Assembly: GCA_947455195.1 (NCBI GenBank)
Contig: CANGMI010000005.1
Span: forward strand, 378,609 to 442,608
DNA: 64,000 nucleotides
Origin: Pseudomonadota bacterium
GTDB lineage: Bacteria; Pseudomonadota; Gammaproteobacteria; Burkholderiales; SG8-39
Direction: 5' to 3'
A program made the translations under genes and the position numbers. The notes under the pieces were generated by a model. The model was not told the origin of the DNA and did no database searches. It saw nothing but the letters and a program-made list of their open reading frames with translations. This document shows, piece after piece, positions 1 to 64,000 of this stretch (position 1 is the first letter of the stretch; each line of letters starts with the position of its first letter).

Positions 1-656
1 CGGGCTGCGCGGATCTGGGCCAGTTCGGCGGCAAAGTCCAGTTGCCCCAGGCGTGGGTAGACTTCCTCGGCGATGTTGCCCTTGTAGAAGCGCTTGAATC
101 CGGTGAGTGCGTCGCGACCAGCCGGGTAATTCGGCGCGACGAGAAATACCGACTTGAATCCGCGATCGCTCGCGTACTTGCCGGCGGCCTCATGGTAGCC
201 GTCGTTCTGCCAGGCAGCACTGGCAAACCACGGGTTGCAATCCTTGCCCGAGAGTTGCGATGGGCCGGCATTGGAACTGATGTAGGGAATCGGTACCTCG
301 AAGACGGCAGGCGCCGCCGCGAGCAGGATGTTGGAGTAGATGATGCCGGTCATGAAGTCGACCTTGTCCTGGCGCAGCAGGCGCTCGCTGACCTGTTTGC
401 CGGTGTCAGGGCTGAACTGGTCATCGCGCACGATCGTGGTCGCGGGCAGTCCGCCGAGCTTTCCGCCCAGGTGCTTGAGCGCGAGATTCCAGCCATCGCG
501 CACTTCGACGCCCGGAACGCCGTTGGGCCCCGAGAGGGTGGTCACCATGCCGACCTTGATCGACGAGGCACCCAGCGCGGGCGAGAGGCCGAGGCAGGTG
601 GCGAGCGCTGCCAGGAGGCCGGTGGTAGCCGCTCGGCGAATCTGAATCGACTGCAT
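1..656 (-). CDS. ABC transporter substrate-binding protein (branched-chain amino acid/LivK type), C-terminus beyond window edge
   Basis: Reverse-strand reading MQSIQIRRAATTGLLAALATCLGLSPALGASSIKVGMVTTLSGPNGVPGVEV...; signal peptide plus KVGMVTTLSGP motif shared with the next gene; absent from ORF track because it is truncated. Confidence 0.85.
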   Translation of the reverse strand, partial: MQSIQIRRAATTGLLAALATCLGLSPALGASSIKVGMVTTLSGPNGVPGVEVRDGWNLALKHLGGKLGGLPATTIVRDDQFSPDTGKQVSERLLRQDKVDFMTGIIYSNILLAAAPAVFEVPIPYISSNAGPSQLSGKDCNPWFASAAWQNDGYHEAAGKYASDRGFKSVFLVAPNYPAGRDALTGFKRFYKGNIAEEVYPRLGQLDFAAELAQIRAA

Positions 657-811
657 GGATGTCTCCTTCGTTGATGGGGGGCCGCCGAAGACGGGTTCTA
701 CCCCGATTCTACGCCGCGTGACGCGCGGGCCGCCATGCGGCACTATCTCGGTCGAGGTTCAGCCTCGTTCGAACTCGCCCTGAAACCGCGCACTTACCCG
801 GAGTCGCCTCC

Positions 812-2113
812 ATGAATGTCATTGCCTGCGCAATCACCGGCGCCGCGGCCGGCTTCAATCGCACTCTCATCGGAGCCGCCAGTCGAGCCGCTCGTGGCGT
901 ATCCGGTGGCCTTGCCGCATGGCGACCCGGGCAGCCGCCAGGCCGCCCGTACCGCGCGGCGGCCGCGCTTGCGGCGCTCATCGCTGCGGCGACGCCGGCA
1001 ACGGCGGCCGATCGGGTCAAGGTCGGCATGGTGACGACGCTCTCCGGGCCTGCTGCTGTCGATGGCGAGGATATCCGTGATGCCTTTCAGCTCTTTCTGA
1101 AGCTCAATGGAGGACGTCTGGGCGGCTTGCCGGCAGAACTGGTCATCGGCGATGACGCCGCCAATGCCGAGACCGGCAAGCAGGTCGTCGATCGACTGCT
1201 CAAGCGCGACCGGGTCGATCTGATGACCGGCATCATCTTCTCGAGCGTGCTGCTGCCCGCCTGGTCCACGATTGCCGAGTCGAATACCTTCTACGTCAGT
1301 CCCAATACCGGACCGCAGGAATTGGCCGGGGAGCGATGCAGCCCGTTCTTCTTCTCCACGGCCTGGCAGAACGAGGAGCCGCCGGCTGCGATGGGACAGC
1401 ATGTGCAGGAGCGAGGCTACAAGTATGTCGTCGGGCTTGCCCCCGGGTATGTCGGCGGGCGCGAGACGCTGGCGGGTTTCAAGCGCACCTTCAAGGGGCG
1501 TTTCGAGGAGATCTACTCGCGCATGGGGCAGGTTGACTACGCTGCCGAGATTTCCCAGATTCGGACGCTCAAGCCCGATGCCATTTTCGTGTTCCTCCCG
1601 GGTGGCATGGGCATCAATTTCCTGAAGCAGTACAGCGCCTCGGGACTCTCGCGCGACATCCAGTTGTTCGTGCCGGGATTTACCGCCGATGAGGACACGC
1701 TGCGGGGAACGGGCGACACGCTGCTCGGTGTGATCAACTCGAGCGAGTGGGCCCATGACATGGACAACGCGGCCAACCAGCGATTCGTTTCGGCATTCCA
1801 GAAGACGTACAACCGGCTGCCCTCGATGTACGCGGCACAGTCCTACGACGCTGCGCAACTCTACGATGCGGCCATCCGTGATGCCAAGGGCAAGCTCGAA
1901 GACAAGGATGCGATGCGCACAGCGCTGCGGGCAGCGAAGTTCGCATCGGTTCGCGGCAACTTCCGGTTCAATCGCAACCACATGCCGATCCAGGACTACT
2001 ACTTGCGGGTGGTGATTCGCGATGCACAGGGCCGCATCACCAACCGCCTGCTCAACCGCATCTATGCCGACAGGGCCGACAGCTTTGCCGCCGCCTGTCC
2101 GATGAAGTGGTGA
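812..2113 (+). CDS. ABC transporter substrate-binding protein (branched-chain amino acid type), start codon uncertain
   Basis: ADRVKVGMVTTLSGPAAVDGEDIRDAFQLFLKLNGG; periplasmic-binding family 6 layout; N-terminus probably over-extended in the track. Confidence 0.85.
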   Translation: MNVIACAITGAAAGFNRTLIGAASRAARGVSGGLAAWRPGQPPGRPYRAAAALAALIAAATPATAADRVKVGMVTTLSGPAAVDGEDIRDAFQLFLKLNGGRLGGLPAELVIGDDAANAETGKQVVDRLLKRDRVDLMTGIIFSSVLLPAWSTIAESNTFYVSPNTGPQELAGERCSPFFFSTAWQNEEPPAAMGQHVQERGYKYVVGLAPGYVGGRETLAGFKRTFKGRFEEIYSRMGQVDYAAEISQIRTLKPDAIFVFLPGGMGINFLKQYSASGLSRDIQLFVPGFTADEDTLRGTGDTLLGVINSSEWAHDMDNAANQRFVSAFQKTYNRLPSMYAAQSYDAAQLYDAAIRDAKGKLEDKDAMRTALRAAKFASVRGNFRFNRNHMPIQDYYLRVVIRDAQGRITNRLLNRIYADRADSFAAACPMKW

Positions 2114-2166
2114 GCACCACGCCCCGGGTCGGGCACCACACCCGGGGTCAGGCGCCACGCCCGCGG

Positions 2167-2170
<4 letters not shown>
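2114..2170. repeat. Three imperfect 19-bp tandem units between convergent genes, with internal palindromes
   Basis: gcaccacgccccgggtcgg / gcaccacacccggggtcag / gcgccacgcccgcggtcag; ccccgggt...acccgggg can pair. Confidence 0.6.
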
Positions 2171-3636
<1,466 letters not shown>

Positions 3637-3667
3637 GGTCAGTATCGTTCAAGGTTGTACCGTAACG

Positions 3668-4327
3668 ATGATACAGGGCGCGGGTCTTCGCAGGCTCTGC
3701 CGCGCCGGCAGGCTCGTCCTTGCGATGATGGTGCTCGCCGCACCGGTGACCGCCTGTGCCCGCGAGTGGCGGTTTTCGGTCTACCTCGATGATGAGCCGA
3801 TCGGCACCCATCGCTTTGTCCTCGCCGAGCAGGGGGATGAGCGGACGCTCTCGAGCGAGGCGCGTTTCAGCTTCAAGTTCCTCTCGTTCGAGGTCTACCG
3901 CTATGAGCATCAGGCGCGCGAGACCTGGCGTGGCGATTGCCTTGAGCGGATCACGGCCCGCACCGATGACAACGGCACGGTCACCGAGGTCGACGGGCGC
4001 GCTGAAGGGGCTGGCATGCGGATCAGGCGAACCGGTGGCGGCGAAACGGTGACCGGCTGTCTGCGTTCGTTTGCGTACTGGAATCCACGCCTTCTGAGCG
4101 CGCCGCGGCTCATCAATCCGCAGGATGGCGTCCTTGCCGATGCCACCCTTGCCTTCGTCGGCAATGAGCCGGTGCGGGTGCGCGGGCAGACGGTTCCCGC
4201 CCGTCGTCAGCAACTGAAGAGCGCGAAACTCGTGATTGATCTGTGGCATGACGCAACCGGCGAATGGCTTGCGCTCGAGTCAACCACCGCGTCCGGGCGC
4301 AAGGTACGCTACCGCCTCGAACCGTGA
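3668..4327 (+). CDS. DUF6134-like secreted/periplasmic protein
   Basis: Signal-like N-terminus followed by REWRFSVYLDDEPIGTHRFVL...SEARFSFKFLSFEVYRYEHQARETWRGDCLERI. Confidence 0.65.
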   Translation: MIQGAGLRRLCRAGRLVLAMMVLAAPVTACAREWRFSVYLDDEPIGTHRFVLAEQGDERTLSSEARFSFKFLSFEVYRYEHQARETWRGDCLERITARTDDNGTVTEVDGRAEGAGMRIRRTGGGETVTGCLRSFAYWNPRLLSAPRLINPQDGVLADATLAFVGNEPVRVRGQTVPARRQQLKSAKLVIDLWHDATGEWLALESTTASGRKVRYRLEP

Positions 4328-4370
4328 GGCAGGCGATGGCATCGGGCAGGTCTTCAGGGAGTTACCCGTC

Positions 4371-4976
4371 GTGAGTACATCAAGTCAAGTGTCGAACCGA
4401 TCGCCTCGCAGGCCGCTGCGCACATTCACCACGGCGGGGTTCGCTGCCCTTTGCGCAGCCCTGATCCTGTCGGGTTGCCAGACGATCGGGGCGCCACCGA
4501 TGCGCTCGGTGGAGAGGGTCGACATCGAGCGCTTCATGGGCGAATGGTATGTGATCGCCAACATTCCGACCTTCATCGAGCGGGGTGCGCACAATGCCGT
4601 CGAGTCCTACAAGCGACTGCCCGACGGGTCGATCGATACCGTCTTCAGCTTCAATGACGGGGCGTTCGATGGTGCGCGCAGGCGGTACAACCCGCGCGGG
4701 TTCGTGCTCGATCCGGTGTCCAACGCCATCTGGGGCATGCGCTTCATCTGGCCGATCAAGGCCGACTACCGCATCATTCATCTGACCCCTGACTATCGCG
4801 TGACCGTCATCGGGCGCGAGGCACGCGATTATCTCTGGGTCATGGCACGCACGCCCCAGATCGACGAGGGTGACTACCGCGAGGCACTGGCCGTGGCAAT
4901 GCGCGAAGGCTATGACATCGCACGGGTTGAACGCGTTCCGCAGCAACCGCTGGCCGAGCGCGTGAGCGGACGCTGA
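4371..4976 (+). CDS. Lipocalin family lipoprotein (Blc-like)
   Basis: Lipobox LSGCQ; lipocalin motif FMGEWYVIANIPTFIERGAHNAVESY; YRIIHLTPDYRVTVIGREARDYLWVMARTP. Confidence 0.9.
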   Translation: MSTSSQVSNRSPRRPLRTFTTAGFAALCAALILSGCQTIGAPPMRSVERVDIERFMGEWYVIANIPTFIERGAHNAVESYKRLPDGSIDTVFSFNDGAFDGARRRYNPRGFVLDPVSNAIWGMRFIWPIKADYRIIHLTPDYRVTVIGREARDYLWVMARTPQIDEGDYREALAVAMREGYDIARVERVPQQPLAERVSGR

Positions 4977-5993
4977 TCAATCGAACACGAGCCCCCGAGT
5001 CTTCACGAGAGTGCGCCAGGTAGTGATCTCCTCGGCGATGCGGCTGGCCAATTGCTCAGGTCCTCCACCGGCCGGCTCAGCCCCTTGAGCGAGGAGTCGG
5101 GCTCGCAGTTCGGGCTGTTCGAGAGCCCGGTTGAGCCCCTCGTTCAGGATCGCGATGCGTGCGGGTGACGTACCTGCGGTCGTGAGCACGGCGTAGAACG
5201 TGCCGGCGCTGTAGCCCGTGACCCCCGACTCGCTCACGGTGGCGGTTTCTGGCGCGAATGCGGGTCGGCGTGCCGAGGCCACGGCCAGCAGACGCATGCG
5301 TCCTGCCGTCACATGCCCGCCTGAACTCGACCAGACATCGAGGAGGATCTGCACCTGGCCGGCCACCAGATCGGCGATGGCAGGTGCCCCGCCCTTGTAC
5401 GGCACGTGCACGATGTCGATGCCCGTGCGGGCTCGCAACAGTTCGGTGGCCAGGTGGTTGCTGCTGCCAGAGCCGTAGGACGCGTAGTTGAGCTGACCGG
5501 GGCGCTCTCGTGCCAGTGCGAGCAGTTCTGCCAGATTGCGCACCGGCACAGAGGGATGCACCAGGAGGAGGTAAGGCGTACTTGCCACGAGTATCACCGG
5601 TGCAAAGTCGCGTATCGGGTCGTAGGGCAGGTGGGCCGTCACGGCTGGATTGGTGCCGTGCGTGCTGCCCGTGGCAAAAAGCAGGGTGAGTCCGTCGGCA
5701 GGCGCGCGTGCAACCGACTGGCTACCGATGCTGCCACTTGCCCCGGCGCGATTGTCGACCACGACCGCCTGGCCGCGCAGTGCCGGCTGGTCGGCAAGTG
5801 CCTGCGCGACCAGGCGCGCTGCGATGTCCACCGCACCCCCGGCGGGAAAGGGCACCACCAGGCGCACGGGGCGGTCCGGCCAGGGCTGGGCGAGGGCCGG
5901 TGTCGGCAGAGCGATCGCACAGAGGGTGACGAGGTGCGGCGCGGCCAGGGCACCCAGGGTGCCGAGCCGTCGAGCGATAAAGGACTTGATCAC
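4977..5993 (-). CDS. Tripartite tricarboxylate transporter (Bug family) substrate-binding protein
   Basis: WPDRPVRLVVPFPAGGAVDIAARLVAQAL...VVVDNRAGASGSIG...HVPYKGGAPAIADLVAGQVQ. Confidence 0.92.
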   Translation of the reverse strand: MIKSFIARRLGTLGALAAPHLVTLCAIALPTPALAQPWPDRPVRLVVPFPAGGAVDIAARLVAQALADQPALRGQAVVVDNRAGASGSIGSQSVARAPADGLTLLFATGSTHGTNPAVTAHLPYDPIRDFAPVILVASTPYLLLVHPSVPVRNLAELLALARERPGQLNYASYGSGSSNHLATELLRARTGIDIVHVPYKGGAPAIADLVAGQVQILLDVWSSSGGHVTAGRMRLLAVASARRPAFAPETATVSESGVTGYSAGTFYAVLTTAGTSPARIAILNEGLNRALEQPELRARLLAQGAEPAGGGPEQLASRIAEEITTWRTLVKTRGLVFD

Positions 5994-6078
5994 GCCACAA
6001 AGCCTCCTGCAGCCCATAGAATGCAGACCAGAACCAGCCGCCTCGCACACCTTACAAGCAGGCTGGACGGGAGACAAC

Positions 6079-7074
6079 ATGATCCGATCCAAATCGCATT
6101 CGATGCTCGCCCCTGCGTTGCGCCAGCGGCGGTTTCCTCTCCTCGGTACCCTCGCGCTTGCCCTGGTGCTGGGCGCGCAGGGCCTCGCGCAGGCGCAGGC
6201 GCCGTCGCAAGCGCGAACCACGGTGCGGGTTGCCTACATTCCGGTCGTGACCTGGCTGCCCTTTCTGGTCGCCAGGGAAAAGGGGTATTTCGACAAGAAC
6301 GGCATTGACGTCGCGATGACCCGGTTTCCCAATATCGTCAATTTGCCGCAAGCCCTTGGCAAGCAGTTCGACATCGTGCCGACAACAGCCCCTGACTTCC
6401 TCAATGCCGTGGGCAGTGGCGTCAATATCGTGGCCGTTGCAGGTGAGTCGCTCGAGACCTCGGCCAACAAGTCATTCCTCCTCATGGTGCGCAACGACGG
6501 CTCGGTGAATACCCTGCGCGACCTCGAAGGCAAGCGCGTCGCCAGTCCCGGGATCGGCTCGGTGATGCATGTGGCGCTTCTCTACGCAATCCGGAAGGAG
6601 GGCGGTGACCCCTCGAAGGTGATCGGGGTCGAGGTTCCGTTTCCGGCGATGGCCGATCAGCTCAAGGCAGGGCGTGTGGACGCGGTCGAGCAGTTGGAGC
6701 CCTTTGCGGGCCAGATGCTTCAGCGCGGCTTCAAGTCGCTGGGCGCACCGCTGCTGGCCATCGCCGACCCGGTGCTCTTTCCATTCTGGATCGCCGATGC
6801 CGAGTGGGCACGCGCCAATCGCGGCGTGATCCGGCGCTGGATTGCTTCGCTCGAGGAGGGGTTGGCCTTCATCCGGACGGATGAGCGCGAGGCGCGCGCG
6901 ATTCTGGCGCGTCTGAGCGGACTGCCCGAGGCCGTCGTGGCGGCAGTGCCGATTCCCGAGTTCAATTTCCGGATTGCCCCGGCGCAACTCGATGTGTGGC
7001 GCAATGTGCTCGTCTCGCAAGGGCGACCGCTGGCTGGGCTTGACATGAACCGGCTCGTGGTGAGCGGCGACTGA
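6079..7074 (+). CDS. ABC transporter substrate-binding protein (NitT/TauT, SsuA/THI5-like)
   Basis: TVRVAYIPVVTWLPFLVAREKGYFDKNGIDVAMTRFPN; signal peptide. Confidence 0.88.
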   Translation: MIRSKSHSMLAPALRQRRFPLLGTLALALVLGAQGLAQAQAPSQARTTVRVAYIPVVTWLPFLVAREKGYFDKNGIDVAMTRFPNIVNLPQALGKQFDIVPTTAPDFLNAVGSGVNIVAVAGESLETSANKSFLLMVRNDGSVNTLRDLEGKRVASPGIGSVMHVALLYAIRKEGGDPSKVIGVEVPFPAMADQLKAGRVDAVEQLEPFAGQMLQRGFKSLGAPLLAIADPVLFPFWIADAEWARANRGVIRRWIASLEEGLAFIRTDEREARAILARLSGLPEAVVAAVPIPEFNFRIAPAQLDVWRNVLVSQGRPLAGLDMNRLVVSGD

Positions 7075-7175
7075 ACCTGCCGCCCGCAAGCGCCAGCGGC
7101 TTGGTCTACGATCGAGCCAGACGATGACGAAGCGTTCGCCCTGACGGGCGTTCGCTGCCTCCCGGGAGCAGCAAG

Positions 7176-8378
7176 ATGTCAGGCAATACGCAACGCATGC
7201 GCGAGCAGGAATGGCTCTATGACCGGCTCATCCGGTCGGGTGGCCCCGATTTCTACTGGCCGATGACCGAGGAGTGTCTCAGTGCGGTCGGCATGGATGG
7301 GTCGGGTGATATCCGCGCCGTGCGCGGATCGATCCGGCGCTTTCTCGACATCACGCGCGAGATGCGTCGCATTGGCGAGAAGCGTGAAGCGATGGCTCGT
7401 GAAGCCGAGGCGGCAGGGCACCGGATCACGGCAGGGCAGAACTACTTCACGGCAGCGTGCTATTTCACGATGGCTCAGGGACCGATTCACACCGACGACA
7501 GTCCGCTGAATCTGGCACTGAGCGAGCGCAAGAATGGTTGTTTCGCGAAGTTCATCGAGCATGCGCGGCGTCCGATCCTGAAGGTGGAGATTCCCTTCGA
7601 GGACACGTCACTGCCCGGTTACCTGCATCTGCCGCCGGGCGCCGCCGGACCCGTGCCTTGCGTGGTGTTTCTGGGCGGCATGGACAACTTCAAGGAGTTG
7701 CTCGTCACCGAACCGTCCGACAAGTTTCTCGAGCGTGGCATCGCGGTTCTCGCCTTTGACGGTCCGGGGCAGAACGAGGCGCGGATTGCCCGGGGCATCA
7801 AGTGCACCGAGACCAATTTCGTCACGGCCGGGCGCGCCGTGATGGATTTCCTGCAAGGCCGCCCCGAGATCGATCACGACCGGATCGGCATCACCGGCAT
7901 CAGCATGGGCTCGTTCTGGCTCACGCAGATCGTGGCGGCCGATGCGCGGTACAAGGCGGCAGCCGGGTTCTACGTCTGTCATGAAAACGGCATGGACACC
8001 ATCTTCAATCGCGCGATCCCGGTCTTTCGCGATCGCTACATGTGGATGGCAGGCATCACGGATGATGCCCGGTTTGACGACTTCGCGACCCGCCTCACGC
8101 TCGAAGGATTGGGGGCGAAGATTCACTGTCCGACCCTGATCGTCGCAGGCGAGGACGACGACCTGAGCCCGATCGAGCACACCTACAAGCTCTACCACGA
8201 ACTGGCAGGGCCCAAGACGCTGATGGTCTATCGAGGTGAAGTGCATGGCGTGGCCGACAATCTGGATGTTCGCGCCCATATTGCCGACTGGATGCTCGAC
8301 CGCTTTGCGGGGCGAGCGTTCGAGTCGCGCATCATGATGATGGATTGCCGCACCGGACGGGAGTTGCCCCATGGCTGA
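7176..8378 (+). CDS. Alpha/beta hydrolase (dienelactone hydrolase/DHPON hydrolase-like)
   Basis: GITGISMGSFWLTQI nucleophile elbow, late Asp and His (VAGEDDDLSP, GEVHGV). Confidence 0.85.
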   Translation: MSGNTQRMREQEWLYDRLIRSGGPDFYWPMTEECLSAVGMDGSGDIRAVRGSIRRFLDITREMRRIGEKREAMAREAEAAGHRITAGQNYFTAACYFTMAQGPIHTDDSPLNLALSERKNGCFAKFIEHARRPILKVEIPFEDTSLPGYLHLPPGAAGPVPCVVFLGGMDNFKELLVTEPSDKFLERGIAVLAFDGPGQNEARIARGIKCTETNFVTAGRAVMDFLQGRPEIDHDRIGITGISMGSFWLTQIVAADARYKAAAGFYVCHENGMDTIFNRAIPVFRDRYMWMAGITDDARFDDFATRLTLEGLGAKIHCPTLIVAGEDDDLSPIEHTYKLYHELAGPKTLMVYRGEVHGVADNLDVRAHIADWMLDRFAGRAFESRIMMMDCRTGRELPHG

Positions 8379-8835
8379 ATCGGCGCGCCGCGCTGGATTC
8401 AGGACGATTGTCGCGAGATTCTCCTGCGCATTCGGCGTGGCGCTGGCCTGTGTCGCCGGGTGTGCGCCGATGCAGGTGTTTCCCGCACTCGAGTCGATCG
8501 GCGGGCCACCCTGGACGCTTGCTGCCTGGCAGGCGAATGAGGCGGTAGCCGAAGGCATCGACATCACGCTCAGCCATATCGATGGAGCCCTTGTCGGCCG
8601 GTCGGGTTGCAACCGCTATCGAATGCCAGTCGCCGATGGGTACGAACCGGGCCGGTTGAGACCCGGGGCTGTCGCCGTTACCCGGATGGCCTGTGCCGAT
8701 GAGATTCTTCGTGCCGAGGCACGTTTCCTGGAACGACTGGCTCGAATCGACCGCTTCGAATTGCACGCGGGCGAATTGCGTCTGATCGAAGGATCGGCGG
8801 GTACTTCGAGCGCATTGCTGCTCACGCGCCGCTGA
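8371..8835 (+). CDS. META domain-containing lipoprotein
   Basis: VAGCAPM lipobox; GGPPWTLAAWQ...GRSGCNRYRM...ARMACADEILRAEARFLERLARI pattern. Confidence 0.75.
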   Translation: MAESARRAGFRTIVARFSCAFGVALACVAGCAPMQVFPALESIGGPPWTLAAWQANEAVAEGIDITLSHIDGALVGRSGCNRYRMPVADGYEPGRLRPGAVAVTRMACADEILRAEARFLERLARIDRFELHAGELRLIEGSAGTSSALLLTRR

Positions 8836-8877
8836 CCGTCGACCGGCAAGCCTCGAGATCCGGTGGGTGGAAGGCGC

Positions 8878-10689
8878 TCAGGGTGCCTTGAAGATCGTCT
8901 TTCCGTTCTTGATGGTCTCCACGATCTTGATGTCGCGGATCGTCATCGGGTCAACCTTGAGTGGATTGGCGCTGAGGATCACCAGGTCGGCCCGTTTGCC
9001 CGCTTCGAGTGATCCCTTGTCCTGCTCCTCGCGATAATCGAATGCAGCATCGATCGTCAGAGCGCGAAGACCCTGCCACGGTGTAACCCGTTCCGATTCA
9101 CCCAGCACCTTGCCGCTGAGCGTCACCCGGTTCACTGCGGTCCAGAGTAGAAACATCGGGTCGAGCGGGGTCACGATGTTGTCGGTATGGTTCGATGCGG
9201 GGATGCCGGCGTCGATTGCGCTCTTCAACGGGCTCAGGTAGGCGGCCCTCGCCTGTCCGAGGTTTGCCAGGTGCGTGTCGCCCCAGTAGAAGACGTGATT
9301 GGTGAAGAACGAGGGCAGGAGGCCGAGGCGCTTGTAGGCATCCATCTGATCGGGGCGCATGATCTGCGAATGGATCACCACCGTGCGTCGATCGGTCGAG
9401 GTTTCGCCGAGGGTCTTTTCGGCTTCTTCATGGGCCTTGATCAGCATGTCGATGGCGCCATCGCCATTGGCGTGGGCAAACACCTGCACCCGATTGCGAT
9501 ACGCGAGCAGGACCAGTCGGTTCACTTCCGCCTGCGGGATGGAGGGCAGCCCCTTGCAGTCGCGCGCGCATCCGGGCACCGCGGTGAGATACGGTTCGGT
9601 GATGAAGGCGGTCTTGCCCTGGGGTGATCCATCGAGCGCGAGCTTGATGCCAGCGTACTTCAGACCCTTGCGGTACTCGCCGAAACGCAACCCGCCTGTG
9701 TCCATCAGTTGATCGGCCATCATGTAGGCTGGCGTCGCAACGACGTCGATCGTGAAGAGGCCCTGATCGGCCGCGGCTTCGAGCACTTCGGGTTGACCGG
9801 GCAGAAGCAGGTGCTCGGCTGCCGTGGTCACCCCGTTGGCCGCGTAGTGGGCAATGCTCTGCCGGATGAGTGTCGCCTGCGCTTCCGGGGTGCGCTGGCC
9901 TTTGAGCATGCCGATGAAGGCGTGCATGGCGGTTTCCTGCACCAGCCCTCGTGGCTCGCGCGAACCCTTCTTGCGCAGGATGGCACCACCTTCGGGGTCA
10001 GGCGTGGCTGCGCTGATGCCGGCTGCCTTGAGTGCGGCACTGTTGGCGACCAGCATGTGGCCGGAGACGTGAAGAATCACCACCGGTTGGTCGGGAAAGG
10101 CCTGGTCGAGGTCGGCAGCATCGGGATGCCGCCGCTCCTTCAGTGTGTCCTGGTCGTAGCCCTGCCCGATCAGGATCGAGGTGTCCGTGGCAGCCCGAGC
10201 CGCCTTCAGCGCCTGCAAGGCAGTCACGATGTCGGCGATCGACTCGATCTTGCCGATCGGGGGGGCGTTGAGGGGGGCTTGCAGCAGCGAGTCGGCGTGG
10301 TTGAGCAGGTGGCTGTGGGCGTCGATGATGCCGGGCATGAGCGTCCTGCCGGCGAGATCGATCTGCAGGGTTGCAGGTCCCACCCGTCTCATGACCTCGG
10401 CTCGGGTGCCGGTCAGAAGGATGCGCCCATCCCGCACGGCCAGTGCTTCGACCGACTGTGGTTCATTGCCCACGAGGGTCAGGATGTCGCCGCCGCTGTA
10501 GAGGGTGTCGGCGACTGGCGCGGTGGCTTGTGGTGCTTCGTTCCGGCTGCAAGCAGCCATCAGCGCCACGGCGACGAGAGCGACTACCCGGAATGCCGCG
10601 CGCAGGGGGTAGGCCCGGAGCGAGCGAGACCGCAGGGCGGTCGTGAGCAGCGGGTCTGCAGGTGCCTCTCGGCAGGCGGGGCCTTTCAT
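8878..10689 (-). CDS. Amidohydrolase (YtcJ-like) lipoprotein
   Basis: DTLYSGGDILTLVGNEPQSVEALAVRDGRIL; LMPGIIDAHSHLLNH; C-terminal KRADLVILSANPLKVDPMTIRDIKIVETIKNGKTIF. Confidence 0.92.
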   Translation of the reverse strand: MKGPACREAPADPLLTTALRSRSLRAYPLRAAFRVVALVAVALMAACSRNEAPQATAPVADTLYSGGDILTLVGNEPQSVEALAVRDGRILLTGTRAEVMRRVGPATLQIDLAGRTLMPGIIDAHSHLLNHADSLLQAPLNAPPIGKIESIADIVTALQALKAARAATDTSILIGQGYDQDTLKERRHPDAADLDQAFPDQPVVILHVSGHMLVANSAALKAAGISAATPDPEGGAILRKKGSREPRGLVQETAMHAFIGMLKGQRTPEAQATLIRQSIAHYAANGVTTAAEHLLLPGQPEVLEAAADQGLFTIDVVATPAYMMADQLMDTGGLRFGEYRKGLKYAGIKLALDGSPQGKTAFITEPYLTAVPGCARDCKGLPSIPQAEVNRLVLLAYRNRVQVFAHANGDGAIDMLIKAHEEAEKTLGETSTDRRTVVIHSQIMRPDQMDAYKRLGLLPSFFTNHVFYWGDTHLANLGQARAAYLSPLKSAIDAGIPASNHTDNIVTPLDPMFLLWTAVNRVTLSGKVLGESERVTPWQGLRALTIDAAFDYREEQDKGSLEAGKRADLVILSANPLKVDPMTIRDIKIVETIKNGKTIFKAP

Positions 10690-10746
10690 GAGCGAATGTC
10701 ATCCGGATTGTTTCGCCGGATTATGCCCGAGCAGGTTCCGGGCCGT

Positions 10747-11976
10747 TCACCACGCCCAGAAGGGTCCCGCGCCATGGCGCGCAGTGACCCTGCCATCGAT
10801 GCCGAAGGCAACGGTGCGACCAAAGAAGAAGGGCAGCCCCCAGTCGAATGATCGGGTGTGTCCGGGGAAGGCCAGTTGTGCCGCCACCGATACCGCGATC
10901 ACGTTCGAGTAGGGGTTGGTGTCCCACGGTACCGCCTCGATGGTGAAATTGACCGTTCCCGACGCGTGGTTCACGGTTGAGGTATTGACCGCACTGAGCG
11001 TGATCGGCGCCGGGGGGCAGTAGAAGAGGGTCGAGATCGGGCAGCGCGTGAGGCTCGCATCGGTGAAATAGAGCACGTTCGATCCGCTGTCGATGAAACT
11101 CGCCGTGAGGGTATCGCCGCGGTAGGTCGTGCTGAAGTTTCCCGAGGCATCGGCAGCGTAGACGGTCTCGGTCGTCAACTGATTGTTCGGTTGGGTGTCG
11201 ATGCCGGTGATCAGCGACCCGCCCAGGGAACTCACGCCGCCGGATGGCACTGCGGGCAGCACCACGAGGGCGCCGTTGTTGTTTGCGCCCAGCGCGGCGA
11301 TCGGGTTTGCGACCTGGCTCGCCAGTGGCATCGTGCTTGCCGTGCACGTGACTGCCGAGCATGCGTAATAGGTGGCGGATATGGCCTGAGTGACGCAGGC
11401 CGCACCGCAATCCTCGTTCAACACCCCAATGCCCAGCACGCCGTTGGCCCCGAAGGCGCGAACCGAGCCCAGATTGGCGCCCAGACCGGCGCAGTCGGTC
11501 GGCACCGTCGCAAAGCGGGGGTCGGTATCGCCACCGATCTGGATCGGCAGCGACAACGCCGTGTCGCCGCCCAGTTTCACGTCGGCGAGTCGGACGCCAC
11601 CCCACAGGTAGCCACTGAAGAATTGGCCGCATTCACCCGCCGGGTTCCCGCCGGGCGCAGTCGACAGCGGGAGCCCCAGCGCCGGATCGAGCAGGCGCGC
11701 TTCGATGATGCGAAGCCCGTAGGAGCCCGTGTCGAGGAGAACGTGGTCAATGGTCTGGCAGATCGAGGTGCCGGGGCGACACAGGGTGACACTGACGTAG
11801 GGCACGTTGAAGATGCCAGCCGCCCCCGGGGGGCCATGGTCGAGCGTGATGGGAATCACGTTCTGACCTGCTGCCGTGAACTGGGCGCCGGGCGGGGCGA
11901 GTTTCGTGCTCGAGGAGCCGCCGCCACAGCCTGCCAGGGCAAGTCCCAGCACCACTGCGAGCAGCTCTCGAAGCAT
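10747..11976 (-). CDS. DUF3443-family lipoprotein
   Basis: LAGCGGG lipobox; NVIPITLDHGPPGAAGIFNVPYVSVTLCRPGTSICQTIDHVLLDTGSYGLRI. Confidence 0.85.
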   Translation of the reverse strand: MLRELLAVVLGLALAGCGGGSSSTKLAPPGAQFTAAGQNVIPITLDHGPPGAAGIFNVPYVSVTLCRPGTSICQTIDHVLLDTGSYGLRIIEARLLDPALGLPLSTAPGGNPAGECGQFFSGYLWGGVRLADVKLGGDTALSLPIQIGGDTDPRFATVPTDCAGLGANLGSVRAFGANGVLGIGVLNEDCGAACVTQAISATYYACSAVTCTASTMPLASQVANPIAALGANNNGALVVLPAVPSGGVSSLGGSLITGIDTQPNNQLTTETVYAADASGNFSTTYRGDTLTASFIDSGSNVLYFTDASLTRCPISTLFYCPPAPITLSAVNTSTVNHASGTVNFTIEAVPWDTNPYSNVIAVSVAAQLAFPGHTRSFDWGLPFFFGRTVAFGIDGRVTARHGAGPFWAW

Positions 11977-11992
11977 GAGGCGCGTGCGGGCG

Positions 11993-12550
11993 TCAGTCCA
12001 GGTCATGCACATCGAATCCGGGTGGCAGTGCGGTGGGCAACCACGCTCGGCCGGCAAAGGCGCGCATGCGTCCACCCGAGCGGATGACGACCTCGGGTTG
12101 ATTCACCGTGATGCCTGATTGCCCGGCTCGTGATCTCGTGCCCGATTCGGCTGCGAGACTGTCGAAGTGGGCGCCCAGCAAGACCTTGAGGTCGGGCAGG
12201 AAGGGACCGCTCCAGGCAAGGGCAAACACCACCGGTTCGGTGCTTGATGCGCTGTCAGCCTTTGCACGGGTGCTGACTGCAACATACTCGGTGATGCGGG
12301 TGCCGCTGCCCAGCAGGGTCGTGCGAATGGCGTAGTTGCCACGCTGATCGACCGAGCGCGAGACCGCCACCATGCTCCCGCTGGCAAACGGCTCGGCCCG
12401 CCCACCCAGCTCGGCCCGCGCCATGAGCGGTATTGCGGCGAGAGCCAGGCCGAGGCAGGGCAGTCGTGCGAGCATGAACGCGCGCGCGATGGTTGCCATG
12501 AGTGCCCGGGTACAAGGGGCTGCCCATCCGGGTGGCACGCGCGGGTTCAT
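11993..12550 (-). CDS. DUF2844-family protein
   Basis: ARAELGGRAEPFASGSM...YAIRTTLLGSGTRITEYVAVS; located directly beside DUF3443, its usual partner. Confidence 0.8.
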   Translation of the reverse strand: MNPRVPPGWAAPCTRALMATIARAFMLARLPCLGLALAAIPLMARAELGGRAEPFASGSMVAVSRSVDQRGNYAIRTTLLGSGTRITEYVAVSTRAKADSASSTEPVVFALAWSGPFLPDLKVLLGAHFDSLAAESGTRSRAGQSGITVNQPEVVIRSGGRMRAFAGRAWLPTALPPGFDVHDLD

Positions 12551-12559
12551 GGGCAGGGT

Positions 12560-13441
12560 TCAGAGGCGAAATGAGGGGTCGAGTCGGTCGAGCATGCGCA
12601 GCAACGCTGGCCATTCAAGCGAGCCCATCGGGCTCCTGCCTTCGGTGTATTCGAGAACCGGTTCGTTGGTAAATCCCATTCGGGCCGTGCTGCGAGCCAC
12701 TTCGACCGGCGGTGTGGTCAGTGCCTGACCGCTCGCGAGCGCGTCGACCTGAGACTGCATCGCCTTTTCGAGGTGCCACATCATGCTGAACGCTTCTGCC
12801 ACAGTGTGGCCGCAGACCAGTGTGCCGTGGTTGCGCAGGATCATGATGGCCTTCTCGCCGAGGTCGGCCACAAGACGAGCCCGCTCGTCGGTATCGAGAG
12901 CAAGTCCCTCGCTCGCGTGATAGGCGACCCGATCGTGAAAGAGCATGGCGTGTTGCGTGATTGGCAGCAGACCGCATTGCATGGTCGATATCGCCATGCC
13001 GGCACGGGTGTGCGAATGAATGACGCACCCCACATCGGGCCGGGCGGCATGAATGGCGCTGTGAATCACGAAGCCCGCCTTGTGGATCGGGTGTGGCGAG
13101 GGTGCGACGATGTTTCCTTCGAGATCCACTTTCACCAGGCTTGATGCCGTGATCTCGTCGAAGAGGAATCCGAATGGATTGAGGAGGAAGTGGTCTTCGG
13201 GGCCGGGCACGCGCACCGAGATATGCGTGTAGATGAGATCGGTCCAGCCATAATGTGCGGCCAGCCGATAACAAGCTGCCAGATCGGTACGTGCCTGCCA
13301 CTCCGCTGCGCTCACGCGCGAGCGCACGCCTGCCTCGGGGGAATTCAAGGTGAAAGTCTCCAGTCTCGATGTCGTGCAAGGGATGCGAGGACGCGGCGGC
13401 TTGCCGGCCATCGATTTGGCGCGACAAGCACCCGCTCGCAC
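12560..13441 (-). CDS. Class II aldolase/adducin family protein (start uncertain)
   Basis: GWTDLIYTHISVRVP...VGCVIHSHTRAGMAIS...ILRNHGTLVCGHTVAEAF. Confidence 0.9.
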   Translation of the reverse strand: MRAGACRAKSMAGKPPRPRIPCTTSRLETFTLNSPEAGVRSRVSAAEWQARTDLAACYRLAAHYGWTDLIYTHISVRVPGPEDHFLLNPFGFLFDEITASSLVKVDLEGNIVAPSPHPIHKAGFVIHSAIHAARPDVGCVIHSHTRAGMAISTMQCGLLPITQHAMLFHDRVAYHASEGLALDTDERARLVADLGEKAIMILRNHGTLVCGHTVAEAFSMMWHLEKAMQSQVDALASGQALTTPPVEVARSTARMGFTNEPVLEYTEGRSPMGSLEWPALLRMLDRLDPSFRL

Positions 13442-13498
13442 GATATTACCGGGTTGCTTCGGATCTGCCTGAGCCGAAGGACGGCCCTGGCCATCGGT

Positions 13499-14197
13499 TC
13501 AGGCAGCAGATCCCAGGGCGGCACCGGTTCCCTGGCGCATGCCTTCATCGCGCGCCGGTGCGGAAAACCGCGGGAGGTGACGCAGCGCCATGTCGAGCAT
13601 CTGCGCGTCGCTGCGATCGGAGCAGGAGGCGATCGCCCAGAGGTCGAGGCTCGGGAGCCCCCGACGCAGGGAGCGTACCTGGGAAAACCCGCAGGTGATC
13701 AGCGTTGCATTGAGGACACGCTGGGTGAAGCCGCAATGATGGGCCATGAAGGTCTTGCCAGCACGCAGCGAGGGCCGATGACCATAGAGGATGTCGAGGG
13801 GTGTCACAGGCCCGGCCGGCGATTCGTAGGCGGTTTCGGTGAGCCGGTCGTCGGCAATCAGGCTCGCCACGGCCTGGAGGTCGGGGCAGCCGACGACGAG
13901 GAATCCGTCATCCCTCAGCACCCGACGAAATTCACCCAACGCGATCGGAACCTGATGCGCATAGAGGTGCTCGATGTTGTGGCTCGAGAGCACGGCATCG
14001 ACCGAGCCGCTCGCGATCATCGACATGTCGAGCGTGTCGCCCACGATGTCGGGTTCGACCCCGGGGTCGATATCGAAGCGGATCTCCTGCCACAGGGCAG
14101 GATCGAATCCGCCTGTGGGCGCCTGATTGCCGCGTTGGCCCGCGCCTACGTGAAGGAGTGATGGCATGAGGGTGACTCTGATCGGACGAACTGCCAT
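13499..14197 (-). CDS. SAM-dependent methyltransferase
   Basis: LLHVGAGQRG, SVDAVLSSHNIEHLYAHQVPIALGEFRRVLRDDGFLVVGCPDL. Confidence 0.75.
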   Translation of the reverse strand: MAVRPIRVTLMPSLLHVGAGQRGNQAPTGGFDPALWQEIRFDIDPGVEPDIVGDTLDMSMIASGSVDAVLSSHNIEHLYAHQVPIALGEFRRVLRDDGFLVVGCPDLQAVASLIADDRLTETAYESPAGPVTPLDILYGHRPSLRAGKTFMAHHCGFTQRVLNATLITCGFSQVRSLRRGLPSLDLWAIASCSDRSDAQMLDMALRHLPRFSAPARDEGMRQGTGAALGSAA

Positions 14198-14287
14198 CCT
14201 GGGGCGAACCCCTTGCGTCTGTCATGCCCGGTGCGGATCGCTCGCCGCACTATGTCACGAAAGCCCGACGATGGCGCTGTGCCCGGA

Positions 14288-14579
14288 TCAGGCCGAGCGC
14301 TCCCGTGCCCGGTAGAGGGCGTCGAGCGTGATCTTTCGGAGTTCGAGCTTGCTCCGTGCGATGTGGGCTCGCAGCAGCCGCTCGGCTTCGCCCGCGCGTC
14401 GCCGACGCAGCGCATGCAGGATCTGCGCATGTTCTTCGGATGTGGCATCGACCCGCGCACGCATCGTGAAGTCGAGTCGCCGGATGATGCGAATCCTTGA
14501 TCAGTTCCAACTCGACGATGATGCGTTTCATGGCTGCATGGGTCTGGTCGGCCAGCGACGTGACTGCCACGAGTTCCAT
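14288..14579 (-). pseudogene. Frameshifted/truncated FCD-domain (GntR family) regulator remnant
   Basis: [29 protein letters not shown] in one frame, continuing as RIIRRLDFTMRARVDATSEEHAQILHALRRRRAGEAERLLRAHIARSKLELRKITLDALYRARERSA* in another; FCD C-terminus without HTH. Confidence 0.6.
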
Positions 14580-16417
14580 CACGGCGGAGTCGCTCTCTGC
14601 GCGTCGAGCCAGGCGCGCCAGCCACCCCAGTGCGAGATGTCCTCGGCCCCTGCGACGCCGCTCGCTTCGCACACGAAGCCATGGACCCAACTGCCATCAG
14701 CCAGTTCGATCGAGCCCAGTCCGAGGGGGGCAACGATACCGGCAAGAAACGATCCGACCTCGGTCAGCGGCATCTCGTAGACTTCCACGTCGATGGCATG
14801 ACCGCCTGCGTTGACGCGCACCAGCCCGGGCTTGGGGGGGATGGTGCGAGGCAGTGCATGCAATCGGTAATGCGCGGCTGTTTTCGTTTGCGAAAGCAGG
14901 CGGCAACCGCGCTCGACCAGTTGAGCGTGCAGAGGCAGACCTGACAGATGTGCGCCGACGACTGCAAGGGCAAGCGTGGGCGCGCTACGCAGCGCGATCG
15001 CTGACGGTACCGGCGCGGCGTTGCGCGGGCCCAGATGAAGGCCCAGCGGCAGATCCAGGTTCTTTTCCCACGCGAGACCCGTGTGCGCCAGCGCCGCGTC
15101 TCGGCCACTGCCGGCGATGAGCGTGATGCCGAAGGGTATGCCGCTGGCCGACAGGCTCGCTGGCAGCGCAAGGGCCGACAGCCCGAGCAGATTGACGAAG
15201 TTCGTATAGCGGCCGAGCGCGCTGTTGCGTTCGATCGGATCCTTCGACACCGCGGCAAGGGTCGGGCAGGTGGGCGCCGTCGGTACCATCAGCAGGTCGA
15301 TCGAATTCCACAGCGGCTTGATCTGCACTTCCAGTTCGGCGAGGCGGTAGCGCGCTCTGAACGCGGCCGTCGCATCGTGGCGACGCGCCTGTTCGATCAC
15401 GGCCCGCACGACCGGATCGATGACATCGGGGCTGCGTTCGAGGAGTGATTCGATCACCGCGTAACGTTCGGCGACCCACGGCCCCGCGTAGAGCAGTTGC
15501 GCGACCTCCTCGAGGTTGTGCATGTCGATCGGTACGATGGTCCAGCCCATGGATCGGCCGCGCTCGACTGCCACGGCGAACGCCGAGTCAAAGCCCAGTG
15601 CCGGATCGCAATCGGGGTTCGCCGGAATGCCTACCCGCAGTGACTGGCCGGTGCGCTCGAGCCAGGCGGTGCCGGGCTCGGGGTGTGCAAACGCCGCTTC
15701 GCTCGCCGGACGTTGCCAGCATCCGGCAACCCGGGCCGCGTCGCTGACCGTGAGAGCGAGCACCGACACCACGTCGAGGGTGCGACAGGCAGGCAGTACG
15801 CCTTCCATGGGCACAAGCCCGGGACTTGGCTTGAGTCCCACGAGGTTGTTGAACCCGGCGGGAATACGGCCGGACCCCGCCGTGTCGGTGCCGAGGGCAA
15901 AGGGCACCAGACCGCGCGCCACCACCGAGGCCGACCCGGAGCTCGAGCCCCCACTGACATGGTCTGGCTTGAATGTGTTGGGCACTGCCCCGTAGGGTGA
16001 CCGGGTACCGACAAGGCCCGTCGCGAACTGATCCAGGTTGGTCTTGCCGACCGGTATGGCACCGGCTTCGACCAGTTGTCGTACGACCGTCGCATGGCGG
16101 TTCGGGGTAAAGGCATAGGCCGGACAGGCTGCCGTGGTCGGCAGCCCCGCTACGTCGATGTTGTCCTTCACGGCAAACGGTACGCCGTAGAGCGGCAGCG
16201 CTGCCGGATCGATCCCGTCGAGCCGGGCAAGGATGGGCTCGAGCGACTCGGGCGTGGCGCGGGTGATCCAGGCCGGATCATCGGCGGGCCAGGCGGCCAT
16301 CAGTCGAGCCATCAGTTCGCGCGGACGCATGCCACCCGTGCGGTAGGCCGACAGCCAGTCGTCGATCGTGATGGGTCGTGGTGTCGCGTCAACGGGCATG
16401 GTGAGTGGCCGGGTCAT
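14579..16417 (-). CDS. atzF: Allophanate hydrolase
   Basis: Amidase signature [22 protein letters not shown]...[42 protein letters not shown] plus the AtzF-type C-terminal domain. Confidence 0.92.
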
Positions 16418-17181
16418 GATGCAATCGCCACACCGGTGGCAGCGCCGGGCATTGCGGTCGGGTTGATCGACGGTATGGTGGGGGCCGACAGGCCATCGGT
16501 GGTGGTCTGCGCGTCGGGGGCCTCGAGGCTGCCGATGAGCCGCTCGCTCGTGGTCGACCACCCGATGATGGCCCCTTGTGCGGTCATCATGGAGAGGGTT
16601 GCCGCCTTGTACGCGGCGAAGTAGCTCTCGGTGGCGTCCTCCACGATGAGGCACTCGTATCCGCGATCGTTGGCCTCGCGCATCGAGGTCTGTACGCACA
16701 CCTCGGTGGTGACACCGGTAAAGATGAGGTGCGTCATGGCCCTTGCCTGCAGTCGTTCATGCAGGCCGGTGGCATGGAATGCACCCTTTCCAGGCTTGTC
16801 GATCACCCACTCTCCCGCCGCCGGTGCCAGCGCTTCGATGATGTCGGCGCCGGGCTCGCCCGCGACCAGCAGTCGTCCCATGGGCCCTGCGTCGCCGATG
16901 CGAAGTGATGGCTTGCCGCGCAGCCGCTTGGCGGGCGGACAGTCGGTGAGGTCGGGGCGGTGGCATTCGCGGGTATGGATCACGAGGCCCCCGACATGGC
17001 GCCATGCGGCCAGCAGCTGTTGCAGCGTCGGAATGATGGCCTGAAGGCGCGTCACGTCATTGCCCAGCGACGCGCCAAATCCGCCCGCCTCGATGAAGTC
17101 GCGCTGCATGTCGATGACGATCAGCGCGGTGTGCGCGAGGTCGAAGGTGTATTCGAAAGGGGTTGCAGCCAGAGTCTTCAT
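16414..17181 (-). CDS. Isochorismatase-family cysteine hydrolase (biuret/ureide amidohydrolase-like)
   Basis: [12 protein letters not shown]...[10 protein letters not shown]...[29 protein letters not shown]; 4-nt overlap with atzF. Confidence 0.88.
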
Positions 17182-18749
17182 GCGGCGATCTCGGTTTCGG
17201 ACAGCTGAACGGGCGGCGGATAGTCGTGCGGGATCCCGCCCATGGCAGCGCCGAGCGCCTGCCGGTCAGCGCCGGCAGCCGGGCAGGTCAGCACGACGCG
17301 TCCGGCACTGATGACCGCGATCCGGTCGGCAAGAAGCATCAACTCGTCGAGATCCTCGCTGATGAGCAGGACGGCGCAGCCTGCATTGCGGGCCTCGAGC
17401 AGTCGTCGATGGATGTCACGGGTGGCCGCGAAATCAAGGCCGAAGGTCGGGTTGCTCACCAGCAGCAGGTCGGCGCGGCCTGAGAGTTCGCGTGCCAGCA
17501 CCACACGCTGGATGTTGCCACCGGACAACTGGCGGATGGCCTCATCCGGACCCCGGGTGCGGACGCCAAAGGCAGCGATGGCGGTCGCTGCGAGGGATCG
17601 CAGCGCGCCCGGCTTGCGCCAGCCCAGATGCGCGAACGCTGGCTCATCGAAGGTGCGCAGCGAAAGATTGTCGGCGAGGCTCATCTCGGGTACGCATGCG
17701 TTGAGGAGCGGCTCTTCGGGCAGGCTTCTGACGGCAAGTTCGCGGTTCTGGGTTCGCGTGCCGCGAAACGGGGTGCCCGCAACGTGGATGCTCCCTTCGA
17801 GAATCCGGCGCTGGCCCGTCAGGGCTTGCATGAGTTCGCGCTGGCCGTTGCCGGATACGCCGGCCACACCGACGATTTCGCCGGCCGCGACGTCAAGGGA
17901 AAAGCCCTGCAGGGCCGGCGTGCCCCGGTCGCCGTGCGCATGCAGGTCATGAATGACAAGCCGCGCTGGCGCGGCGGGTGTCGCTTGACGCTCGATCGGC
18001 AGGGTGGCACTCACCGCTTCGCCCACCATCTGCTGGGCGAGGCTGGCCTGAGTGACGGTGGAAACCGGCGCACTCGCGACATGAAGCCCCCGGCGGAGGA
18101 CACTCACTTCGTCGGCATACGCCAGCACTTCGCGGAACTTGTGCGTGATGAGAATGATGCTGCATTCGCCGGCATGCGCTCGTGAGCGAAGCGCGCCCAG
18201 CACTTCGTCTGCCTCCTGCGGCGTGAGCACCGAGGTCGGCTCGTCGAGGATCAGCAGTCTTGGGCGCAGGCGCATCTGCTTGAGGATCTCGAGTTTCTGC
18301 TTCTGCCCGGCCGAGAGGTCGACCGGTCGAGCGTCGAGGTCGAGCTGGAAGGGGGTGCTCTGCATGAAGGCAGCCAGTTCAGCGCGCACGCGTGGCCAGC
18401 GGACGATGCCGGGCAATTCGCCCGTGGCGAGCAGCAGGTTCTCGGCCACCGTCATGCCGGGTACGACCGTGAAGTGCTGGTAGACCATGCCGATACCCAG
18501 GCGGCGCGCATCGGTGGGCGAGGCGAGGGTCTGTTCGCGCTGATCCAGAATCAGCGCGCCGGCATCGGCCGCGTGGTAACCCGACAGGCATTTCACGAGC
18601 GTGCTCTTGCCCGCGCCGTTCTCGCCCAGAAGAGCGTGCACGGTACCCGGCTGGACCTTGATCGAAACCCCATCGAGCGCCACGAAGTCGCCAAACCGCT
18701 TGGTCAGACCAATGGTCTCAAGGCGCATTGCGTTGGCGGGCAGGCTCAT
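17178..18749 (-). CDS. ABC transporter ATP-binding protein (double-NBD, BMP/nucleoside-type)
   Basis: Two NBDs: [11 protein letters not shown] and [39 protein letters not shown]. Confidence 0.93.
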
Positions 18750-18750
18750 G

Positions 18751-19437
18751 CTAGAGCGCCTCGAGACCTGCGATGGCTGCCGCCGAGTCGGCGACCGCGC
18801 CGAATACGCCCCCTTGCATCGTGACCATCTTGAGCGCGGCCAGATGGTTGCCGAGGTCGGTGGCACCGGTGCAGTCGGAGAGCACCAGGCACTCGAAGCC
18901 GCGGTCATTGGCTTCTCGCATCGTGGTGTGCACGCAGACGTCGGTCGTGATACCGGTGAGGATCAGATTGGTGATGCCGCGCGTGCGCAACATCAGTTCG
19001 AGATCGGTGGCGCAGAACGAGCCCTTGCCCGGTTTGTCGATGATCGGCTCGCCCGCGACGGGCGCCAGTTCCGGAATGATCTCCCAGCCGGGCTCGCCTC
19101 GGACGAGGATGCGACCGCAGGGCCCGGGGTCGCCGATGCCGGCTCCGATGCGTTGCGAACGCCAGCGCTTGTTGGCGGGCAGATCGCTCAGGTCAGGGCG
19201 ATGACCTTCGCGGGTATGGATGACCGGCAGCCCGATACGTCGCGCCAGCGCGAGCAGACGACTGATCGGTTCGATCGGCGCGCGCGTGAGCGACAGGTCG
19301 TAGCCCATCGAGTCCACATAGCCACCGATGCCACAGAAATCGGTCTGCATGTCGATCACGACCAGTGCCGTATTCGCAACCGACAGAGAGCCATCCCACG
19401 GCCAGGGGTAGGGATTGGCTTCGATGTGATGGGTCAT
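18751..19437 (-). CDS. biuH: Biuret amidohydrolase
   Basis: [49 protein letters not shown]...[39 protein letters not shown]...[17 protein letters not shown]...[23 protein letters not shown]; resembles Rhizobium BiuH as I recall it. Confidence 0.85.
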
Positions 19438-19469
19438 GGCGGATGTCTCTGTGTCGTGGGTTTGGCGAT

Positions 19470-20387
19470 TCAGCGCTGCACGCTCAGTTCCGAGGGGGCG
19501 CCTTGCAGCCGCCGGTAGGGCGTGCAGGCAAGCACGAGGATGAGCAGGGTGAGCGCGTAGGGAACCGCATTGAACAGGTAGTAGGCGCCGTTGATGCCGA
19601 CGGATTGCAGCGCCGGACCAAGCGCACCGGCACCCCCGAAGAGGAGAGATGCCCAAAGGCAGGCCAGGGGCCGCCAGCGGGCGAAGATCACCAGTGCGAT
19701 GGCGATGAGGCCCTGGCCACTGGAGAGCAGTTCGTTCCAGCTGCCAGGGTAGAAGAGCGACAGCGATGCGCCGCCAAGGCCGGCGATCGCCCCGCCTGCC
19801 ATGGTGGCGAGGGTACGAACCCGATTCACCGAGAGTCCTTGCGCGCGTGCTGCGTCGGCCGAGTCACCGACCATTCGAACGATCAGGCCCCAGCGGGTGT
19901 TGGCGAGCAACCAGGCCAGTGCGAGTGCAATGAGTACGCCCAGCGGAAAGAGCGGGTTGATGCTCAGCGCCGCCTGCAGTTGTGCTGAACTCGACGTGCT
20001 GCCGAGCATGATGGGCGCTAGCGTCGGTGCCTGAGGCTGAATGAGCGGTTTCCCGAGATAGAACGCAAGCCCGGTGCCGAGCATCATCACCGCAATGCCC
20101 ATGGCGATGTCGTTCACACGGCGCAAGCCGCAGAGCACACCGTGCACGCCCGCCAGCAGGGCGCCGGCGAGCATCGCCGCCATGACACCGATCCAGGGCG
20201 ATCCGCTCAGGTAGGCGCCACCAAAGGCTGCCATCGAGGAGAGCACCAGTACGCCCTCGAGTCCCAGGTTGATGCGACCCGATTGCTCTGTGAGGCATTC
20301 GCCCAGACTCACGAAGAGAAATGGCGTGCCGACCCGGATCGCTCCGCCCAGTACTGCCCACAGAACCGGTAACACGATGTCGTTCAT
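19470..20387 (-). CDS. ABC transporter permease (BMP/nucleoside-type)
   Basis: [52 protein letters not shown]. Confidence 0.92.
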
Positions 20388-21445
20388 GGCGCCTTCGCTC
20401 CCCGCGCGCGTCCGGGCAGGCGTAGCCGGCCGCGGCCGACTTCGGCCGCCAGAATCAGGACGAAGGCAAACCCGAGCAGCACCTGGACAGACGCGTCGGG
20501 CATGCCGAGCCGGCGCTGCAGCAAGCTCCCGGCGGCTCCGAATCCGCCGAGAACGATGGCGACCGGAATGATCGCCAGCGGCTGGTGGCGCGCCACGAAG
20601 CTCACCAGGATCCCGGCATAGCCAAGACCCGAAATCACCGACGCATTGGCGGCCGTGTGGACGGCTGCCACTTCGAACCCACCCGAGAGCCCGGCCGCCG
20701 CGCCACCGATTGCGCAGGCGGTAATGACCAGGCGATGGGCGGGGAGGCCGACGAGGCCCGCCGCGCGCGGATTGCCACCGACCACCCGTGTGGAAAATCC
20801 ATGTGTGGTGAAGGCGAGCCAGATGCTGGCTGCGACGCAGGCGACGACGCCCCACACGAGGCCCCAGTGAACATCCATGCCGGGTATCGTGCCGATCATC
20901 AGCGAATCATCGAGTGGTCGGGTCGATGGCTTGTTGAGGCTCGCCGGGTCGCGCATCGGCCCTTCGACCACATGCTTGAACAGATTGATGACGAGGTAGG
21001 CGAGCAGGAGCCCGCTGATCGTCTCGTTGACACCGCGCCACTGACGCATGGCGCCGATCAGTGCGCCAAAGGCGGCCCCGGCGAGCACCGAAGCGAGGAG
21101 GATGAGCAGGGTGCCTGACAGGCTCGGCGGCACGGTCATCAGGTAGGGAAGTGCCGCAGTGGCCAGAGCGCCGACCACGAGGGCTCCCTCACCACCGATC
21201 ACCATGAGACCCGCTTGCGCCGGAATGGCCACGCAGAGCGCAGTCAGCATGAGGGGTGCCGCGCGTTGCAGCGAGTTCTGCCATGAGAAGGCATCCCCGA
21301 AGGCGCCCACGAAGAGAAGACGCCACACCTCGAGCGGCGGGTAGCCGCCCCAGGCGGCAAAGACACCAAAAGCCAGCAGCGCCGCTGCGACGGCCAGAAT
21401 CGGCAGTGCAGCGGCTTCGATCGTTGCGAGAAGTCGAGGTGACAT
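20384..21445 (-). CDS. ABC transporter permease (BMP/nucleoside-type)
   Basis: Multi-TM; RAAPLMLTALCVAIPAQAGLMVIGGEGALVVGALATA; 4-nt overlap with next permease. Confidence 0.92.
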   Translation of the reverse strand: MSPRLLATIEAAALPILAVAAALLAFGVFAAWGGYPPLEVWRLLFVGAFGDAFSWQNSLQRAAPLMLTALCVAIPAQAGLMVIGGEGALVVGALATAALPYLMTVPPSLSGTLLILLASVLAGAAFGALIGAMRQWRGVNETISGLLLAYLVINLFKHVVEGPMRDPASLNKPSTRPLDDSLMIGTIPGMDVHWGLVWGVVACVAASIWLAFTTHGFSTRVVGGNPRAAGLVGLPAHRLVITACAIGGAAAGLSGGFEVAAVHTAANASVISGLGYAGILVSFVARHQPLAIIPVAIVLGGFGAAGSLLQRRLGMPDASVQVLLGFAFVLILAAEVGRGRLRLPGRARGAKAP

Positions 21446-21484
21446 GGCGCGATCGCGGTTCTGTGGTGCCGCGGTCTCTGGACG

Positions 21485-22603
21485 TCAGATCTTTCCGATG
21501 ACGCCTTCGACGAGGTAGTTCATCGACTCCAGTTCGATGGCCGTTTGCTTGAAAGCCTGCCCCTTGGGGATGACGATCTTGCCGGTATTGTCCTTCAGTT
21601 CGCCCGTGAAGATGTCGAACTGGCCGGCAATCATCTTGGCCTTGACCGCATCGGCATTCTTGCGCGCCGCCTCAGGCACCATCGACCCGTAGGGCGAGGT
21701 CTTGATGAAGCCTGCCTTCAGGCCGCCGCGAATGAAGTTCGGGTGCGGCTTGCCGGTGCGGGCGGCGTCGATGATGGCATTCATGGCGCTCGTCCAGTTC
21801 CACTCGGCGCCGGTGAGGTAGGCGGCAGGCGCAAGTTTCGACTGGTTGGCATGGTAGCCACAGACGAACTTGCCGCGCTTGGCTGCCGTCTCGACGACGA
21901 CCTTGGGTCCGTCGACGTGCATCGTGAACACGTCAACGCCCTGATCGGCGAGGCTGTTGGTGGCTTCAGCTTCCTTGACGGGCATCGACCAGTCTCCGGT
22001 GAAGATCACGGTGGTGGTGATCTTCGGATCGACCGAGCGGGCGCCGAGAGTGAATGCGTTGATGTTCTGCAGCACCTGGGGAATCGGCTTGGCCGCGATG
22101 AAGCCGATTTTCTTGCTCTTCGACATGTGGCCAGCGATGACGCCGTTGAGGTACTGACCCTCGTCGATGTAGCCGAAGTAGCTGCCGGTGTTGGCCGGAT
22201 GCTTTGCCGCCGTCCAGAGTCCGCCGCAATGCGAGAAGCGCACGTTCGGGTTCTTGCCCGCGATGGCGATCATGTGGGGATCGAAGTAGCCGAACGAGGT
22301 CGGGAACAGCAGCGTGGCGCCGTCCTGCGAGATCATGCCCTGCATGGTCTTCTGCACGGCCTGGGTCTCGGGGACGTTCTCTTCCTCGACCACCTTGATG
22401 CCCGGCACCTTCTTCAATTCTGCGGTGGCTTCCGCGTGTGCCTGGTTGTAGCCGTAGTCGTCACGCGGACCGACATAGATGACGCCGATGGTGATGGGGC
22501 TCTGGGCTTGCGCGCCCAGCGGCCAGGCACCGGCCAGGAGACTGGCGCCTGCAGCGCCGGTGCCCTGAATCCATTGGCGACGATTCCATTGCTTGTGTTC
22601 CAT
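21485..22603 (-). CDS. BMP-family ABC transporter substrate-binding protein
   Basis: Tat-like N-terminus NRRQWIQGTGAAGASLLAG; PITIGVIYVGPRDDYGYNQAHAEA; GQYLNGVIAGHMSKSKKIGFIAAKPIP. Confidence 0.92.
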   Translation of the reverse strand: MEHKQWNRRQWIQGTGAAGASLLAGAWPLGAQAQSPITIGVIYVGPRDDYGYNQAHAEATAELKKVPGIKVVEEENVPETQAVQKTMQGMISQDGATLLFPTSFGYFDPHMIAIAGKNPNVRFSHCGGLWTAAKHPANTGSYFGYIDEGQYLNGVIAGHMSKSKKIGFIAAKPIPQVLQNINAFTLGARSVDPKITTTVIFTGDWSMPVKEAEATNSLADQGVDVFTMHVDGPKVVVETAAKRGKFVCGYHANQSKLAPAAYLTGAEWNWTSAMNAIIDAARTGKPHPNFIRGGLKAGFIKTSPYGSMVPEAARKNADAVKAKMIAGQFDIFTGELKDNTGKIVIPKGQAFKQTAIELESMNYLVEGVIGKI

Positions 22604-23007
22604 GATTGACCTCTCGGTGATGTAAAGCGACGGGGATGGCATTCGGGTGGCGCGATCAGGCATGCAGTGCGCCAGGCTGGCTTGAGGACGGCTTCGGCGA
22701 AGCAAGCGGTATGCCAGAGGGCTCGAGCCGGGCATCCCAAAGCGCCGGGTGCGGTCTGCGCTCCGTCGGCGTGCGTCGGGGTATCGCGCTGGTCCACTTC
22801 GGTGCAGAGGCCCGTAACGCGCGCTGTGTCCGGATCCCTTGCCGCAGGACATCCTTGTTTCGCGCCTGAAGCCTGGCCGGTGTCGCGGGACAGCGCGCCT
22901 TGAGTGCGGTCAATCGCCCGACCCGCTGCCCGCGTAAGGTCCGGACATGCGCCGGGCGTCAGGTTTGGAGCCACGAGGGCGCCCCTGAGGCTCACGTGGA
23001 TAGCGGC

Positions 23008-23724
23008 ATGGTCAAGGTTCGAGAGGAGGCGGTGGTGGCTTCAGGGCTGGTCAAGTGGTTCGGGATCGGTGAGGCACGCCTGCAGGCCGTCAGGCACGCC
23101 GGATTCAGGGCGTATTTCGGCGAAGTCATCCTTCTGGTCGGTCCGTCGGGCAGCGGGAAGACCACCTTGCTCAGCATGGTCTCGGGCATCCTGCGGCCCG
23201 ATGCCGGCACCGTGTCGGTGCATGGCAAGGATATCTGGGCGTTCGAGCCGGATGCTCTGGCCGAGTTTCGGCTGCGCACGCTCGGGTTCGTATTCCAGGA
23301 CTATCACCTCTTCGCGCGGCTCAGTACTGCAGAAAACGTCGCCATCCCGCTCATCCTCCAGGGCATGCCCTGGGACGCAGCCCTGGCCGAGGCGCGGCGT
23401 TACCTCGAGATTGTCGGACTGTCGAACCGGGCGCTGCTGCCCCCTGTCAAGTTGAGTGGCGGCGAGCAACAGCGCGTGGCGATTGCACGCGCCATCTGCA
23501 GCCAGCCCGAGATCCTCGTGCTCGACGAGCCGACCGCATCCCTCGATGGAGAGACCGGAAGGATGATCATCTCGTTCATTCGTCGCGACGTGCTGAACGA
23601 CCGGCGCTGCATCCTGATCGTCACGCACGATGCGCGCATCCATGAGTACGCCGACCGCGTGATGCGCATGGAGGACGGTGCGATCGTGGGCGTCGAGAAG
23701 GGGGGCGCATGCGACGGTCCCTGA
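23008..23724 (+). CDS. ABC transporter ATP-binding protein (LolD/DevA-like)
   Basis: [36 protein letters not shown]...[33 protein letters not shown]. Confidence 0.93.
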   Translation: MVKVREEAVVASGLVKWFGIGEARLQAVRHAGFRAYFGEVILLVGPSGSGKTTLLSMVSGILRPDAGTVSVHGKDIWAFEPDALAEFRLRTLGFVFQDYHLFARLSTAENVAIPLILQGMPWDAALAEARRYLEIVGLSNRALLPPVKLSGGEQQRVAIARAICSQPEILVLDEPTASLDGETGRMIISFIRRDVLNDRRCILIVTHDARIHEYADRVMRMEDGAIVGVEKGGACDGP

Positions 23725-24800
23725 TCTTCATTCTGTCCGCGCTGGGTCTGGTGGCAGGCATCTGGCTTGCCGGGGTGTCGGGCATCAAGGGAACCGTGCA
23801 GCCGCCCGCCTACCGGCCGGTGTCGAGTCCGTGGGACAAGGTGCTCTTCGCCAACGGCATCGTGGAGAGCGACCAGAGCAGTGGGCAGAACGTGCCGGTC
23901 TATCCGGAGGTCGCGGGCGTTGTCGTCCGGGTTTTCGTGAAGGACGGTCAGATCGTGCGCAAGGGTGATGTCCTCTTCGTCCTCGACGACAGCGTGCCCC
24001 GTGCGGCCCTCGCACAGGCGCAGCGCCAGGTCGACGCGGCCGATGCGCTGCTGCAGGCCCTGCGCTCGCAGCCACGCCCGGAAGTCCTGGCGGTGGCCGA
24101 AGCGCAGGTGCGGCAGGCAGCGGCCGCCCTTGCTGCCGTCAGCGATCCGCTCGAGAAGCGGCTCGCCGTCCTCGCCCTGGCACCCGGGGCCATCAGCCGG
24201 GATGCGCTCGACAGCGCGGCAGGGGCTCGCGGTCAGGCCGTTGCCGCCCTCGAGGTGGCTGAGCGGCAGCTCGCCCTTGCTCGCGCGGGCGCCTGGGCCT
24301 TCGACATCGAGACCCAGGTCAGACAGCGCGAGGCGCTGCGCGAGGCGGCAAGCAGTGCCCGGGCCGTTCTCGATCGGTATACGGTTCGTGCTCGAAGCGA
24401 CGGTCGAGTGCTCTCGGTGGCCGTGGTCGCGGGGGCCTCGGTCGGGCCGGCCGGGGTCTACAACAGCTACACCCAGGGCAACGATCCGGCCCTCACGCTC
24501 GGTGGCAGCGGCGCGGCGCTTGCGGTGCGCAGCTACGTCGACGAGATTCTGGTGCCGCGTCTGCCGCCTGCCGACCGGATCAAGGCGCGCATGACCCTGC
24601 GAGGCACGACGATCGAAGTGCCGCTCGAGTTCGTGCGCTTTCAGGAAAGTCTGATTCCGAAGATCGCACTGTCCAGTCAGCGCCAGGAACGGGTCGACCT
24701 GCGGGTGCTGCCGGTGGTGTTCCGATTTGTCCGGCCCCCGGGCGTGCCGGTCTACCCGGGGCAGATGGTCGATGTCTTCATCGGCCAGCGGGAGGACTAG
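23709..24800 (+). CDS. HlyD/DevB-family membrane fusion protein
   Basis: VPVYPEVAGVVVRVFVKDGQIVRKGDVLFVLDDSVPRAALAQAQRQVDAADALL; VPVYPGQMVDVFI. Confidence 0.88.
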   Translation: MRRSLIFILSALGLVAGIWLAGVSGIKGTVQPPAYRPVSSPWDKVLFANGIVESDQSSGQNVPVYPEVAGVVVRVFVKDGQIVRKGDVLFVLDDSVPRAALAQAQRQVDAADALLQALRSQPRPEVLAVAEAQVRQAAAALAAVSDPLEKRLAVLALAPGAISRDALDSAAGARGQAVAALEVAERQLALARAGAWAFDIETQVRQREALREAASSARAVLDRYTVRARSDGRVLSVAVVAGASVGPAGVYNSYTQGNDPALTLGGSGAALAVRSYVDEILVPRLPPADRIKARMTLRGTTIEVPLEFVRFQESLIPKIALSSQRQERVDLRVLPVVFRFVRPPGVPVYPGQMVDVFIGQRED

Positions 24801-24816
24801 GTCAGTGCCCGGGTCA

Positions 24817-26349
24817 ATGGCCTTTGTATGGCAGCGTCGCTTCGGATGGCCCTCGTGTTCGAGCCGCCTGAGCGCATGCCGGGCGGTCATCAATCTGGTC
24901 CCATGCGCCATCCTCGCAGCCTGCACGCTGGGGCCCGACTTCCTGCCGCCCGAGGCGCCGGCGGCAGAGCGCTACGGGTCGGGCAGCACCCCTGAATTCC
25001 TGCCGATCGAGAACGGCTCTCAAACCCTCGTTGCGGGAACGGCCCCCGAAGCGAGGTGGTGGCGCGGCCTGGGTTCCCCGAACCTTGACGCCATGATCGA
25101 ACGTGCACTCGACCGTGCTCCGGCTCTGGAGGCGGCGCAGGCTACCCTGCGACAGGCCGAAGAAGCATTGCGTGCCGGGTCCGGCGTGTTCTATCCGCAG
25201 GTCGATCTCGCCGCCAGTGCCCTTCGCCAGCGCCCCTCAGCCTATCGGGTCGGGCCGGTGGCACAGCCCACGCAACCCTTCACGCTCTACACGCTGACCG
25301 GATCGGTGGGCTACGTGCTCGACGTTTTCGGGGCACAGCGCCGTGCGGTCGAGGCGCTTGGCGCGCAGGTCCGGATCGAGGCCGAGGGCTTGCGCGGAGC
25401 GCGCCTCACGCTCGCAGCCAATCTGGCCAATACGGTGATTGCGGCGGCCGGCTATCGTACCCAGATCGGCCTGCTCGAGGAGCAGATCGAGCTTCAGCGG
25501 CAACAACTCGAACTCGCTCGATCGCTCGAAGCAACGGGCCTGCTGCCGCACGCCCTCGTTCTGAACGCGCAGGCCGCGCTCGATGCGATACGCAGCGCGC
25601 TCGCGCCGATCCGGATCCGGTACCGTGGTGCCTCACACCTGACCGCGATCCTGCAGGGCGATACGCCCGAAACAGCGGGGTCGCACGGCATTGACCTGAG
25701 CGATTTCCGTCAGCCTTCCAGCCTGCCCCTGACGCTACCCTCCAGACTGGTGCGGCAGCGTCCGGACCTGCGGGCTGCGCAATCTGCCGTCCAGGTGGCA
25801 AGCGCCAGGATCGGAGTAGCCACTGCCGCACTCTTTCCGAGCTTTCTGCTCGGTGCAAGCTACGGACGCAGTGCCCCGGAGTTTGCTCTGCCGGGTACCG
25901 CATCGGGCCGGTTCTGGAGTTTCGGACCGTCCCTCGATCTTCCACTTTTCAGTGGGGGTGCCATGCTGGCGCAGCGTCGGGCTGCGGTCGAGTTCCACCG
26001 GGGCGCACTGGCGCACTGGCGATCGGCCGTGCTCGCGGCCTTCGCGCAGGTGGCCGACTGCCTGGCCGCCCTCGAACACGATGGCGAGGTGCTGACGATT
26101 CAGGCCCGGCAGCTTCGTGTTGCCGGGCAGAGTCTTCGCCTCGTTGCTGCCAGCCGCCAGGCCGGGCTCGTCAGCGACATCGACCTGGTTGCGGCCCGCA
26201 TCCAGTACACGCAGGCTGCGCTCGCGCTCGCCCAGGCACAGACGGTGCGCCTGCAGGATGTGGTCGCGCTGATGGTGGCGCTTGGCGGGGAGGTCGAGAA
26301 CGACCCGACGCCTGTCCCCCTTGCGCGGATCGGGCAGGCGGTGCCATGA
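24817..26349 (+). CDS. Outer membrane efflux protein (NodT/OprM, TolC-like) lipoprotein
   Basis: LAACTLGPDFLPPEAPA lipobox; RWWRGLGSPNLDAMIERALDRAPALEAAQATLRQAEE; RLVRQRPDLRAAQSAVQVASARIGVATAALFPSF. Confidence 0.93.
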   Translation: MAFVWQRRFGWPSCSSRLSACRAVINLVPCAILAACTLGPDFLPPEAPAAERYGSGSTPEFLPIENGSQTLVAGTAPEARWWRGLGSPNLDAMIERALDRAPALEAAQATLRQAEEALRAGSGVFYPQVDLAASALRQRPSAYRVGPVAQPTQPFTLYTLTGSVGYVLDVFGAQRRAVEALGAQVRIEAEGLRGARLTLAANLANTVIAAAGYRTQIGLLEEQIELQRQQLELARSLEATGLLPHALVLNAQAALDAIRSALAPIRIRYRGASHLTAILQGDTPETAGSHGIDLSDFRQPSSLPLTLPSRLVRQRPDLRAAQSAVQVASARIGVATAALFPSFLLGASYGRSAPEFALPGTASGRFWSFGPSLDLPLFSGGAMLAQRRAAVEFHRGALAHWRSAVLAAFAQVADCLAALEHDGEVLTIQARQLRVAGQSLRLVAASRQAGLVSDIDLVAARIQYTQAALALAQAQTVRLQDVVALMVALGGEVENDPTPVPLARIGQAVP

Positions 26350-27488
26350 GACTGCCCGGTATCCTGCTCATCGCCTTCAAGCTGCTGGTGAACGACCGGG
26401 GCAAGTTCTCTGCCCTGCTGCTTGGCATCACCTTTGCCGTTTTTCTCATGGTGCAGATCACATCGATGTTTGCCGGCATCCTGGGTCGAGCCTCGGCCAG
26501 CATCACCAATATCGGTGCGGCGATGTGGGTGATGGACCCTGCGGTGAAGAACACGGTGAGTTCGATTCCGTTGCCCGGATACCTGCTCGACGCAGTGCGC
26601 AGCATGGAGGGGGTGAGCTATGCCGTTCCGCTCTATGTGGGAGGCGCGCAGGCCCGGCTTGCCGACGGGACCTTTCAGGGAGTCAGCGTGGTGGGGCTCG
26701 ACGACACCACGCTGCTCGGTCGCCCCCGGATGCTCGAGGGCCGACTGTCGGACATCTATGCGGACAATGCGTTTCTGGTGGTGCGGGATGCCGAGTTCTA
26801 CAAGCTTGGCAGCCCCCGGATCGGTACTGTCTTCGAGTTGAACGACCACCGTGCCACCGTGGTCGGTCTGGCGCAGGTCGCCTCCAACGGGCTGTTCGGC
26901 GTGCCCACCCTCTATACGACCTACAGTCGGGCTATCCAGTACCTGCCGGTGACCCGTTTCACGGCTTCGTACATCCTGGTCGAGCCCCGCAATGCAGCGG
27001 CAGCACCGCTCATCGAGCGTCAGGTCGCGGCGCTGGGTTATCAGGCGCTGACGCGCGAAGGCTTCGTGTCCAGGGTGTCACGCTTCTATACCTTCGAGAC
27101 GGGAATGGGCACCAACATACTCATCATGACTCTCATCAGCTTTCTGGTCGGTCTGTCGATCTCGGGCCAGACCTTCTATACCTTCATTCTCGAGAACCTG
27201 GAGAAGTTCGGTGCGCTCAAGGCGATTGGTGCGCAGGGGCGAGACCTCGTCGCAATGATTCTCTTTCAGGCAGCATTCACCTCGCTGACCGGCTACGGAC
27301 TCGGAATCGGTCTGGTCGTGGTGCTGATGCTCATCGCCCGTGCAAGGTTGCCCGACTATGCGGCAACCCTGACGGGTTGGAACCTCGGTCTGGCGTTCGC
27401 AATGGTGCTCGTGATCGCGGCCGCATCGAGCTATATCGGGGTACGGAAGGTGCTCCGGATCGAGCCCTTCGACATCTTCCGGGGGTGA
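26346..27488 (+). CDS. ABC transporter permease (DevC/FtsX-like)
   Basis: MacB/FtsX architecture; SGQTFYTFILENLEKFGALKAIGAQGRDLVAMILFQA; 4-nt overlap with preceding gene. Confidence 0.9.
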   Translation: MRLPGILLIAFKLLVNDRGKFSALLLGITFAVFLMVQITSMFAGILGRASASITNIGAAMWVMDPAVKNTVSSIPLPGYLLDAVRSMEGVSYAVPLYVGGAQARLADGTFQGVSVVGLDDTTLLGRPRMLEGRLSDIYADNAFLVVRDAEFYKLGSPRIGTVFELNDHRATVVGLAQVASNGLFGVPTLYTTYSRAIQYLPVTRFTASYILVEPRNAAAAPLIERQVAALGYQALTREGFVSRVSRFYTFETGMGTNILIMTLISFLVGLSISGQTFYTFILENLEKFGALKAIGAQGRDLVAMILFQAAFTSLTGYGLGIGLVVVLMLIARARLPDYAATLTGWNLGLAFAMVLVIAAASSYIGVRKVLRIEPFDIFRG

Positions 27489-27515
27489 CTGTCGAGGGAC
27501 ATGTGCCGGCCTGTC

Positions 27516-28436
27516 TCAGGCCCGCATGGGCGCGTCTGCACCCTCCCACCCGTCGATTTCGGGCGCGGTGAACCCGGCCGCCAGCCGTGCCGGTCGATTG
27601 AGCGGAGGGCGGGCTGCCTTCATGTCCAGCAACTCGAGCAATCGGGCGAATTCGGCTTTCGGATCGCGCGCCTCGCGCTCGCAGAGCCACATGAACCACC
27701 GGTTGCCGGTGGCCACATGGTTGATTTCGTCCTGGAGGATGCGATCCAGAATGGTCGCTGCGGTGGCGTCGCCATGCGACGCCAGCCTGTCGCGGATGCC
27801 CGGTGTCACATCGAGGCCGCGAGCCTCCAGCACGCGGGGTACGAGCGCCATTCGCGCGAGGACATCGTTACGCGTGAGCCAGGCCATCTCCCACAGACCG
27901 TCATGGGCCTCGAAGTCGCCGTAATCATGGCCCAGCCTGCGCAGGTGCTCGCGCAACAGGGAGAAGTGCAGGGCTTCCTCGCTGGCGATGCGCAACCAGT
28001 CGGCGTGGTAGGCGGCCGGCATCCCGGCAAATCGGCAACTGGCATCGAGCGCAAGGTTGATCGCGTTGAATTCGATGTGGGCGATCGCGTGAACGAGAGC
28101 CGCACGTCCGAGCGGTGTGGCGAGGCCTCTCCGGGGAACCCGTGCCGGGTGAACGAGGCGTGGCCGCTCCGGGCGGCCCGGCGCGTCGACCTGCCACACG
28201 GTGTCGAGATCGGGCATGGCGGCGTGGTGGCCGCCCGGCACATCTGCAGGTTGGCCATCCGGCGCAGCATCGACCTGGCGGCGTTCGTGACCCTCGTCAC
28301 CCTCATGGCCCTCGTGAAGCTGGCGAGGGCGGCCAGCATCATGGGCTTCATGGGCCAGACGAATCTTCTCGTCTGGCCCGGTGGCTCGCAATGCCTCGAA
28401 GGCCGTGGGGCGGTGCATGGTCTTGGCTCGATGCAC
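27516..28436 (-). CDS. DUF455 family ferritin-like protein with His-rich N-terminal insertion
   Basis: RAALVHAIAHIEFNAINLALDA...EEALHFSLLREHLRRLGHDYGDFEAHDGLWEMA; N-terminal LHEGHEGDEGHERR. Confidence 0.85.
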   Translation of the reverse strand: MHRAKTMHRPTAFEALRATGPDEKIRLAHEAHDAGRPRQLHEGHEGDEGHERRQVDAAPDGQPADVPGGHHAAMPDLDTVWQVDAPGRPERPRLVHPARVPRRGLATPLGRAALVHAIAHIEFNAINLALDASCRFAGMPAAYHADWLRIASEEALHFSLLREHLRRLGHDYGDFEAHDGLWEMAWLTRNDVLARMALVPRVLEARGLDVTPGIRDRLASHGDATAATILDRILQDEINHVATGNRWFMWLCEREARDPKAEFARLLELLDMKAARPPLNRPARLAAGFTAPEIDGWEGADAPMRA

Positions 28437-28444
28437 CCGGGGGA

Positions 28445-29455
28445 TCAGATGAAGAGCAGGCTCAACCAGTACGCGAAGGCGGCCACGAGGGCACTGGCAG
28501 GTATCGTGAAAATCCAGGCCCAGACAATGGTGCCCGCAACGCCCCAGCGCACGGCACTGGCTCGGCGCGTGGCACCCACACCAACGATTGCGCCCGTGAT
28601 CGTGTGGGTGGTTGACACCGGAATTCCCAGTCCGGTGGCGAGTGCGAGCGTGAGCGCGCCACCCGTTTCGGCACAGAAGCCATCGACGGGTTTGAGCTTC
28701 GTGATCTTCTGCCCCATCGTCTTCACGATGCGCCAGCCACCGAAGAGCGTGCCAGCCGCAATCGCCACATAACAGGAAACGACCGTCCAGAACGGCGGCG
28801 CCGTATCGCTCGCTGCGGCATGCCCCGAAGCGATGAGCAGAAGCCAGATGATGCCGATGGTCTTCTGGGCGTCGTTGCCTCCGTGGCCCAGGCTGTAGGC
28901 GCCGGCCGAGAGCAGTTGCAGTCGCCTGAACCAGCGATCGACGCGCGAGGGCGTCGATCGGCGCAGGAGCCAGGCGACGCAGACCATCATCATCGAGCCG
29001 AGCAGGAAGCCGAGCAGGGGCGAGACGAAGATGAAGACCAGCGTCTTCACGATGCCCTGGGTGAGGAGAATGCCAGGCCCGGCCTTGGCCATGGCTGCAC
29101 CAACGATGCCGCCAATCAGCGCGTGGGATGAACTGCTGGGAATCCCCAGGTACCAGGTCACGAGGTCCCAGAAGATCGCGCCTGCCAGCGCGCCGAACAC
29201 GACATTCGGCCCCACGGCCGAGGGGTCGACGATGCCCTTTCCGATGGTGGCAGCCACGCTCAGATGAAAGACGAAGATGGCGAGAAAGTTGAGAGCGGCT
29301 GCCATGGCCACCGCAGTACCCGGCCGCAGCACACCCGTCGAGACGACGGTAGCGATGGCGTTTGCCGCATCATGAAAACCGTTGATGAAGTCGAACGCAA
29401 GGGCGACCAGGACAAGCAGCACCACCACGCCGAGGCCGATCTGGAGAGGCTCCAT
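28445..29455 (-). CDS. Inorganic phosphate transporter (PiT family)
   Basis: FDFINGFHDAANAIATVVSTGVL...YLGIPSSSSHALIGG...GIPVSTTHTITGAIVGVG. Confidence 0.95.
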   Translation of the reverse strand: MEPLQIGLGVVVLLVLVALAFDFINGFHDAANAIATVVSTGVLRPGTAVAMAAALNFLAIFVFHLSVAATIGKGIVDPSAVGPNVVFGALAGAIFWDLVTWYLGIPSSSSHALIGGIVGAAMAKAGPGILLTQGIVKTLVFIFVSPLLGFLLGSMMMVCVAWLLRRSTPSRVDRWFRRLQLLSAGAYSLGHGGNDAQKTIGIIWLLLIASGHAAASDTAPPFWTVVSCYVAIAAGTLFGGWRIVKTMGQKITKLKPVDGFCAETGGALTLALATGLGIPVSTTHTITGAIVGVGATRRASAVRWGVAGTIVWAWIFTIPASALVAAFAYWLSLLFI

Positions 29456-29463
29456 GGTGCGGG

Positions 29464-30126
29464 TCAGGAATTCTCGAGGACGACGCCCTCGATGAGGTTG
29501 GCGACATCTTCGCAACGATCGGTAATCGTCTCGAGCAGTTCGTAAATGGCCTTGAGCTTGATGACCTCGCGCACATCGGGTTCGTTCCGGAAGAGCTTGC
29601 CCATGGCAGAGCGCAGCACCCGATCGGCGTCCGATTCCAGTTGGTCGATCTCTTCGCAGGTCTTCAAGGCCGCCTCGGCGGTCCTTGCGTTGGCCACGTC
29701 CTCGATCAGGGTCACGGCATGTCGCAGGCGCTGGCAGCAGCGAAGGCTCAGTTCGGTGAGCCGTTCGATTTCGGGCGTCACCTTGCGCACGTCAAACAGC
29801 ACCATGGTCTCGGCCGAGTCCTGGATGAGGTCGGCCACATCGTCCATGGTGTTGATCAGCGAGTGGATCTGCTCGCGATCGATCGGCGTGATGAAGGTCT
29901 TGTGCAGCGCCTTGTTCACTTCATGCGTGATGTGGTCGGCGGCATGTTCCGCGTCATCGATCTCGCGGCCGTACTGCTCGCGCAGGACCGGATCGTCGTA
30001 GTTGCCCACCAGATTCGACAGCGCATTGGCAGCCGCCACGATGTGGTCTGCGTGCTGATTGAACATCTGGAAGAATTGACTGTCGTGTGGCAGCAGTTTG
30101 GCGAAGAACACGGGATGTCCCCTCAT
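29464..30126 (-). CDS. DUF47/PhoU-like phosphate transport accessory protein
   Basis: DAEHAADHITHEVNKALHKTFITPIDREQIHSLINTMDDVADLIQ; paired with pit. Confidence 0.93.
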   Translation of the reverse strand: MRGHPVFFAKLLPHDSQFFQMFNQHADHIVAAANALSNLVGNYDDPVLREQYGREIDDAEHAADHITHEVNKALHKTFITPIDREQIHSLINTMDDVADLIQDSAETMVLFDVRKVTPEIERLTELSLRCCQRLRHAVTLIEDVANARTAEAALKTCEEIDQLESDADRVLRSAMGKLFRNEPDVREVIKLKAIYELLETITDRCEDVANLIEGVVLENS

Positions 30127-30239
30127 GTGGCCGGATCGTCGTGGCGCGACCGGTTCATGACATGAAAATGACAGCTAGTTTACGGCCGCGAAGGCCTTCC
30201 AGGGGCCCTTGTGCCGGATATCGGCCTCTCGAGGCCGCC

Positions 30240-30797
30240 TCAGTTCAACAGAACGGCCAGGCCAAGAGCGGCAAACAGGGCGGCGGCTGCGATGTGAACC
30301 AGGCGCATCGGGATCCGGTTCCCGAAGCGCTCGCCGACGAAGACGGCAGGCACGTCAGCGATCAGCATGCCCAGCGTGGTGCCTGCGACCACCAGTGCAG
30401 GGCTGGCGTAATGGGCGGCCAGAGCAACGGTGGCGATCTGCGTCTTGTCGCCCATTTCTGCCATGAAGAAGGTCACCAGCGTCGCACCGAAGATGCCGAG
30501 CCGATGGGCCATGTGGGCTTCCTCCTCCTCGATGGTGTCCGGAACGAGGGTCCAGGCCGCCATGCCGAGGAACGAGGCGCCCAGCATCCACCGCATGATC
30601 GCCGGATCGATCTGTGAGGTGATCCATCCTCCCAGTGCGCCGGCGAGGCCGTGATTGACCAGTGTGGCAACCAGAATGCCGGCCACGATGGGCGCGGGCT
30701 TGCGAAAGCGGGCCGCCAGCAGAAAGGCCAGCAACTGGGTCTTGTCGCCGATTTCGGCCAGCGCGACCACACCGGTTGAGAGGAGAAAGGCGTCCAT
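30240..30797 (-). CDS. TMEM165/GDT1 (UPF0016) family cation transporter
   Basis: Two E-x-G-D-K-T motifs: ALAEIGDKTQLLAF and MAEMGDKTQIATV. Confidence 0.95.
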   Translation of the reverse strand: MDAFLLSTGVVALAEIGDKTQLLAFLLAARFRKPAPIVAGILVATLVNHGLAGALGGWITSQIDPAIMRWMLGASFLGMAAWTLVPDTIEEEEAHMAHRLGIFGATLVTFFMAEMGDKTQIATVALAAHYASPALVVAGTTLGMLIADVPAVFVGERFGNRIPMRLVHIAAAALFAALGLAVLLN

Positions 30798-31123
30798 CAG
30801 CGCGTGCCTGCCTCGCGGGAAATGGCGCTGCGCTGTGGGTTGTCTGGGTTCATGAGGGATTTCCCGCTGCGGATGGAGAGGGGGGCATGCCGTGAAGCGC
30901 GCTGCATCGCGTACCCCGCAAGAGTACGCTCACTCCCTTGCACCCGTGCTGGCGTGACGCTGCGTCTGCCGATGTGGCAAGCTGAGCGCCCGTTCGGCAA
31001 GGCCTGCGGTGACCGGCGCTTCGCGCACCGGCAGGCTTCGTTCAATGGCCCCGAGGACCTCCTGTTCATGTCTCGTGCTGCACTGTTCGTCATGAAATGC
31101 CTGGCTTGCGGAGCGCTCGAGCG

Positions 31124-32866
31124 GTGAGCCTCGATCGGCGTGAGTTCCTGCAGATGCTTGCCGCCGCCCAGTTCGCCGGCATGGGGCTCGGGCGGTGGGC
31201 TGAAGCCGATGCGTCGAGGGCCCAGCACGGGCTCTACGAACTGCCGCGCTTTGGCAACGTGTCGTTGTTGCACATCACCGACTGCCATGCCCAGTTGCGT
31301 CCGATGCTCTATCGCGAGCCTTCGGTGAATCTCGGAGTCGGATCGATGCGTGGTCAGTGGCCGCATCGGGTCGGAGCGGCGACACTCGTCGCTGCGGGGC
31401 TCGCGCCCGGGTCGATGGCGGCGCATGCCTTGACCTCGCTCGACTTTGCGGCAGCAGCACGGCGCTACGGACGGGCCGGCGGGTTTGCGCATCTGAGTAC
31501 GCTCGTCAGGCAACTCAAGGCAAGCCGGCCAGGTGCGTTGCTGCTCGATGGGGGGGATACCTGGCAGGGCTCGGCGACCGCCCTCTGGACGCGCGGGCAG
31601 GACATGGTCGAGGCGGCGCAGGCCTTGTCGGTGGACGTGATGACCGGGCACTGGGAGTTCACGTATGGCCTCGATCGGGTGAAGTCGGTGGTCGACGGCG
31701 ACCTGGCAGGCAAGATCGAGTTCGTGGCGCAGAACGTGAAGACAAGCGACTTCGATGACGAGGTCTTCAAGTCGCATGTGCTGCGCGAGATCGGCGGTGT
31801 GCCGGTCGCCATCGTCGGGCAGGCATTCCCCTACACGCCGATCGCTCATCCGAACCATCTGGTCGAGGGTGTGGGGTTCGGCTTGCGCGAGCAGGATCTG
31901 CAGGAAACGGTCGATGCCGCACGGTCCAAGGGGGCCCGCGTGGTGGTACTTCTGTCGCACAACGGCATGGATGTCGACCTGAAGATGGCCTCGCGGGTGC
32001 GCGGGATCGATGTCATCCTCGGGGGACACACCCATGATGCCGTGCCGCAGGCGATCCCGGTGCGCAATGCCACCGGCACGACCCTGGTGACCAATGCAGG
32101 CAGCAATGGCAAGTTCATCGGTGTCATGGATCTCGACGTGCGAGAGGGGCGGGTACTCGATTACCGGTACACGCTGTTGCCGGTCTTCGCCAACCAGATC
32201 ACGCCCGACCCGGCGATGGAGGCGCTGATCGGCCGGGTTCGCGCGCCCTTCGAGGCCCGCCTCTCGGAGCCGCTTGCAACCACCGAAACGCTGCTCTATC
32301 GCCGCGGCAACTTCAACGGCAGCTGGGATCAGCTGATCTGCGATGCGCTCCGAGACGTGCTGGGTGCCGACATTGCCTTCTCGCCCGGCTTTCGGTGGGG
32401 TACGACACTGCTGCCGGGCGATCTGATCACGCGTGAGACGTTGATGGAGCAACTGGCCATCACCTATCCGCAGACGACCCTCAACCGCATGAGTGGCACG
32501 ACGATCAAGGCCACCCTCGAGGATGTCGCCGACAATCTGTTCAACCCCGACCCCTACCAGCAGCAGGGCGGTGACATGGTGCGCACCGGCGGACTGCGGT
32601 ACGCCTGCACGCCCGGTGCACGCATGGGCTCGCGCATCAGCGAGCTTCGCCTCGGGACGAGCGCGCTCGAGCCCGAGCGGCTCTACAGCGTCGCGGGCTG
32701 GGCATCGGTGACGGCTCCGGTACCCGGTGCACCCCCTGCGCGGCCCATCTGGGATGTGGTCGAGGAATGGTTGCGGGCCCAGCCCGATCGTCACGTCGGT
32801 ACGCGCCCGATCGACATGCCGCGAGTCATGGGGGAGGTGGGCAACCCGGGATTCGAACCCGCCTGA
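31124..32866 (+). CDS. soxB: Thiosulfohydrolase SoxB
   Basis: SLDRREFLQMLAAAQFAGMGLG; LHITDCHAQLRPMLYREPSVNLGVG; DGGDTWQGSATALWTRGQDMV; GHWEFTYG; VLLSHNGMDVDLKMA; GGHTHDAVP. Confidence 0.93.
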   Translation: MSLDRREFLQMLAAAQFAGMGLGRWAEADASRAQHGLYELPRFGNVSLLHITDCHAQLRPMLYREPSVNLGVGSMRGQWPHRVGAATLVAAGLAPGSMAAHALTSLDFAAAARRYGRAGGFAHLSTLVRQLKASRPGALLLDGGDTWQGSATALWTRGQDMVEAAQALSVDVMTGHWEFTYGLDRVKSVVDGDLAGKIEFVAQNVKTSDFDDEVFKSHVLREIGGVPVAIVGQAFPYTPIAHPNHLVEGVGFGLREQDLQETVDAARSKGARVVVLLSHNGMDVDLKMASRVRGIDVILGGHTHDAVPQAIPVRNATGTTLVTNAGSNGKFIGVMDLDVREGRVLDYRYTLLPVFANQITPDPAMEALIGRVRAPFEARLSEPLATTETLLYRRGNFNGSWDQLICDALRDVLGADIAFSPGFRWGTTLLPGDLITRETLMEQLAITYPQTTLNRMSGTTIKATLEDVADNLFNPDPYQQQGGDMVRTGGLRYACTPGARMGSRISELRLGTSALEPERLYSVAGWASVTAPVPGAPPARPIWDVVEEWLRAQPDRHVGTRPIDMPRVMGEVGNPGFEPA

Positions 32867-32937
32867 TGCCGGATCGGGCTGGCGCATCGCCTCCCGAGTG
32901 CCCAGAATGTCGGGTGTGGAACAAGGAGACACTCATC

Positions 32938-33486
32938 ATGGGATTCGAAGCGAGTGAACGCCCGCGGCGGTTGCCTTGGACCGGTCTCCTCGCCGGTCTG
33001 GTGATGGCGGTCGCCCTCGCCAACCCGGTGCCGACGGCCAGGGCCGCTTCGTCCGCAGCGACGTTCACGGTACGCCAGCTTGCACCCGAGATTGCGCTCA
33101 AGGCCGCGCGTGCGGCCCTCGAGCAGTGTCGTTCGATGGGCGCCCAGGTGAGTGTCGTGGTGGCCGATCGCTCGGGCACGCCGCAGGTGCTGCTGCGTGA
33201 TCGCTTCGCCGGGCAGCACACCATCGAGGCGTCGCGGCAGAAGGCCTGGACCGCAGCGAGCTTTCGGATGTCGACCGCCGCCCTGGCTGCGGAGACCGAG
33301 TCGGGGCGCCCGATGAGTGGTTTGCGAGCCCTCGGGCAGGTGCTCGCCGTGGGTGGTGGGCAGGTCATCGAGGCCGATGGTTCGCTGCTGGGTGCCATCG
33401 GGGTGTCAGGCGCACCCGGTGGTGATGCCGATGATCGTTGCGCCGCGGCGGGGCTTCGTGCGATTGCGGATGACATCGATTTCTAG
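32938..33486 (+). CDS. Heme-binding protein (GlcG/HbpS family), secreted
   Basis: AALEQCRSMGAQVSVVVADRSGTPQVLLRDRFA...GGGQVIEADGSLLGAIGVSGAPGGDADDRCAAAGL; signal peptide; aaggag RBS. Confidence 0.85.
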   Translation: MGFEASERPRRLPWTGLLAGLVMAVALANPVPTARAASSAATFTVRQLAPEIALKAARAALEQCRSMGAQVSVVVADRSGTPQVLLRDRFAGQHTIEASRQKAWTAASFRMSTAALAAETESGRPMSGLRALGQVLAVGGGQVIEADGSLLGAIGVSGAPGGDADDRCAAAGLRAIADDIDF

Positions 33487-33558
33487 CGTTCGAACGCAGC
33501 CTCGGCACCGGCGCATCGATGCGGCCAGGCTTGTCAGCAAGGCAGCAGGGGAGGGGGC

Positions 33559-34896
33559 ATGAAGGATCCGGCAGAACTGGTGGTCGATGCGGTCGATCGC
33601 GGCATCTTCACGGTTGACCGGGCGGTGTTCACGGATCCGGCCATCTTCGAACTGGAGATGCGGCACATCTTCGAACACACCTGGGTCTATCTCGGCCTGG
33701 CCTCTCAGGTAGCTGCGCCCAACGACTATTTCACCACCTTCATCGGGCGCCAGCCCGTGATCGTCATGCGCGATGCCACCGGGCGCCTCGGGGCCTTCAT
33801 GAATACCTGCCGCCACCGAGGCGCCCTGGTCTGTCAGCGCCGCCAGGGCAATGCCCGGTACCACGTGTGCGCTTACCATGGTTGGGCCTACGGTAGTGAT
33901 GGTCGTTCGAAGACCATCAAGGACCTTGACACGGGCGCCTACAGCGAGCACTTCCTGGCTGATGATCACGACCTCGTACCGGTCGCGCGGTTCGGCGAGT
34001 ACCGCGGGTTTCTTTTCGCAAGCCTGAGTGCAGAGGTGCCCAGCCTCGAGATGCATCTGGGCGACATGCGCTTCTTTCTCGATCTTGTGGTCGATCAGGG
34101 GCCCAAGGGCATCGAAGCGGTGCCCGGGTCGTCGAGTTACACCTTCCGGGCCAACTGGAAACTGCAACTCGAGAACGGGATGGATGCCTATCACCTCACC
34201 TCGACGCATCCGAGTTTCATGAACATCGTCGACCGTCGCAACGCGGGCGAGTCGGCCAATCGTCTGAAGTCACTCGATTTTGCGGCCTATCGGGAACGTG
34301 GCGGATTTACCTTCGATCATGGCCACAGCGCGCTCTTCACGCCCAACCCGAACCCGCAGGTGCGCCCGCTCTTTGCGTCGATCGACGAGTTGCGATCGCG
34401 CGTGGGCGAAGCGCGTGCACGGTGGATGCTCAACACGCGCAACATCACCGTGTTTCCGAACCTGCAGATTGCCGAGAATGCATCGCTGCAGTTGCGCGTG
34501 ATGCGGCCGCTCTCCCACGACCTCACCGAGATGACCATCCACTGTCTGGCGCCGGTCGATGAGGCTGATGCAGCGCGCGATTTCCGCCTGCGGCAGTTCG
34601 AGGATTTCTTCAATGCCTCGGGACTGGCCACCCCCGACGACACGACCTGCTACGAGGACTGCCAGAGCGGTTACGGGGCCGGCATCGTTCGCTGGCAGCA
34701 GGGCTATTCGCGCGGGATCATGTCGGTGCAACCTGGCAGTGGTCCGATCGGCGAGTCCATCGGCATCGAGGCGAGGACGCATCAGATGGGAGCGGCCAAG
34801 GTGCAGGACGAGACCATCTTTCACGCCGGGTACCGCGAGTGGGTGCGTCTCATGAAAGCGGGACTCGCCCGCGACGCGGCAGGGGCGACCTCGTGA
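33559..34896 (+). CDS. Aromatic ring-hydroxylating dioxygenase alpha subunit (Rieske)
   Basis: Rieske motifs CRHRGALVCQRRQGNARYHVCAYHGW; mononuclear Fe motif ENGMDAYHLTSTH. Confidence 0.93.
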   Translation: MKDPAELVVDAVDRGIFTVDRAVFTDPAIFELEMRHIFEHTWVYLGLASQVAAPNDYFTTFIGRQPVIVMRDATGRLGAFMNTCRHRGALVCQRRQGNARYHVCAYHGWAYGSDGRSKTIKDLDTGAYSEHFLADDHDLVPVARFGEYRGFLFASLSAEVPSLEMHLGDMRFFLDLVVDQGPKGIEAVPGSSSYTFRANWKLQLENGMDAYHLTSTHPSFMNIVDRRNAGESANRLKSLDFAAYRERGGFTFDHGHSALFTPNPNPQVRPLFASIDELRSRVGEARARWMLNTRNITVFPNLQIAENASLQLRVMRPLSHDLTEMTIHCLAPVDEADAARDFRLRQFEDFFNASGLATPDDTTCYEDCQSGYGAGIVRWQQGYSRGIMSVQPGSGPIGESIGIEARTHQMGAAKVQDETIFHAGYREWVRLMKAGLARDAAGATS

Positions 34897-35423
34897 GCGG
34901 CATCGATCCGGCCCGGGTCCTGTCCGAGGTCAGCGCGTTCCTGCATGACGAGGCGCTCGCGCTCGACGAGAGGCGCTGGTCTGACTGGCTCGACCTGTTC
35001 ACGGTCGATTGCGAATACTGGGTGCCAGCCTGGAAGTCCGAAGATGAGCAGACCAGCAATCCGGGGCGAGAACTCTCGCTCATCTACTACGGTGCGCGTG
35101 CCGGTCTCGAGGACAGGGTCTGGCGTGTCGAGTCGCGGCGTTCGGTGGCATCGGCCGTTTTGCCGCGCACCCAGCACCTCATCAGCAACGTGCGTGTCAC
35201 CGGTTCTCGCGAGATACCGGGTGTCTCGGGCGCCGCTGAGATCGATGTTCGCTGCGAATGGACCGTGCACCAGTATCTGCCCAAGGAGCGTGCGGTCGAA
35301 CTCTTCTTCGGCCGTTACGAGGTCTGTCTGGTGCGTCACCCTGAAGGCTTGCGCATTGCCCGCAAGAAGATCGTGCTGCTCAATGATTACCTGCCGGCAC
35401 GCATCGATTTCTACAGTCTGTAA
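34893..35423 (+). CDS. Aromatic ring-hydroxylating dioxygenase beta subunit
   Basis: VSAFLHDEALALDERRWSDWLDLFTVDCEYWVPAWKSEDEQTSNPGRELSLIYY...RTQHLISNVRV; overlaps alpha stop. Confidence 0.92.
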   Translation: MSGIDPARVLSEVSAFLHDEALALDERRWSDWLDLFTVDCEYWVPAWKSEDEQTSNPGRELSLIYYGARAGLEDRVWRVESRRSVASAVLPRTQHLISNVRVTGSREIPGVSGAAEIDVRCEWTVHQYLPKERAVELFFGRYEVCLVRHPEGLRIARKKIVLLNDYLPARIDFYSL

Positions 35424-35472
35424 TCGCTGCGCCCCGACAGATGAGGCCAGGCGTGGCCCGGAGGAGAAACCA

Positions 35473-36456
35473 TTGAAGGCTTACCGCTCGATCATCGTGA
35501 TGGCGATGGGCATTGCTTCCATCGTGGGGACGTCGATTGCCGTCGCGCAGGCCCCTGCTGAGGCATGGCCCGCGCGGCCGGTACGTATCGTTGCCGGTTT
35601 TCCGCCCGGTGGCAGCACCGACATCATTGCCCGTACCGTGGCGCAGGGGCTGGGCGAAGTCCTGCGGCAGGCTTTCGTGGTCGAAAATCAGCCCGGTGCC
35701 AGTACAGCCATCGCTGCGACCACCGTGGCTCGGGCTGCGCCCGATGGCTACACGCTGCTGGTCGGGGCGAGCAGCACCATGACCATCAACCCGGTACTCT
35801 ATCCCAACCTGGCCTATTCGCCCGAGCGCGATCTGCGGCCTGTCACCATCATGGGGAGCTTCCCGCTGATTCTTGCGGTCAATCCGTCGTTGCCGGTGAA
35901 CAGCGTGCGCGAGCTGATCGACTACAGCCGTCGCCCCGAACGGCAGCTGAACTACAGCACCGCGTCGGTTGCCTTTCAACTGGCGACCGAGATGTTCAAG
36001 CAGATGTCCGGTGCGCAGCTGTATCACGTGCCCTACAAGGGGAGCAGTCAGGCGATGCTGGCCGTGCTCTCGGGGGATGTTCAGGTGGTGATTCTCGACG
36101 GTGCGCCCCTTGTGCCTCACATGCAGTCAGGCCGGTTGCGAGCGCTGGCAGTCACATCGGCCACGCGCTCGCCACTCTATCCATCCCTGCCGACGGTGTC
36201 GGAAGCGGGAGTCCCCGACTATCAGGTCGAACTGTGGATCGGCCTCTTTGCGCCGGCGCGCACGCCCGGCGAGGTCGTGGCGCGTCTGCAAGCCGAGATC
36301 GCGCGCCTGATGCAGCGCACCGAGGTGCGCGAGAAGTTTGCTCGTCTGGGCATCGAGGCTCGAGGCGACTCCGCCGAACAGACTGCCGCCATGATCCGTG
36401 CCGAGGCTGTTCGCTTCGCCGCCATCATCCGGTCGGCTGGCATCAAGCCGGAATGA
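35473..36456 (+). CDS. Bug-family tricarboxylate transporter substrate-binding protein
   Basis: WPARPVRIVAGFPPGGSTDIIARTVAQGL...VENQPGASTAIAATTVARAAPDGYTLLVG; TTG start, gaggag RBS. Confidence 0.92.
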   Translation: MKAYRSIIVMAMGIASIVGTSIAVAQAPAEAWPARPVRIVAGFPPGGSTDIIARTVAQGLGEVLRQAFVVENQPGASTAIAATTVARAAPDGYTLLVGASSTMTINPVLYPNLAYSPERDLRPVTIMGSFPLILAVNPSLPVNSVRELIDYSRRPERQLNYSTASVAFQLATEMFKQMSGAQLYHVPYKGSSQAMLAVLSGDVQVVILDGAPLVPHMQSGRLRALAVTSATRSPLYPSLPTVSEAGVPDYQVELWIGLFAPARTPGEVVARLQAEIARLMQRTEVREKFARLGIEARGDSAEQTAAMIRAEAVRFAAIIRSAGIKPE

Positions 36457-36572
36457 TTTCGTCGGGGTGCCCGGTTTCGAGCCAGAGGTGCATGCGGCCC
36501 GGCTGACGCGGCGACTGCCGGGCGCCAAGCCGGTTCAGCATCCGCAGCCTCTGGTGGCGGGGCGGTGCGGAA

Positions 36573-37637
36573 CTACTGCGGCACGAAGCCGATATCGCGC
36601 ACCAGCTTGCCGTACTTGGCGTGGTCGGCCTTGAGCAGATCGGCGAAATACTCGGGCGTTTCGGTGACGACGAGAAGGCCGGCTGCCTGGAGTTTCTCGG
36701 CCACCGCGGGCAGACGCATGGCGCGATTGATCTCCTCATTGAGTCGCAGCACGATCTCTCGAGGCAGACCCGCCGGGCCCACATAGCCGAACCAGCCGCC
36801 TGACTCCCATCCAGGCAGTACCTCGCTCACGGTGGCGGCGTCCGGCCACAGGGGGGCGCGAGAGCGGTTGGTGATGGCGAGCAGATTGATCCGCCCCGAC
36901 CGTACATGGGGTGCAAGACCGCTGATGCCGTCGATGCCTGCCATCACTTGCCCTCCGGCCAGATCGGTGACGATCTGCGCCGAGCCTTTGTAGGGAACGT
37001 GCGTAAAGGTGAATCCACCGGCAAGACGCAGATGTTCGAAGGCCAGATGGGGAAAGCCCCCCTCGCCGTTGGTGGCTACGGTGAGGCGGTCGGGATTGGC
37101 GCGTGCCCAGGCCAGCATCTCGGGAAAGGTCCTGAACGGGGCGGTGGTGCTGGCCACCAGCGCCTGATAGTTGGTGGTCGAGACCGCGATGAGAGTGAAG
37201 TCGCGCAGCGGGTTGTACGGAACAGTCTTGCTGGTGTGGGGCAGAACGACCATGTTGCCGCCCTGGGCAGCCGCGATCGTGTAGCCGTCTGGCGCTGCGC
37301 GAGCGACCTGCTCGAGCCCCATCATGCCGGAGGCGCCCGGCCGGTTGTCGATGATCACCGGTTGGCCCAGCCGTTCGCTGAGCAGCGGTCCGATGAGCCG
37401 GGTCATGATGTCGGTCGTGTTGCCAGCGGGAAACGGAATGACGACCCGGATGGCGCGGGCGGGCCAGGTCTGGGTCTGGGCCTGGCTCGGGGTGGCTCGA
37501 GCCAGGCACAGACCCAGAATCAGAACCAGCGCGAGCGTCAGAGCGCCGGCTCTCTGCCGGTCCTCACCAGGGTCTGGCGTGCCTCGGAGGGCAAGAACCG
37601 CGACGCCTTCGCGCAGGCGGCTGTCATCGACGCACAC
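36573..37637 (-). CDS. Bug-family tricarboxylate transporter substrate-binding protein
   Basis: WPARAIRVVIPFPAGNTTDIMTRLIGPLLSERLGQPVIIDNRPGASGMMGLEQVARAAPDGYT. Confidence 0.92.
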   Translation of the reverse strand: MCVDDSRLREGVAVLALRGTPDPGEDRQRAGALTLALVLILGLCLARATPSQAQTQTWPARAIRVVIPFPAGNTTDIMTRLIGPLLSERLGQPVIIDNRPGASGMMGLEQVARAAPDGYTIAAAQGGNMVVLPHTSKTVPYNPLRDFTLIAVSTTNYQALVASTTAPFRTFPEMLAWARANPDRLTVATNGEGGFPHLAFEHLRLAGGFTFTHVPYKGSAQIVTDLAGGQVMAGIDGISGLAPHVRSGRINLLAITNRSRAPLWPDAATVSEVLPGWESGGWFGYVGPAGLPREIVLRLNEEINRAMRLPAVAEKLQAAGLLVVTETPEYFADLLKADHAKYGKLVRDIGFVPQ

Positions 37638-37666
37638 GGTTCTCTCCTCGCGGGAATTTGCTGTGC

Positions 37667-38188
37667 TCAGCGCAGCGCCGCCACGCCTGCCTTTGCTGCC
37701 ACTTCGTCCTGTGAGCCGGTGCCGCCCGAACAGCCTACCGCACCGATCACCTTCCCGTCGTCCACCAGGGGGATTCCGCCGCGCGAGGCAATGACGTCAT
37801 CGAGGGTAATGAGGTAGTTCATGCCGTTCTGTACCCCGGCCTCGAGCAGCTTCGTTTCGCGCCGGAACTTCACGGCCGCGCGAGCCTTGTGCAGGGCGAT
37901 GTCGATCGATGCAAGCGCAGCCCCGTCCTGGCGCTGGAACATGACCAGGTTGCTGCCTGCGTCGAACACGGCGCAGTTCAGCTTCCAGGTGCGCCGGGTC
38001 GACTCGGCCAGCGCGGCATGCAGGACGGCTTCGGCGCGGCTGAGCGTGATCGACGGACCGTAGGGGATGTCAAAGGGCATCTTGTCGGGAATCGCATCGA
38101 GCGGATTGGCCTGTTGCGCGAAGCTCGTACCGGCAGCCAGGAGTGTGGTGGCGGTCAGTGTCGCGCCGATGATCGACTGGATGGACAT
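37667..38188 (-). CDS. Heme-binding protein (GlcG/HbpS family), secreted
   Basis: WKLNCAVFDAGSNLVMFQRQDGAALASIDIALHKARAAVKFRRETK...GGIPLVDDGKVIGAVGCSGGTGSQDEVAAKAG. Confidence 0.88.
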   Translation of the reverse strand: MSIQSIIGATLTATTLLAAGTSFAQQANPLDAIPDKMPFDIPYGPSITLSRAEAVLHAALAESTRRTWKLNCAVFDAGSNLVMFQRQDGAALASIDIALHKARAAVKFRRETKLLEAGVQNGMNYLITLDDVIASRGGIPLVDDGKVIGAVGCSGGTGSQDEVAAKAGVAALR

Positions 38189-38404
38189 GCGTGCGTCTCC
38201 CCGATGGGTTGATCTTGTCGTGGTGCCCGGGAGTGCCCCTGGCGCTGGTGGCCTGCAGGCCGGTGCTCAGATTAACGTCAGGCACGGTCTGTTCGCAAAT
38301 GGCCTCGCCGCCTCGAGGCTCCGGGTGGACCAGTGGCCGTCGCGCGATGCTGGTTCAGGCCGGTGCGTGAACGCGCAGCCTGCCTTCGGCGACGGTGAGC
38401 TCGA

Positions 38405-39382
38405 CTATTCGGGTTCGATCCCGGCGGCCTTGACCATCCGGGCCGCATTGGCGAGGCTGCGCTTGAGTTCGGCAGCGAGTTCCTCGGGCGTGCCCGGGGT
38501 CGGAATGAACCCCAGCGCATCGATTCGGTCTCGCAGGTCGGGTGCAGCCAGGGCGCGGTTCACCTCGGCGTTCAGGCGCTCGACGATGTTGCGGGGCAGT
38601 CCGGCCGGCCCGAACCAGGCATTCCAGCCCGGTGGTGGCTCATAGCCGGGTATCTGTTCGCCGACGGTCGGAATGTCGGGCGTTCGCTGAAAGCGTGTCG
38701 TGTTGTTGATGGCGATGATGCGCAGTTTGCCGGCCAGATGATTCTGATGGAGGGTGCCGAATACCCCCCACCCGACGGGCAGCCGATCGGCCATGAGTTC
38801 GACACCCACCTGGTTGGGATCCTTGTAGGGCACATGGGTCATGCGCACGCTGGCCACGCTCTGGAACACTTCGCCGGACAGGTGATGCGTGGTTCCCACG
38901 CCCGAAGTGCCGTAGAAGAGCCTGCCCCCGTCAGCCTTCGCGCGTGCGACCAGATCGGTCATCGAGCGAATGCCCGAGTTGTTGCTGGCTGCGACCGCCA
39001 GCACGGCGTCGCTCATCATGCCGATCGGGGTGAAGTCGCGGATCGGGTCGTAGGGTACGTTCTTCGAGAGCAGCGTGCGGTACACCTGCGAATTCACCGC
39101 GGCGTAGAGGAGGGTGTATCCATCGGGTGCCGCGCGCGCCACGGTGTTGGCTGCGATGGCACCACCGGCGGCCGGCTGGGCGTCGATGACGATGGGCTGA
39201 CCCAGTGCCTGACTCATCTTCTCGGCAATCAGTCTGCCGAGGGCCTCTCCGCCACCACCGATGGCCACCACGGCACGGATGGGCCTGGCCGGGTAGCCTT
39301 GCGCGCCCGCGAGCGAGGGGCCCATGACGGCGCCGGCGATCATCATGCCGACAATGATCGAGGGTGCAATCGGACGATGCAT
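38405..39382 (-). CDS. Bug-family tricarboxylate transporter substrate-binding protein
   Basis: YPARPIRAVVAIGGGGEALGRLIAEKMSQALGQPIVIDAQPAAGGAIAANTVARAAPDGYTLLYA. Confidence 0.92.
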   Translation of the reverse strand: MHRPIAPSIIVGMMIAGAVMGPSLAGAQGYPARPIRAVVAIGGGGEALGRLIAEKMSQALGQPIVIDAQPAAGGAIAANTVARAAPDGYTLLYAAVNSQVYRTLLSKNVPYDPIRDFTPIGMMSDAVLAVAASNNSGIRSMTDLVARAKADGGRLFYGTSGVGTTHHLSGEVFQSVASVRMTHVPYKDPNQVGVELMADRLPVGWGVFGTLHQNHLAGKLRIIAINNTTRFQRTPDIPTVGEQIPGYEPPPGWNAWFGPAGLPRNIVERLNAEVNRALAAPDLRDRIDALGFIPTPGTPEELAAELKRSLANAARMVKAAGIEPE

Positions 39383-39414
39383 CAGTGTCTCCCGAGCGGT
39401 GTGGTGCGAGCGTA

Positions 39415-41091
39415 TCAGGCGCCGCGCACGCGGTCGATGATGGCCAGAGCATCCTTCGGCGCTTCATCGCCGCGCCAGGCGACATGGCCATCGGGCCTCA
39501 CCAATACATGACGGCGTTCGTAGCAGGCGCTGACGGCCGAGTCGTCCAGGACCACGACCTCGAGCGGTACGCCACGGCTTCGTGCTGCCTCCTCGATAGC
39601 GATCGAGCCTGCGTCGCGAGCGGGCATCCTGTCGCTGTCGCGCGCAGCGTCGCGTGCGATGCCCGGCGAACCGCCGCAGGAGACCTCGCCCGAGCCCAGT
39701 TGCAGCAGGGTATAGCCGCGCCCAAACAGGTCGAGTGTCGAGCGGCCGTCGGCCAGTGGCATGTGGGGCGCGCGGGCGCCGGCCCTGGCCGTGGGCGTGT
39801 AATCGGCCGGACCGTCAGGCGGTGGTGTCGTGCCGTCGCTGATGCCGATGGGCGAGTCTTCGTAGCGAAATCCGATCTGCAGCCCGAGCGTGCGAAACAT
39901 CCGGCGGACATGCGCCACCACGGCCTCGCCCACCGTGGCGCGCAAGGCGGCGCCTTCGGGCGTGTCATCCTCGATGGCGTCGAGGCTCTGCTGGAACCGG
40001 GCCTGCCCCTCGTAGAAGCGGGTTGCCATCTCCACATTGCGCGCCCCGGCCGGTTGTCTGTCGGCGTTGTAGCTGCCGAGCAGCCGCGCGCCGCCCCAGC
40101 CCGCCAGCGTGCCGGCGAGTTTCCAGCCCAGGTCGACGGCATCGGCCATGCCTGTATTCATGCCGAGGGCGCCGGTGGGGGATACCTGGTGCACGGCATC
40201 GCCCAGGAGAAACACCCGTTCAGAGGCGTAGCGCTCGGCAACCACGCCGCGGCGCGTCCACTTGCTGGCGGTCAGCCACTCGACCTTCACCGGTCGTGCC
40301 ATCGCTCGCGCGAGGCAGGCGTCACGGTCGATGTCGCCTGCCTCGGTGCCCTCGGGGACGTCGAACAGCAGTCGCCACAATCCACTCGCCGGGTCGATCG
40401 CCCGCACGTTGCCCCACAGTCCGGCGCGATCGATCATCGAGAAGAAGGTGCCGGGTCGTACGCCGAGTTGTGCGAGCAGGTCGGGGGCGCGAAAGAAAAG
40501 GTGCATCGAGTGGCTGAGCGTCTCGCTGCCGAGCAGTTCGATGCCCAGTGCGCGGCGAATGCGACTCGAAGCACCATCGGCACCCGCCAGCCAGGTTGTT
40601 CGAATCACCTGCTGGCTATCATCGGCGAGGTTGGTGACCCGGGCCTCCACTCCCGTTGTCGTTTCGACGAATGATTCGAGGCGGTGCCGCTGCAGGATGC
40701 GCACACCGCTGAAGGATGCCGCACGTGCGCGCAGGATCGGGTCGAACCAGTGCTGCGAGCAGACCTGCAGGTTCATCGGACTGTGAGGGCCGGGCACTTG
40801 TCTGGCCCGCGCCGGTCGTTCGATGCGTCCAAGTTCATGGGCGCCCAGGCGTGTGGCAATCGCCACGTCCATCGGATAGTCGGCTGGGAAGGGGCAGTGC
40901 AGCACATCCTCTGCGATCCCCCAGCGCCGGCAGAATTCCATCGTCCGGATGTTCACCTCGTTCATCCTGGGCGTTGCGATGCTGCCGTCCGACTGATCGA
41001 TGACGATGCAATCCACCCCGCGCCAGCCCAGGTCGAGTGCCAGTGCGAGGCCGACCGGGCCTGCGCCCACGATGAGTACCGGCGTTTCCAT
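39415..41091 (-). CDS. FAD-dependent monooxygenase (aromatic hydroxylase family)
   Basis: PVLIVGAGPVGLALALDLGWRGVDCIVIDQ; WLAGADGASSRIRRALGI; RVFLLGDAVHQVSPTGALGMNTGMADAVDLGWKLA. Confidence 0.94.
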   Translation of the reverse strand: METPVLIVGAGPVGLALALDLGWRGVDCIVIDQSDGSIATPRMNEVNIRTMEFCRRWGIAEDVLHCPFPADYPMDVAIATRLGAHELGRIERPARARQVPGPHSPMNLQVCSQHWFDPILRARAASFSGVRILQRHRLESFVETTTGVEARVTNLADDSQQVIRTTWLAGADGASSRIRRALGIELLGSETLSHSMHLFFRAPDLLAQLGVRPGTFFSMIDRAGLWGNVRAIDPASGLWRLLFDVPEGTEAGDIDRDACLARAMARPVKVEWLTASKWTRRGVVAERYASERVFLLGDAVHQVSPTGALGMNTGMADAVDLGWKLAGTLAGWGGARLLGSYNADRQPAGARNVEMATRFYEGQARFQQSLDAIEDDTPEGAALRATVGEAVVAHVRRMFRTLGLQIGFRYEDSPIGISDGTTPPPDGPADYTPTARAGARAPHMPLADGRSTLDLFGRGYTLLQLGSGEVSCGGSPGIARDAARDSDRMPARDAGSIAIEEAARSRGVPLEVVVLDDSAVSACYERRHVLVRPDGHVAWRGDEAPKDALAIIDRVRGA

Positions 41092-41339
41092 GCGATCTCC
41101 CAGTTGCGCCTGCGTGATGCGCGTGCGCGATTCGCCTGCCCCCTGCGGCGGCGAATAGTCTGGGTGTTTTCCCGAGATTCGCTCGCCCCACCGGGCAGGG
41201 GTGTCACTCTACGTCAATGACCGCCCCGATGGGCCTGGCCGGGTGACCACCGACACCGCTCGGCAGCAGGCGGTTAGAATCCCCAGACGCGACCGCTCAC
41301 ATCCGGGCGGTGTGGGGCGCACGGAGTCACACAGGGAGC

Positions 41340-41642
41340 ATGGACATGGCCAAGGGCTATTGGGTTGGTTGCTACAGTGAAGTGAGGAACCCCGAGGCAC
41401 TCGCCGCCTATGGCAAGCTGGCCTCCCCGGCGATTCAGGCAGCGGGCGGACGGTTTCTGGTGCGCGGCACGCCAGCGCATTGCTATGAGGCCGGGCTCAA
41501 TCAGCGTACGGTCCTGATCGAGTTTGATTCGGTCGCGGCCGCGGTGGCCGCGCACGACAGTCCCGGGTATCAGGCGGCACTTGCGGTGCTGGGCGACGCG
41601 GCCGTCCGTGACATCCGCATCTGCGAAGGTCTGCCCGGCTGA
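41340..41642 (+). CDS. DUF1330 domain-containing protein
   Basis: KGYWVGCYSEVRNPEALAAYGKLASPAIQAAGGRFLVRGTPAHCYEAGLNQRTVLIEFDSVAAAVAAHDSPGYQAAL. Confidence 0.88.
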   Translation: MDMAKGYWVGCYSEVRNPEALAAYGKLASPAIQAAGGRFLVRGTPAHCYEAGLNQRTVLIEFDSVAAAVAAHDSPGYQAALAVLGDAAVRDIRICEGLPG

Positions 41643-41649
41643 TCGCGGC

Positions 41650-41958
41650 GTGGAGATTCCCCGCACCTGGTTGCTCGAGCCCTCAGGCAAGGCCATCACG
41701 CGCGAGTGCCGTTTTGCCGACTTCGGCGAGGCATTCGCGTTCATGACCGAAATGGCACTCTTTTCTGCACAGGTGGACCATCACCCCGAATGGTCGAATG
41801 TGTACAACCGGGTGAACGTTCGCCTCACCACCCATGATGCGGGTGGGCTGTCCGAGCGCGATATCCGCTGGGCGATAGAGGCCGATCGGGTGCTTGCGCG
41901 CCGTGCATGGGGCGCTGATTCGACGCCTGCCCAGGGCGGCATCAACGGTGAACGTTGA
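41650..41958 (+). CDS. 4a-hydroxytetrahydrobiopterin dehydratase (PCD/DCoH family)
   Basis: [55 protein letters not shown]. Confidence 0.92.
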
Positions 41959-42631
41959 CGCAGGCACGCTCGCGGCCATCAGGCTCACGGTGCAGCTTGC
42001 CGGTCTGACGACGCTCTGTCTGCTGATCATCGCCACGCCGCTCGCCTGGTGGCTTGCGCGTTCCAAATCGCGCTGGCGTGTGCCCGTCGGGGCCCTCGTG
42101 ACCCTGCCCCTCGTGTTGCCGCCGTCCGTGCTGGGCTTCTATCTGCTGCTGGCCCTCGGACCCGAGGGGCCGCTGGGACAGTTGACCCAGGCCCTCGGCT
42201 GGGGCGTGCTCTCGTTTACCTTCACCGGGCTCCTCATCGGGTCGATCTTCTACTCGCTGCCCTTCGCGGTGCAGCCGATGCAGCATGCCTTCGAAGCGAT
42301 GGGTGATCGTCCGATGGAAGTGGCTGCTACCCTGCGCGCACGTCCGGTCGATGCATTCTTCTCGGTTGCCCTGCCGCTGGCGCGCCCCGGCATCGCGACT
42401 GCGGCGATTCTGGGATTTGCCCACACCGTGGGCGAGTTCGGGGTGGTACTGATGATCGGGGGCAACATTCCCGGTCGCACCCGGGTCGTATCCACCGAGA
42501 TCTATGGCCATGTCGAAGCCATGGAGTACGCTCAGGCGCACGTGCTGTCGGCTGGCATGCTCATCTTCTCCTTTGTCGTGCTGCTCGCGCTGGCCCGGAT
42601 ACGCCGGAGTTGGGGGAGGGTGCCCTCGTGA
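41948..42631 (+). CDS. modB: Molybdate ABC transporter permease
   Basis: [25 protein letters not shown]...[31 protein letters not shown]. Confidence 0.92.
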
Positions 42632-43740
42632 GCGTCTCAGCCACCGAGGGCGAGGCGCTGGCCGAGGGTATCGAGCTTCGATTCACCCTGCCGCGCACCG
42701 GATTCGATCTCGAAGTCGATCTGCGTCTGCCCGCTCGCGGCATCACCGTGCTTCACGGGCCCTCGGGTTCGGGCAAGACGAGCGTCCTGCGCTGCGTGGC
42801 TGGCCTGGAGCGTCCCCACAATGGGTATGTGCGCATCGGTGACCAGATCTGGCAGGATGACCGGCGCGGCCACTTTCTGCCGACCTGGCGACGTGCGCTG
42901 GGGTATGTCTTCCAGGAAGCGAGCCTGTTCGAGCATCTCGATGTGCGTGCAAACCTGCATTTCGGGCTGCGGCGTGATTCCGATTCACGGGCCCGGCAGA
43001 GCCTGGCTGAAGCCATCGAACTGCTTGGCATCGGGCACCTGCTCGGTCGTGCTCCGCATGCCCTCTCGGGCGGTGAGCGCCAGCGGATTGCCATTGCCCG
43101 GGCGCTCGCAGCCCGTCCGCGGGTCCTGCTGCTCGACGAACCCCTTTCCGCAATCGATCATTCGCGCCGACAGGAAATTCTCCCGTGGCTCGAGCGGATG
43201 CGAGACGAACTCGAAATGCCCATGATTCACGTGACGCATTCGGCCGACGAGGTGGCGCGTCTTGCGACCTACCTCGTGGTGCTGGAAGCCGGACGGGTGA
43301 AGGCATCAGGTGCCGTCGCCGGCGTGCTCAGCAGCCTCGATCTCCCGGTCGTCGTTGGTGAGGATGCGGCAGCCTTGCTAGAAGGTGAACTGCTCGAACG
43401 TGATGTGGCCTGGCATCTGGCTCGCGTGGGCTTTGCGGGCGGCAGTCTCTGGGTCGCCGATGGCGGACTTCCCCTGGGGCGTCGAGTGCGTCTGCGGGTA
43501 CTCGCGCGCGACGTGAGCATCACCACGCAGGAACCGGGGTACACCAGCATCCAGAATCATGTGCGCGGCGTCGTCGAATCGATGGCAGGCGATGTGCACC
43601 CGTCGCAGGTTCTGGTTCGCCTGCGCTGTGGTGACAGCGTGCTCCTCGCGCGGGTGACCCGTCGCGCGATGGCAAGCCTCGAACTGGGGCCGGGGCGCCC
43701 GGTCTGGGCTCAGGTGAAATCGGTCGCGCTCGTGCAGTGA
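42628..43740 (+). CDS. modC: Molybdenum ABC transporter ATP-binding protein
   Basis: [51 protein letters not shown]-terminal TOBE-like domain. Confidence 0.92.
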
Positions 43741-43777
43741 CGCGCAGCGCACAGGGCATCACCCAGTGCCGCCGCCA

Positions 43778-44305
43778 TCAGGCCGGTGGAATCGGCACCT
43801 GGTGAACTTTCATGCCCAGCGCGACCGAGGTGTAGTACCCGAGCAGCACCAGCACCTCGGCAATGCCGGCGCGCCCGATGGCAGCTTCGATGGCTGCGTA
43901 CTCCTCGTCGGAAAGAACGGCGCCGTTGACCAGTGCCCGTGCAAACTGGCAGACGCCTTGCTCATGGGGATCGGCAAGTTCAGGCGCCCGGCCTGCCACG
44001 AGCGCCGTGAGGACATCCTCGGGCACACCGACCCGCCGCCCTTCGCGAACGTGAGCGGTCTGCACATAGGCTGCGTTCCAGTGGGTCGCGATGATGATGA
44101 TGCCCATCTCGACCTCGCGTGGGGTGAGCACGCCGCGCTTGTTGAGGTGGGTGCCGATGTGCTCCATGCCGGCGGCAACCACGGGTGAGTGGATCCAGAT
44201 CTTGTAGGGTCCGAGAATGCGTCCTCGTCCCTGAACCAGGTTGTCGAAGACGACCTTCTGTTCGGCGCTCAGTTGCTCGGGCGGGATGTCGATGAGGCGA
44301 TTCAT
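43778..44305 (-). CDS. Carboxymuconolactone decarboxylase (AhpD-like) family protein
   Basis: GPYKIWIHSPVVAAGMEHIGTHLNKRGVLTPREVEMGIIIIATHWNAAYVQTAHVREGRRVGVPEDVLTAL. Confidence 0.88.
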   Translation of the reverse strand: MNRLIDIPPEQLSAEQKVVFDNLVQGRGRILGPYKIWIHSPVVAAGMEHIGTHLNKRGVLTPREVEMGIIIIATHWNAAYVQTAHVREGRRVGVPEDVLTALVAGRAPELADPHEQGVCQFARALVNGAVLSDEEYAAIEAAIGRAGIAEVLVLLGYYTSVALGMKVHQVPIPPA

Positions 44306-44434
44306 GGCAGTGCGTCTCCGGGTGCAGGGTCTGGCGGGTCGCCGCGGATGATACCGGAGCGTGTCCCAGGGGGGCGCGTGCTGGTGGCACCTGCCGGTCG
44401 GGGCGCATCCCCTGCCGCCCCGGGCACTTCCCCG

Positions 44435-45211
44435 TCAACGATACGCCCACCAGGTGAATCGACGCTCGACCACGACCATTGCGGCATACAGCACGATGCC
44501 GAGCACCGCCAGTGCGAGGAGCGAGGCGAAGACAAGCGGGACTTCAAAGGCGGCCTGTGCGGTAAGCATGAGATGCCCGACACCGCTGTTCGATCCCACC
44601 GTTTCTGCCATCACCGATCCCACGAAGGCGAGCGTGATGGCGACCTTGAGCGAACTGAAGAAGTAGGGCATGGCACGCGGCAGGCCGATCTTGGAAACGA
44701 TTTCCATGCGGCTCGCACCGAGCGCTTTCAGCACATCACGCAATTCGGGTTCCGTGGTGGCCAGACCGGTTGCCACGTTCACGACGATCGGAAAGAAGGA
44801 AATCAGGAATGCCGTGATCACGGCTGGAATGCTGCCGACCCCGAACCAGAGAATCAGGACAGGCACCACGGCCACCTTCGGAATCGAGTTGAACCCGATC
44901 ATGACCGGGTAGAGGCCTTCGTAGATCTGCGTACTGATGCCGATGAGCACCCCGATCAGGAGGCCCGCGACCGTTGCGATGCCGAAACCGGCCAGCGTCG
45001 TCCAGAGCGTTACGGCTGAATCCGCCACGATGGCCTTTCGGTATTCCCAGAGTGCCCCGAAGATTTGCGAGGGCGCCGGCAGGAAGGTTGGCGGTACCTT
45101 GAACCCACGACACCCGATTTCCCATGTCACGAACAGCGCAAGGGTGAAGAGCACTGGCCACGTGATGTAGGACGGAATGCGGTGTGAGGAGCGACGTGCG
45201 GTGGGCGACAT
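44435..45211 (-). CDS. ABC transporter permease (NitT/TauT family)
   Basis: LPAPSQIFGALWEYRKAIVADSAVTLWTTLAGFGIATVAGLLIGVLIG...GFNSIPKVAVVPVLILWFGVG. Confidence 0.93.
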   Translation of the reverse strand: MSPTARRSSHRIPSYITWPVLFTLALFVTWEIGCRGFKVPPTFLPAPSQIFGALWEYRKAIVADSAVTLWTTLAGFGIATVAGLLIGVLIGISTQIYEGLYPVMIGFNSIPKVAVVPVLILWFGVGSIPAVITAFLISFFPIVVNVATGLATTEPELRDVLKALGASRMEIVSKIGLPRAMPYFFSSLKVAITLAFVGSVMAETVGSNSGVGHLMLTAQAAFEVPLVFASLLALAVLGIVLYAAMVVVERRFTWWAYR

Positions 45212-45407
45212 ATCGGGTGGTCCGGGTATCGATGCACTGAAGAGGTGCTCTCCCTTCAGCAAAGCGTATGCCGGGTGTCCGTCTGCCGCCGGGGCCAGGG
45301 TCTGTCGGGCCGCCGATCGGGCCGGTGGCAAGCGCCCGTACCGATGGCACGCAAATTGCCAAGGTCTGCCGGGTGCTGATCCCTTCCCCCATGACAAGGA
45401 GCTCTTC

Positions 45408-46448
45408 GTGAGAAAGTTGTTCGTTCCGACCCTGATGGCAGCCGCGCTCGGCATGGGGCTGAGTGCGCCCACGTTCGCCCAGACCGCGGTGAAGTTCTCG
45501 CTCGACTGGCGCCCCGAGTCACCGAATTCAGGGTTCATGGTTGCCGCCGACAAGGGCTTCTACAAGGCCGAGGGGCTTGATGTCACGATCGACCCGGGCA
45601 ACGGCTCGGTTGATGGCATCAACCGCCTGGCCAGTGGTTCCTACCAGCTCGCGATGTCGGACACCAATTCCCTGATCCGCTACCGCGACAATCCGGCCAA
45701 TCCGAAGATCAAGGCCGTCTTCATGCTGATGAATGCGCCGGCCTTCGCGGTGACTTCGCTGAAGAAGAATGGCATCTTGAAGCCCCGTGACCTCGAGGGC
45801 CGTCTGGTCGGGGCGCCCGCCGCCGACGGCGCCTACGCCAACTGGGCGCCCTTCATTCGCGCGGCCGGGGTCGACGGCACGAAGATCCGCATCGAAAACG
45901 TCGGATTCCCGGTGCGCGAACCGATGCTCATGCAGGGCAAGGTCGATGCCATCGTGAGCTTTGCCTACAGTTCGGTGGTGGCGCTGCGCAGCAACGGCTT
46001 CAACGCCGAGGACATCACGGTGATGTACATGCGCGACTACGGTCTCGAACTGTACGGCAACTCGCTGATGGCCTCGCCTCAGTTCATGGCCGAGAGTCCC
46101 GATGTGATCCGCAAGTTCGTGCGCGCGAGCATCAAGGGGTTCATGGAGGTTGCCGCGCGGCCCGAGGAAGGGGTCGCTGCCGTTCTGAAGCGCAATCCGG
46201 TAGCCAAGGAAAGCCCCGAAGCCATGCGCCTGGGCATCTTCATGAACGACAACTTCATGACGGCCGATGTGAAGGCCAATGGCGTCGGGCATGTTGACGC
46301 TGCGCGTATGGCGCGTTCGATCGAGCAGATCGGTGAGACCTTCAAGTACACCAACAAGCCCGCGCCGACCGACATCTACACCGACGAGTTCCTGCCGCCG
46401 AAGGCCGAGCGGGCCGTCCCGGCGGCCCTCGCCAGCAAGAAGTTCTAG
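45408..46448 (+). CDS. ABC transporter substrate-binding protein (NMT1/THI5-like)
   Basis: AVKFSLDWRPESPNSGFMVAADKGFYKAEGLDVTIDPGNGSVDGINRLASGSYQLAMSDTNSLI. Confidence 0.92.
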   Translation: MRKLFVPTLMAAALGMGLSAPTFAQTAVKFSLDWRPESPNSGFMVAADKGFYKAEGLDVTIDPGNGSVDGINRLASGSYQLAMSDTNSLIRYRDNPANPKIKAVFMLMNAPAFAVTSLKKNGILKPRDLEGRLVGAPAADGAYANWAPFIRAAGVDGTKIRIENVGFPVREPMLMQGKVDAIVSFAYSSVVALRSNGFNAEDITVMYMRDYGLELYGNSLMASPQFMAESPDVIRKFVRASIKGFMEVAARPEEGVAAVLKRNPVAKESPEAMRLGIFMNDNFMTADVKANGVGHVDAARMARSIEQIGETFKYTNKPAPTDIYTDEFLPPKAERAVPAALASKKF

Positions 46449-47554
46449 GCCGTTGCCACAGCGCAGGCGCCATCACGGAACACTACCGTGGTGACGCCGC
46501 CCCCTTCTGGTGCCTGATGCACCGAATCGGCGGAGACAAAGAAGCGCAGATGCCCCAGCAGACTGCCAAGTACCCCTGAGGCAGCGGCCCGGATGTGCGA
46601 TTCGGGTGCCCAGCTGCTCGTGTACACGATGGTGCGCGACCCGCGCACCATGCAGTCCTCGGCCACCATGGTCTTGGCAATGAGTGCCTCGATGCGGTTG
46701 CCATCGAGCAGTTCGCCGAACGCGTCGAACTGGAAACCTTCTTTCGCGAGCAGGGCCCGGATCGAGCGCTGATCGAGAATGTCACGTGTGTGGGTGGTTG
46801 CGATCCGCAGATCACCCCCGGCCCCGGGTCGATTACCCATGGCGATCACCTCGATCCGGGTGATCTCGGCACCGGTGATTCCCTGAACGTGCTTGGCGTA
46901 GATCGACAGATCGCGCGTGATCGACTCTTCGGTCAGACGGTTTCGATCGACTTCGCCCAGCGCAACGCCACCACCCAGCGCCGAAATGCCGCGGCCGCGA
47001 TGCATGGTCGAATTGGCTGGGGTTGCCGCTGGGTGGCGGGCTGCCAGAAGTGGAGACTTGATCATGAGGAGACGCACCTGATCGGGTGCAAGGTGGGCGT
47101 CACGCATGGCTGCCCGCGCGGTCTCGGCAACCCGGTCGACCAGAGCAAGCGTTCCGATGTCGGCGATCGGTACGGTATCGCTTCGCGCAGTGCCGAGCGC
47201 GAGTCGCGCCGGTGCGTTCCGGTTCGCGGTGCCTGGAGCGACAGGCGCAGCGCCGGGAGTCTCGGGCGGGTCGGCGAAGTCGGCGAAGGCAAAGCCCTTG
47301 GGCGAGCCCACGCCTTCGCTGCCGATGGCGAGCATCGAGAGCGCTCGGTCGGTGATGCCCAGACGCATGAACAACTCGTCGAGCTTGAGCTTCAGCAGGT
47401 CACGCGAGAAATCATTGGGTGAGTGGTGACCCTCGGTCTTGGCAAAGACCGCCAGACGCCGCAGTCGAGCCAGTGGCTGCGACTCGAGCCAGCGCTCGAG
47501 TGAAGAGACATCGCCCGCGCCAGCCATGTCAAAACAGGTCACGTTGGTGGTCAT
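46445..47554 (-). CDS. Ring-opening amidohydrolase (cyanuric acid amidohydrolase/barbiturase family)
   Basis: Internal triplication with FAKTEGHHSPNDFSRDL, AIGSEGVGSPKGFAF, SALGGGVALGEVDRN, EDCMVRGSRTIVYTSSWAPESHIRAAASGVLGSLLG. Confidence 0.85.
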   Translation of the reverse strand: MTTNVTCFDMAGAGDVSSLERWLESQPLARLRRLAVFAKTEGHHSPNDFSRDLLKLKLDELFMRLGITDRALSMLAIGSEGVGSPKGFAFADFADPPETPGAAPVAPGTANRNAPARLALGTARSDTVPIADIGTLALVDRVAETARAAMRDAHLAPDQVRLLMIKSPLLAARHPAATPANSTMHRGRGISALGGGVALGEVDRNRLTEESITRDLSIYAKHVQGITGAEITRIEVIAMGNRPGAGGDLRIATTHTRDILDQRSIRALLAKEGFQFDAFGELLDGNRIEALIAKTMVAEDCMVRGSRTIVYTSSWAPESHIRAAASGVLGSLLGHLRFFVSADSVHQAPEGGGVTTVVFRDGACAVATA

Positions 47555-47558
47555 GGTG

Positions 47559-48359
47559 TCATTCCGTCGGTGATGGATGGAGGTGTTTTCGGCACAGGGC
47601 CAGCAGTGCGGTGGTCGCCGGGTCGGCCTGCATGCCCGCGCCCTCGTACAGGGCGAGATCCTTTTCGAGCCAGGCAAAGCGTCGGTCTGGATGGCTCTCG
47701 GGATCGCCGAGAGCGTGGCCCAGTCGTTCCAGTTGGACCGAGGCGGCGGTGCCTTGCGCGAGTGCTGCAAACACGCGCGCGAGTGGCAGGCCCTGCGCCA
47801 GGGCAAAGGAGCGGGCTGTTTCCAGACCGACGGCGATGCCGGCAATGGCGATCTGGTTGGCCATCTTGCAGGTCTGACCGGCACCTGGTCCGCCCAGGTG
47901 AATGACCTCGCGCGTGTAGGCGGCGAGAACGGCAAGTGCTCGCGCCAGGGCGTCCTCGGGCGCGCCCAGCATGGCCACCAGTTCACCACGCTCGGCGCCC
48001 GGAACGCCCCCCGAGAGCGGGGCATCACAATAGGCGATACCTTGTCTGGCAAGGTAGGCGTGAACTTCGCGCGCCCAGGTTGTGCTGGTGGTGGTGTGGT
48101 CGAGCACCAGGCTGCCCCGGGGCCAGCCCTGCGCTCGGTCGGCGATCACCGCTCGTGCGGCCGGTTCGTCCGTGACACACAGAACGACGACATCCGGGGC
48201 TTGGCGAGGATGGTCAGCCGGGGTTGCCCCACTGCGTTCACGCCACCGTGTTCGGGCCGACGGCAACGGATCGATGCCGTCGAGCGTATGGCCCGCCGCC
48301 TGCAGGTGCAGGGCCATGGGCAGGCCCATCGCCCCCAACCCGTGAAAGTGAATGTGCAT
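47559..48359 (-). CDS. NAD(P)-dependent oxidoreductase (3-hydroxyisobutyrate dehydrogenase family)
   Basis: HFHGLGAMGLPMALHLQAAGHTLDGID; DAPLSGGVPGAERGELVAMLG; GPGAGQTCKMANQIAIAG. Confidence 0.93.
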   Translation of the reverse strand: MHIHFHGLGAMGLPMALHLQAAGHTLDGIDPLPSARTRWRERSGATPADHPRQAPDVVVLCVTDEPAARAVIADRAQGWPRGSLVLDHTTTSTTWAREVHAYLARQGIAYCDAPLSGGVPGAERGELVAMLGAPEDALARALAVLAAYTREVIHLGGPGAGQTCKMANQIAIAGIAVGLETARSFALAQGLPLARVFAALAQGTAASVQLERLGHALGDPESHPDRRFAWLEKDLALYEGAGMQADPATTALLALCRKHLHPSPTE

Positions 48360-48429
48360 CGCGAGCAGGTTTCTGGCGTGAGGCGATGGGTGTCGTTGCG
48401 TGTGTCAGGTTACCGCCATCGGCCGTGCC

Positions 48430-49158
48430 TCAGGCTGCCCTCAGCGCCGCGCCCGCTGCCGTTTCCGACGCAACGCCGAGGGCGGACTCGAAGCTCGCCA
48501 CCGGAGACGTCCAGCCGAAGAATCGTTCGACATTCCAGAGGGTCGCGTCGCGCAGGAAGGGCGGGCCGGCATGGTGGGTGGCATCGTCGATCAGCAGGCA
48601 GAAGTACTCGCGGTGATAGGCCTCGCGCAGCGTGCTCTCGACGCAGACATTGGCTGCCACGCCGCAGAACACCAGGTTGCGGATGCGCCTGGCCCGAAGT
48701 ACCTGATCGAGCGGTGTGCCAGCAAATGCGCTGTAGCGCGATTTGCGCACCACCAGTTCGGTCTCGAGAGGTTTCAGTTCATCGACGAGTTCGTAGTCCC
48801 AGGTGCCATCGGTGATGAGCTTCCAGGCCAGCTCGGGGCGCTCGCGCATCAGCACCTGCGCTTCCGACTTGTGCCAGACGGGCGCCGTGTCGCCGCCAAC
48901 AACCAGATGCCTGGCATCGAACCCGCTCTGGATGAAGGTAACGAACATGCCGGCGGCACGCGCGGCGGCAACCGTGCGGCCCACCCGCTCGATGGTGCCC
49001 GGTGCGTGGGCGAGGTCGTAACCCACCTGGTCGAAGTACCCTCCCGCCTTGAGAAAACCGTTCTGCATGTCCACCACCACGACGGCGGTTTCATCGGCAC
49101 GCCATTCCAGTGCAACCGGCTTTGCCTGCGGCAACGAGATGAATCCCGCATTTTTCAT
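48430..49158 (-). CDS. rutB: RutB-like isochorismatase-fold amidohydrolase (ureidoacrylate/peroxyureidoacrylate hydrolase-like)
   Basis: VVVVDMQNGFLKAGGYFDQVGYDLA...PVWHKSEAQVLMRERPEL...DGTWDYELVDELKP...KSRYSAFAGTPLDQVLRARRIRNLVFCGVAANVCVESTLREAYHREYFCLLIDDATHHAGP; block-for-block like E. coli RutB as recalled. Confidence 0.8.
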   Translation of the reverse strand: MKNAGFISLPQAKPVALEWRADETAVVVVDMQNGFLKAGGYFDQVGYDLAHAPGTIERVGRTVAAARAAGMFVTFIQSGFDARHLVVGGDTAPVWHKSEAQVLMRERPELAWKLITDGTWDYELVDELKPLETELVVRKSRYSAFAGTPLDQVLRARRIRNLVFCGVAANVCVESTLREAYHREYFCLLIDDATHHAGPPFLRDATLWNVERFFGWTSPVASFESALGVASETAAGAALRAA

Positions 49159-50297
49159 GACTGCTTCTCCCTGATGCCCAGCACGCGATCGAGTACCCAG
49201 TTGTCGAGGGCGTGAACGATCTTTTCCTTCACGGAAAATCGCCCCGGGCTTGCATGCCGGCTCTGAAGCCCCGCCTGCTGCCATTCGGCGATGTCGTTGT
49301 CCTCGCCCACGACGATATCCTGTCTCTTGAAGTAATGGGATGCCAGCCGTTCGAAATCCGGACGCTCGAAGCGTTCAGCCGGGAAGCATGAACTGAGCAC
49401 GATCTTCGTCCGCAACGGGCCCTCGGGCCAGGCCTCGAAACACCACATCGTGTCGTTGGCAATTGCCAGCATCGCGTTCGGATAGATGAGGATGAACCGG
49501 CTGCCCAGGCTCGACTCGCCCGTCAGGGTCTCGATCGGCCCGAATCCTTCATCGCCCTGCAGCAGGGCGCGTGTGCCCTCGTGCCGCTCGTAGATGGCCG
49601 TGTACTCACCTCGCCCCGGCTCTTCGGGCATGTTCACGACCTTCTGGCGCGAGATGGTCGAGCGATGCACGCTGGGAATGTGATAGCCCTCCATGAAGTT
49701 CTCGACCCAGACCTTCCAGTTGCAGGCCACCGGGTACTCCACCCGCCGTGCGGTACGCATCGTGCCAAAGCCGTACATGGCCAAGCGCTCGGGAAGATCT
49801 CCGAGCCACTGGGCGAGGGGCGGTGCGTCCTCCGAGACGCAGACGAACATGAAGCCATCCCAACTGTCGATGCGTACCCGCTTGAGCGGGTAGTCGGCCA
49901 GGTTGAAGTTTGCGGTGTCCTGCATGCCGGGTGCCGCAGCGAGCGTACCGTCGAGCTTGTACGTCCAGGCGTGATAGGGGCAGGAGAAGGCGCGACAGTG
50001 GCCTTCGCCTTTCACCAGAGGTGCGCCCCGATGACGGCAGGTATTGGAGAGTGCCTGAAGGCTGCCATCCTCTGCTCGCGTGAGGATCAGGCTCACATCG
50101 CCGAAACCCACCGTGCAGAAGTCACCCGGGTCGGGAATACGGTCGGTGCGCCCGACCATCAGCCATCCTTGCGTGAAGATGGTGTCACATTCGCGCTGGT
50201 GGAACCCCGCGTCGTGGTAGCAGGCCGGTGGCAGACCGTGGGCCTGCTCGAGGGGCCTGCGTACTGCCTCGTAGGCGGTCGGGTCGAGCAGATTCAT
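49155..50297 (-). CDS. Rieske [2Fe-2S] ring-hydroxylating oxygenase alpha subunit
   Basis: CRHRGAPLVKGEGHCRAFSCPYHAWTYKLDG; NWKVWVENFMEGYHIPSVH; 4-nt overlap with rutB-like gene. Confidence 0.93.
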   Translation of the reverse strand: MNLLDPTAYEAVRRPLEQAHGLPPACYHDAGFHQRECDTIFTQGWLMVGRTDRIPDPGDFCTVGFGDVSLILTRAEDGSLQALSNTCRHRGAPLVKGEGHCRAFSCPYHAWTYKLDGTLAAAPGMQDTANFNLADYPLKRVRIDSWDGFMFVCVSEDAPPLAQWLGDLPERLAMYGFGTMRTARRVEYPVACNWKVWVENFMEGYHIPSVHRSTISRQKVVNMPEEPGRGEYTAIYERHEGTRALLQGDEGFGPIETLTGESSLGSRFILIYPNAMLAIANDTMWCFEAWPEGPLRTKIVLSSCFPAERFERPDFERLASHYFKRQDIVVGEDNDIAEWQQAGLQSRHASPGRFSVKEKIVHALDNWVLDRVLGIREKQS

Positions 50298-50634
50298 GCG
50301 GTGCGACCTGTCGTTGCATGGCTTTGGTGCGTGAGTCTGGTGCAGGGTTGCTCGACGGCGCCCTTTTCTGGTGCCGAAGGTTCGCCCAGCCCTGCGGCCG
50401 ATGCGGTGCATGCGCCGTCGATGCTGACGCCGCCACCGGCCGCGCTGGCAGGCGCGAGCGGTCGGTGAGTGGGGTGGCTGGCGTGTCTCATGGGTTCAAT
50501 CCCGGTACAGGGGTCCACCTGCCGGGACGCAAGAGACATGCCATTTCGCATCGGGCGTGGCATGGCGCTTGCTCAGCCTCGATGGAGCGTCTGCGGTGGC
50601 GGACGCGTGCTGGTTTGAGTGGAACGATCCCCCG

Positions 50635-52089
50635 ATGAGCATGGAAACGACCCCGGATACCGAGGCGACGCGCGCCCTGCGCAAGCGCATCGCGCATGAC
50701 ATCGAGTGCCTGAGTTACCCGGCAAGACCCTGGGTCACGCCGCGAGATGCCGAGGGTCAGATTCTCAATTGCATCATCGTTGGTGGTGGACAGTACGGAC
50801 AGAGCCTCGCCTTCGGCCTCGCGCGCGATCGGGTCGATCGGGTAGTGGTGTTCGATGCCAATCCGGCCGGTTTTGCCGGCCCGTGGATGACCTTTGCGCG
50901 CATGATCATGCTGCGTACGCCGAAGGATCTCACGGGCCCTGATCTCGGTATCGGCAGCCTCACCTTCCGGGCCTGGTACGAGGCGCGCTATGGCGTCGAG
51001 GCTTGGGACAGGCTCTTTCGCATCCAGCGGCCCGACTGGCAGGCCTACCTCAATTGGCACCGTGATGTCACCGGCATCGATGTGCGCCCGGCCAGCGTGG
51101 TGACGCGCGTGGCTCCGGTGGCGGCCGATCTGTTCGAGGTCGATGTCCTGAGTGCCGGGCAGACCGTGACCCATCGGGCGAGAACCGTCATCCTGGCCAG
51201 CGGCGCTGAGGGGAGCGGTGCGCGTTCCGTGCCCTCCCTCTTTGCCGGACTGTCACGCAGTCTTTACGCCCACACCAATGACCCGATCGATTTCAGCCGT
51301 GTCGTGGGCAAGCGCGTGGGTATTCTGGGGGCGGGTGCCTCGAGTTTCGACAATGCGACGGCAGCACTGGTCGCCGGGGCGGCGAGCGCCGACTTGTGTT
51401 TTCGTCGACCTCAGTTGCCCCTGTCCAATCCGCGGCGCTGGATGGAGTTTGCTGGCTTTCTCGCCCATTACCCCGAGTTGCCCGACGAGCAGCGCTGGCG
51501 CTACATGAAGCGTCTGTACGACATCAGCCAGCCACCGCCTGAGCCCACGTTCAAGCGTGCCGTGAGTCTGCCCGGATTCCGGATGCGTCCGGCGACGCCC
51601 TGGCTCGCCTTGCACGAGCACGACGGGGTCGTGCACGTCGAGACGCCCGATGGCACGCTCGAATACGATTTCGTCATCGCGGGTACCGGAATCAGCGTCG
51701 ACCTGAACCAGCGCCCCGAACTGGCCGCGATCGCACCGCATGTCGCTCTTTGGGGAGACCGGTTCGTGCCACCGGCTGGCGAAGCCGATGACCGCCTGGC
51801 GCGATTCCCCTACCTGGACCGCTATGGCGCGTTCATGGAACGCACGCCCGGCAGCGCACCCTGGGCGGGACGTCTGTTCGCGATCTTTCGTGCCGCCACG
51901 CTGAGCCTGGGCCCGAGTTCGGCCTCGAACAGCAACATCCGCTACACCGCACCGCGCATCGTTTCCGGTGTGACCCGCGCGCTCTTTCTCGATGAGGCCG
52001 ATTCGGTGTTTGCCGAGTTCATGGCCCAGGCGCATCACGAACTGCAGCCCGATGCCGTGATTCAGGCGGCGGGTCAGCCTGCGGGCTGA
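50635..52089 (+). CDS. FAD/NAD(P)-binding flavoprotein (flavin-containing monooxygenase-like)
   Basis: CIIVGGGQYGQSLAFGLARDRVDRVVVFDANP and VGKRVGILGAGASSFDNATAALVAGAASADLCFRR (two Rossmann motifs). Confidence 0.88.
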   Translation: MSMETTPDTEATRALRKRIAHDIECLSYPARPWVTPRDAEGQILNCIIVGGGQYGQSLAFGLARDRVDRVVVFDANPAGFAGPWMTFARMIMLRTPKDLTGPDLGIGSLTFRAWYEARYGVEAWDRLFRIQRPDWQAYLNWHRDVTGIDVRPASVVTRVAPVAADLFEVDVLSAGQTVTHRARTVILASGAEGSGARSVPSLFAGLSRSLYAHTNDPIDFSRVVGKRVGILGAGASSFDNATAALVAGAASADLCFRRPQLPLSNPRRWMEFAGFLAHYPELPDEQRWRYMKRLYDISQPPPEPTFKRAVSLPGFRMRPATPWLALHEHDGVVHVETPDGTLEYDFVIAGTGISVDLNQRPELAAIAPHVALWGDRFVPPAGEADDRLARFPYLDRYGAFMERTPGSAPWAGRLFAIFRAATLSLGPSSASNSNIRYTAPRIVSGVTRALFLDEADSVFAEFMAQAHHELQPDAVIQAAGQPAG

Positions 52090-52961
52090 GGCAGACAGGT
52101 CGCCGCATGTGCGGCGATGTCGCCCGGGCGCGCGATCCAGACCTCGTTGCGGTGCGCCGCCAGATGCGCCAGGAAGCGTCTGAAGGGATTCAGCCGGAAG
52201 GCATGCCCGATGAGATAGGGATGCAGGCTCAGGTTGAAGACCAGCGGCCGGCGACGACTCGTTTCGAGCATTTCGTCAAAGGCGTCGAAGAGGGTCTCGA
52301 CCCACGAGCGCGGTGTCATTTTCGCCCCGTGCAAGGCGCTGATGTCGTTGGTGGGGCGCGCATAGGGCAGGGCCATGAGCGGCCCGTTGGCCGTTCCGAG
52401 CCAGAACGGCTGGTCGTCGCACGGCCAGTCGAGGAGATATTCAAGCCCGGCCGCCGCCAGCAGCTCCGGCGTGCGAGCGCTCTCGTTGACCCAGGGGCTC
52501 ATCCAGCCCCTCGCGGGGCGCCCCTCGGCCCGGTGAATGCGGGCCAGGCAGTCGGTGATCATCGCGGCTTCATCGGCCTCGCTCATGTCGCACTGGCGAT
52601 TGGCATTGGTATGACCGTGGCCGACGATCTCGTCACCGCGCGCACGCAGCGCCTCTGCGATGCGCGGATGCGCTTCATAGACCGCCGTGTTCATCAGCGC
52701 TGCCGCCGGCAGCTGATGGGCATCGAGCGCTTCGAGCAGATGCCAGATGCCGACCCGGTTGCCCCAGTCTCTCCAGCCATAGTTCACGACATCGGGTTCG
52801 GGCTGGCGTGGATTCAGGTCAGGCGCGAGGCCTTCGCCGAACGGGAACGTCTCCACGTTGATGGCGATGTAGACGGCGAGTCCGTGACCGCCGGGCCACT
52901 GCCAGGTCGGACGATCGATGATCGCCGAATAGGGGTAGCGACCGTGGCCGCGCAGACTCAT
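52074..52961 (-). CDS. Polysaccharide deacetylase-fold hydrolase (PuuE allantoinase-like)
   Basis: WPGGHGLAVYIAINVETFPFGEG...ALMNTAVYEAHPRIAEALRARGDEIVGHGHTNANRQ...RGWMSPWVNESARTPELLAAAGLEYLLDWPCDDQPFWL. Confidence 0.85.
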   Translation of the reverse strand: MSLRGHGRYPYSAIIDRPTWQWPGGHGLAVYIAINVETFPFGEGLAPDLNPRQPEPDVVNYGWRDWGNRVGIWHLLEALDAHQLPAAALMNTAVYEAHPRIAEALRARGDEIVGHGHTNANRQCDMSEADEAAMITDCLARIHRAEGRPARGWMSPWVNESARTPELLAAAGLEYLLDWPCDDQPFWLGTANGPLMALPYARPTNDISALHGAKMTPRSWVETLFDAFDEMLETSRRRPLVFNLSLHPYLIGHAFRLNPFRRFLAHLAAHRNEVWIARPGDIAAHAATCLPQPAG

Positions 52962-53506
52962 GCGCTGACCGGCGTCGGCAATACGAGCCGATAGGCGCGG
53001 CCAAACTGCTCGTCGAGACGGCAGTTGTGATGGTCCACGAGATTGGTGTCAGCCAGTTCGAGGTTGAAGAAGTCCACACGCTCGGCTTCGAAGAACGGGC
53101 CCACGTGCCAGGTGGACCGGTGCATCGCCACGGCCACGTTGCCCGGGATGCTGAAGGCACGGATCGAAGCCGGATCGGCCAGTGCCTCGGGGTTGTCGGG
53201 ATCCCCGGGTGTGGCAACCGCCATCAGCCAGGGGTGACCGCCGACGGAGGCGAGGCATTGGGTCACGGACAGGTGGCGCGTGAGATGCCGGAAGGTGAGT
53301 TCCCGATGGTGCAGGCGCATGACATAGAAGCGGGGCGTGCCCCGGGCAAGGTCGAGTTGCGCTTCATCAGGCCCGAAGGGCTTGCCGTCTTCCGCCGACT
53401 CGATCAGCGTTCCGTAAGGGGAAAAGGCGGCGGCGCTGATGGGCTCGACGATGAGATCGATGAGTTCTACGTGGCGTGACGCGGCAGTTCCGGGCGGATG
53501 GCTCAA
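52958..53506 (-). CDS. allA: Ureidoglycolate lyase (AllA-like); 5' end uncertain (possible TTG)
   Basis: VEPISAAAFSPYGTLIESAEDGKPFG...GNVAVAMHRSTWHVGPFFEAERVDFFNLELADTNLVDHHNCRL; 4-nt overlap with PuuE-like gene. Confidence 0.82.
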   Translation of the reverse strand: MSHPPGTAASRHVELIDLIVEPISAAAFSPYGTLIESAEDGKPFGPDEAQLDLARGTPRFYVMRLHHRELTFRHLTRHLSVTQCLASVGGHPWLMAVATPGDPDNPEALADPASIRAFSIPGNVAVAMHRSTWHVGPFFEAERVDFFNLELADTNLVDHHNCRLDEQFGRAYRLVLPTPVSA

Positions 53507-53573
53507 GGGGTTTCTCGCTGGGTTGATCGATGGCGGGTCGGGCGTGGTCTTTTCGATGGCTCGATGTCGGCTG

Positions 53574-54356
53574 CTACTGGAACCACTTGCGGTCGAGTCG
53601 ATCGAGAAAGCCGTCGCGGCGCAGTTCGTCGAGCAGGCGGTTGATCTCCTGCAGCAGGGCGGTGTCCTCCAGACGGGTATTGATGCCGACCTCTCGGGTG
53701 TCGAAGGCGGGTGACACCAGCAGTTTGCCACCGCGGCGTGACGCGTTGTACTTCAGCACCGGCAGCGTGTTGACGACCACGTCGGCGCGCCCGGTTTCGA
53801 CATCGGCGAAGGCCAGTGGAAATTCGTTGAAGACCTTGATCTGTTTCACGACCGAGCCGTACTCGTCTTTCACGAAGCGCTCGCCCGAGCTGCCGCCCTG
53901 TACCGCCACGATCTTGCCGGCAAGGTCTGCTGCGCTCGCGACGTTGACGCCTGGCCGCGCCGCCGCCGCGATGCCCGAGTTGTAGTACGAGGTGGAAAAC
54001 GCCATGCGCTCGGCGCGTTGCGGTGTCTTGGTCATGGCGGTGATGAGAACGTCGACTCGGCGCGAGGTAAGCGAGGCAATGAGACCGCTGAAGTCGGTCT
54101 TTTCCCACTGTGCCTTGACGCCCATGCGCCGGGCAATTTCGTTGCCCAGATCGATGTCGAACCCGACCAGCTGGCCGTTCTCGACGAACTCGAAGGGCGG
54201 GAAGGCTGCTCCGTTGCCGATGACGATCGTTCCGCGCGCCTTGATGCTTTCGGGTGTGCTCTGGGCACTTGCGTGGTGCGCGAGGCCGAGGTCGAGGCCA
54301 AGACTGAACAGGGCCGCGCCGAGCAGACGCAGGACGGGGCGACGTGATGGTTTCAA
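53574..54356 (-). CDS. Polar amino acid-type ABC transporter substrate-binding protein
   Basis: IKARGTIVIGNGAAFPPFEFVENGQLVGFDIDLGNEIARRMGVKAQWEKTDFSGLIASLTSRRVDVLI. Confidence 0.92.
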   Translation of the reverse strand: MKPSRRPVLRLLGAALFSLGLDLGLAHHASAQSTPESIKARGTIVIGNGAAFPPFEFVENGQLVGFDIDLGNEIARRMGVKAQWEKTDFSGLIASLTSRRVDVLITAMTKTPQRAERMAFSTSYYNSGIAAAARPGVNVASAADLAGKIVAVQGGSSGERFVKDEYGSVVKQIKVFNEFPLAFADVETGRADVVVNTLPVLKYNASRRGGKLLVSPAFDTREVGINTRLEDTALLQEINRLLDELRRDGFLDRLDRKWFQ

Positions 54357-54369
54357 GGTGTGTTCCTTT

Positions 54370-55158
54370 TCAGTGAGTTGAAGGGGTCGACAGGCCGAGG
54401 AACTCGCGGGTTCGGGCGGCGCTCGGCTGGCTGAACAACAGTGCGGGTGGCCCTTGTTCGACGATGAGGCCACCGTCCATGAAGACCACGCGGTCGGCGA
54501 CATCGCGCGCAAATCCCATCTCGTGGGTCACGATGAGCATCGTGAGGCCGTCCTGCCTCAACTGGCGCATCACCGCAAGCACTTCGCCCACCAGCTCAGG
54601 GTCCAGAGCCGAGGTCACCTCATCGAACAGCATCAGCGCCGGGCGCATCGCAAGGCAGCGAGCGATGGCAACACGTTGCTGCTGACCACCGGACAATTCG
54701 CCCGGATAGGCCCCGGCCTTGCCCAGGAGGCCGACCTTCTCGAGGAGTGCAAGGGCGTGCTTGCGCGCCGCCGATTCGCTCTGGCGCAGCACCTGCATCG
54801 GCGCTTCCATGAGATTGGCCAGAACGGTCATGTGCGGGAACAGATTGAACTGCTGGAACACGATGCCGATACCGGCGCGCAGCCGATCCAGTTCACGCTC
54901 CGACTGGCGTACGCGTGTGCCCTCGGCGCCCGCGGACCACCCGATCGGTTCGCCATTGACCCGCACTTCACCGGTGTCGAAGGGTTCGAGAAAATTGATG
55001 CATGACAGGAGCGTGCTCTTGCCCGATCCCGAGGGGCCGATCACGACGACCGCCTCGCCGTGCGCGACATCGAGATCGATGCCGCGCAGCACCGGATGAG
55101 CGCCGTAGTGCTTGTGCAGATTGCGGACGCGCAGCATCGCAGGGTTGTCGCTCATCAT
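54370..55158 (-). CDS. Polar amino acid-type ABC transporter ATP-binding protein
   Basis: [28 protein letters not shown]...[20 protein letters not shown]...[40 protein letters not shown]. Confidence 0.94.
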
Positions 55159-55811
55159 CAACGGATCCGGTAGCGCTGCTCGAGCACGCGGTTGATGACG
55201 AGCAGCGGAATGGTGAGTGCGAGATAGAGCAGTCCCACGCCCGCGAACGGGCTGAACGTATTCGCCTTCCAGGTCATGGCGTCTACTCCTGCGCGCAGGA
55301 GATCGGAGATCGCGATGACCGAGACGAGTGCGGTGTTCTTCACCAGGGTGATCGCCTCGTTGGTGAGGGGCGGCAACACGCGCCGGAAGGCTTGCGGCAG
55401 GATGATGCGGCGCATCGCCAGTGCGTAGGACATCCCGAGTGATCGGGCGGCCCGCATCTGCCCGCGATCGATCGACTCGATGCCACTGCGAACGATCTCT
55501 GTCACGTAGGCACCATTCGTGATCGAGAGCGCCAGGATGGCCACCGCCGGTGCCGACAGCAGGATTCCGACAGAGGGCAGGCCGTAGTACAGGAAGAGCA
55601 GTATCACGAGGAGCGGGAGTCCGCGCACGAAGAGCACATAGGCGAGGGCAGTTCCACGCAGGAGCCGGTTGGATGAAACCCGTGCCAGGCCGCCCAGAAG
55701 GCCGAAAACGAGTCCCAGCAGCGCGGCACCGAAGGCCAGTTGTGCGGTGACGAGAGCACCCGCCAGCAGGGCCGGGAAGACTTCGCGGAAGATGGCCGCA
55801 TCGAAATCCAT
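55158..55811 (-). CDS. Amino acid ABC transporter permease (His/Glu/Gln/Arg family)
   Basis: [21 protein letters not shown]...[75 protein letters not shown]. Confidence 0.95.
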
Positions 55812-55813
55812 GA

Positions 55814-57391
55814 TCAGACGCTCGCCCTGTCAGGGGTTGTCGTTTTGCAGCGTTGCAGCACACGGGTGATCAATGGATCGAATCGCGCGCCGCTCGCGAC
55901 CTGTTCGGGCAGCCAGTCACGTCGCCAGATCGCGGCTGCCTCGCGCGCCTCGTCGAGAATCGCGTCCTCATCGAAAGCCGTGATACGTCGCTTGCGCATG
56001 AGCACCGAACCGGCGACGACCACCGTGTCGATCGCATCGGGTGCTGCTGACCACGCCAGCTGTGCGATCGGGTCGTGCATGGGCACGAAGGCGCGGTGCC
56101 GGGTATCGACGAGCATCAGGTCGGCAGGGGCGCCCGCGACCAGGCGGCCATGGTCAGGCCCCAGTCGCATGCTTGCCGCACCCGAGCGCGTCGCCGCATG
56201 CCAGGCCTCGCCCGGCGTGATCCAGCGGGTGTGCGATTCCTCGGGCGAGCGGTGAATCAGGCTGGCAGCACGCAGAACGGCCAGCATGTCGGCCGTGTCG
56301 CCCGTTGCCGGGCCGTCAGATCCGAGTGCAACCGGTACGCCTGCGTCGAGGAGCGCGCGCACGGGAGTACGGCCACTGCCCAGGCGCAGGTTGCTCAAGG
56401 GGTTGTGCGTCACACATGCACCGCCTCGAGCCATGTGGTCGATGTCCGACGCGTCGACCCAGACGGCGTGGTTCACCGTCATCCTTGGATCGAGGAGCCC
56501 GGTTGCGTGCAGGCGCCGGACGAATCCGCCACCCGGTTGAAGCGACGAGGTCACGCGCTGGGCGTTGCTTTCGAGCACGTGCATGTGCAGCGAGGCATCG
56601 TGTCGGTCGCGCAGTTGCGCGAGGAGGCGCAAGAGTTCATCGCTGCACCGCTGCGGGCCTCGCGGCCCGAGCATGATGCTCAGTCGTCCTCCTGCCGCGC
56701 CGTGCCAGTGCTGATGGGTCCGGGAGAAGAACGCGGCCTGCTGTTCGATCGGCAATGGCGTGATGGCGTCGAGGCAAGTCTGCAGTTCGTGCGGGCACTC
56801 CTCGCGGGCAAAGGGCAACCCGTCAAGGTACTGCCGGTCGGAGAATGTCGTTGCGACGGCAGCGCGCAGCCCGCTGTCGGCCCAGCCCTGCATGACCTGA
56901 TCGATGGCTTCCGGGTCACAACCGGGGTTCAGGCAGTCATCCTGCAAGGCAACGGTGCCCGAGTGGATGGCGTCGCAGGCCACCAGCAGCACTCGCAGGT
57001 AGTGCCAGCGTGCCGGCACGCGGGGCAGACCCAGTGGTGGATAGGCGCGGGCGAGCCACGGTTCGAGGGCTACCGAGCCATGCAGTCCGCGCTCGAAGGC
57101 TTCGTTGGAGTGCACATGCGCGTTGACAAGACCCGGCAGGGCCATCAGGTGCGTCGCATCGATCGAGGCGACTTTCGCCGGCCCGATGGCGGCTGCAACG
57201 CCAGGCCCTGCGGCAAGGATCGCTCCACCACCGATCACGATGTCGACGGGGGCGATCCGTCCCGAGAGTGGGCCGGCAACGGCATTGCGGATGACAAGGT
57301 CGGGCTTGATCGCTGTGACTCCATCCTCTGCTGCCCGTCGCGGTGTGCAATCGGGCTGAGGCTGTCGAGCGACTAGCCAAAAGCATGCCAA
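55814..57391 (-). CDS. Amidohydrolase family protein (SsnA/chlorohydrolase/deaminase-like); start uncertain
   Basis: [102 protein letters not shown]. Confidence 0.88.
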
Positions 57392-57479
57392 ATTCTGGTG
57401 CGTGAGCCATCGGGCCGGGGGGAGGGGTCTCCCTGTCCTCGGGCAAGCGAAACCCCTTCACCGGCACCCGTTGACGTGC

Positions 57480-58151
57480 TCAGGCGAGCGCAGCAGCGCC
57501 TTGCACGCCGTTGTCAGGACGGCGACGGCGCGTCATGAGTCCTGCCATCCCGAGGCCGCTCAGCATCAGCAGATAGGTCTCGGGTTCCGGCACCGCCGTC
57601 ATGCTGATTTCGGCCTGCGAAGCCGTTTGTCCGGGCGACGAGCGCCAGACGGTGAGGTTGTAACCACCGGTCGCCGCGCCGAGCGTGGTCGCCCACGTGT
57701 TGGCGACAGCATCGACGGTTGCGTTCACCGATCCGGCATAACTGCCGTCATAGACGACTTTCCAGAGGGCCTCCTGAAACTCGGCTGCCGTCGTTGCGTT
57801 GGTGACAGCGGCGTAGTGCTGCGTGAAGAGCTTGTCGATGTTGCTCTTCACCGTCGGGCTGAACACGCCATCGCTCGCGAGCGATGTCGGCGTGTACTGG
57901 GCCGGGGTGAGCAGCGTGTTCATGATGTCGACACAGAAGGCGTTGAAGGTCGTGCTGGTCGTGGTGTCGGTCACCGAGAACTCCGACGCCACCGAGGTGA
58001 CGTTGTTCGGGCTCGTGATCGTCACTGCCGGCGGGCTCGGATAGACGCTGCCGTTGTAGACGAGGGTGTCCGCGAGGGCGCTGCCTGCGCCAAGGGCGAG
58101 GACAACGGCGCAGGCCAAGTGTGACGGGTGTTTCTTGAACGTCGAAACCAT
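57480..58151 (-). CDS. PEP-CTERM sorting domain-containing exported protein
   Basis: Signal peptide (CAVVLALGAGSALA) and C-terminal VPEPETYLLMLSGLGMAGLMTRRRR. Confidence 0.93.
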   Translation of the reverse strand: MVSTFKKHPSHLACAVVLALGAGSALADTLVYNGSVYPSPPAVTITSPNNVTSVASEFSVTDTTTSTTFNAFCVDIMNTLLTPAQYTPTSLASDGVFSPTVKSNIDKLFTQHYAAVTNATTAAEFQEALWKVVYDGSYAGSVNATVDAVANTWATTLGAATGGYNLTVWRSSPGQTASQAEISMTAVPEPETYLLMLSGLGMAGLMTRRRRPDNGVQGAAALA

Positions 58152-58550
58152 GATGGTTCTCCATTGATTGAGGAGCATGCGTTTGAGGGACTTGCAAGGC
58201 TCATTCAATGTCATTGCTTCACGCGTGTCCATGCCGCGAGGGCGTCTATTCAGGGTGAATTGACCGCGATCACCTGACGCCGCGCAAGCTTGCGCGCGAG
58301 AGCATCGAGGCGCCCTGAACGTGCCTTCGCCTTCACTGGCAGAAGCCGTTCGAACGGTGCGGTGACGGGGGCTGACATCGCGTCCTTTACCGAGGTGGAC
58401 AGACGCTGGTGCAGCGGTCCACAACGCGGGCCTCCGATGATGCGTCTGGTATCGCGGGTCGGGTATCGATCGGCGCACCCCATCGACACCGGTTGACTCG
58501 TCTCAACTGCTTGTGGTCGTGCAGTCCTCAGAATCGGCGACTGCGACGAG

Positions 58551-60017
<1,467 letters not shown>

Positions 60018-60109
60018 CCTCGGCGCAGGTTGCGGTCCGGAAGCACAGGTACCAGCAGGGGAAAACCTCGCGGTCGGTGTCGACCGCGCCACCAGGGAGG
60101 GGAAAGGCC

Positions 60110-61285
60110 ATGAATCAGTCGATGATGAAGAAGCCCGCAAACGGGGCTGGCGGTACGGTGCGCATCGGAGCAGGCGCGCCCCGAGCGGCAGGCGCGATGT
60201 CAAGGTCACTCCTGCGCGGTGTGCTGGGTCTGGTCGGGGCGGCCACCTTCCTTCACGCGGAGGGGGTCCTTGCGCAGGCGCAAGGTGCCCGCGGCTCTGC
60301 CCAGGGGCCTGTCGGTCAGGCGCCGGAAGCCGCAGGCAAACCTGCCGAGGTGGCGTCGATCTTCGAGCAACCCGGTGTCCTCACGGGGCCAGGCCGTCTC
60401 GTGCTCGAACCGTCGCTGCAGTACTCGTACTCGTCGAGCAACCGGGTGGCGCTGGTTGGGTACACCGTCATCCCGGCGATCAACATCGGACTCATCAATG
60501 TGCAGGAAGTGAAGCGGGACACCTTCATCGGGACCCTCACTACCCGCTACGGCCTCACCAACCGTCTCGAGATCGAATCGAAGGTGCCCTATGTGCATCG
60601 ATCGGACAGTCAGGTGGCTTTTCCGACCGGGCAAGGCTCGGGGCAGGCCCAGGTGTTCGACGCATCGGGCTCCGACGTCGGGGATGTCGAGATGACTGCA
60701 CGCTATCAGTGGAATGACGGCGGCGCCGATTCGGCCTATTACATCAGTACGCTGCGTCTGAAGAGCCGTACCGGTCGTGACCCGTTCCAGTCGGAACTCG
60801 CCACCAATTTCGGCACGACGTTCAACAACATCGCATTGCAACGCACGCTGCCTACCGGGTCTGGCTTCTATGCCGTTCAGCCAGGCCTCACGATGTTGTT
60901 GCCGAGTGACCCTGCCGTGTTCTTCGGCAGCGTCAGCTATCTGGCCAACATCAAGCGACATGGGGTCACGCAGAACACCGATCAGGGCGCTGCCTTCGTC
61001 GGCGACGTCGCTCCTGGGGCCATCATCGGGTTCAACTTCGGCATGGGCATGGCCATCAACGGCAAGACTTCGCTGAGCATCGGCTACGACCACGCCTCCG
61101 TTGGCAAGACCCTGATCAATGGCATGGCACCTGCAGGGGCGACGCGACTCGAACTCGGTACGCTGCTTCTCGGGTTCTCGCATCGAATCTCGGAGAGCCG
61201 CACCATCAACGTGTCGATCGGCGCCGGCATTACCCGAGATACGCCCGACTTGACGCTGACCCTGCGCCTGCCGTTCACGCTCTGA
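60110..61285 (+). CDS. Outer-membrane beta-barrel protein/transporter
   Basis: Signal region; LVLEPSLQYSYSSSNRVAL; alternating strands VEMTARYQWNDGGADSAYYISTLRLKSRTG; C-terminal TLTLRLPFTL. Confidence 0.75.
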   Translation: MNQSMMKKPANGAGGTVRIGAGAPRAAGAMSRSLLRGVLGLVGAATFLHAEGVLAQAQGARGSAQGPVGQAPEAAGKPAEVASIFEQPGVLTGPGRLVLEPSLQYSYSSSNRVALVGYTVIPAINIGLINVQEVKRDTFIGTLTTRYGLTNRLEIESKVPYVHRSDSQVAFPTGQGSGQAQVFDASGSDVGDVEMTARYQWNDGGADSAYYISTLRLKSRTGRDPFQSELATNFGTTFNNIALQRTLPTGSGFYAVQPGLTMLLPSDPAVFFGSVSYLANIKRHGVTQNTDQGAAFVGDVAPGAIIGFNFGMGMAINGKTSLSIGYDHASVGKTLINGMAPAGATRLELGTLLLGFSHRISESRTINVSIGAGITRDTPDLTLTLRLPFTL

Positions 61286-61354
61286 CGGGGCGTGTGTCCG
61301 AGGGGCATGGCGCGGCGCGGTGTCGGGGCGCGGCACCGCCTGTCTCGGGCAGGC

Positions 61355-62035
61355 TCAGCGGCGCGTGGCGTTGACGAACCCGAACTGCAACGCCGTGTTG
61401 AGACTGATTGCCTTCAACAGCGCAAGGCTGTTCACGGTTGCGTCAATCACGGTACTGACGCTGAGCTTCTGATTGTCCATCGCGTTCTGAACCACCGTTG
61501 CCGGCACGACGACGCCGGCGATCGCGAGGCTCCCCGGACTGCCAGCCACGCTACCCAGTTGTGCATTCAGTTGGCGCGCCTGCTGGCTTGTCATCTGCGC
61601 GAGATCGGGAATGCTGATGACGGTCGAGGAGATCACCTGTCCGTTCTGGGTCACGGTGCGTGTGAGACCGATGCCCACCGTGAGTCCGCCGACATCGAAG
61701 CCACCGCGCACCTGGGCGAGCGACGCCGTATTGATGGCACTGCCCCATGTGGCGCTGGCACTGACGCCCGACCACGGTGGTGGCGGGGTAGGGCTTGTCG
61801 AACCGAGCGCCAGGCTCTCGGCCTCCAGAGCGGCGAGGCCGGGGTTGAACGCGGCATCCCAGGTGTCGCGACCCTCCAGTGCGTCGATCCTCTCGATGGT
61901 CTCCTCCACGGCACGGGAAAGGGTCGTCATCCCTGTGGGGAGGTCGTTGTATGACAGGCGCGCACCCGAACTGGGTGAAACGGGGAGAGTCAGCGCGAGC
62001 GCTGCCATCAGCATGGGGATCGATTGGGTGGCCAT
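61355..62035 (-). CDS. Secreted protein of unknown function with internal LAQVRGGFD motif
   Basis: Signal peptide MATQSIPMLMAALALTLPVSPSSGA; INTASLAQVRGGFDVGGLTVGIGLTRTV; ends 2 nt before the C39 peptidase region. Confidence 0.7.
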   Translation of the reverse strand: MATQSIPMLMAALALTLPVSPSSGARLSYNDLPTGMTTLSRAVEETIERIDALEGRDTWDAAFNPGLAALEAESLALGSTSPTPPPPWSGVSASATWGSAINTASLAQVRGGFDVGGLTVGIGLTRTVTQNGQVISSTVISIPDLAQMTSQQARQLNAQLGSVAGSPGSLAIAGVVVPATVVQNAMDNQKLSVSTVIDATVNSLALLKAISLNTALQFGFVNATRR

Positions 62036-62037
62036 GA

Positions 62038-62748
62038 TCAGAAGTCGCCCGGGCTGAAGCGCCCCAGTGTCAGCAGTTGCAGCCCCTGCCGGTCGATGCC
62101 GCTCGCAAGGGGTGCCATCGGTGCTGCCTGCCAGTCGCTCGCCTGATCGAACCGGGCGTCGTTGTCGCGGTTGGTGATGACGAATACGATGCCCCCCACC
62201 CAGATCGCCTCGAAGGCCTGGCGAGGCAGGGAGCGCGTGCCTGCAGAGGGGTCGCCAAACAGCACGCGACCCGATTGCATGCCTTTCACCACCACAAAGT
62301 GGTTGTAGCCCGATTCCTTCACGAGCACGATCGCAGGCAGCTTTGCGTCCACCAGTCGGTCAAGCGTTACCTGGAAGCCATCGGCTTTCAGGCTGCGCCG
62401 CTCGAGATAGGTCTTCATGTCGAGCAGGGAAAACCCTTCGGCGCGAATGCGTGTCTGGTCACCTTGCTCGTACATTTCCTGAAAGGTTTGTGCTTCGGTC
62501 ACCGGGGTGCCGAACTGGTAGGTCAGCAGCGTTGCCAGCGCAGCCGAGCCACAGCTGAAGTCGTACTGCTGGTGCACCGTCGTCGCGAAGCGCCGCTCGG
62601 TGATGCTCTGGACAGGTACCGTGAGGTAGCTGCCGAATTCAGCGGGCAGCGCGATCGAGCCGGCCCAGCTCGGGCCGTCAGTTGCGGCCAGCAGCAGGAT
62701 CGAGCTTGCCAGTATCCGATGGAGCCAGGGGCGGAGTCGTGTCTGCAT
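62038..62748 (-). CDS. C39-family (double-glycine) peptidase, stand-alone, exported (FapD-like)
   Basis: Signal peptide; QQYDFSCGSAALATLLTYQFGTPVTE catalytic Cys; LPAIVLVKESGYNHFVVVKGMQSGRVLFGDPSAG catalytic His/Asp. Confidence 0.88.
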   Translation of the reverse strand: MQTRLRPWLHRILASSILLLAATDGPSWAGSIALPAEFGSYLTVPVQSITERRFATTVHQQYDFSCGSAALATLLTYQFGTPVTEAQTFQEMYEQGDQTRIRAEGFSLLDMKTYLERRSLKADGFQVTLDRLVDAKLPAIVLVKESGYNHFVVVKGMQSGRVLFGDPSAGTRSLPRQAFEAIWVGGIVFVITNRDNDARFDQASDWQAAPMAPLASGIDRQGLQLLTLGRFSPGDF

Positions 62749-62831
62749 GGGACTGCCTCGAGACGGGATTGACGGCAAGCAGGGCACCGGCACCCGGGGC
62801 GGCCTGCGCCACGATGGGCCTGCAGTGGGCA

Positions 62832-63215
62832 TCATTTGAGCTGCACGTTGACGATCGTCGAACTCTGGATCAGCACGTTGTTGCCCGAATTCTGAATGAC
62901 CACCGGCAAGCCCATGGCGTTGGCGAATGCCCCGTCGGCAATGGTGTTCGCGCCGGTGCCCAGGTTCGTCGCCGAGTTGTCGCTCACCACGCCGCTCAGT
63001 CGCGCGGTGCCCAGCACCTGGCTCAGGTCCTGCCCGCCGCGTTGTCGCGACAATTCATCGGTCGGGAGTGCGACCATCGCGCCGAATCGATGCGCGGTAA
63101 CGGCAACCGACACCTCCCTTGCCGCGACCGCCTCGGCCTCTGCCCACGCTGTGCCACGTACCAGGCTCAGCCCCATCGTTGCTGCCATGATCAGAAATTG
63201 TTGCTGCTTGTTCAT
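62832..63215 (-). CDS. Small exported protein with GG-type LSRQRGG motif and beta-rich C-terminus
   Basis: MNKQQQFLIMAATMGLSL...LPTDELSRQRGGQDLSQVLG...SDNSATNLGTGANTIADGAFANAMGLPVVIQNSGNNVLIQSSTIVNVQLK. Confidence 0.75.
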   Translation of the reverse strand: MNKQQQFLIMAATMGLSLVRGTAWAEAEAVAAREVSVAVTAHRFGAMVALPTDELSRQRGGQDLSQVLGTARLSGVVSDNSATNLGTGANTIADGAFANAMGLPVVIQNSGNNVLIQSSTIVNVQLK

Positions 63216-63347
63216 CGCGAACCCCTTCTGCTGCTTGGCCGTGTCGATCAATTGCCGTCTGCGGGTGCGCTCGGCCCGCTGCCTCGCCGGGCAACGGGCC
63301 GGCGGCCCGGTGACTGCCGGACCGCCTGACCCCTGGTGCCGGACCGC

Positions 63348-64000
63348 TCAGCGACCCACTGTCAGATTGGACTGCACGTTGACGGCCTGCTGGATCGACG
63401 CTGCGATCCCGGTGTTCTGCGATATCACCATGATGCCGGCGGCGCTCTGCGCGACATTGCTCATGGTGTTCGACAGGTTGAATACCCCCGCACTCACGAT
63501 GTTCCGGCCACCGTTGCCACCGGCGCCACCGACGGCGCCATTGCCCACGCCACCGGCGCCACCGTTTCCGGCGCCACCGACGTTGGAGCCGCCACCGTCG
63601 CCGCCGGCTCCGCCATTGCCACCGTTGCCGCCGTTGCCGCCGTTGCCGCCGCTACCCGCAGTCGCGCTGCCGTTGGACGCGGTGACCGTGACGCTGCCCT
63701 GGGTTGCACTTCCCCCTGCGCCACCGGCCCCGCCGGTATTGCTGGCCGCAGCGCCCGCGCCGGCGGTCTGGTTGTTGTTGCCGCTGGTGGCCGATTGGGT
63801 GCCGGTCGAGCCGGCGCCGGCTGTCGCTGTGGAGGTCGACGTACCAGCCCCACCGGTGATCGAGGCCGTGCCATTGGTGGCACTGCCTGCGGTCGTCGTG
63901 TTGGTGCCGTTAGTCGTCGAACTCCCGGCGCCACCCGCACCCGCACTGCCACTGGCATCGGGGCTGCCGCCTGCGCCACCGGCGCCGGAACGGCTGCTGG
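63348..64000 (-). CDS. Gly/Ala/Ser/Thr-rich secreted repeat protein, 5' end beyond window
   Basis: Hand translation of the open frame through the window edge: ...GGSATQGSVTVTASNGSATAGSGGNGGNGGNGGNGGAGGDGGGSNVGGAGNGGAGGVGNGAVGGAGGNGGRNIVSAGVFNLSNTMSNVAQSAAGIMVISQNTGIAASIQQAVNVQSNLTVGR*. Confidence 0.75.
   Translation of the reverse strand, partial: SSRSGAGGAGGSPDASGSAGAGGAGSSTTNGTNTTTAGSATNGTASITGGAGTSTSTATAGAGSTGTQSATSGNNNQTAGAGAAASNTGGAGGAGGSATQGSVTVTASNGSATAGSGGNGGNGGNGGNGGAGGDGGGSNVGGAGNGGAGGVGNGAVGGAGGNGGRNIVSAGVFNLSNTMSNVAQSAAGIMVISQNTGIAASIQQAVNVQSNLTVGR
63612..63652. repeat. Short tandem GC-rich repeat ((gccgccgtt)n-like) encoding (GGN)n
   Basis: gccattgccaccgttgccgccgttgccgccgttgccgccg in sequence. 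Confidence 0.8.

Follow-up and report, generated by a model that had tools for sequence, protein, structure and literature searches.

A Burkholderiales gene cluster combining a Rieske oxygenase, a RutB-like hydrolase and an AtzD/TrzD-family protein with altered active-site serines: a candidate route for the breakdown of cyclic nitrogen compounds

Does a Rieske oxygenase whose gene overlaps that of a RutB-like hydrolase take the place of RutA and attack the ring of a pyrimidine-like compound? The question is raised by a locus in a Burkholderiales genome (GCA_947455195.1, contig CANGMI010000005.1), of which we analyzed a stretch of 64,000 nucleotides, hereafter the window. A preliminary description had grouped four genes of this window into one unit and proposed an oxygenase-initiated attack followed by ureide hydrolysis.

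Layout, distribution and conservation of the cluster

The coordinates and families of the four genes are as claimed in that description. The Rieske, RutB-like, HIBADH-like and AtzD/TrzD-family (RING) genes occupy the minus strand from 50297 to 46445 as a tight unit: the Rieske and RutB-like genes overlap by 4 bp, the ATG of the latter and the TGA of the former forming ATGA (49158–49155), and gaps of 70 bp and 4 bp separate the RutB-like from the HIBADH-like gene and the HIBADH-like from the RING gene. Consensus promoter scans of the cluster gave no match and are uninformative here. The core and its surroundings contain the following features:

44435–45211, minus: ABC permease paired with the NMT1-type binding protein; 77% identical to the NMT1-adjacent permease in L042
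45408–46448, plus: NMT1/THI5-like ABC substrate-binding protein (PF09084), convergent with RING
46445–47554, minus: RING, AtzD/TrzD ("Toblerone")-family protein (PF09663, 201 bits; PDB matches)
47559–48359, minus: beta-hydroxyacid dehydrogenase, HIBADH/tartronate-semialdehyde-reductase-like (PF03446, 106 bits; PF14833, 39.5 bits; PDB matches)
48430–49158, minus: RutB-like isochorismatase-superfamily amidohydrolase (PF00857, 136.5 bits; PDB 8bkd match)
49155–50297, minus: Rieske oxygenase alpha subunit, ATG at 50297 (PF00355, 71.7 bits; PF00848, 120 bits)
50635–52089, plus: FMO, two-dinucleotide-binding flavoprotein, putative N- or C-oxygenase (PF13454/PF13434 matches)
52074–52961, minus: PuuE-like polysaccharide-deacetylase-fold hydrolase, candidate cyclic ureide/imide hydrolase (TIGR03212); kept in all five carriers
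52958–53506, minus: AllA-like (ureidoglycolate lyase family) protein (PF04115), start inferred (TTG); kept in all five carriers
53574–54512, minus: SBP_bac_3 amino-acid-type ABC binding protein (PF00497); limits are those of the ORF, the true start probably lying closer to 54360
54370–55155, minus: ABC ATPase of an amino-acid-type transporter; orthologue 84% identical in G001 and 74% in G878
55158–55811, minus: ABC permease of an amino-acid-type transporter; orthologue 90% identical in G001 and 79% in G878
55814–57391 (ORF limits), minus: amidohydrolase-superfamily aminohydrolase of TRZ/ATZ, 8-oxoguanine-deaminase type (PF01979, 133 bits)

The AllA-like, PuuE-like, FMO, Rieske, RutB-like, HIBADH-like and RING genes, together with an NMT1-type binding protein, form a core set in five genomes from three Burkholderiales families: the window's own genome, G001, G101, G233 and G878, all of them drafts on many contigs. 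Two of the carriers are uncultured MAGs. The NMT1-type gene adjoins RING in G001, G101 and G878, and a 34% identical relative lies elsewhere in the G233 cluster. The SBP_bac_3 and aminohydrolase genes are retained in G001 and G878, the NCBIfam matches of the aminohydrolase all falling under their cut-offs. G101 and G878 each have a nitrile hydratase inside the unit, and G233 has a nitrilase-type CN_hydrolase there. Nitrile hydratase was discarded as a marker of carriers, other such genes being present in all six genomes searched, including the cluster-less G002.

The genes tested are under purifying selection (dN/dS 0.06–0.35), with RING at 0.07–0.23 and the HIBADH-like gene as the fastest-changing member of the unit at 0.29–0.35. 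In comparison with the four other carriers, the Rieske, RutB-like and RING proteins show 58–88% amino-acid identity, the FMO 62–89% and the HIBADH-like protein 43–61%, and the orthologous Rieske and RING sequences form supported clades (SH-aLRT 99 and 100). Because the genes recur as neighbors in four more genomes and are under purifying selection, chance does not account for the cluster. The earlier grouping into one functional unit is supported, with the caveat that the unit exceeds four genes.

A relative of the RutB-like protein at E ≤ 1e-70 was found in 4 of 250 sampled Burkholderiales genomes, three being cluster carriers and one having a true RutB; RING and the RutB-like gene co-occur in the same three genomes of the sampled order. 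In the class and phylum samples, the RING branch was found in the window's own genome only, and judging from these samples the cluster is apparently rare beyond Burkholderiales. In a sister species, the block seems to have been deleted. Carriage on plasmids was considered and rejected, as the plasmid records listed held no RING relative above 32% identity and no Rieske relative above 38%. On balance, we regard the locus as probably a mobile or frequently lost catabolic cluster for a cyclic, nitrogen-rich ureide- or imide-type compound, which would be pyrimidine-, purine- or hydantoin-like and probably alkylated.

Active sites of the RING, RutB-like and Rieske proteins

The preliminary description had called RING a barbiturase/cyanurase-fold enzyme. 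Its membership in the family is firm, PF09663 matching over the full length (residues 12–366; 201 bits against a cut-off of 25) and TIGR02714 just exceeding its threshold (154.4 vs. 153.1 bits). The protein falls under the cut-off of the cyanuric acid hydrolase equivalog NF052395 (195.8 vs. 360 bits), and the enzyme label is unsafe because two of the three catalytic serines are missing. In the numbering of A. caulinodans CAH, all five carriers have Ile or Val for Ser226 and Ala for Ser79, the window having Ile226, and all five keep K40, K156, K285, R52, R188, R314 and S333. The Ser226–Lys156 dyad was published as absolutely conserved in the CAH/barbiturase family (PMC4051656), and the alternative nucleophile is the equivalent of Ser79, Ser85 in AtzD (PMC3758960). 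By these residues, RING does not qualify as a standard cyanuric acid hydrolase or as a barbiturase; as it has neither of the proposed nucleophile serines (PMC4051656, PMC3758960), it may not open rings. Thr227 was rejected as a replacement nucleophile, G878 having Ala at this position, and so was pseudogene decay as the cause of the serine loss, given the low dN/dS of RING and intact frames in five genomes. AlphaFold2 models from three or four sequences were unusably poor (mean pLDDT 37 for RING and 51 for FMO).

The claim of a RutB-family hydrolase holds for the isochorismatase fold and the Asp/Lys/Cys triad, the DMQN, K(S/P)RYS and NVCVEST motifs aligning with E. coli RutB, to which the protein is 48% identical. 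It scores below the RutB equivalog TIGR03614, with 279.8 bits against a cut-off of 377.95; two other carriers score 273.9 and 287.2 bits. The positions of Asn72, Trp74 and Glu80 in E. coli RutB, which we take to be its substrate-specificity residues, are Ser, Phe and Val or Cys in the four carriers aligned. A search of four carriers and of G002 turned up no RutA (TIGR03612) above cut-off in any of the five, the best score being 150.9 against 498.3 bits, and tblastn with RutC and RutD of E. coli found nothing in the window or at the carrier loci.

The Rieske protein has Glu as its bridging residue, within a MEGYH motif present in all five carriers; CntA likewise has E205 (PMC7948474), and E. 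coli HcaE aligns with Asp. At CntA position 203, the residue whose aromatic character defines Rieske group Va (PMC7948474), four carriers have Phe and G233 has Tyr, and the position is Ala or Ser in close relatives that do not belong to the cluster. The Cys pair beside the mononuclear iron site, common in group V yet found in only some members (PMC10952381), is replaced by Gly and Ile. Among NCBIfam models, that of glycine betaine monooxygenase scores best, with 165 bits, far short of the GbcA cut-off of 670 bits, and neither a beta subunit nor a reductase was seen among the neighboring genes. A related Rieske gene in Roseovarius is followed by a RidA gene. The residues would bring the enzyme close to the amine-type oxygenase that the preliminary description had itself named as its counterexample, although it lacks the Cys pair of that group.

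Competing explanations and the proposed route

In its original form, the idea of a Rut-like pyrimidine pathway has the Rieske enzyme acting for RutA, RutB hydrolyzing a ureidoacrylate-like product and a barbiturase-type enzyme and a dehydrogenase following downstream. The RutB-like gene directly follows the oxygenase gene with an ATGA overlap, as in E. coli rutA–rutB, its product shares nearly half its residues with E. coli RutB, and the cluster includes a semialdehyde-type reductase comparable with RutE/YdfG of the Rut pathway (PMC8113886). We consider this quite unlikely, however, given the missed RutB equivalog cut-off, the failure of tblastn to find a RutA, RutC or RutD homologue in the cluster, the Glu and aromatic 203 residues that favor an amine or N-alkyl monooxygenase over ring dioxygenation, and the presence in carriers of further oxygenase candidates (FMO and FMO2) and of hydrolytic ring-opening candidates. 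The Rieske enzyme as ring attacker is the part of the earlier proposal that finds no support: because the cluster has two hydrolytic ring-opening candidates and one or two flavoprotein oxygenase candidates, ring opening needs no oxygenase. Those same Rieske residues, shared by all five carriers and differing at 203 from outside relatives, together with the top match to the glycine betaine monooxygenase model and an SBP_bac_3-type transporter in the cluster, point to a group V amine oxygenase whose substrate would be a quaternary or N-alkylated amine. The amide or ureide parts of that molecule (e.g., a cyclic betaine or N-methyl heterocycle) would then be left to the hydrolases. With the Cys pair missing, the GbcA cut-off not approached and the tree not settling how E. 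coli CntA (YeaW) stands to the cluster Rieske clade, we judge this unlikely.

The core membership of the PuuE-like and AllA-like genes would also fit an alkylpurine/urate-type pathway resembling caffeine C-8 oxidation, the former enzyme opening an allantoin-like hydantoin and the latter cleaving the product. A FAD_binding_3 monooxygenase, of the broad family in which we presume urate and trimethylurate hydroxylases to belong, adjoins two clusters (L086, 1817–3001; L102, 7975–9180). Such hydroxylases figure in caffeine C-8 oxidation (PMC4408171). However, the FAD_binding_3 gene was not found in the cluster stretches of G001, G878 and the window, the cluster genes scanned include no gene for an HIU hydrolase, an OHCU decarboxylase or an enzyme of the xanthine dehydrogenase type, and RING and the nitrile enzymes are left unexplained, making the pathway very improbable. 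We give equally little credence to RING being no ring hydrolase and lending a YjgF-derived fold to another step (RutC-like enamine/imine hydrolysis, or binding), such that a Rut-like pathway would use a fused YjgF-trimer relative as RutC. Concatenation of YjgF-type monomers is the presumed origin of the Toblerone fold (PMC3758960), RutC belongs to the YjgF/Rid proteins (PMC8113886), both serines are gone in all carriers yet purifying selection is strong, and the Roseovarius relative of the Rieske gene precedes RidA. Against this, Rid catalysis relies on inter-subunit sites and a specific Arg, and the central amidase-type site retains Lys, Arg and one Ser, which suggests that it is still in use.

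A more novel and more tentative reading, quite possibly correct, is a previously undescribed N-heterocycle catabolic pathway. It would join a distinct Ser226-less Toblerone-fold branch with a shifted catalytic site (Ser333–Lys285, or a non-serine mechanism) to a Rieske enzyme and to a member of the RutB family whose specificity would be new, with a nitrile step in some carriers. In favor of a ureide- or imide-type substrate as proposed above, the best-characterized members of the PuuE-, AllA-, RutB-, AtzD- and ATZ/TRZ-type families act on ureides, whether cyclic or open, or on amino-heterocycles, and the earlier cyclic ureide theme is strengthened by the adjoining PuuE-like, AllA-like and aminohydrolase genes. 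All family matches are, however, distant from characterized enzymes. Because the RutB, PuuE (TIGR03212 allantoinase equivalog, 104.8 vs. 424.6 bits), CAH and GbcA-type Rieske matches all lie well under equivalog cut-offs, the theme draws on superfamily membership; the AllA-like protein clears PF04115 (44.6 bits, cut-off 23), and its best NCBIfam equivalog reaches 33.5 of 260 bits.

From the genes observed, their conservation as a set, the purifying selection and the active-site changes, we infer a substrate class, an order of steps and each reaction. The compound would be imported by the NMT1-type ABC transporter and, in three genomes, also by the amino-acid-type one. Where present, the aminohydrolase would convert a ring amino group to oxo; the Rieske monooxygenase would remove an N- or O-alkyl group or hydroxylate next to a nitrogen, and the flavoprotein(s) would oxidize further. 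The PuuE-like enzyme and/or RING may then open the ring by hydrolysis, after which the RutB-like hydrolase would cut the ureido or amide group so produced, the AllA-like protein would release urea or a similar unit, and the HIBADH-like enzyme would reduce the leftover semialdehyde to a hydroxy acid. In the three carriers with an added nitrile hydratase or nitrilase, the substrate probably contains a nitrile, or a nitrile arises as an intermediate.

Our literature search found no article pairing a Rieske enzyme with a barbiturase or cyanuric acid hydrolase. The cluster amounts to a complete set of genes, open to testing, for a breakdown route without a match in the literature searched, in environmental Burkholderiales. 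The natural, selected RING branch (two of three serines lost) and a related branch (one lost) are ready-made test cases for the role of the family's serines.

Comparison with known systems

The E. coli rut operon (rutABCDEFG) resembles the cluster in an oxygenase gene overlapping a RutB-family gene and in a semialdehyde-type reductase. Its oxygenase is the flavin enzyme RutA, whereas that of the cluster is a non-heme iron Rieske protein; the cluster is without RutC and RutD and has additional PuuE-, AllA- and AtzD-type proteins and other transporters. The caffeine C-8 oxidation cluster of Pseudomonas sp. CBB1 likewise has an allantoinase-like gene among heterocycle genes that include an oxygenase, but no caffeine dehydrogenase, TmuH or TmuD gene was identified here, and its published map shows nothing equivalent to the Rieske, RutB-like and RING genes. 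Riboflavin/lumichrome catabolism was set aside, its Rieske enzyme being a multicomponent dioxygenase acting on quinoxalinedione within a different gene set (PMC12746152). A logic plausibly shared with the oxidative pyrimidine pathway (barbiturase, ureidomalonase) is a ring-opening amidase family followed by ureido acid hydrolysis, although no ureidomalonase-type or uracil dehydrogenase gene was identified in the unit and the barbiturase catalytic residues are missing.

At the level of single proteins, group V Rieske oxygenases (CntA/YeaW, GbcA, Stc2) share with the cluster enzyme an alpha-only gene, the bridging Glu and the aromatic 203 of the Va clade, and differ in the Cys pair and by low overall similarity. 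The AtzD, TrzD and Bar proteins share with RING the full-length PF09663 domain, three active-site Lys, three Arg and Ser333; at about 30% identity, RING departs from them at Ser226, Ser79 and Gly80 (Ile) and in its gene neighbors. Nearer to RING, at about 40% identity and in the same Ser226-less tree group, are ornithine-cyclodeaminase-linked AtzD relatives (e.g., L024, L019, L020), which have Phe226. Some of them, like RING, lie beside an aminohydrolase gene; unlike RING, they have Ser79 intact and Lys at 188, and they adjoin an OCD-like gene in place of a Rieske/RutB unit.

The four-gene core and its wider unit

As we read the open reading frames of the window, the four genes of the preliminary description were borne out at their positions, all on the minus strand, and the family names given to them are consistent with Pfam and NCBIfam profiles. 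The functional unit extends beyond these four genes and includes a divergent flavoprotein gene (FMO), further catabolic genes and transporters.

Genes of the cluster (window positions, strand, description)
50297-49155, minus, Rieske oxygenase (Pfam and NCBIfam family match)
49158-48430, minus, RutB-like protein, its start overlapping the Rieske stop as ATGA
48359-47559, minus, HIBADH-like protein, 70 bp past RutB-like
47554-46445, minus, AtzD/TrzD-family protein (RING), 4 bp past HIBADH-like
50635-52089, plus, FMO, divergent from the core on its upstream side
Upstream beyond FMO, minus, PuuE-like and AllA-like genes (profile matches)
Upstream beyond FMO, minus, amino-acid-type ABC transporter and amidohydrolase-superfamily aminohydrolase (profile matches)
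Downstream of RING, NMT1-type ABC binding protein (NMT1), convergent with RING, then its permease

No core protein reached a curated NCBIfam equivalog cut-off: RutB-like scored 279.8 bits against the RutB equivalog (cut-off 377.95), RING 195.8 bits against cyanuric acid hydrolase (360) and the Rieske protein 165 bits against the glycine betaine monooxygenase model (670). ORF translations also placed ModB- and ModC-like molybdate transporter genes next to the downstream end of the cluster (41894-43740).

Conservation, distribution and a probable natural loss

We found the cluster in five genomes, all of them drafts in many contigs, from three families of one order, Burkholderiales. In G001, of the same genus (L028/L041, CAIKRR010000016.1), all 12 window genes tested, from NMT1 through the aminohydrolase, are present and collinear, with identities of 61-93%. 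The core also keeps its order in G101 (L042, CAIZNI010000071.1), which adds a second flavoprotein (FMO2), a second HIBADH-like gene, an alpha/beta hydrolase and a nitrile hydratase. G878 (L115) has the most complete version, with the aminohydrolase and both transporters present, while the cluster of G233 (L102) is rearranged, with an NMT1-type relative only 34% identical and a nitrilase-family gene in place of nitrile hydratase. Pairwise dN/dS against the window was 0.06-0.35 across all tested genes, the highest value being in HIBADH. The cluster occurs patchily, in 2 of 74 genomes of one family and 1 of 5 of another, and a RutB relative at E<=1e-70 occurred in 4 of 250 sampled Burkholderiales genomes, three being carriers and one having true RutB. 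Outside the window genome, the RING branch was absent from the class (369 genomes) and phylum (299) samples.

G002, also of the same genus, retains a remnant (L037, G002:C30, 9801-10500) in which a PuuE-like N-terminus is fused to a RING C-terminus. The PuuE-like gene is broken in its N-terminal third and RING resumes in its C-terminal third (window equivalents 52722 to 46770), and both sides of the junction share the sequence AGCGCTCGAT. This locus lacks the Rieske, RutB-like, HIBADH-like and FMO genes, and a search of the G002 genome at E<=1e-70 gave no RutB relative. A deletion of about 6 kb at short repeats would account for the remnant; an assembly error is a possible alternative source of the junction.

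Residue changes in the core enzymes

In alignments, the cluster Rieske orthologues have Glu as the bridging residue and lack the Cys pair of some group V members. Opposite CntA Tyr203 they carry Phe or Tyr, and related enzymes from outside the cluster carry Ala or Ser. One study takes an aromatic residue at this position as the defining mark of the group Va quaternary-amine oxygenases (PMC7948474). Because of the Glu bridge and the aromatic residue, monooxygenation or dealkylation adjacent to nitrogen is more likely than ring dioxygenation. In total, the window's genome gave 39 Rieske-domain matches, and a second Rieske gene lies beside a TctC-type binding protein in the window (33559-36456). 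Elsewhere, one contig (L084 6012-14496, G024:C3) holds three Rieske genes of a related subfamily, four counting L055, inside 15 kb, interspersed with dehydrogenase, aminotransferase and DUF1989-like genes.

The RutB-like protein shares 48% identity with E. coli RutB, and its Asp-Lys-Cys triad is intact. In the four aligned carriers, Ser, Phe and Val/Cys stand opposite Asn72, Trp74 and Glu80 of E. coli RutB, which we take to be substrate-binding positions. The stretch 16417-23721 holds two more hydrolases of the isochorismatase family, with about 30% identity to the RutB-like protein. They flank an ABC ATPase, and genes for a permease and for a Bmp/PnrA-type binding protein lie next to them; this is possibly a second pyrimidine/nucleoside-type uptake and hydrolysis unit.

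A site table keyed to the A. caulinodans cyanuric acid hydrolase showed Lys40, Lys156, Lys285, Arg52, Arg188, Arg314 and Ser333 kept in all five cluster RING proteins; position 79 is Ala in them, position 80 Ile and position 226 Ile or Val. One study describes the Ser226-Lys156 dyad as absolutely conserved across the AtzD/TrzD family and as the likely catalytic pair (PMC4051656), and another preferred a serine equivalent to Ser79 as nucleophile (PMC3758960); the cluster proteins have neither. The retained Lys and Arg residues and Ser333 speak for continued use of the central site; with both proposed nucleophiles lost, ring opening is a candidate activity. Predicted structure models of RING and FMO were too low in quality for use. 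In a quick tree with long branches, the five proteins formed one clade (SH-aLRT 100) within a wider Ser226-less group, alongside a clade that has Phe226 and Ser79 and is linked to ornithine cyclodeaminase. This second Ser226-less branch (Phe226, Lys188; L024, L019, L020, L091-L100) occurs commonly in one Burkholderiales genus (f12 g37); translations of the three loci examined place it next to an ornithine-cyclodeaminase-like gene.

Proposed pathway and nitrile enzymes

We observed which genes are present, how they are conserved and selected, and which residues have changed; we infer the substrate class, step order and reactions of a pathway, of which the best reading is as follows. The substrate would be taken up, optionally deaminated, and oxidized by the Rieske enzyme and the flavoprotein. 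The PuuE-like and/or RING protein would then open the ring by hydrolysis, the RutB-like protein would cleave the ureido or amide group, the AllA-like protein would set free a urea-type unit, and the HIBADH-like enzyme would carry out a reduction.

Three of the five carriers have a nitrile hydratase or a nitrilase gene, a hint that the substrate or the route includes a nitrile, but genes of these types are common in the genomes searched. The G101 nitrile hydratase consists of a fused chain, with alpha behind the beta N-terminal domain, and a separate small beta-C gene.

Nitrile hydratase genes
G101, L042 8203-9225 and 13944-14231, nitrile hydratase
G878, L115 10757-11809 and 5818-6120, nitrile hydratase, fused and split as in G101

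The subunit layout of thiocyanate hydrolase resembles this fused and split nitrile hydratase of G101 and G878.
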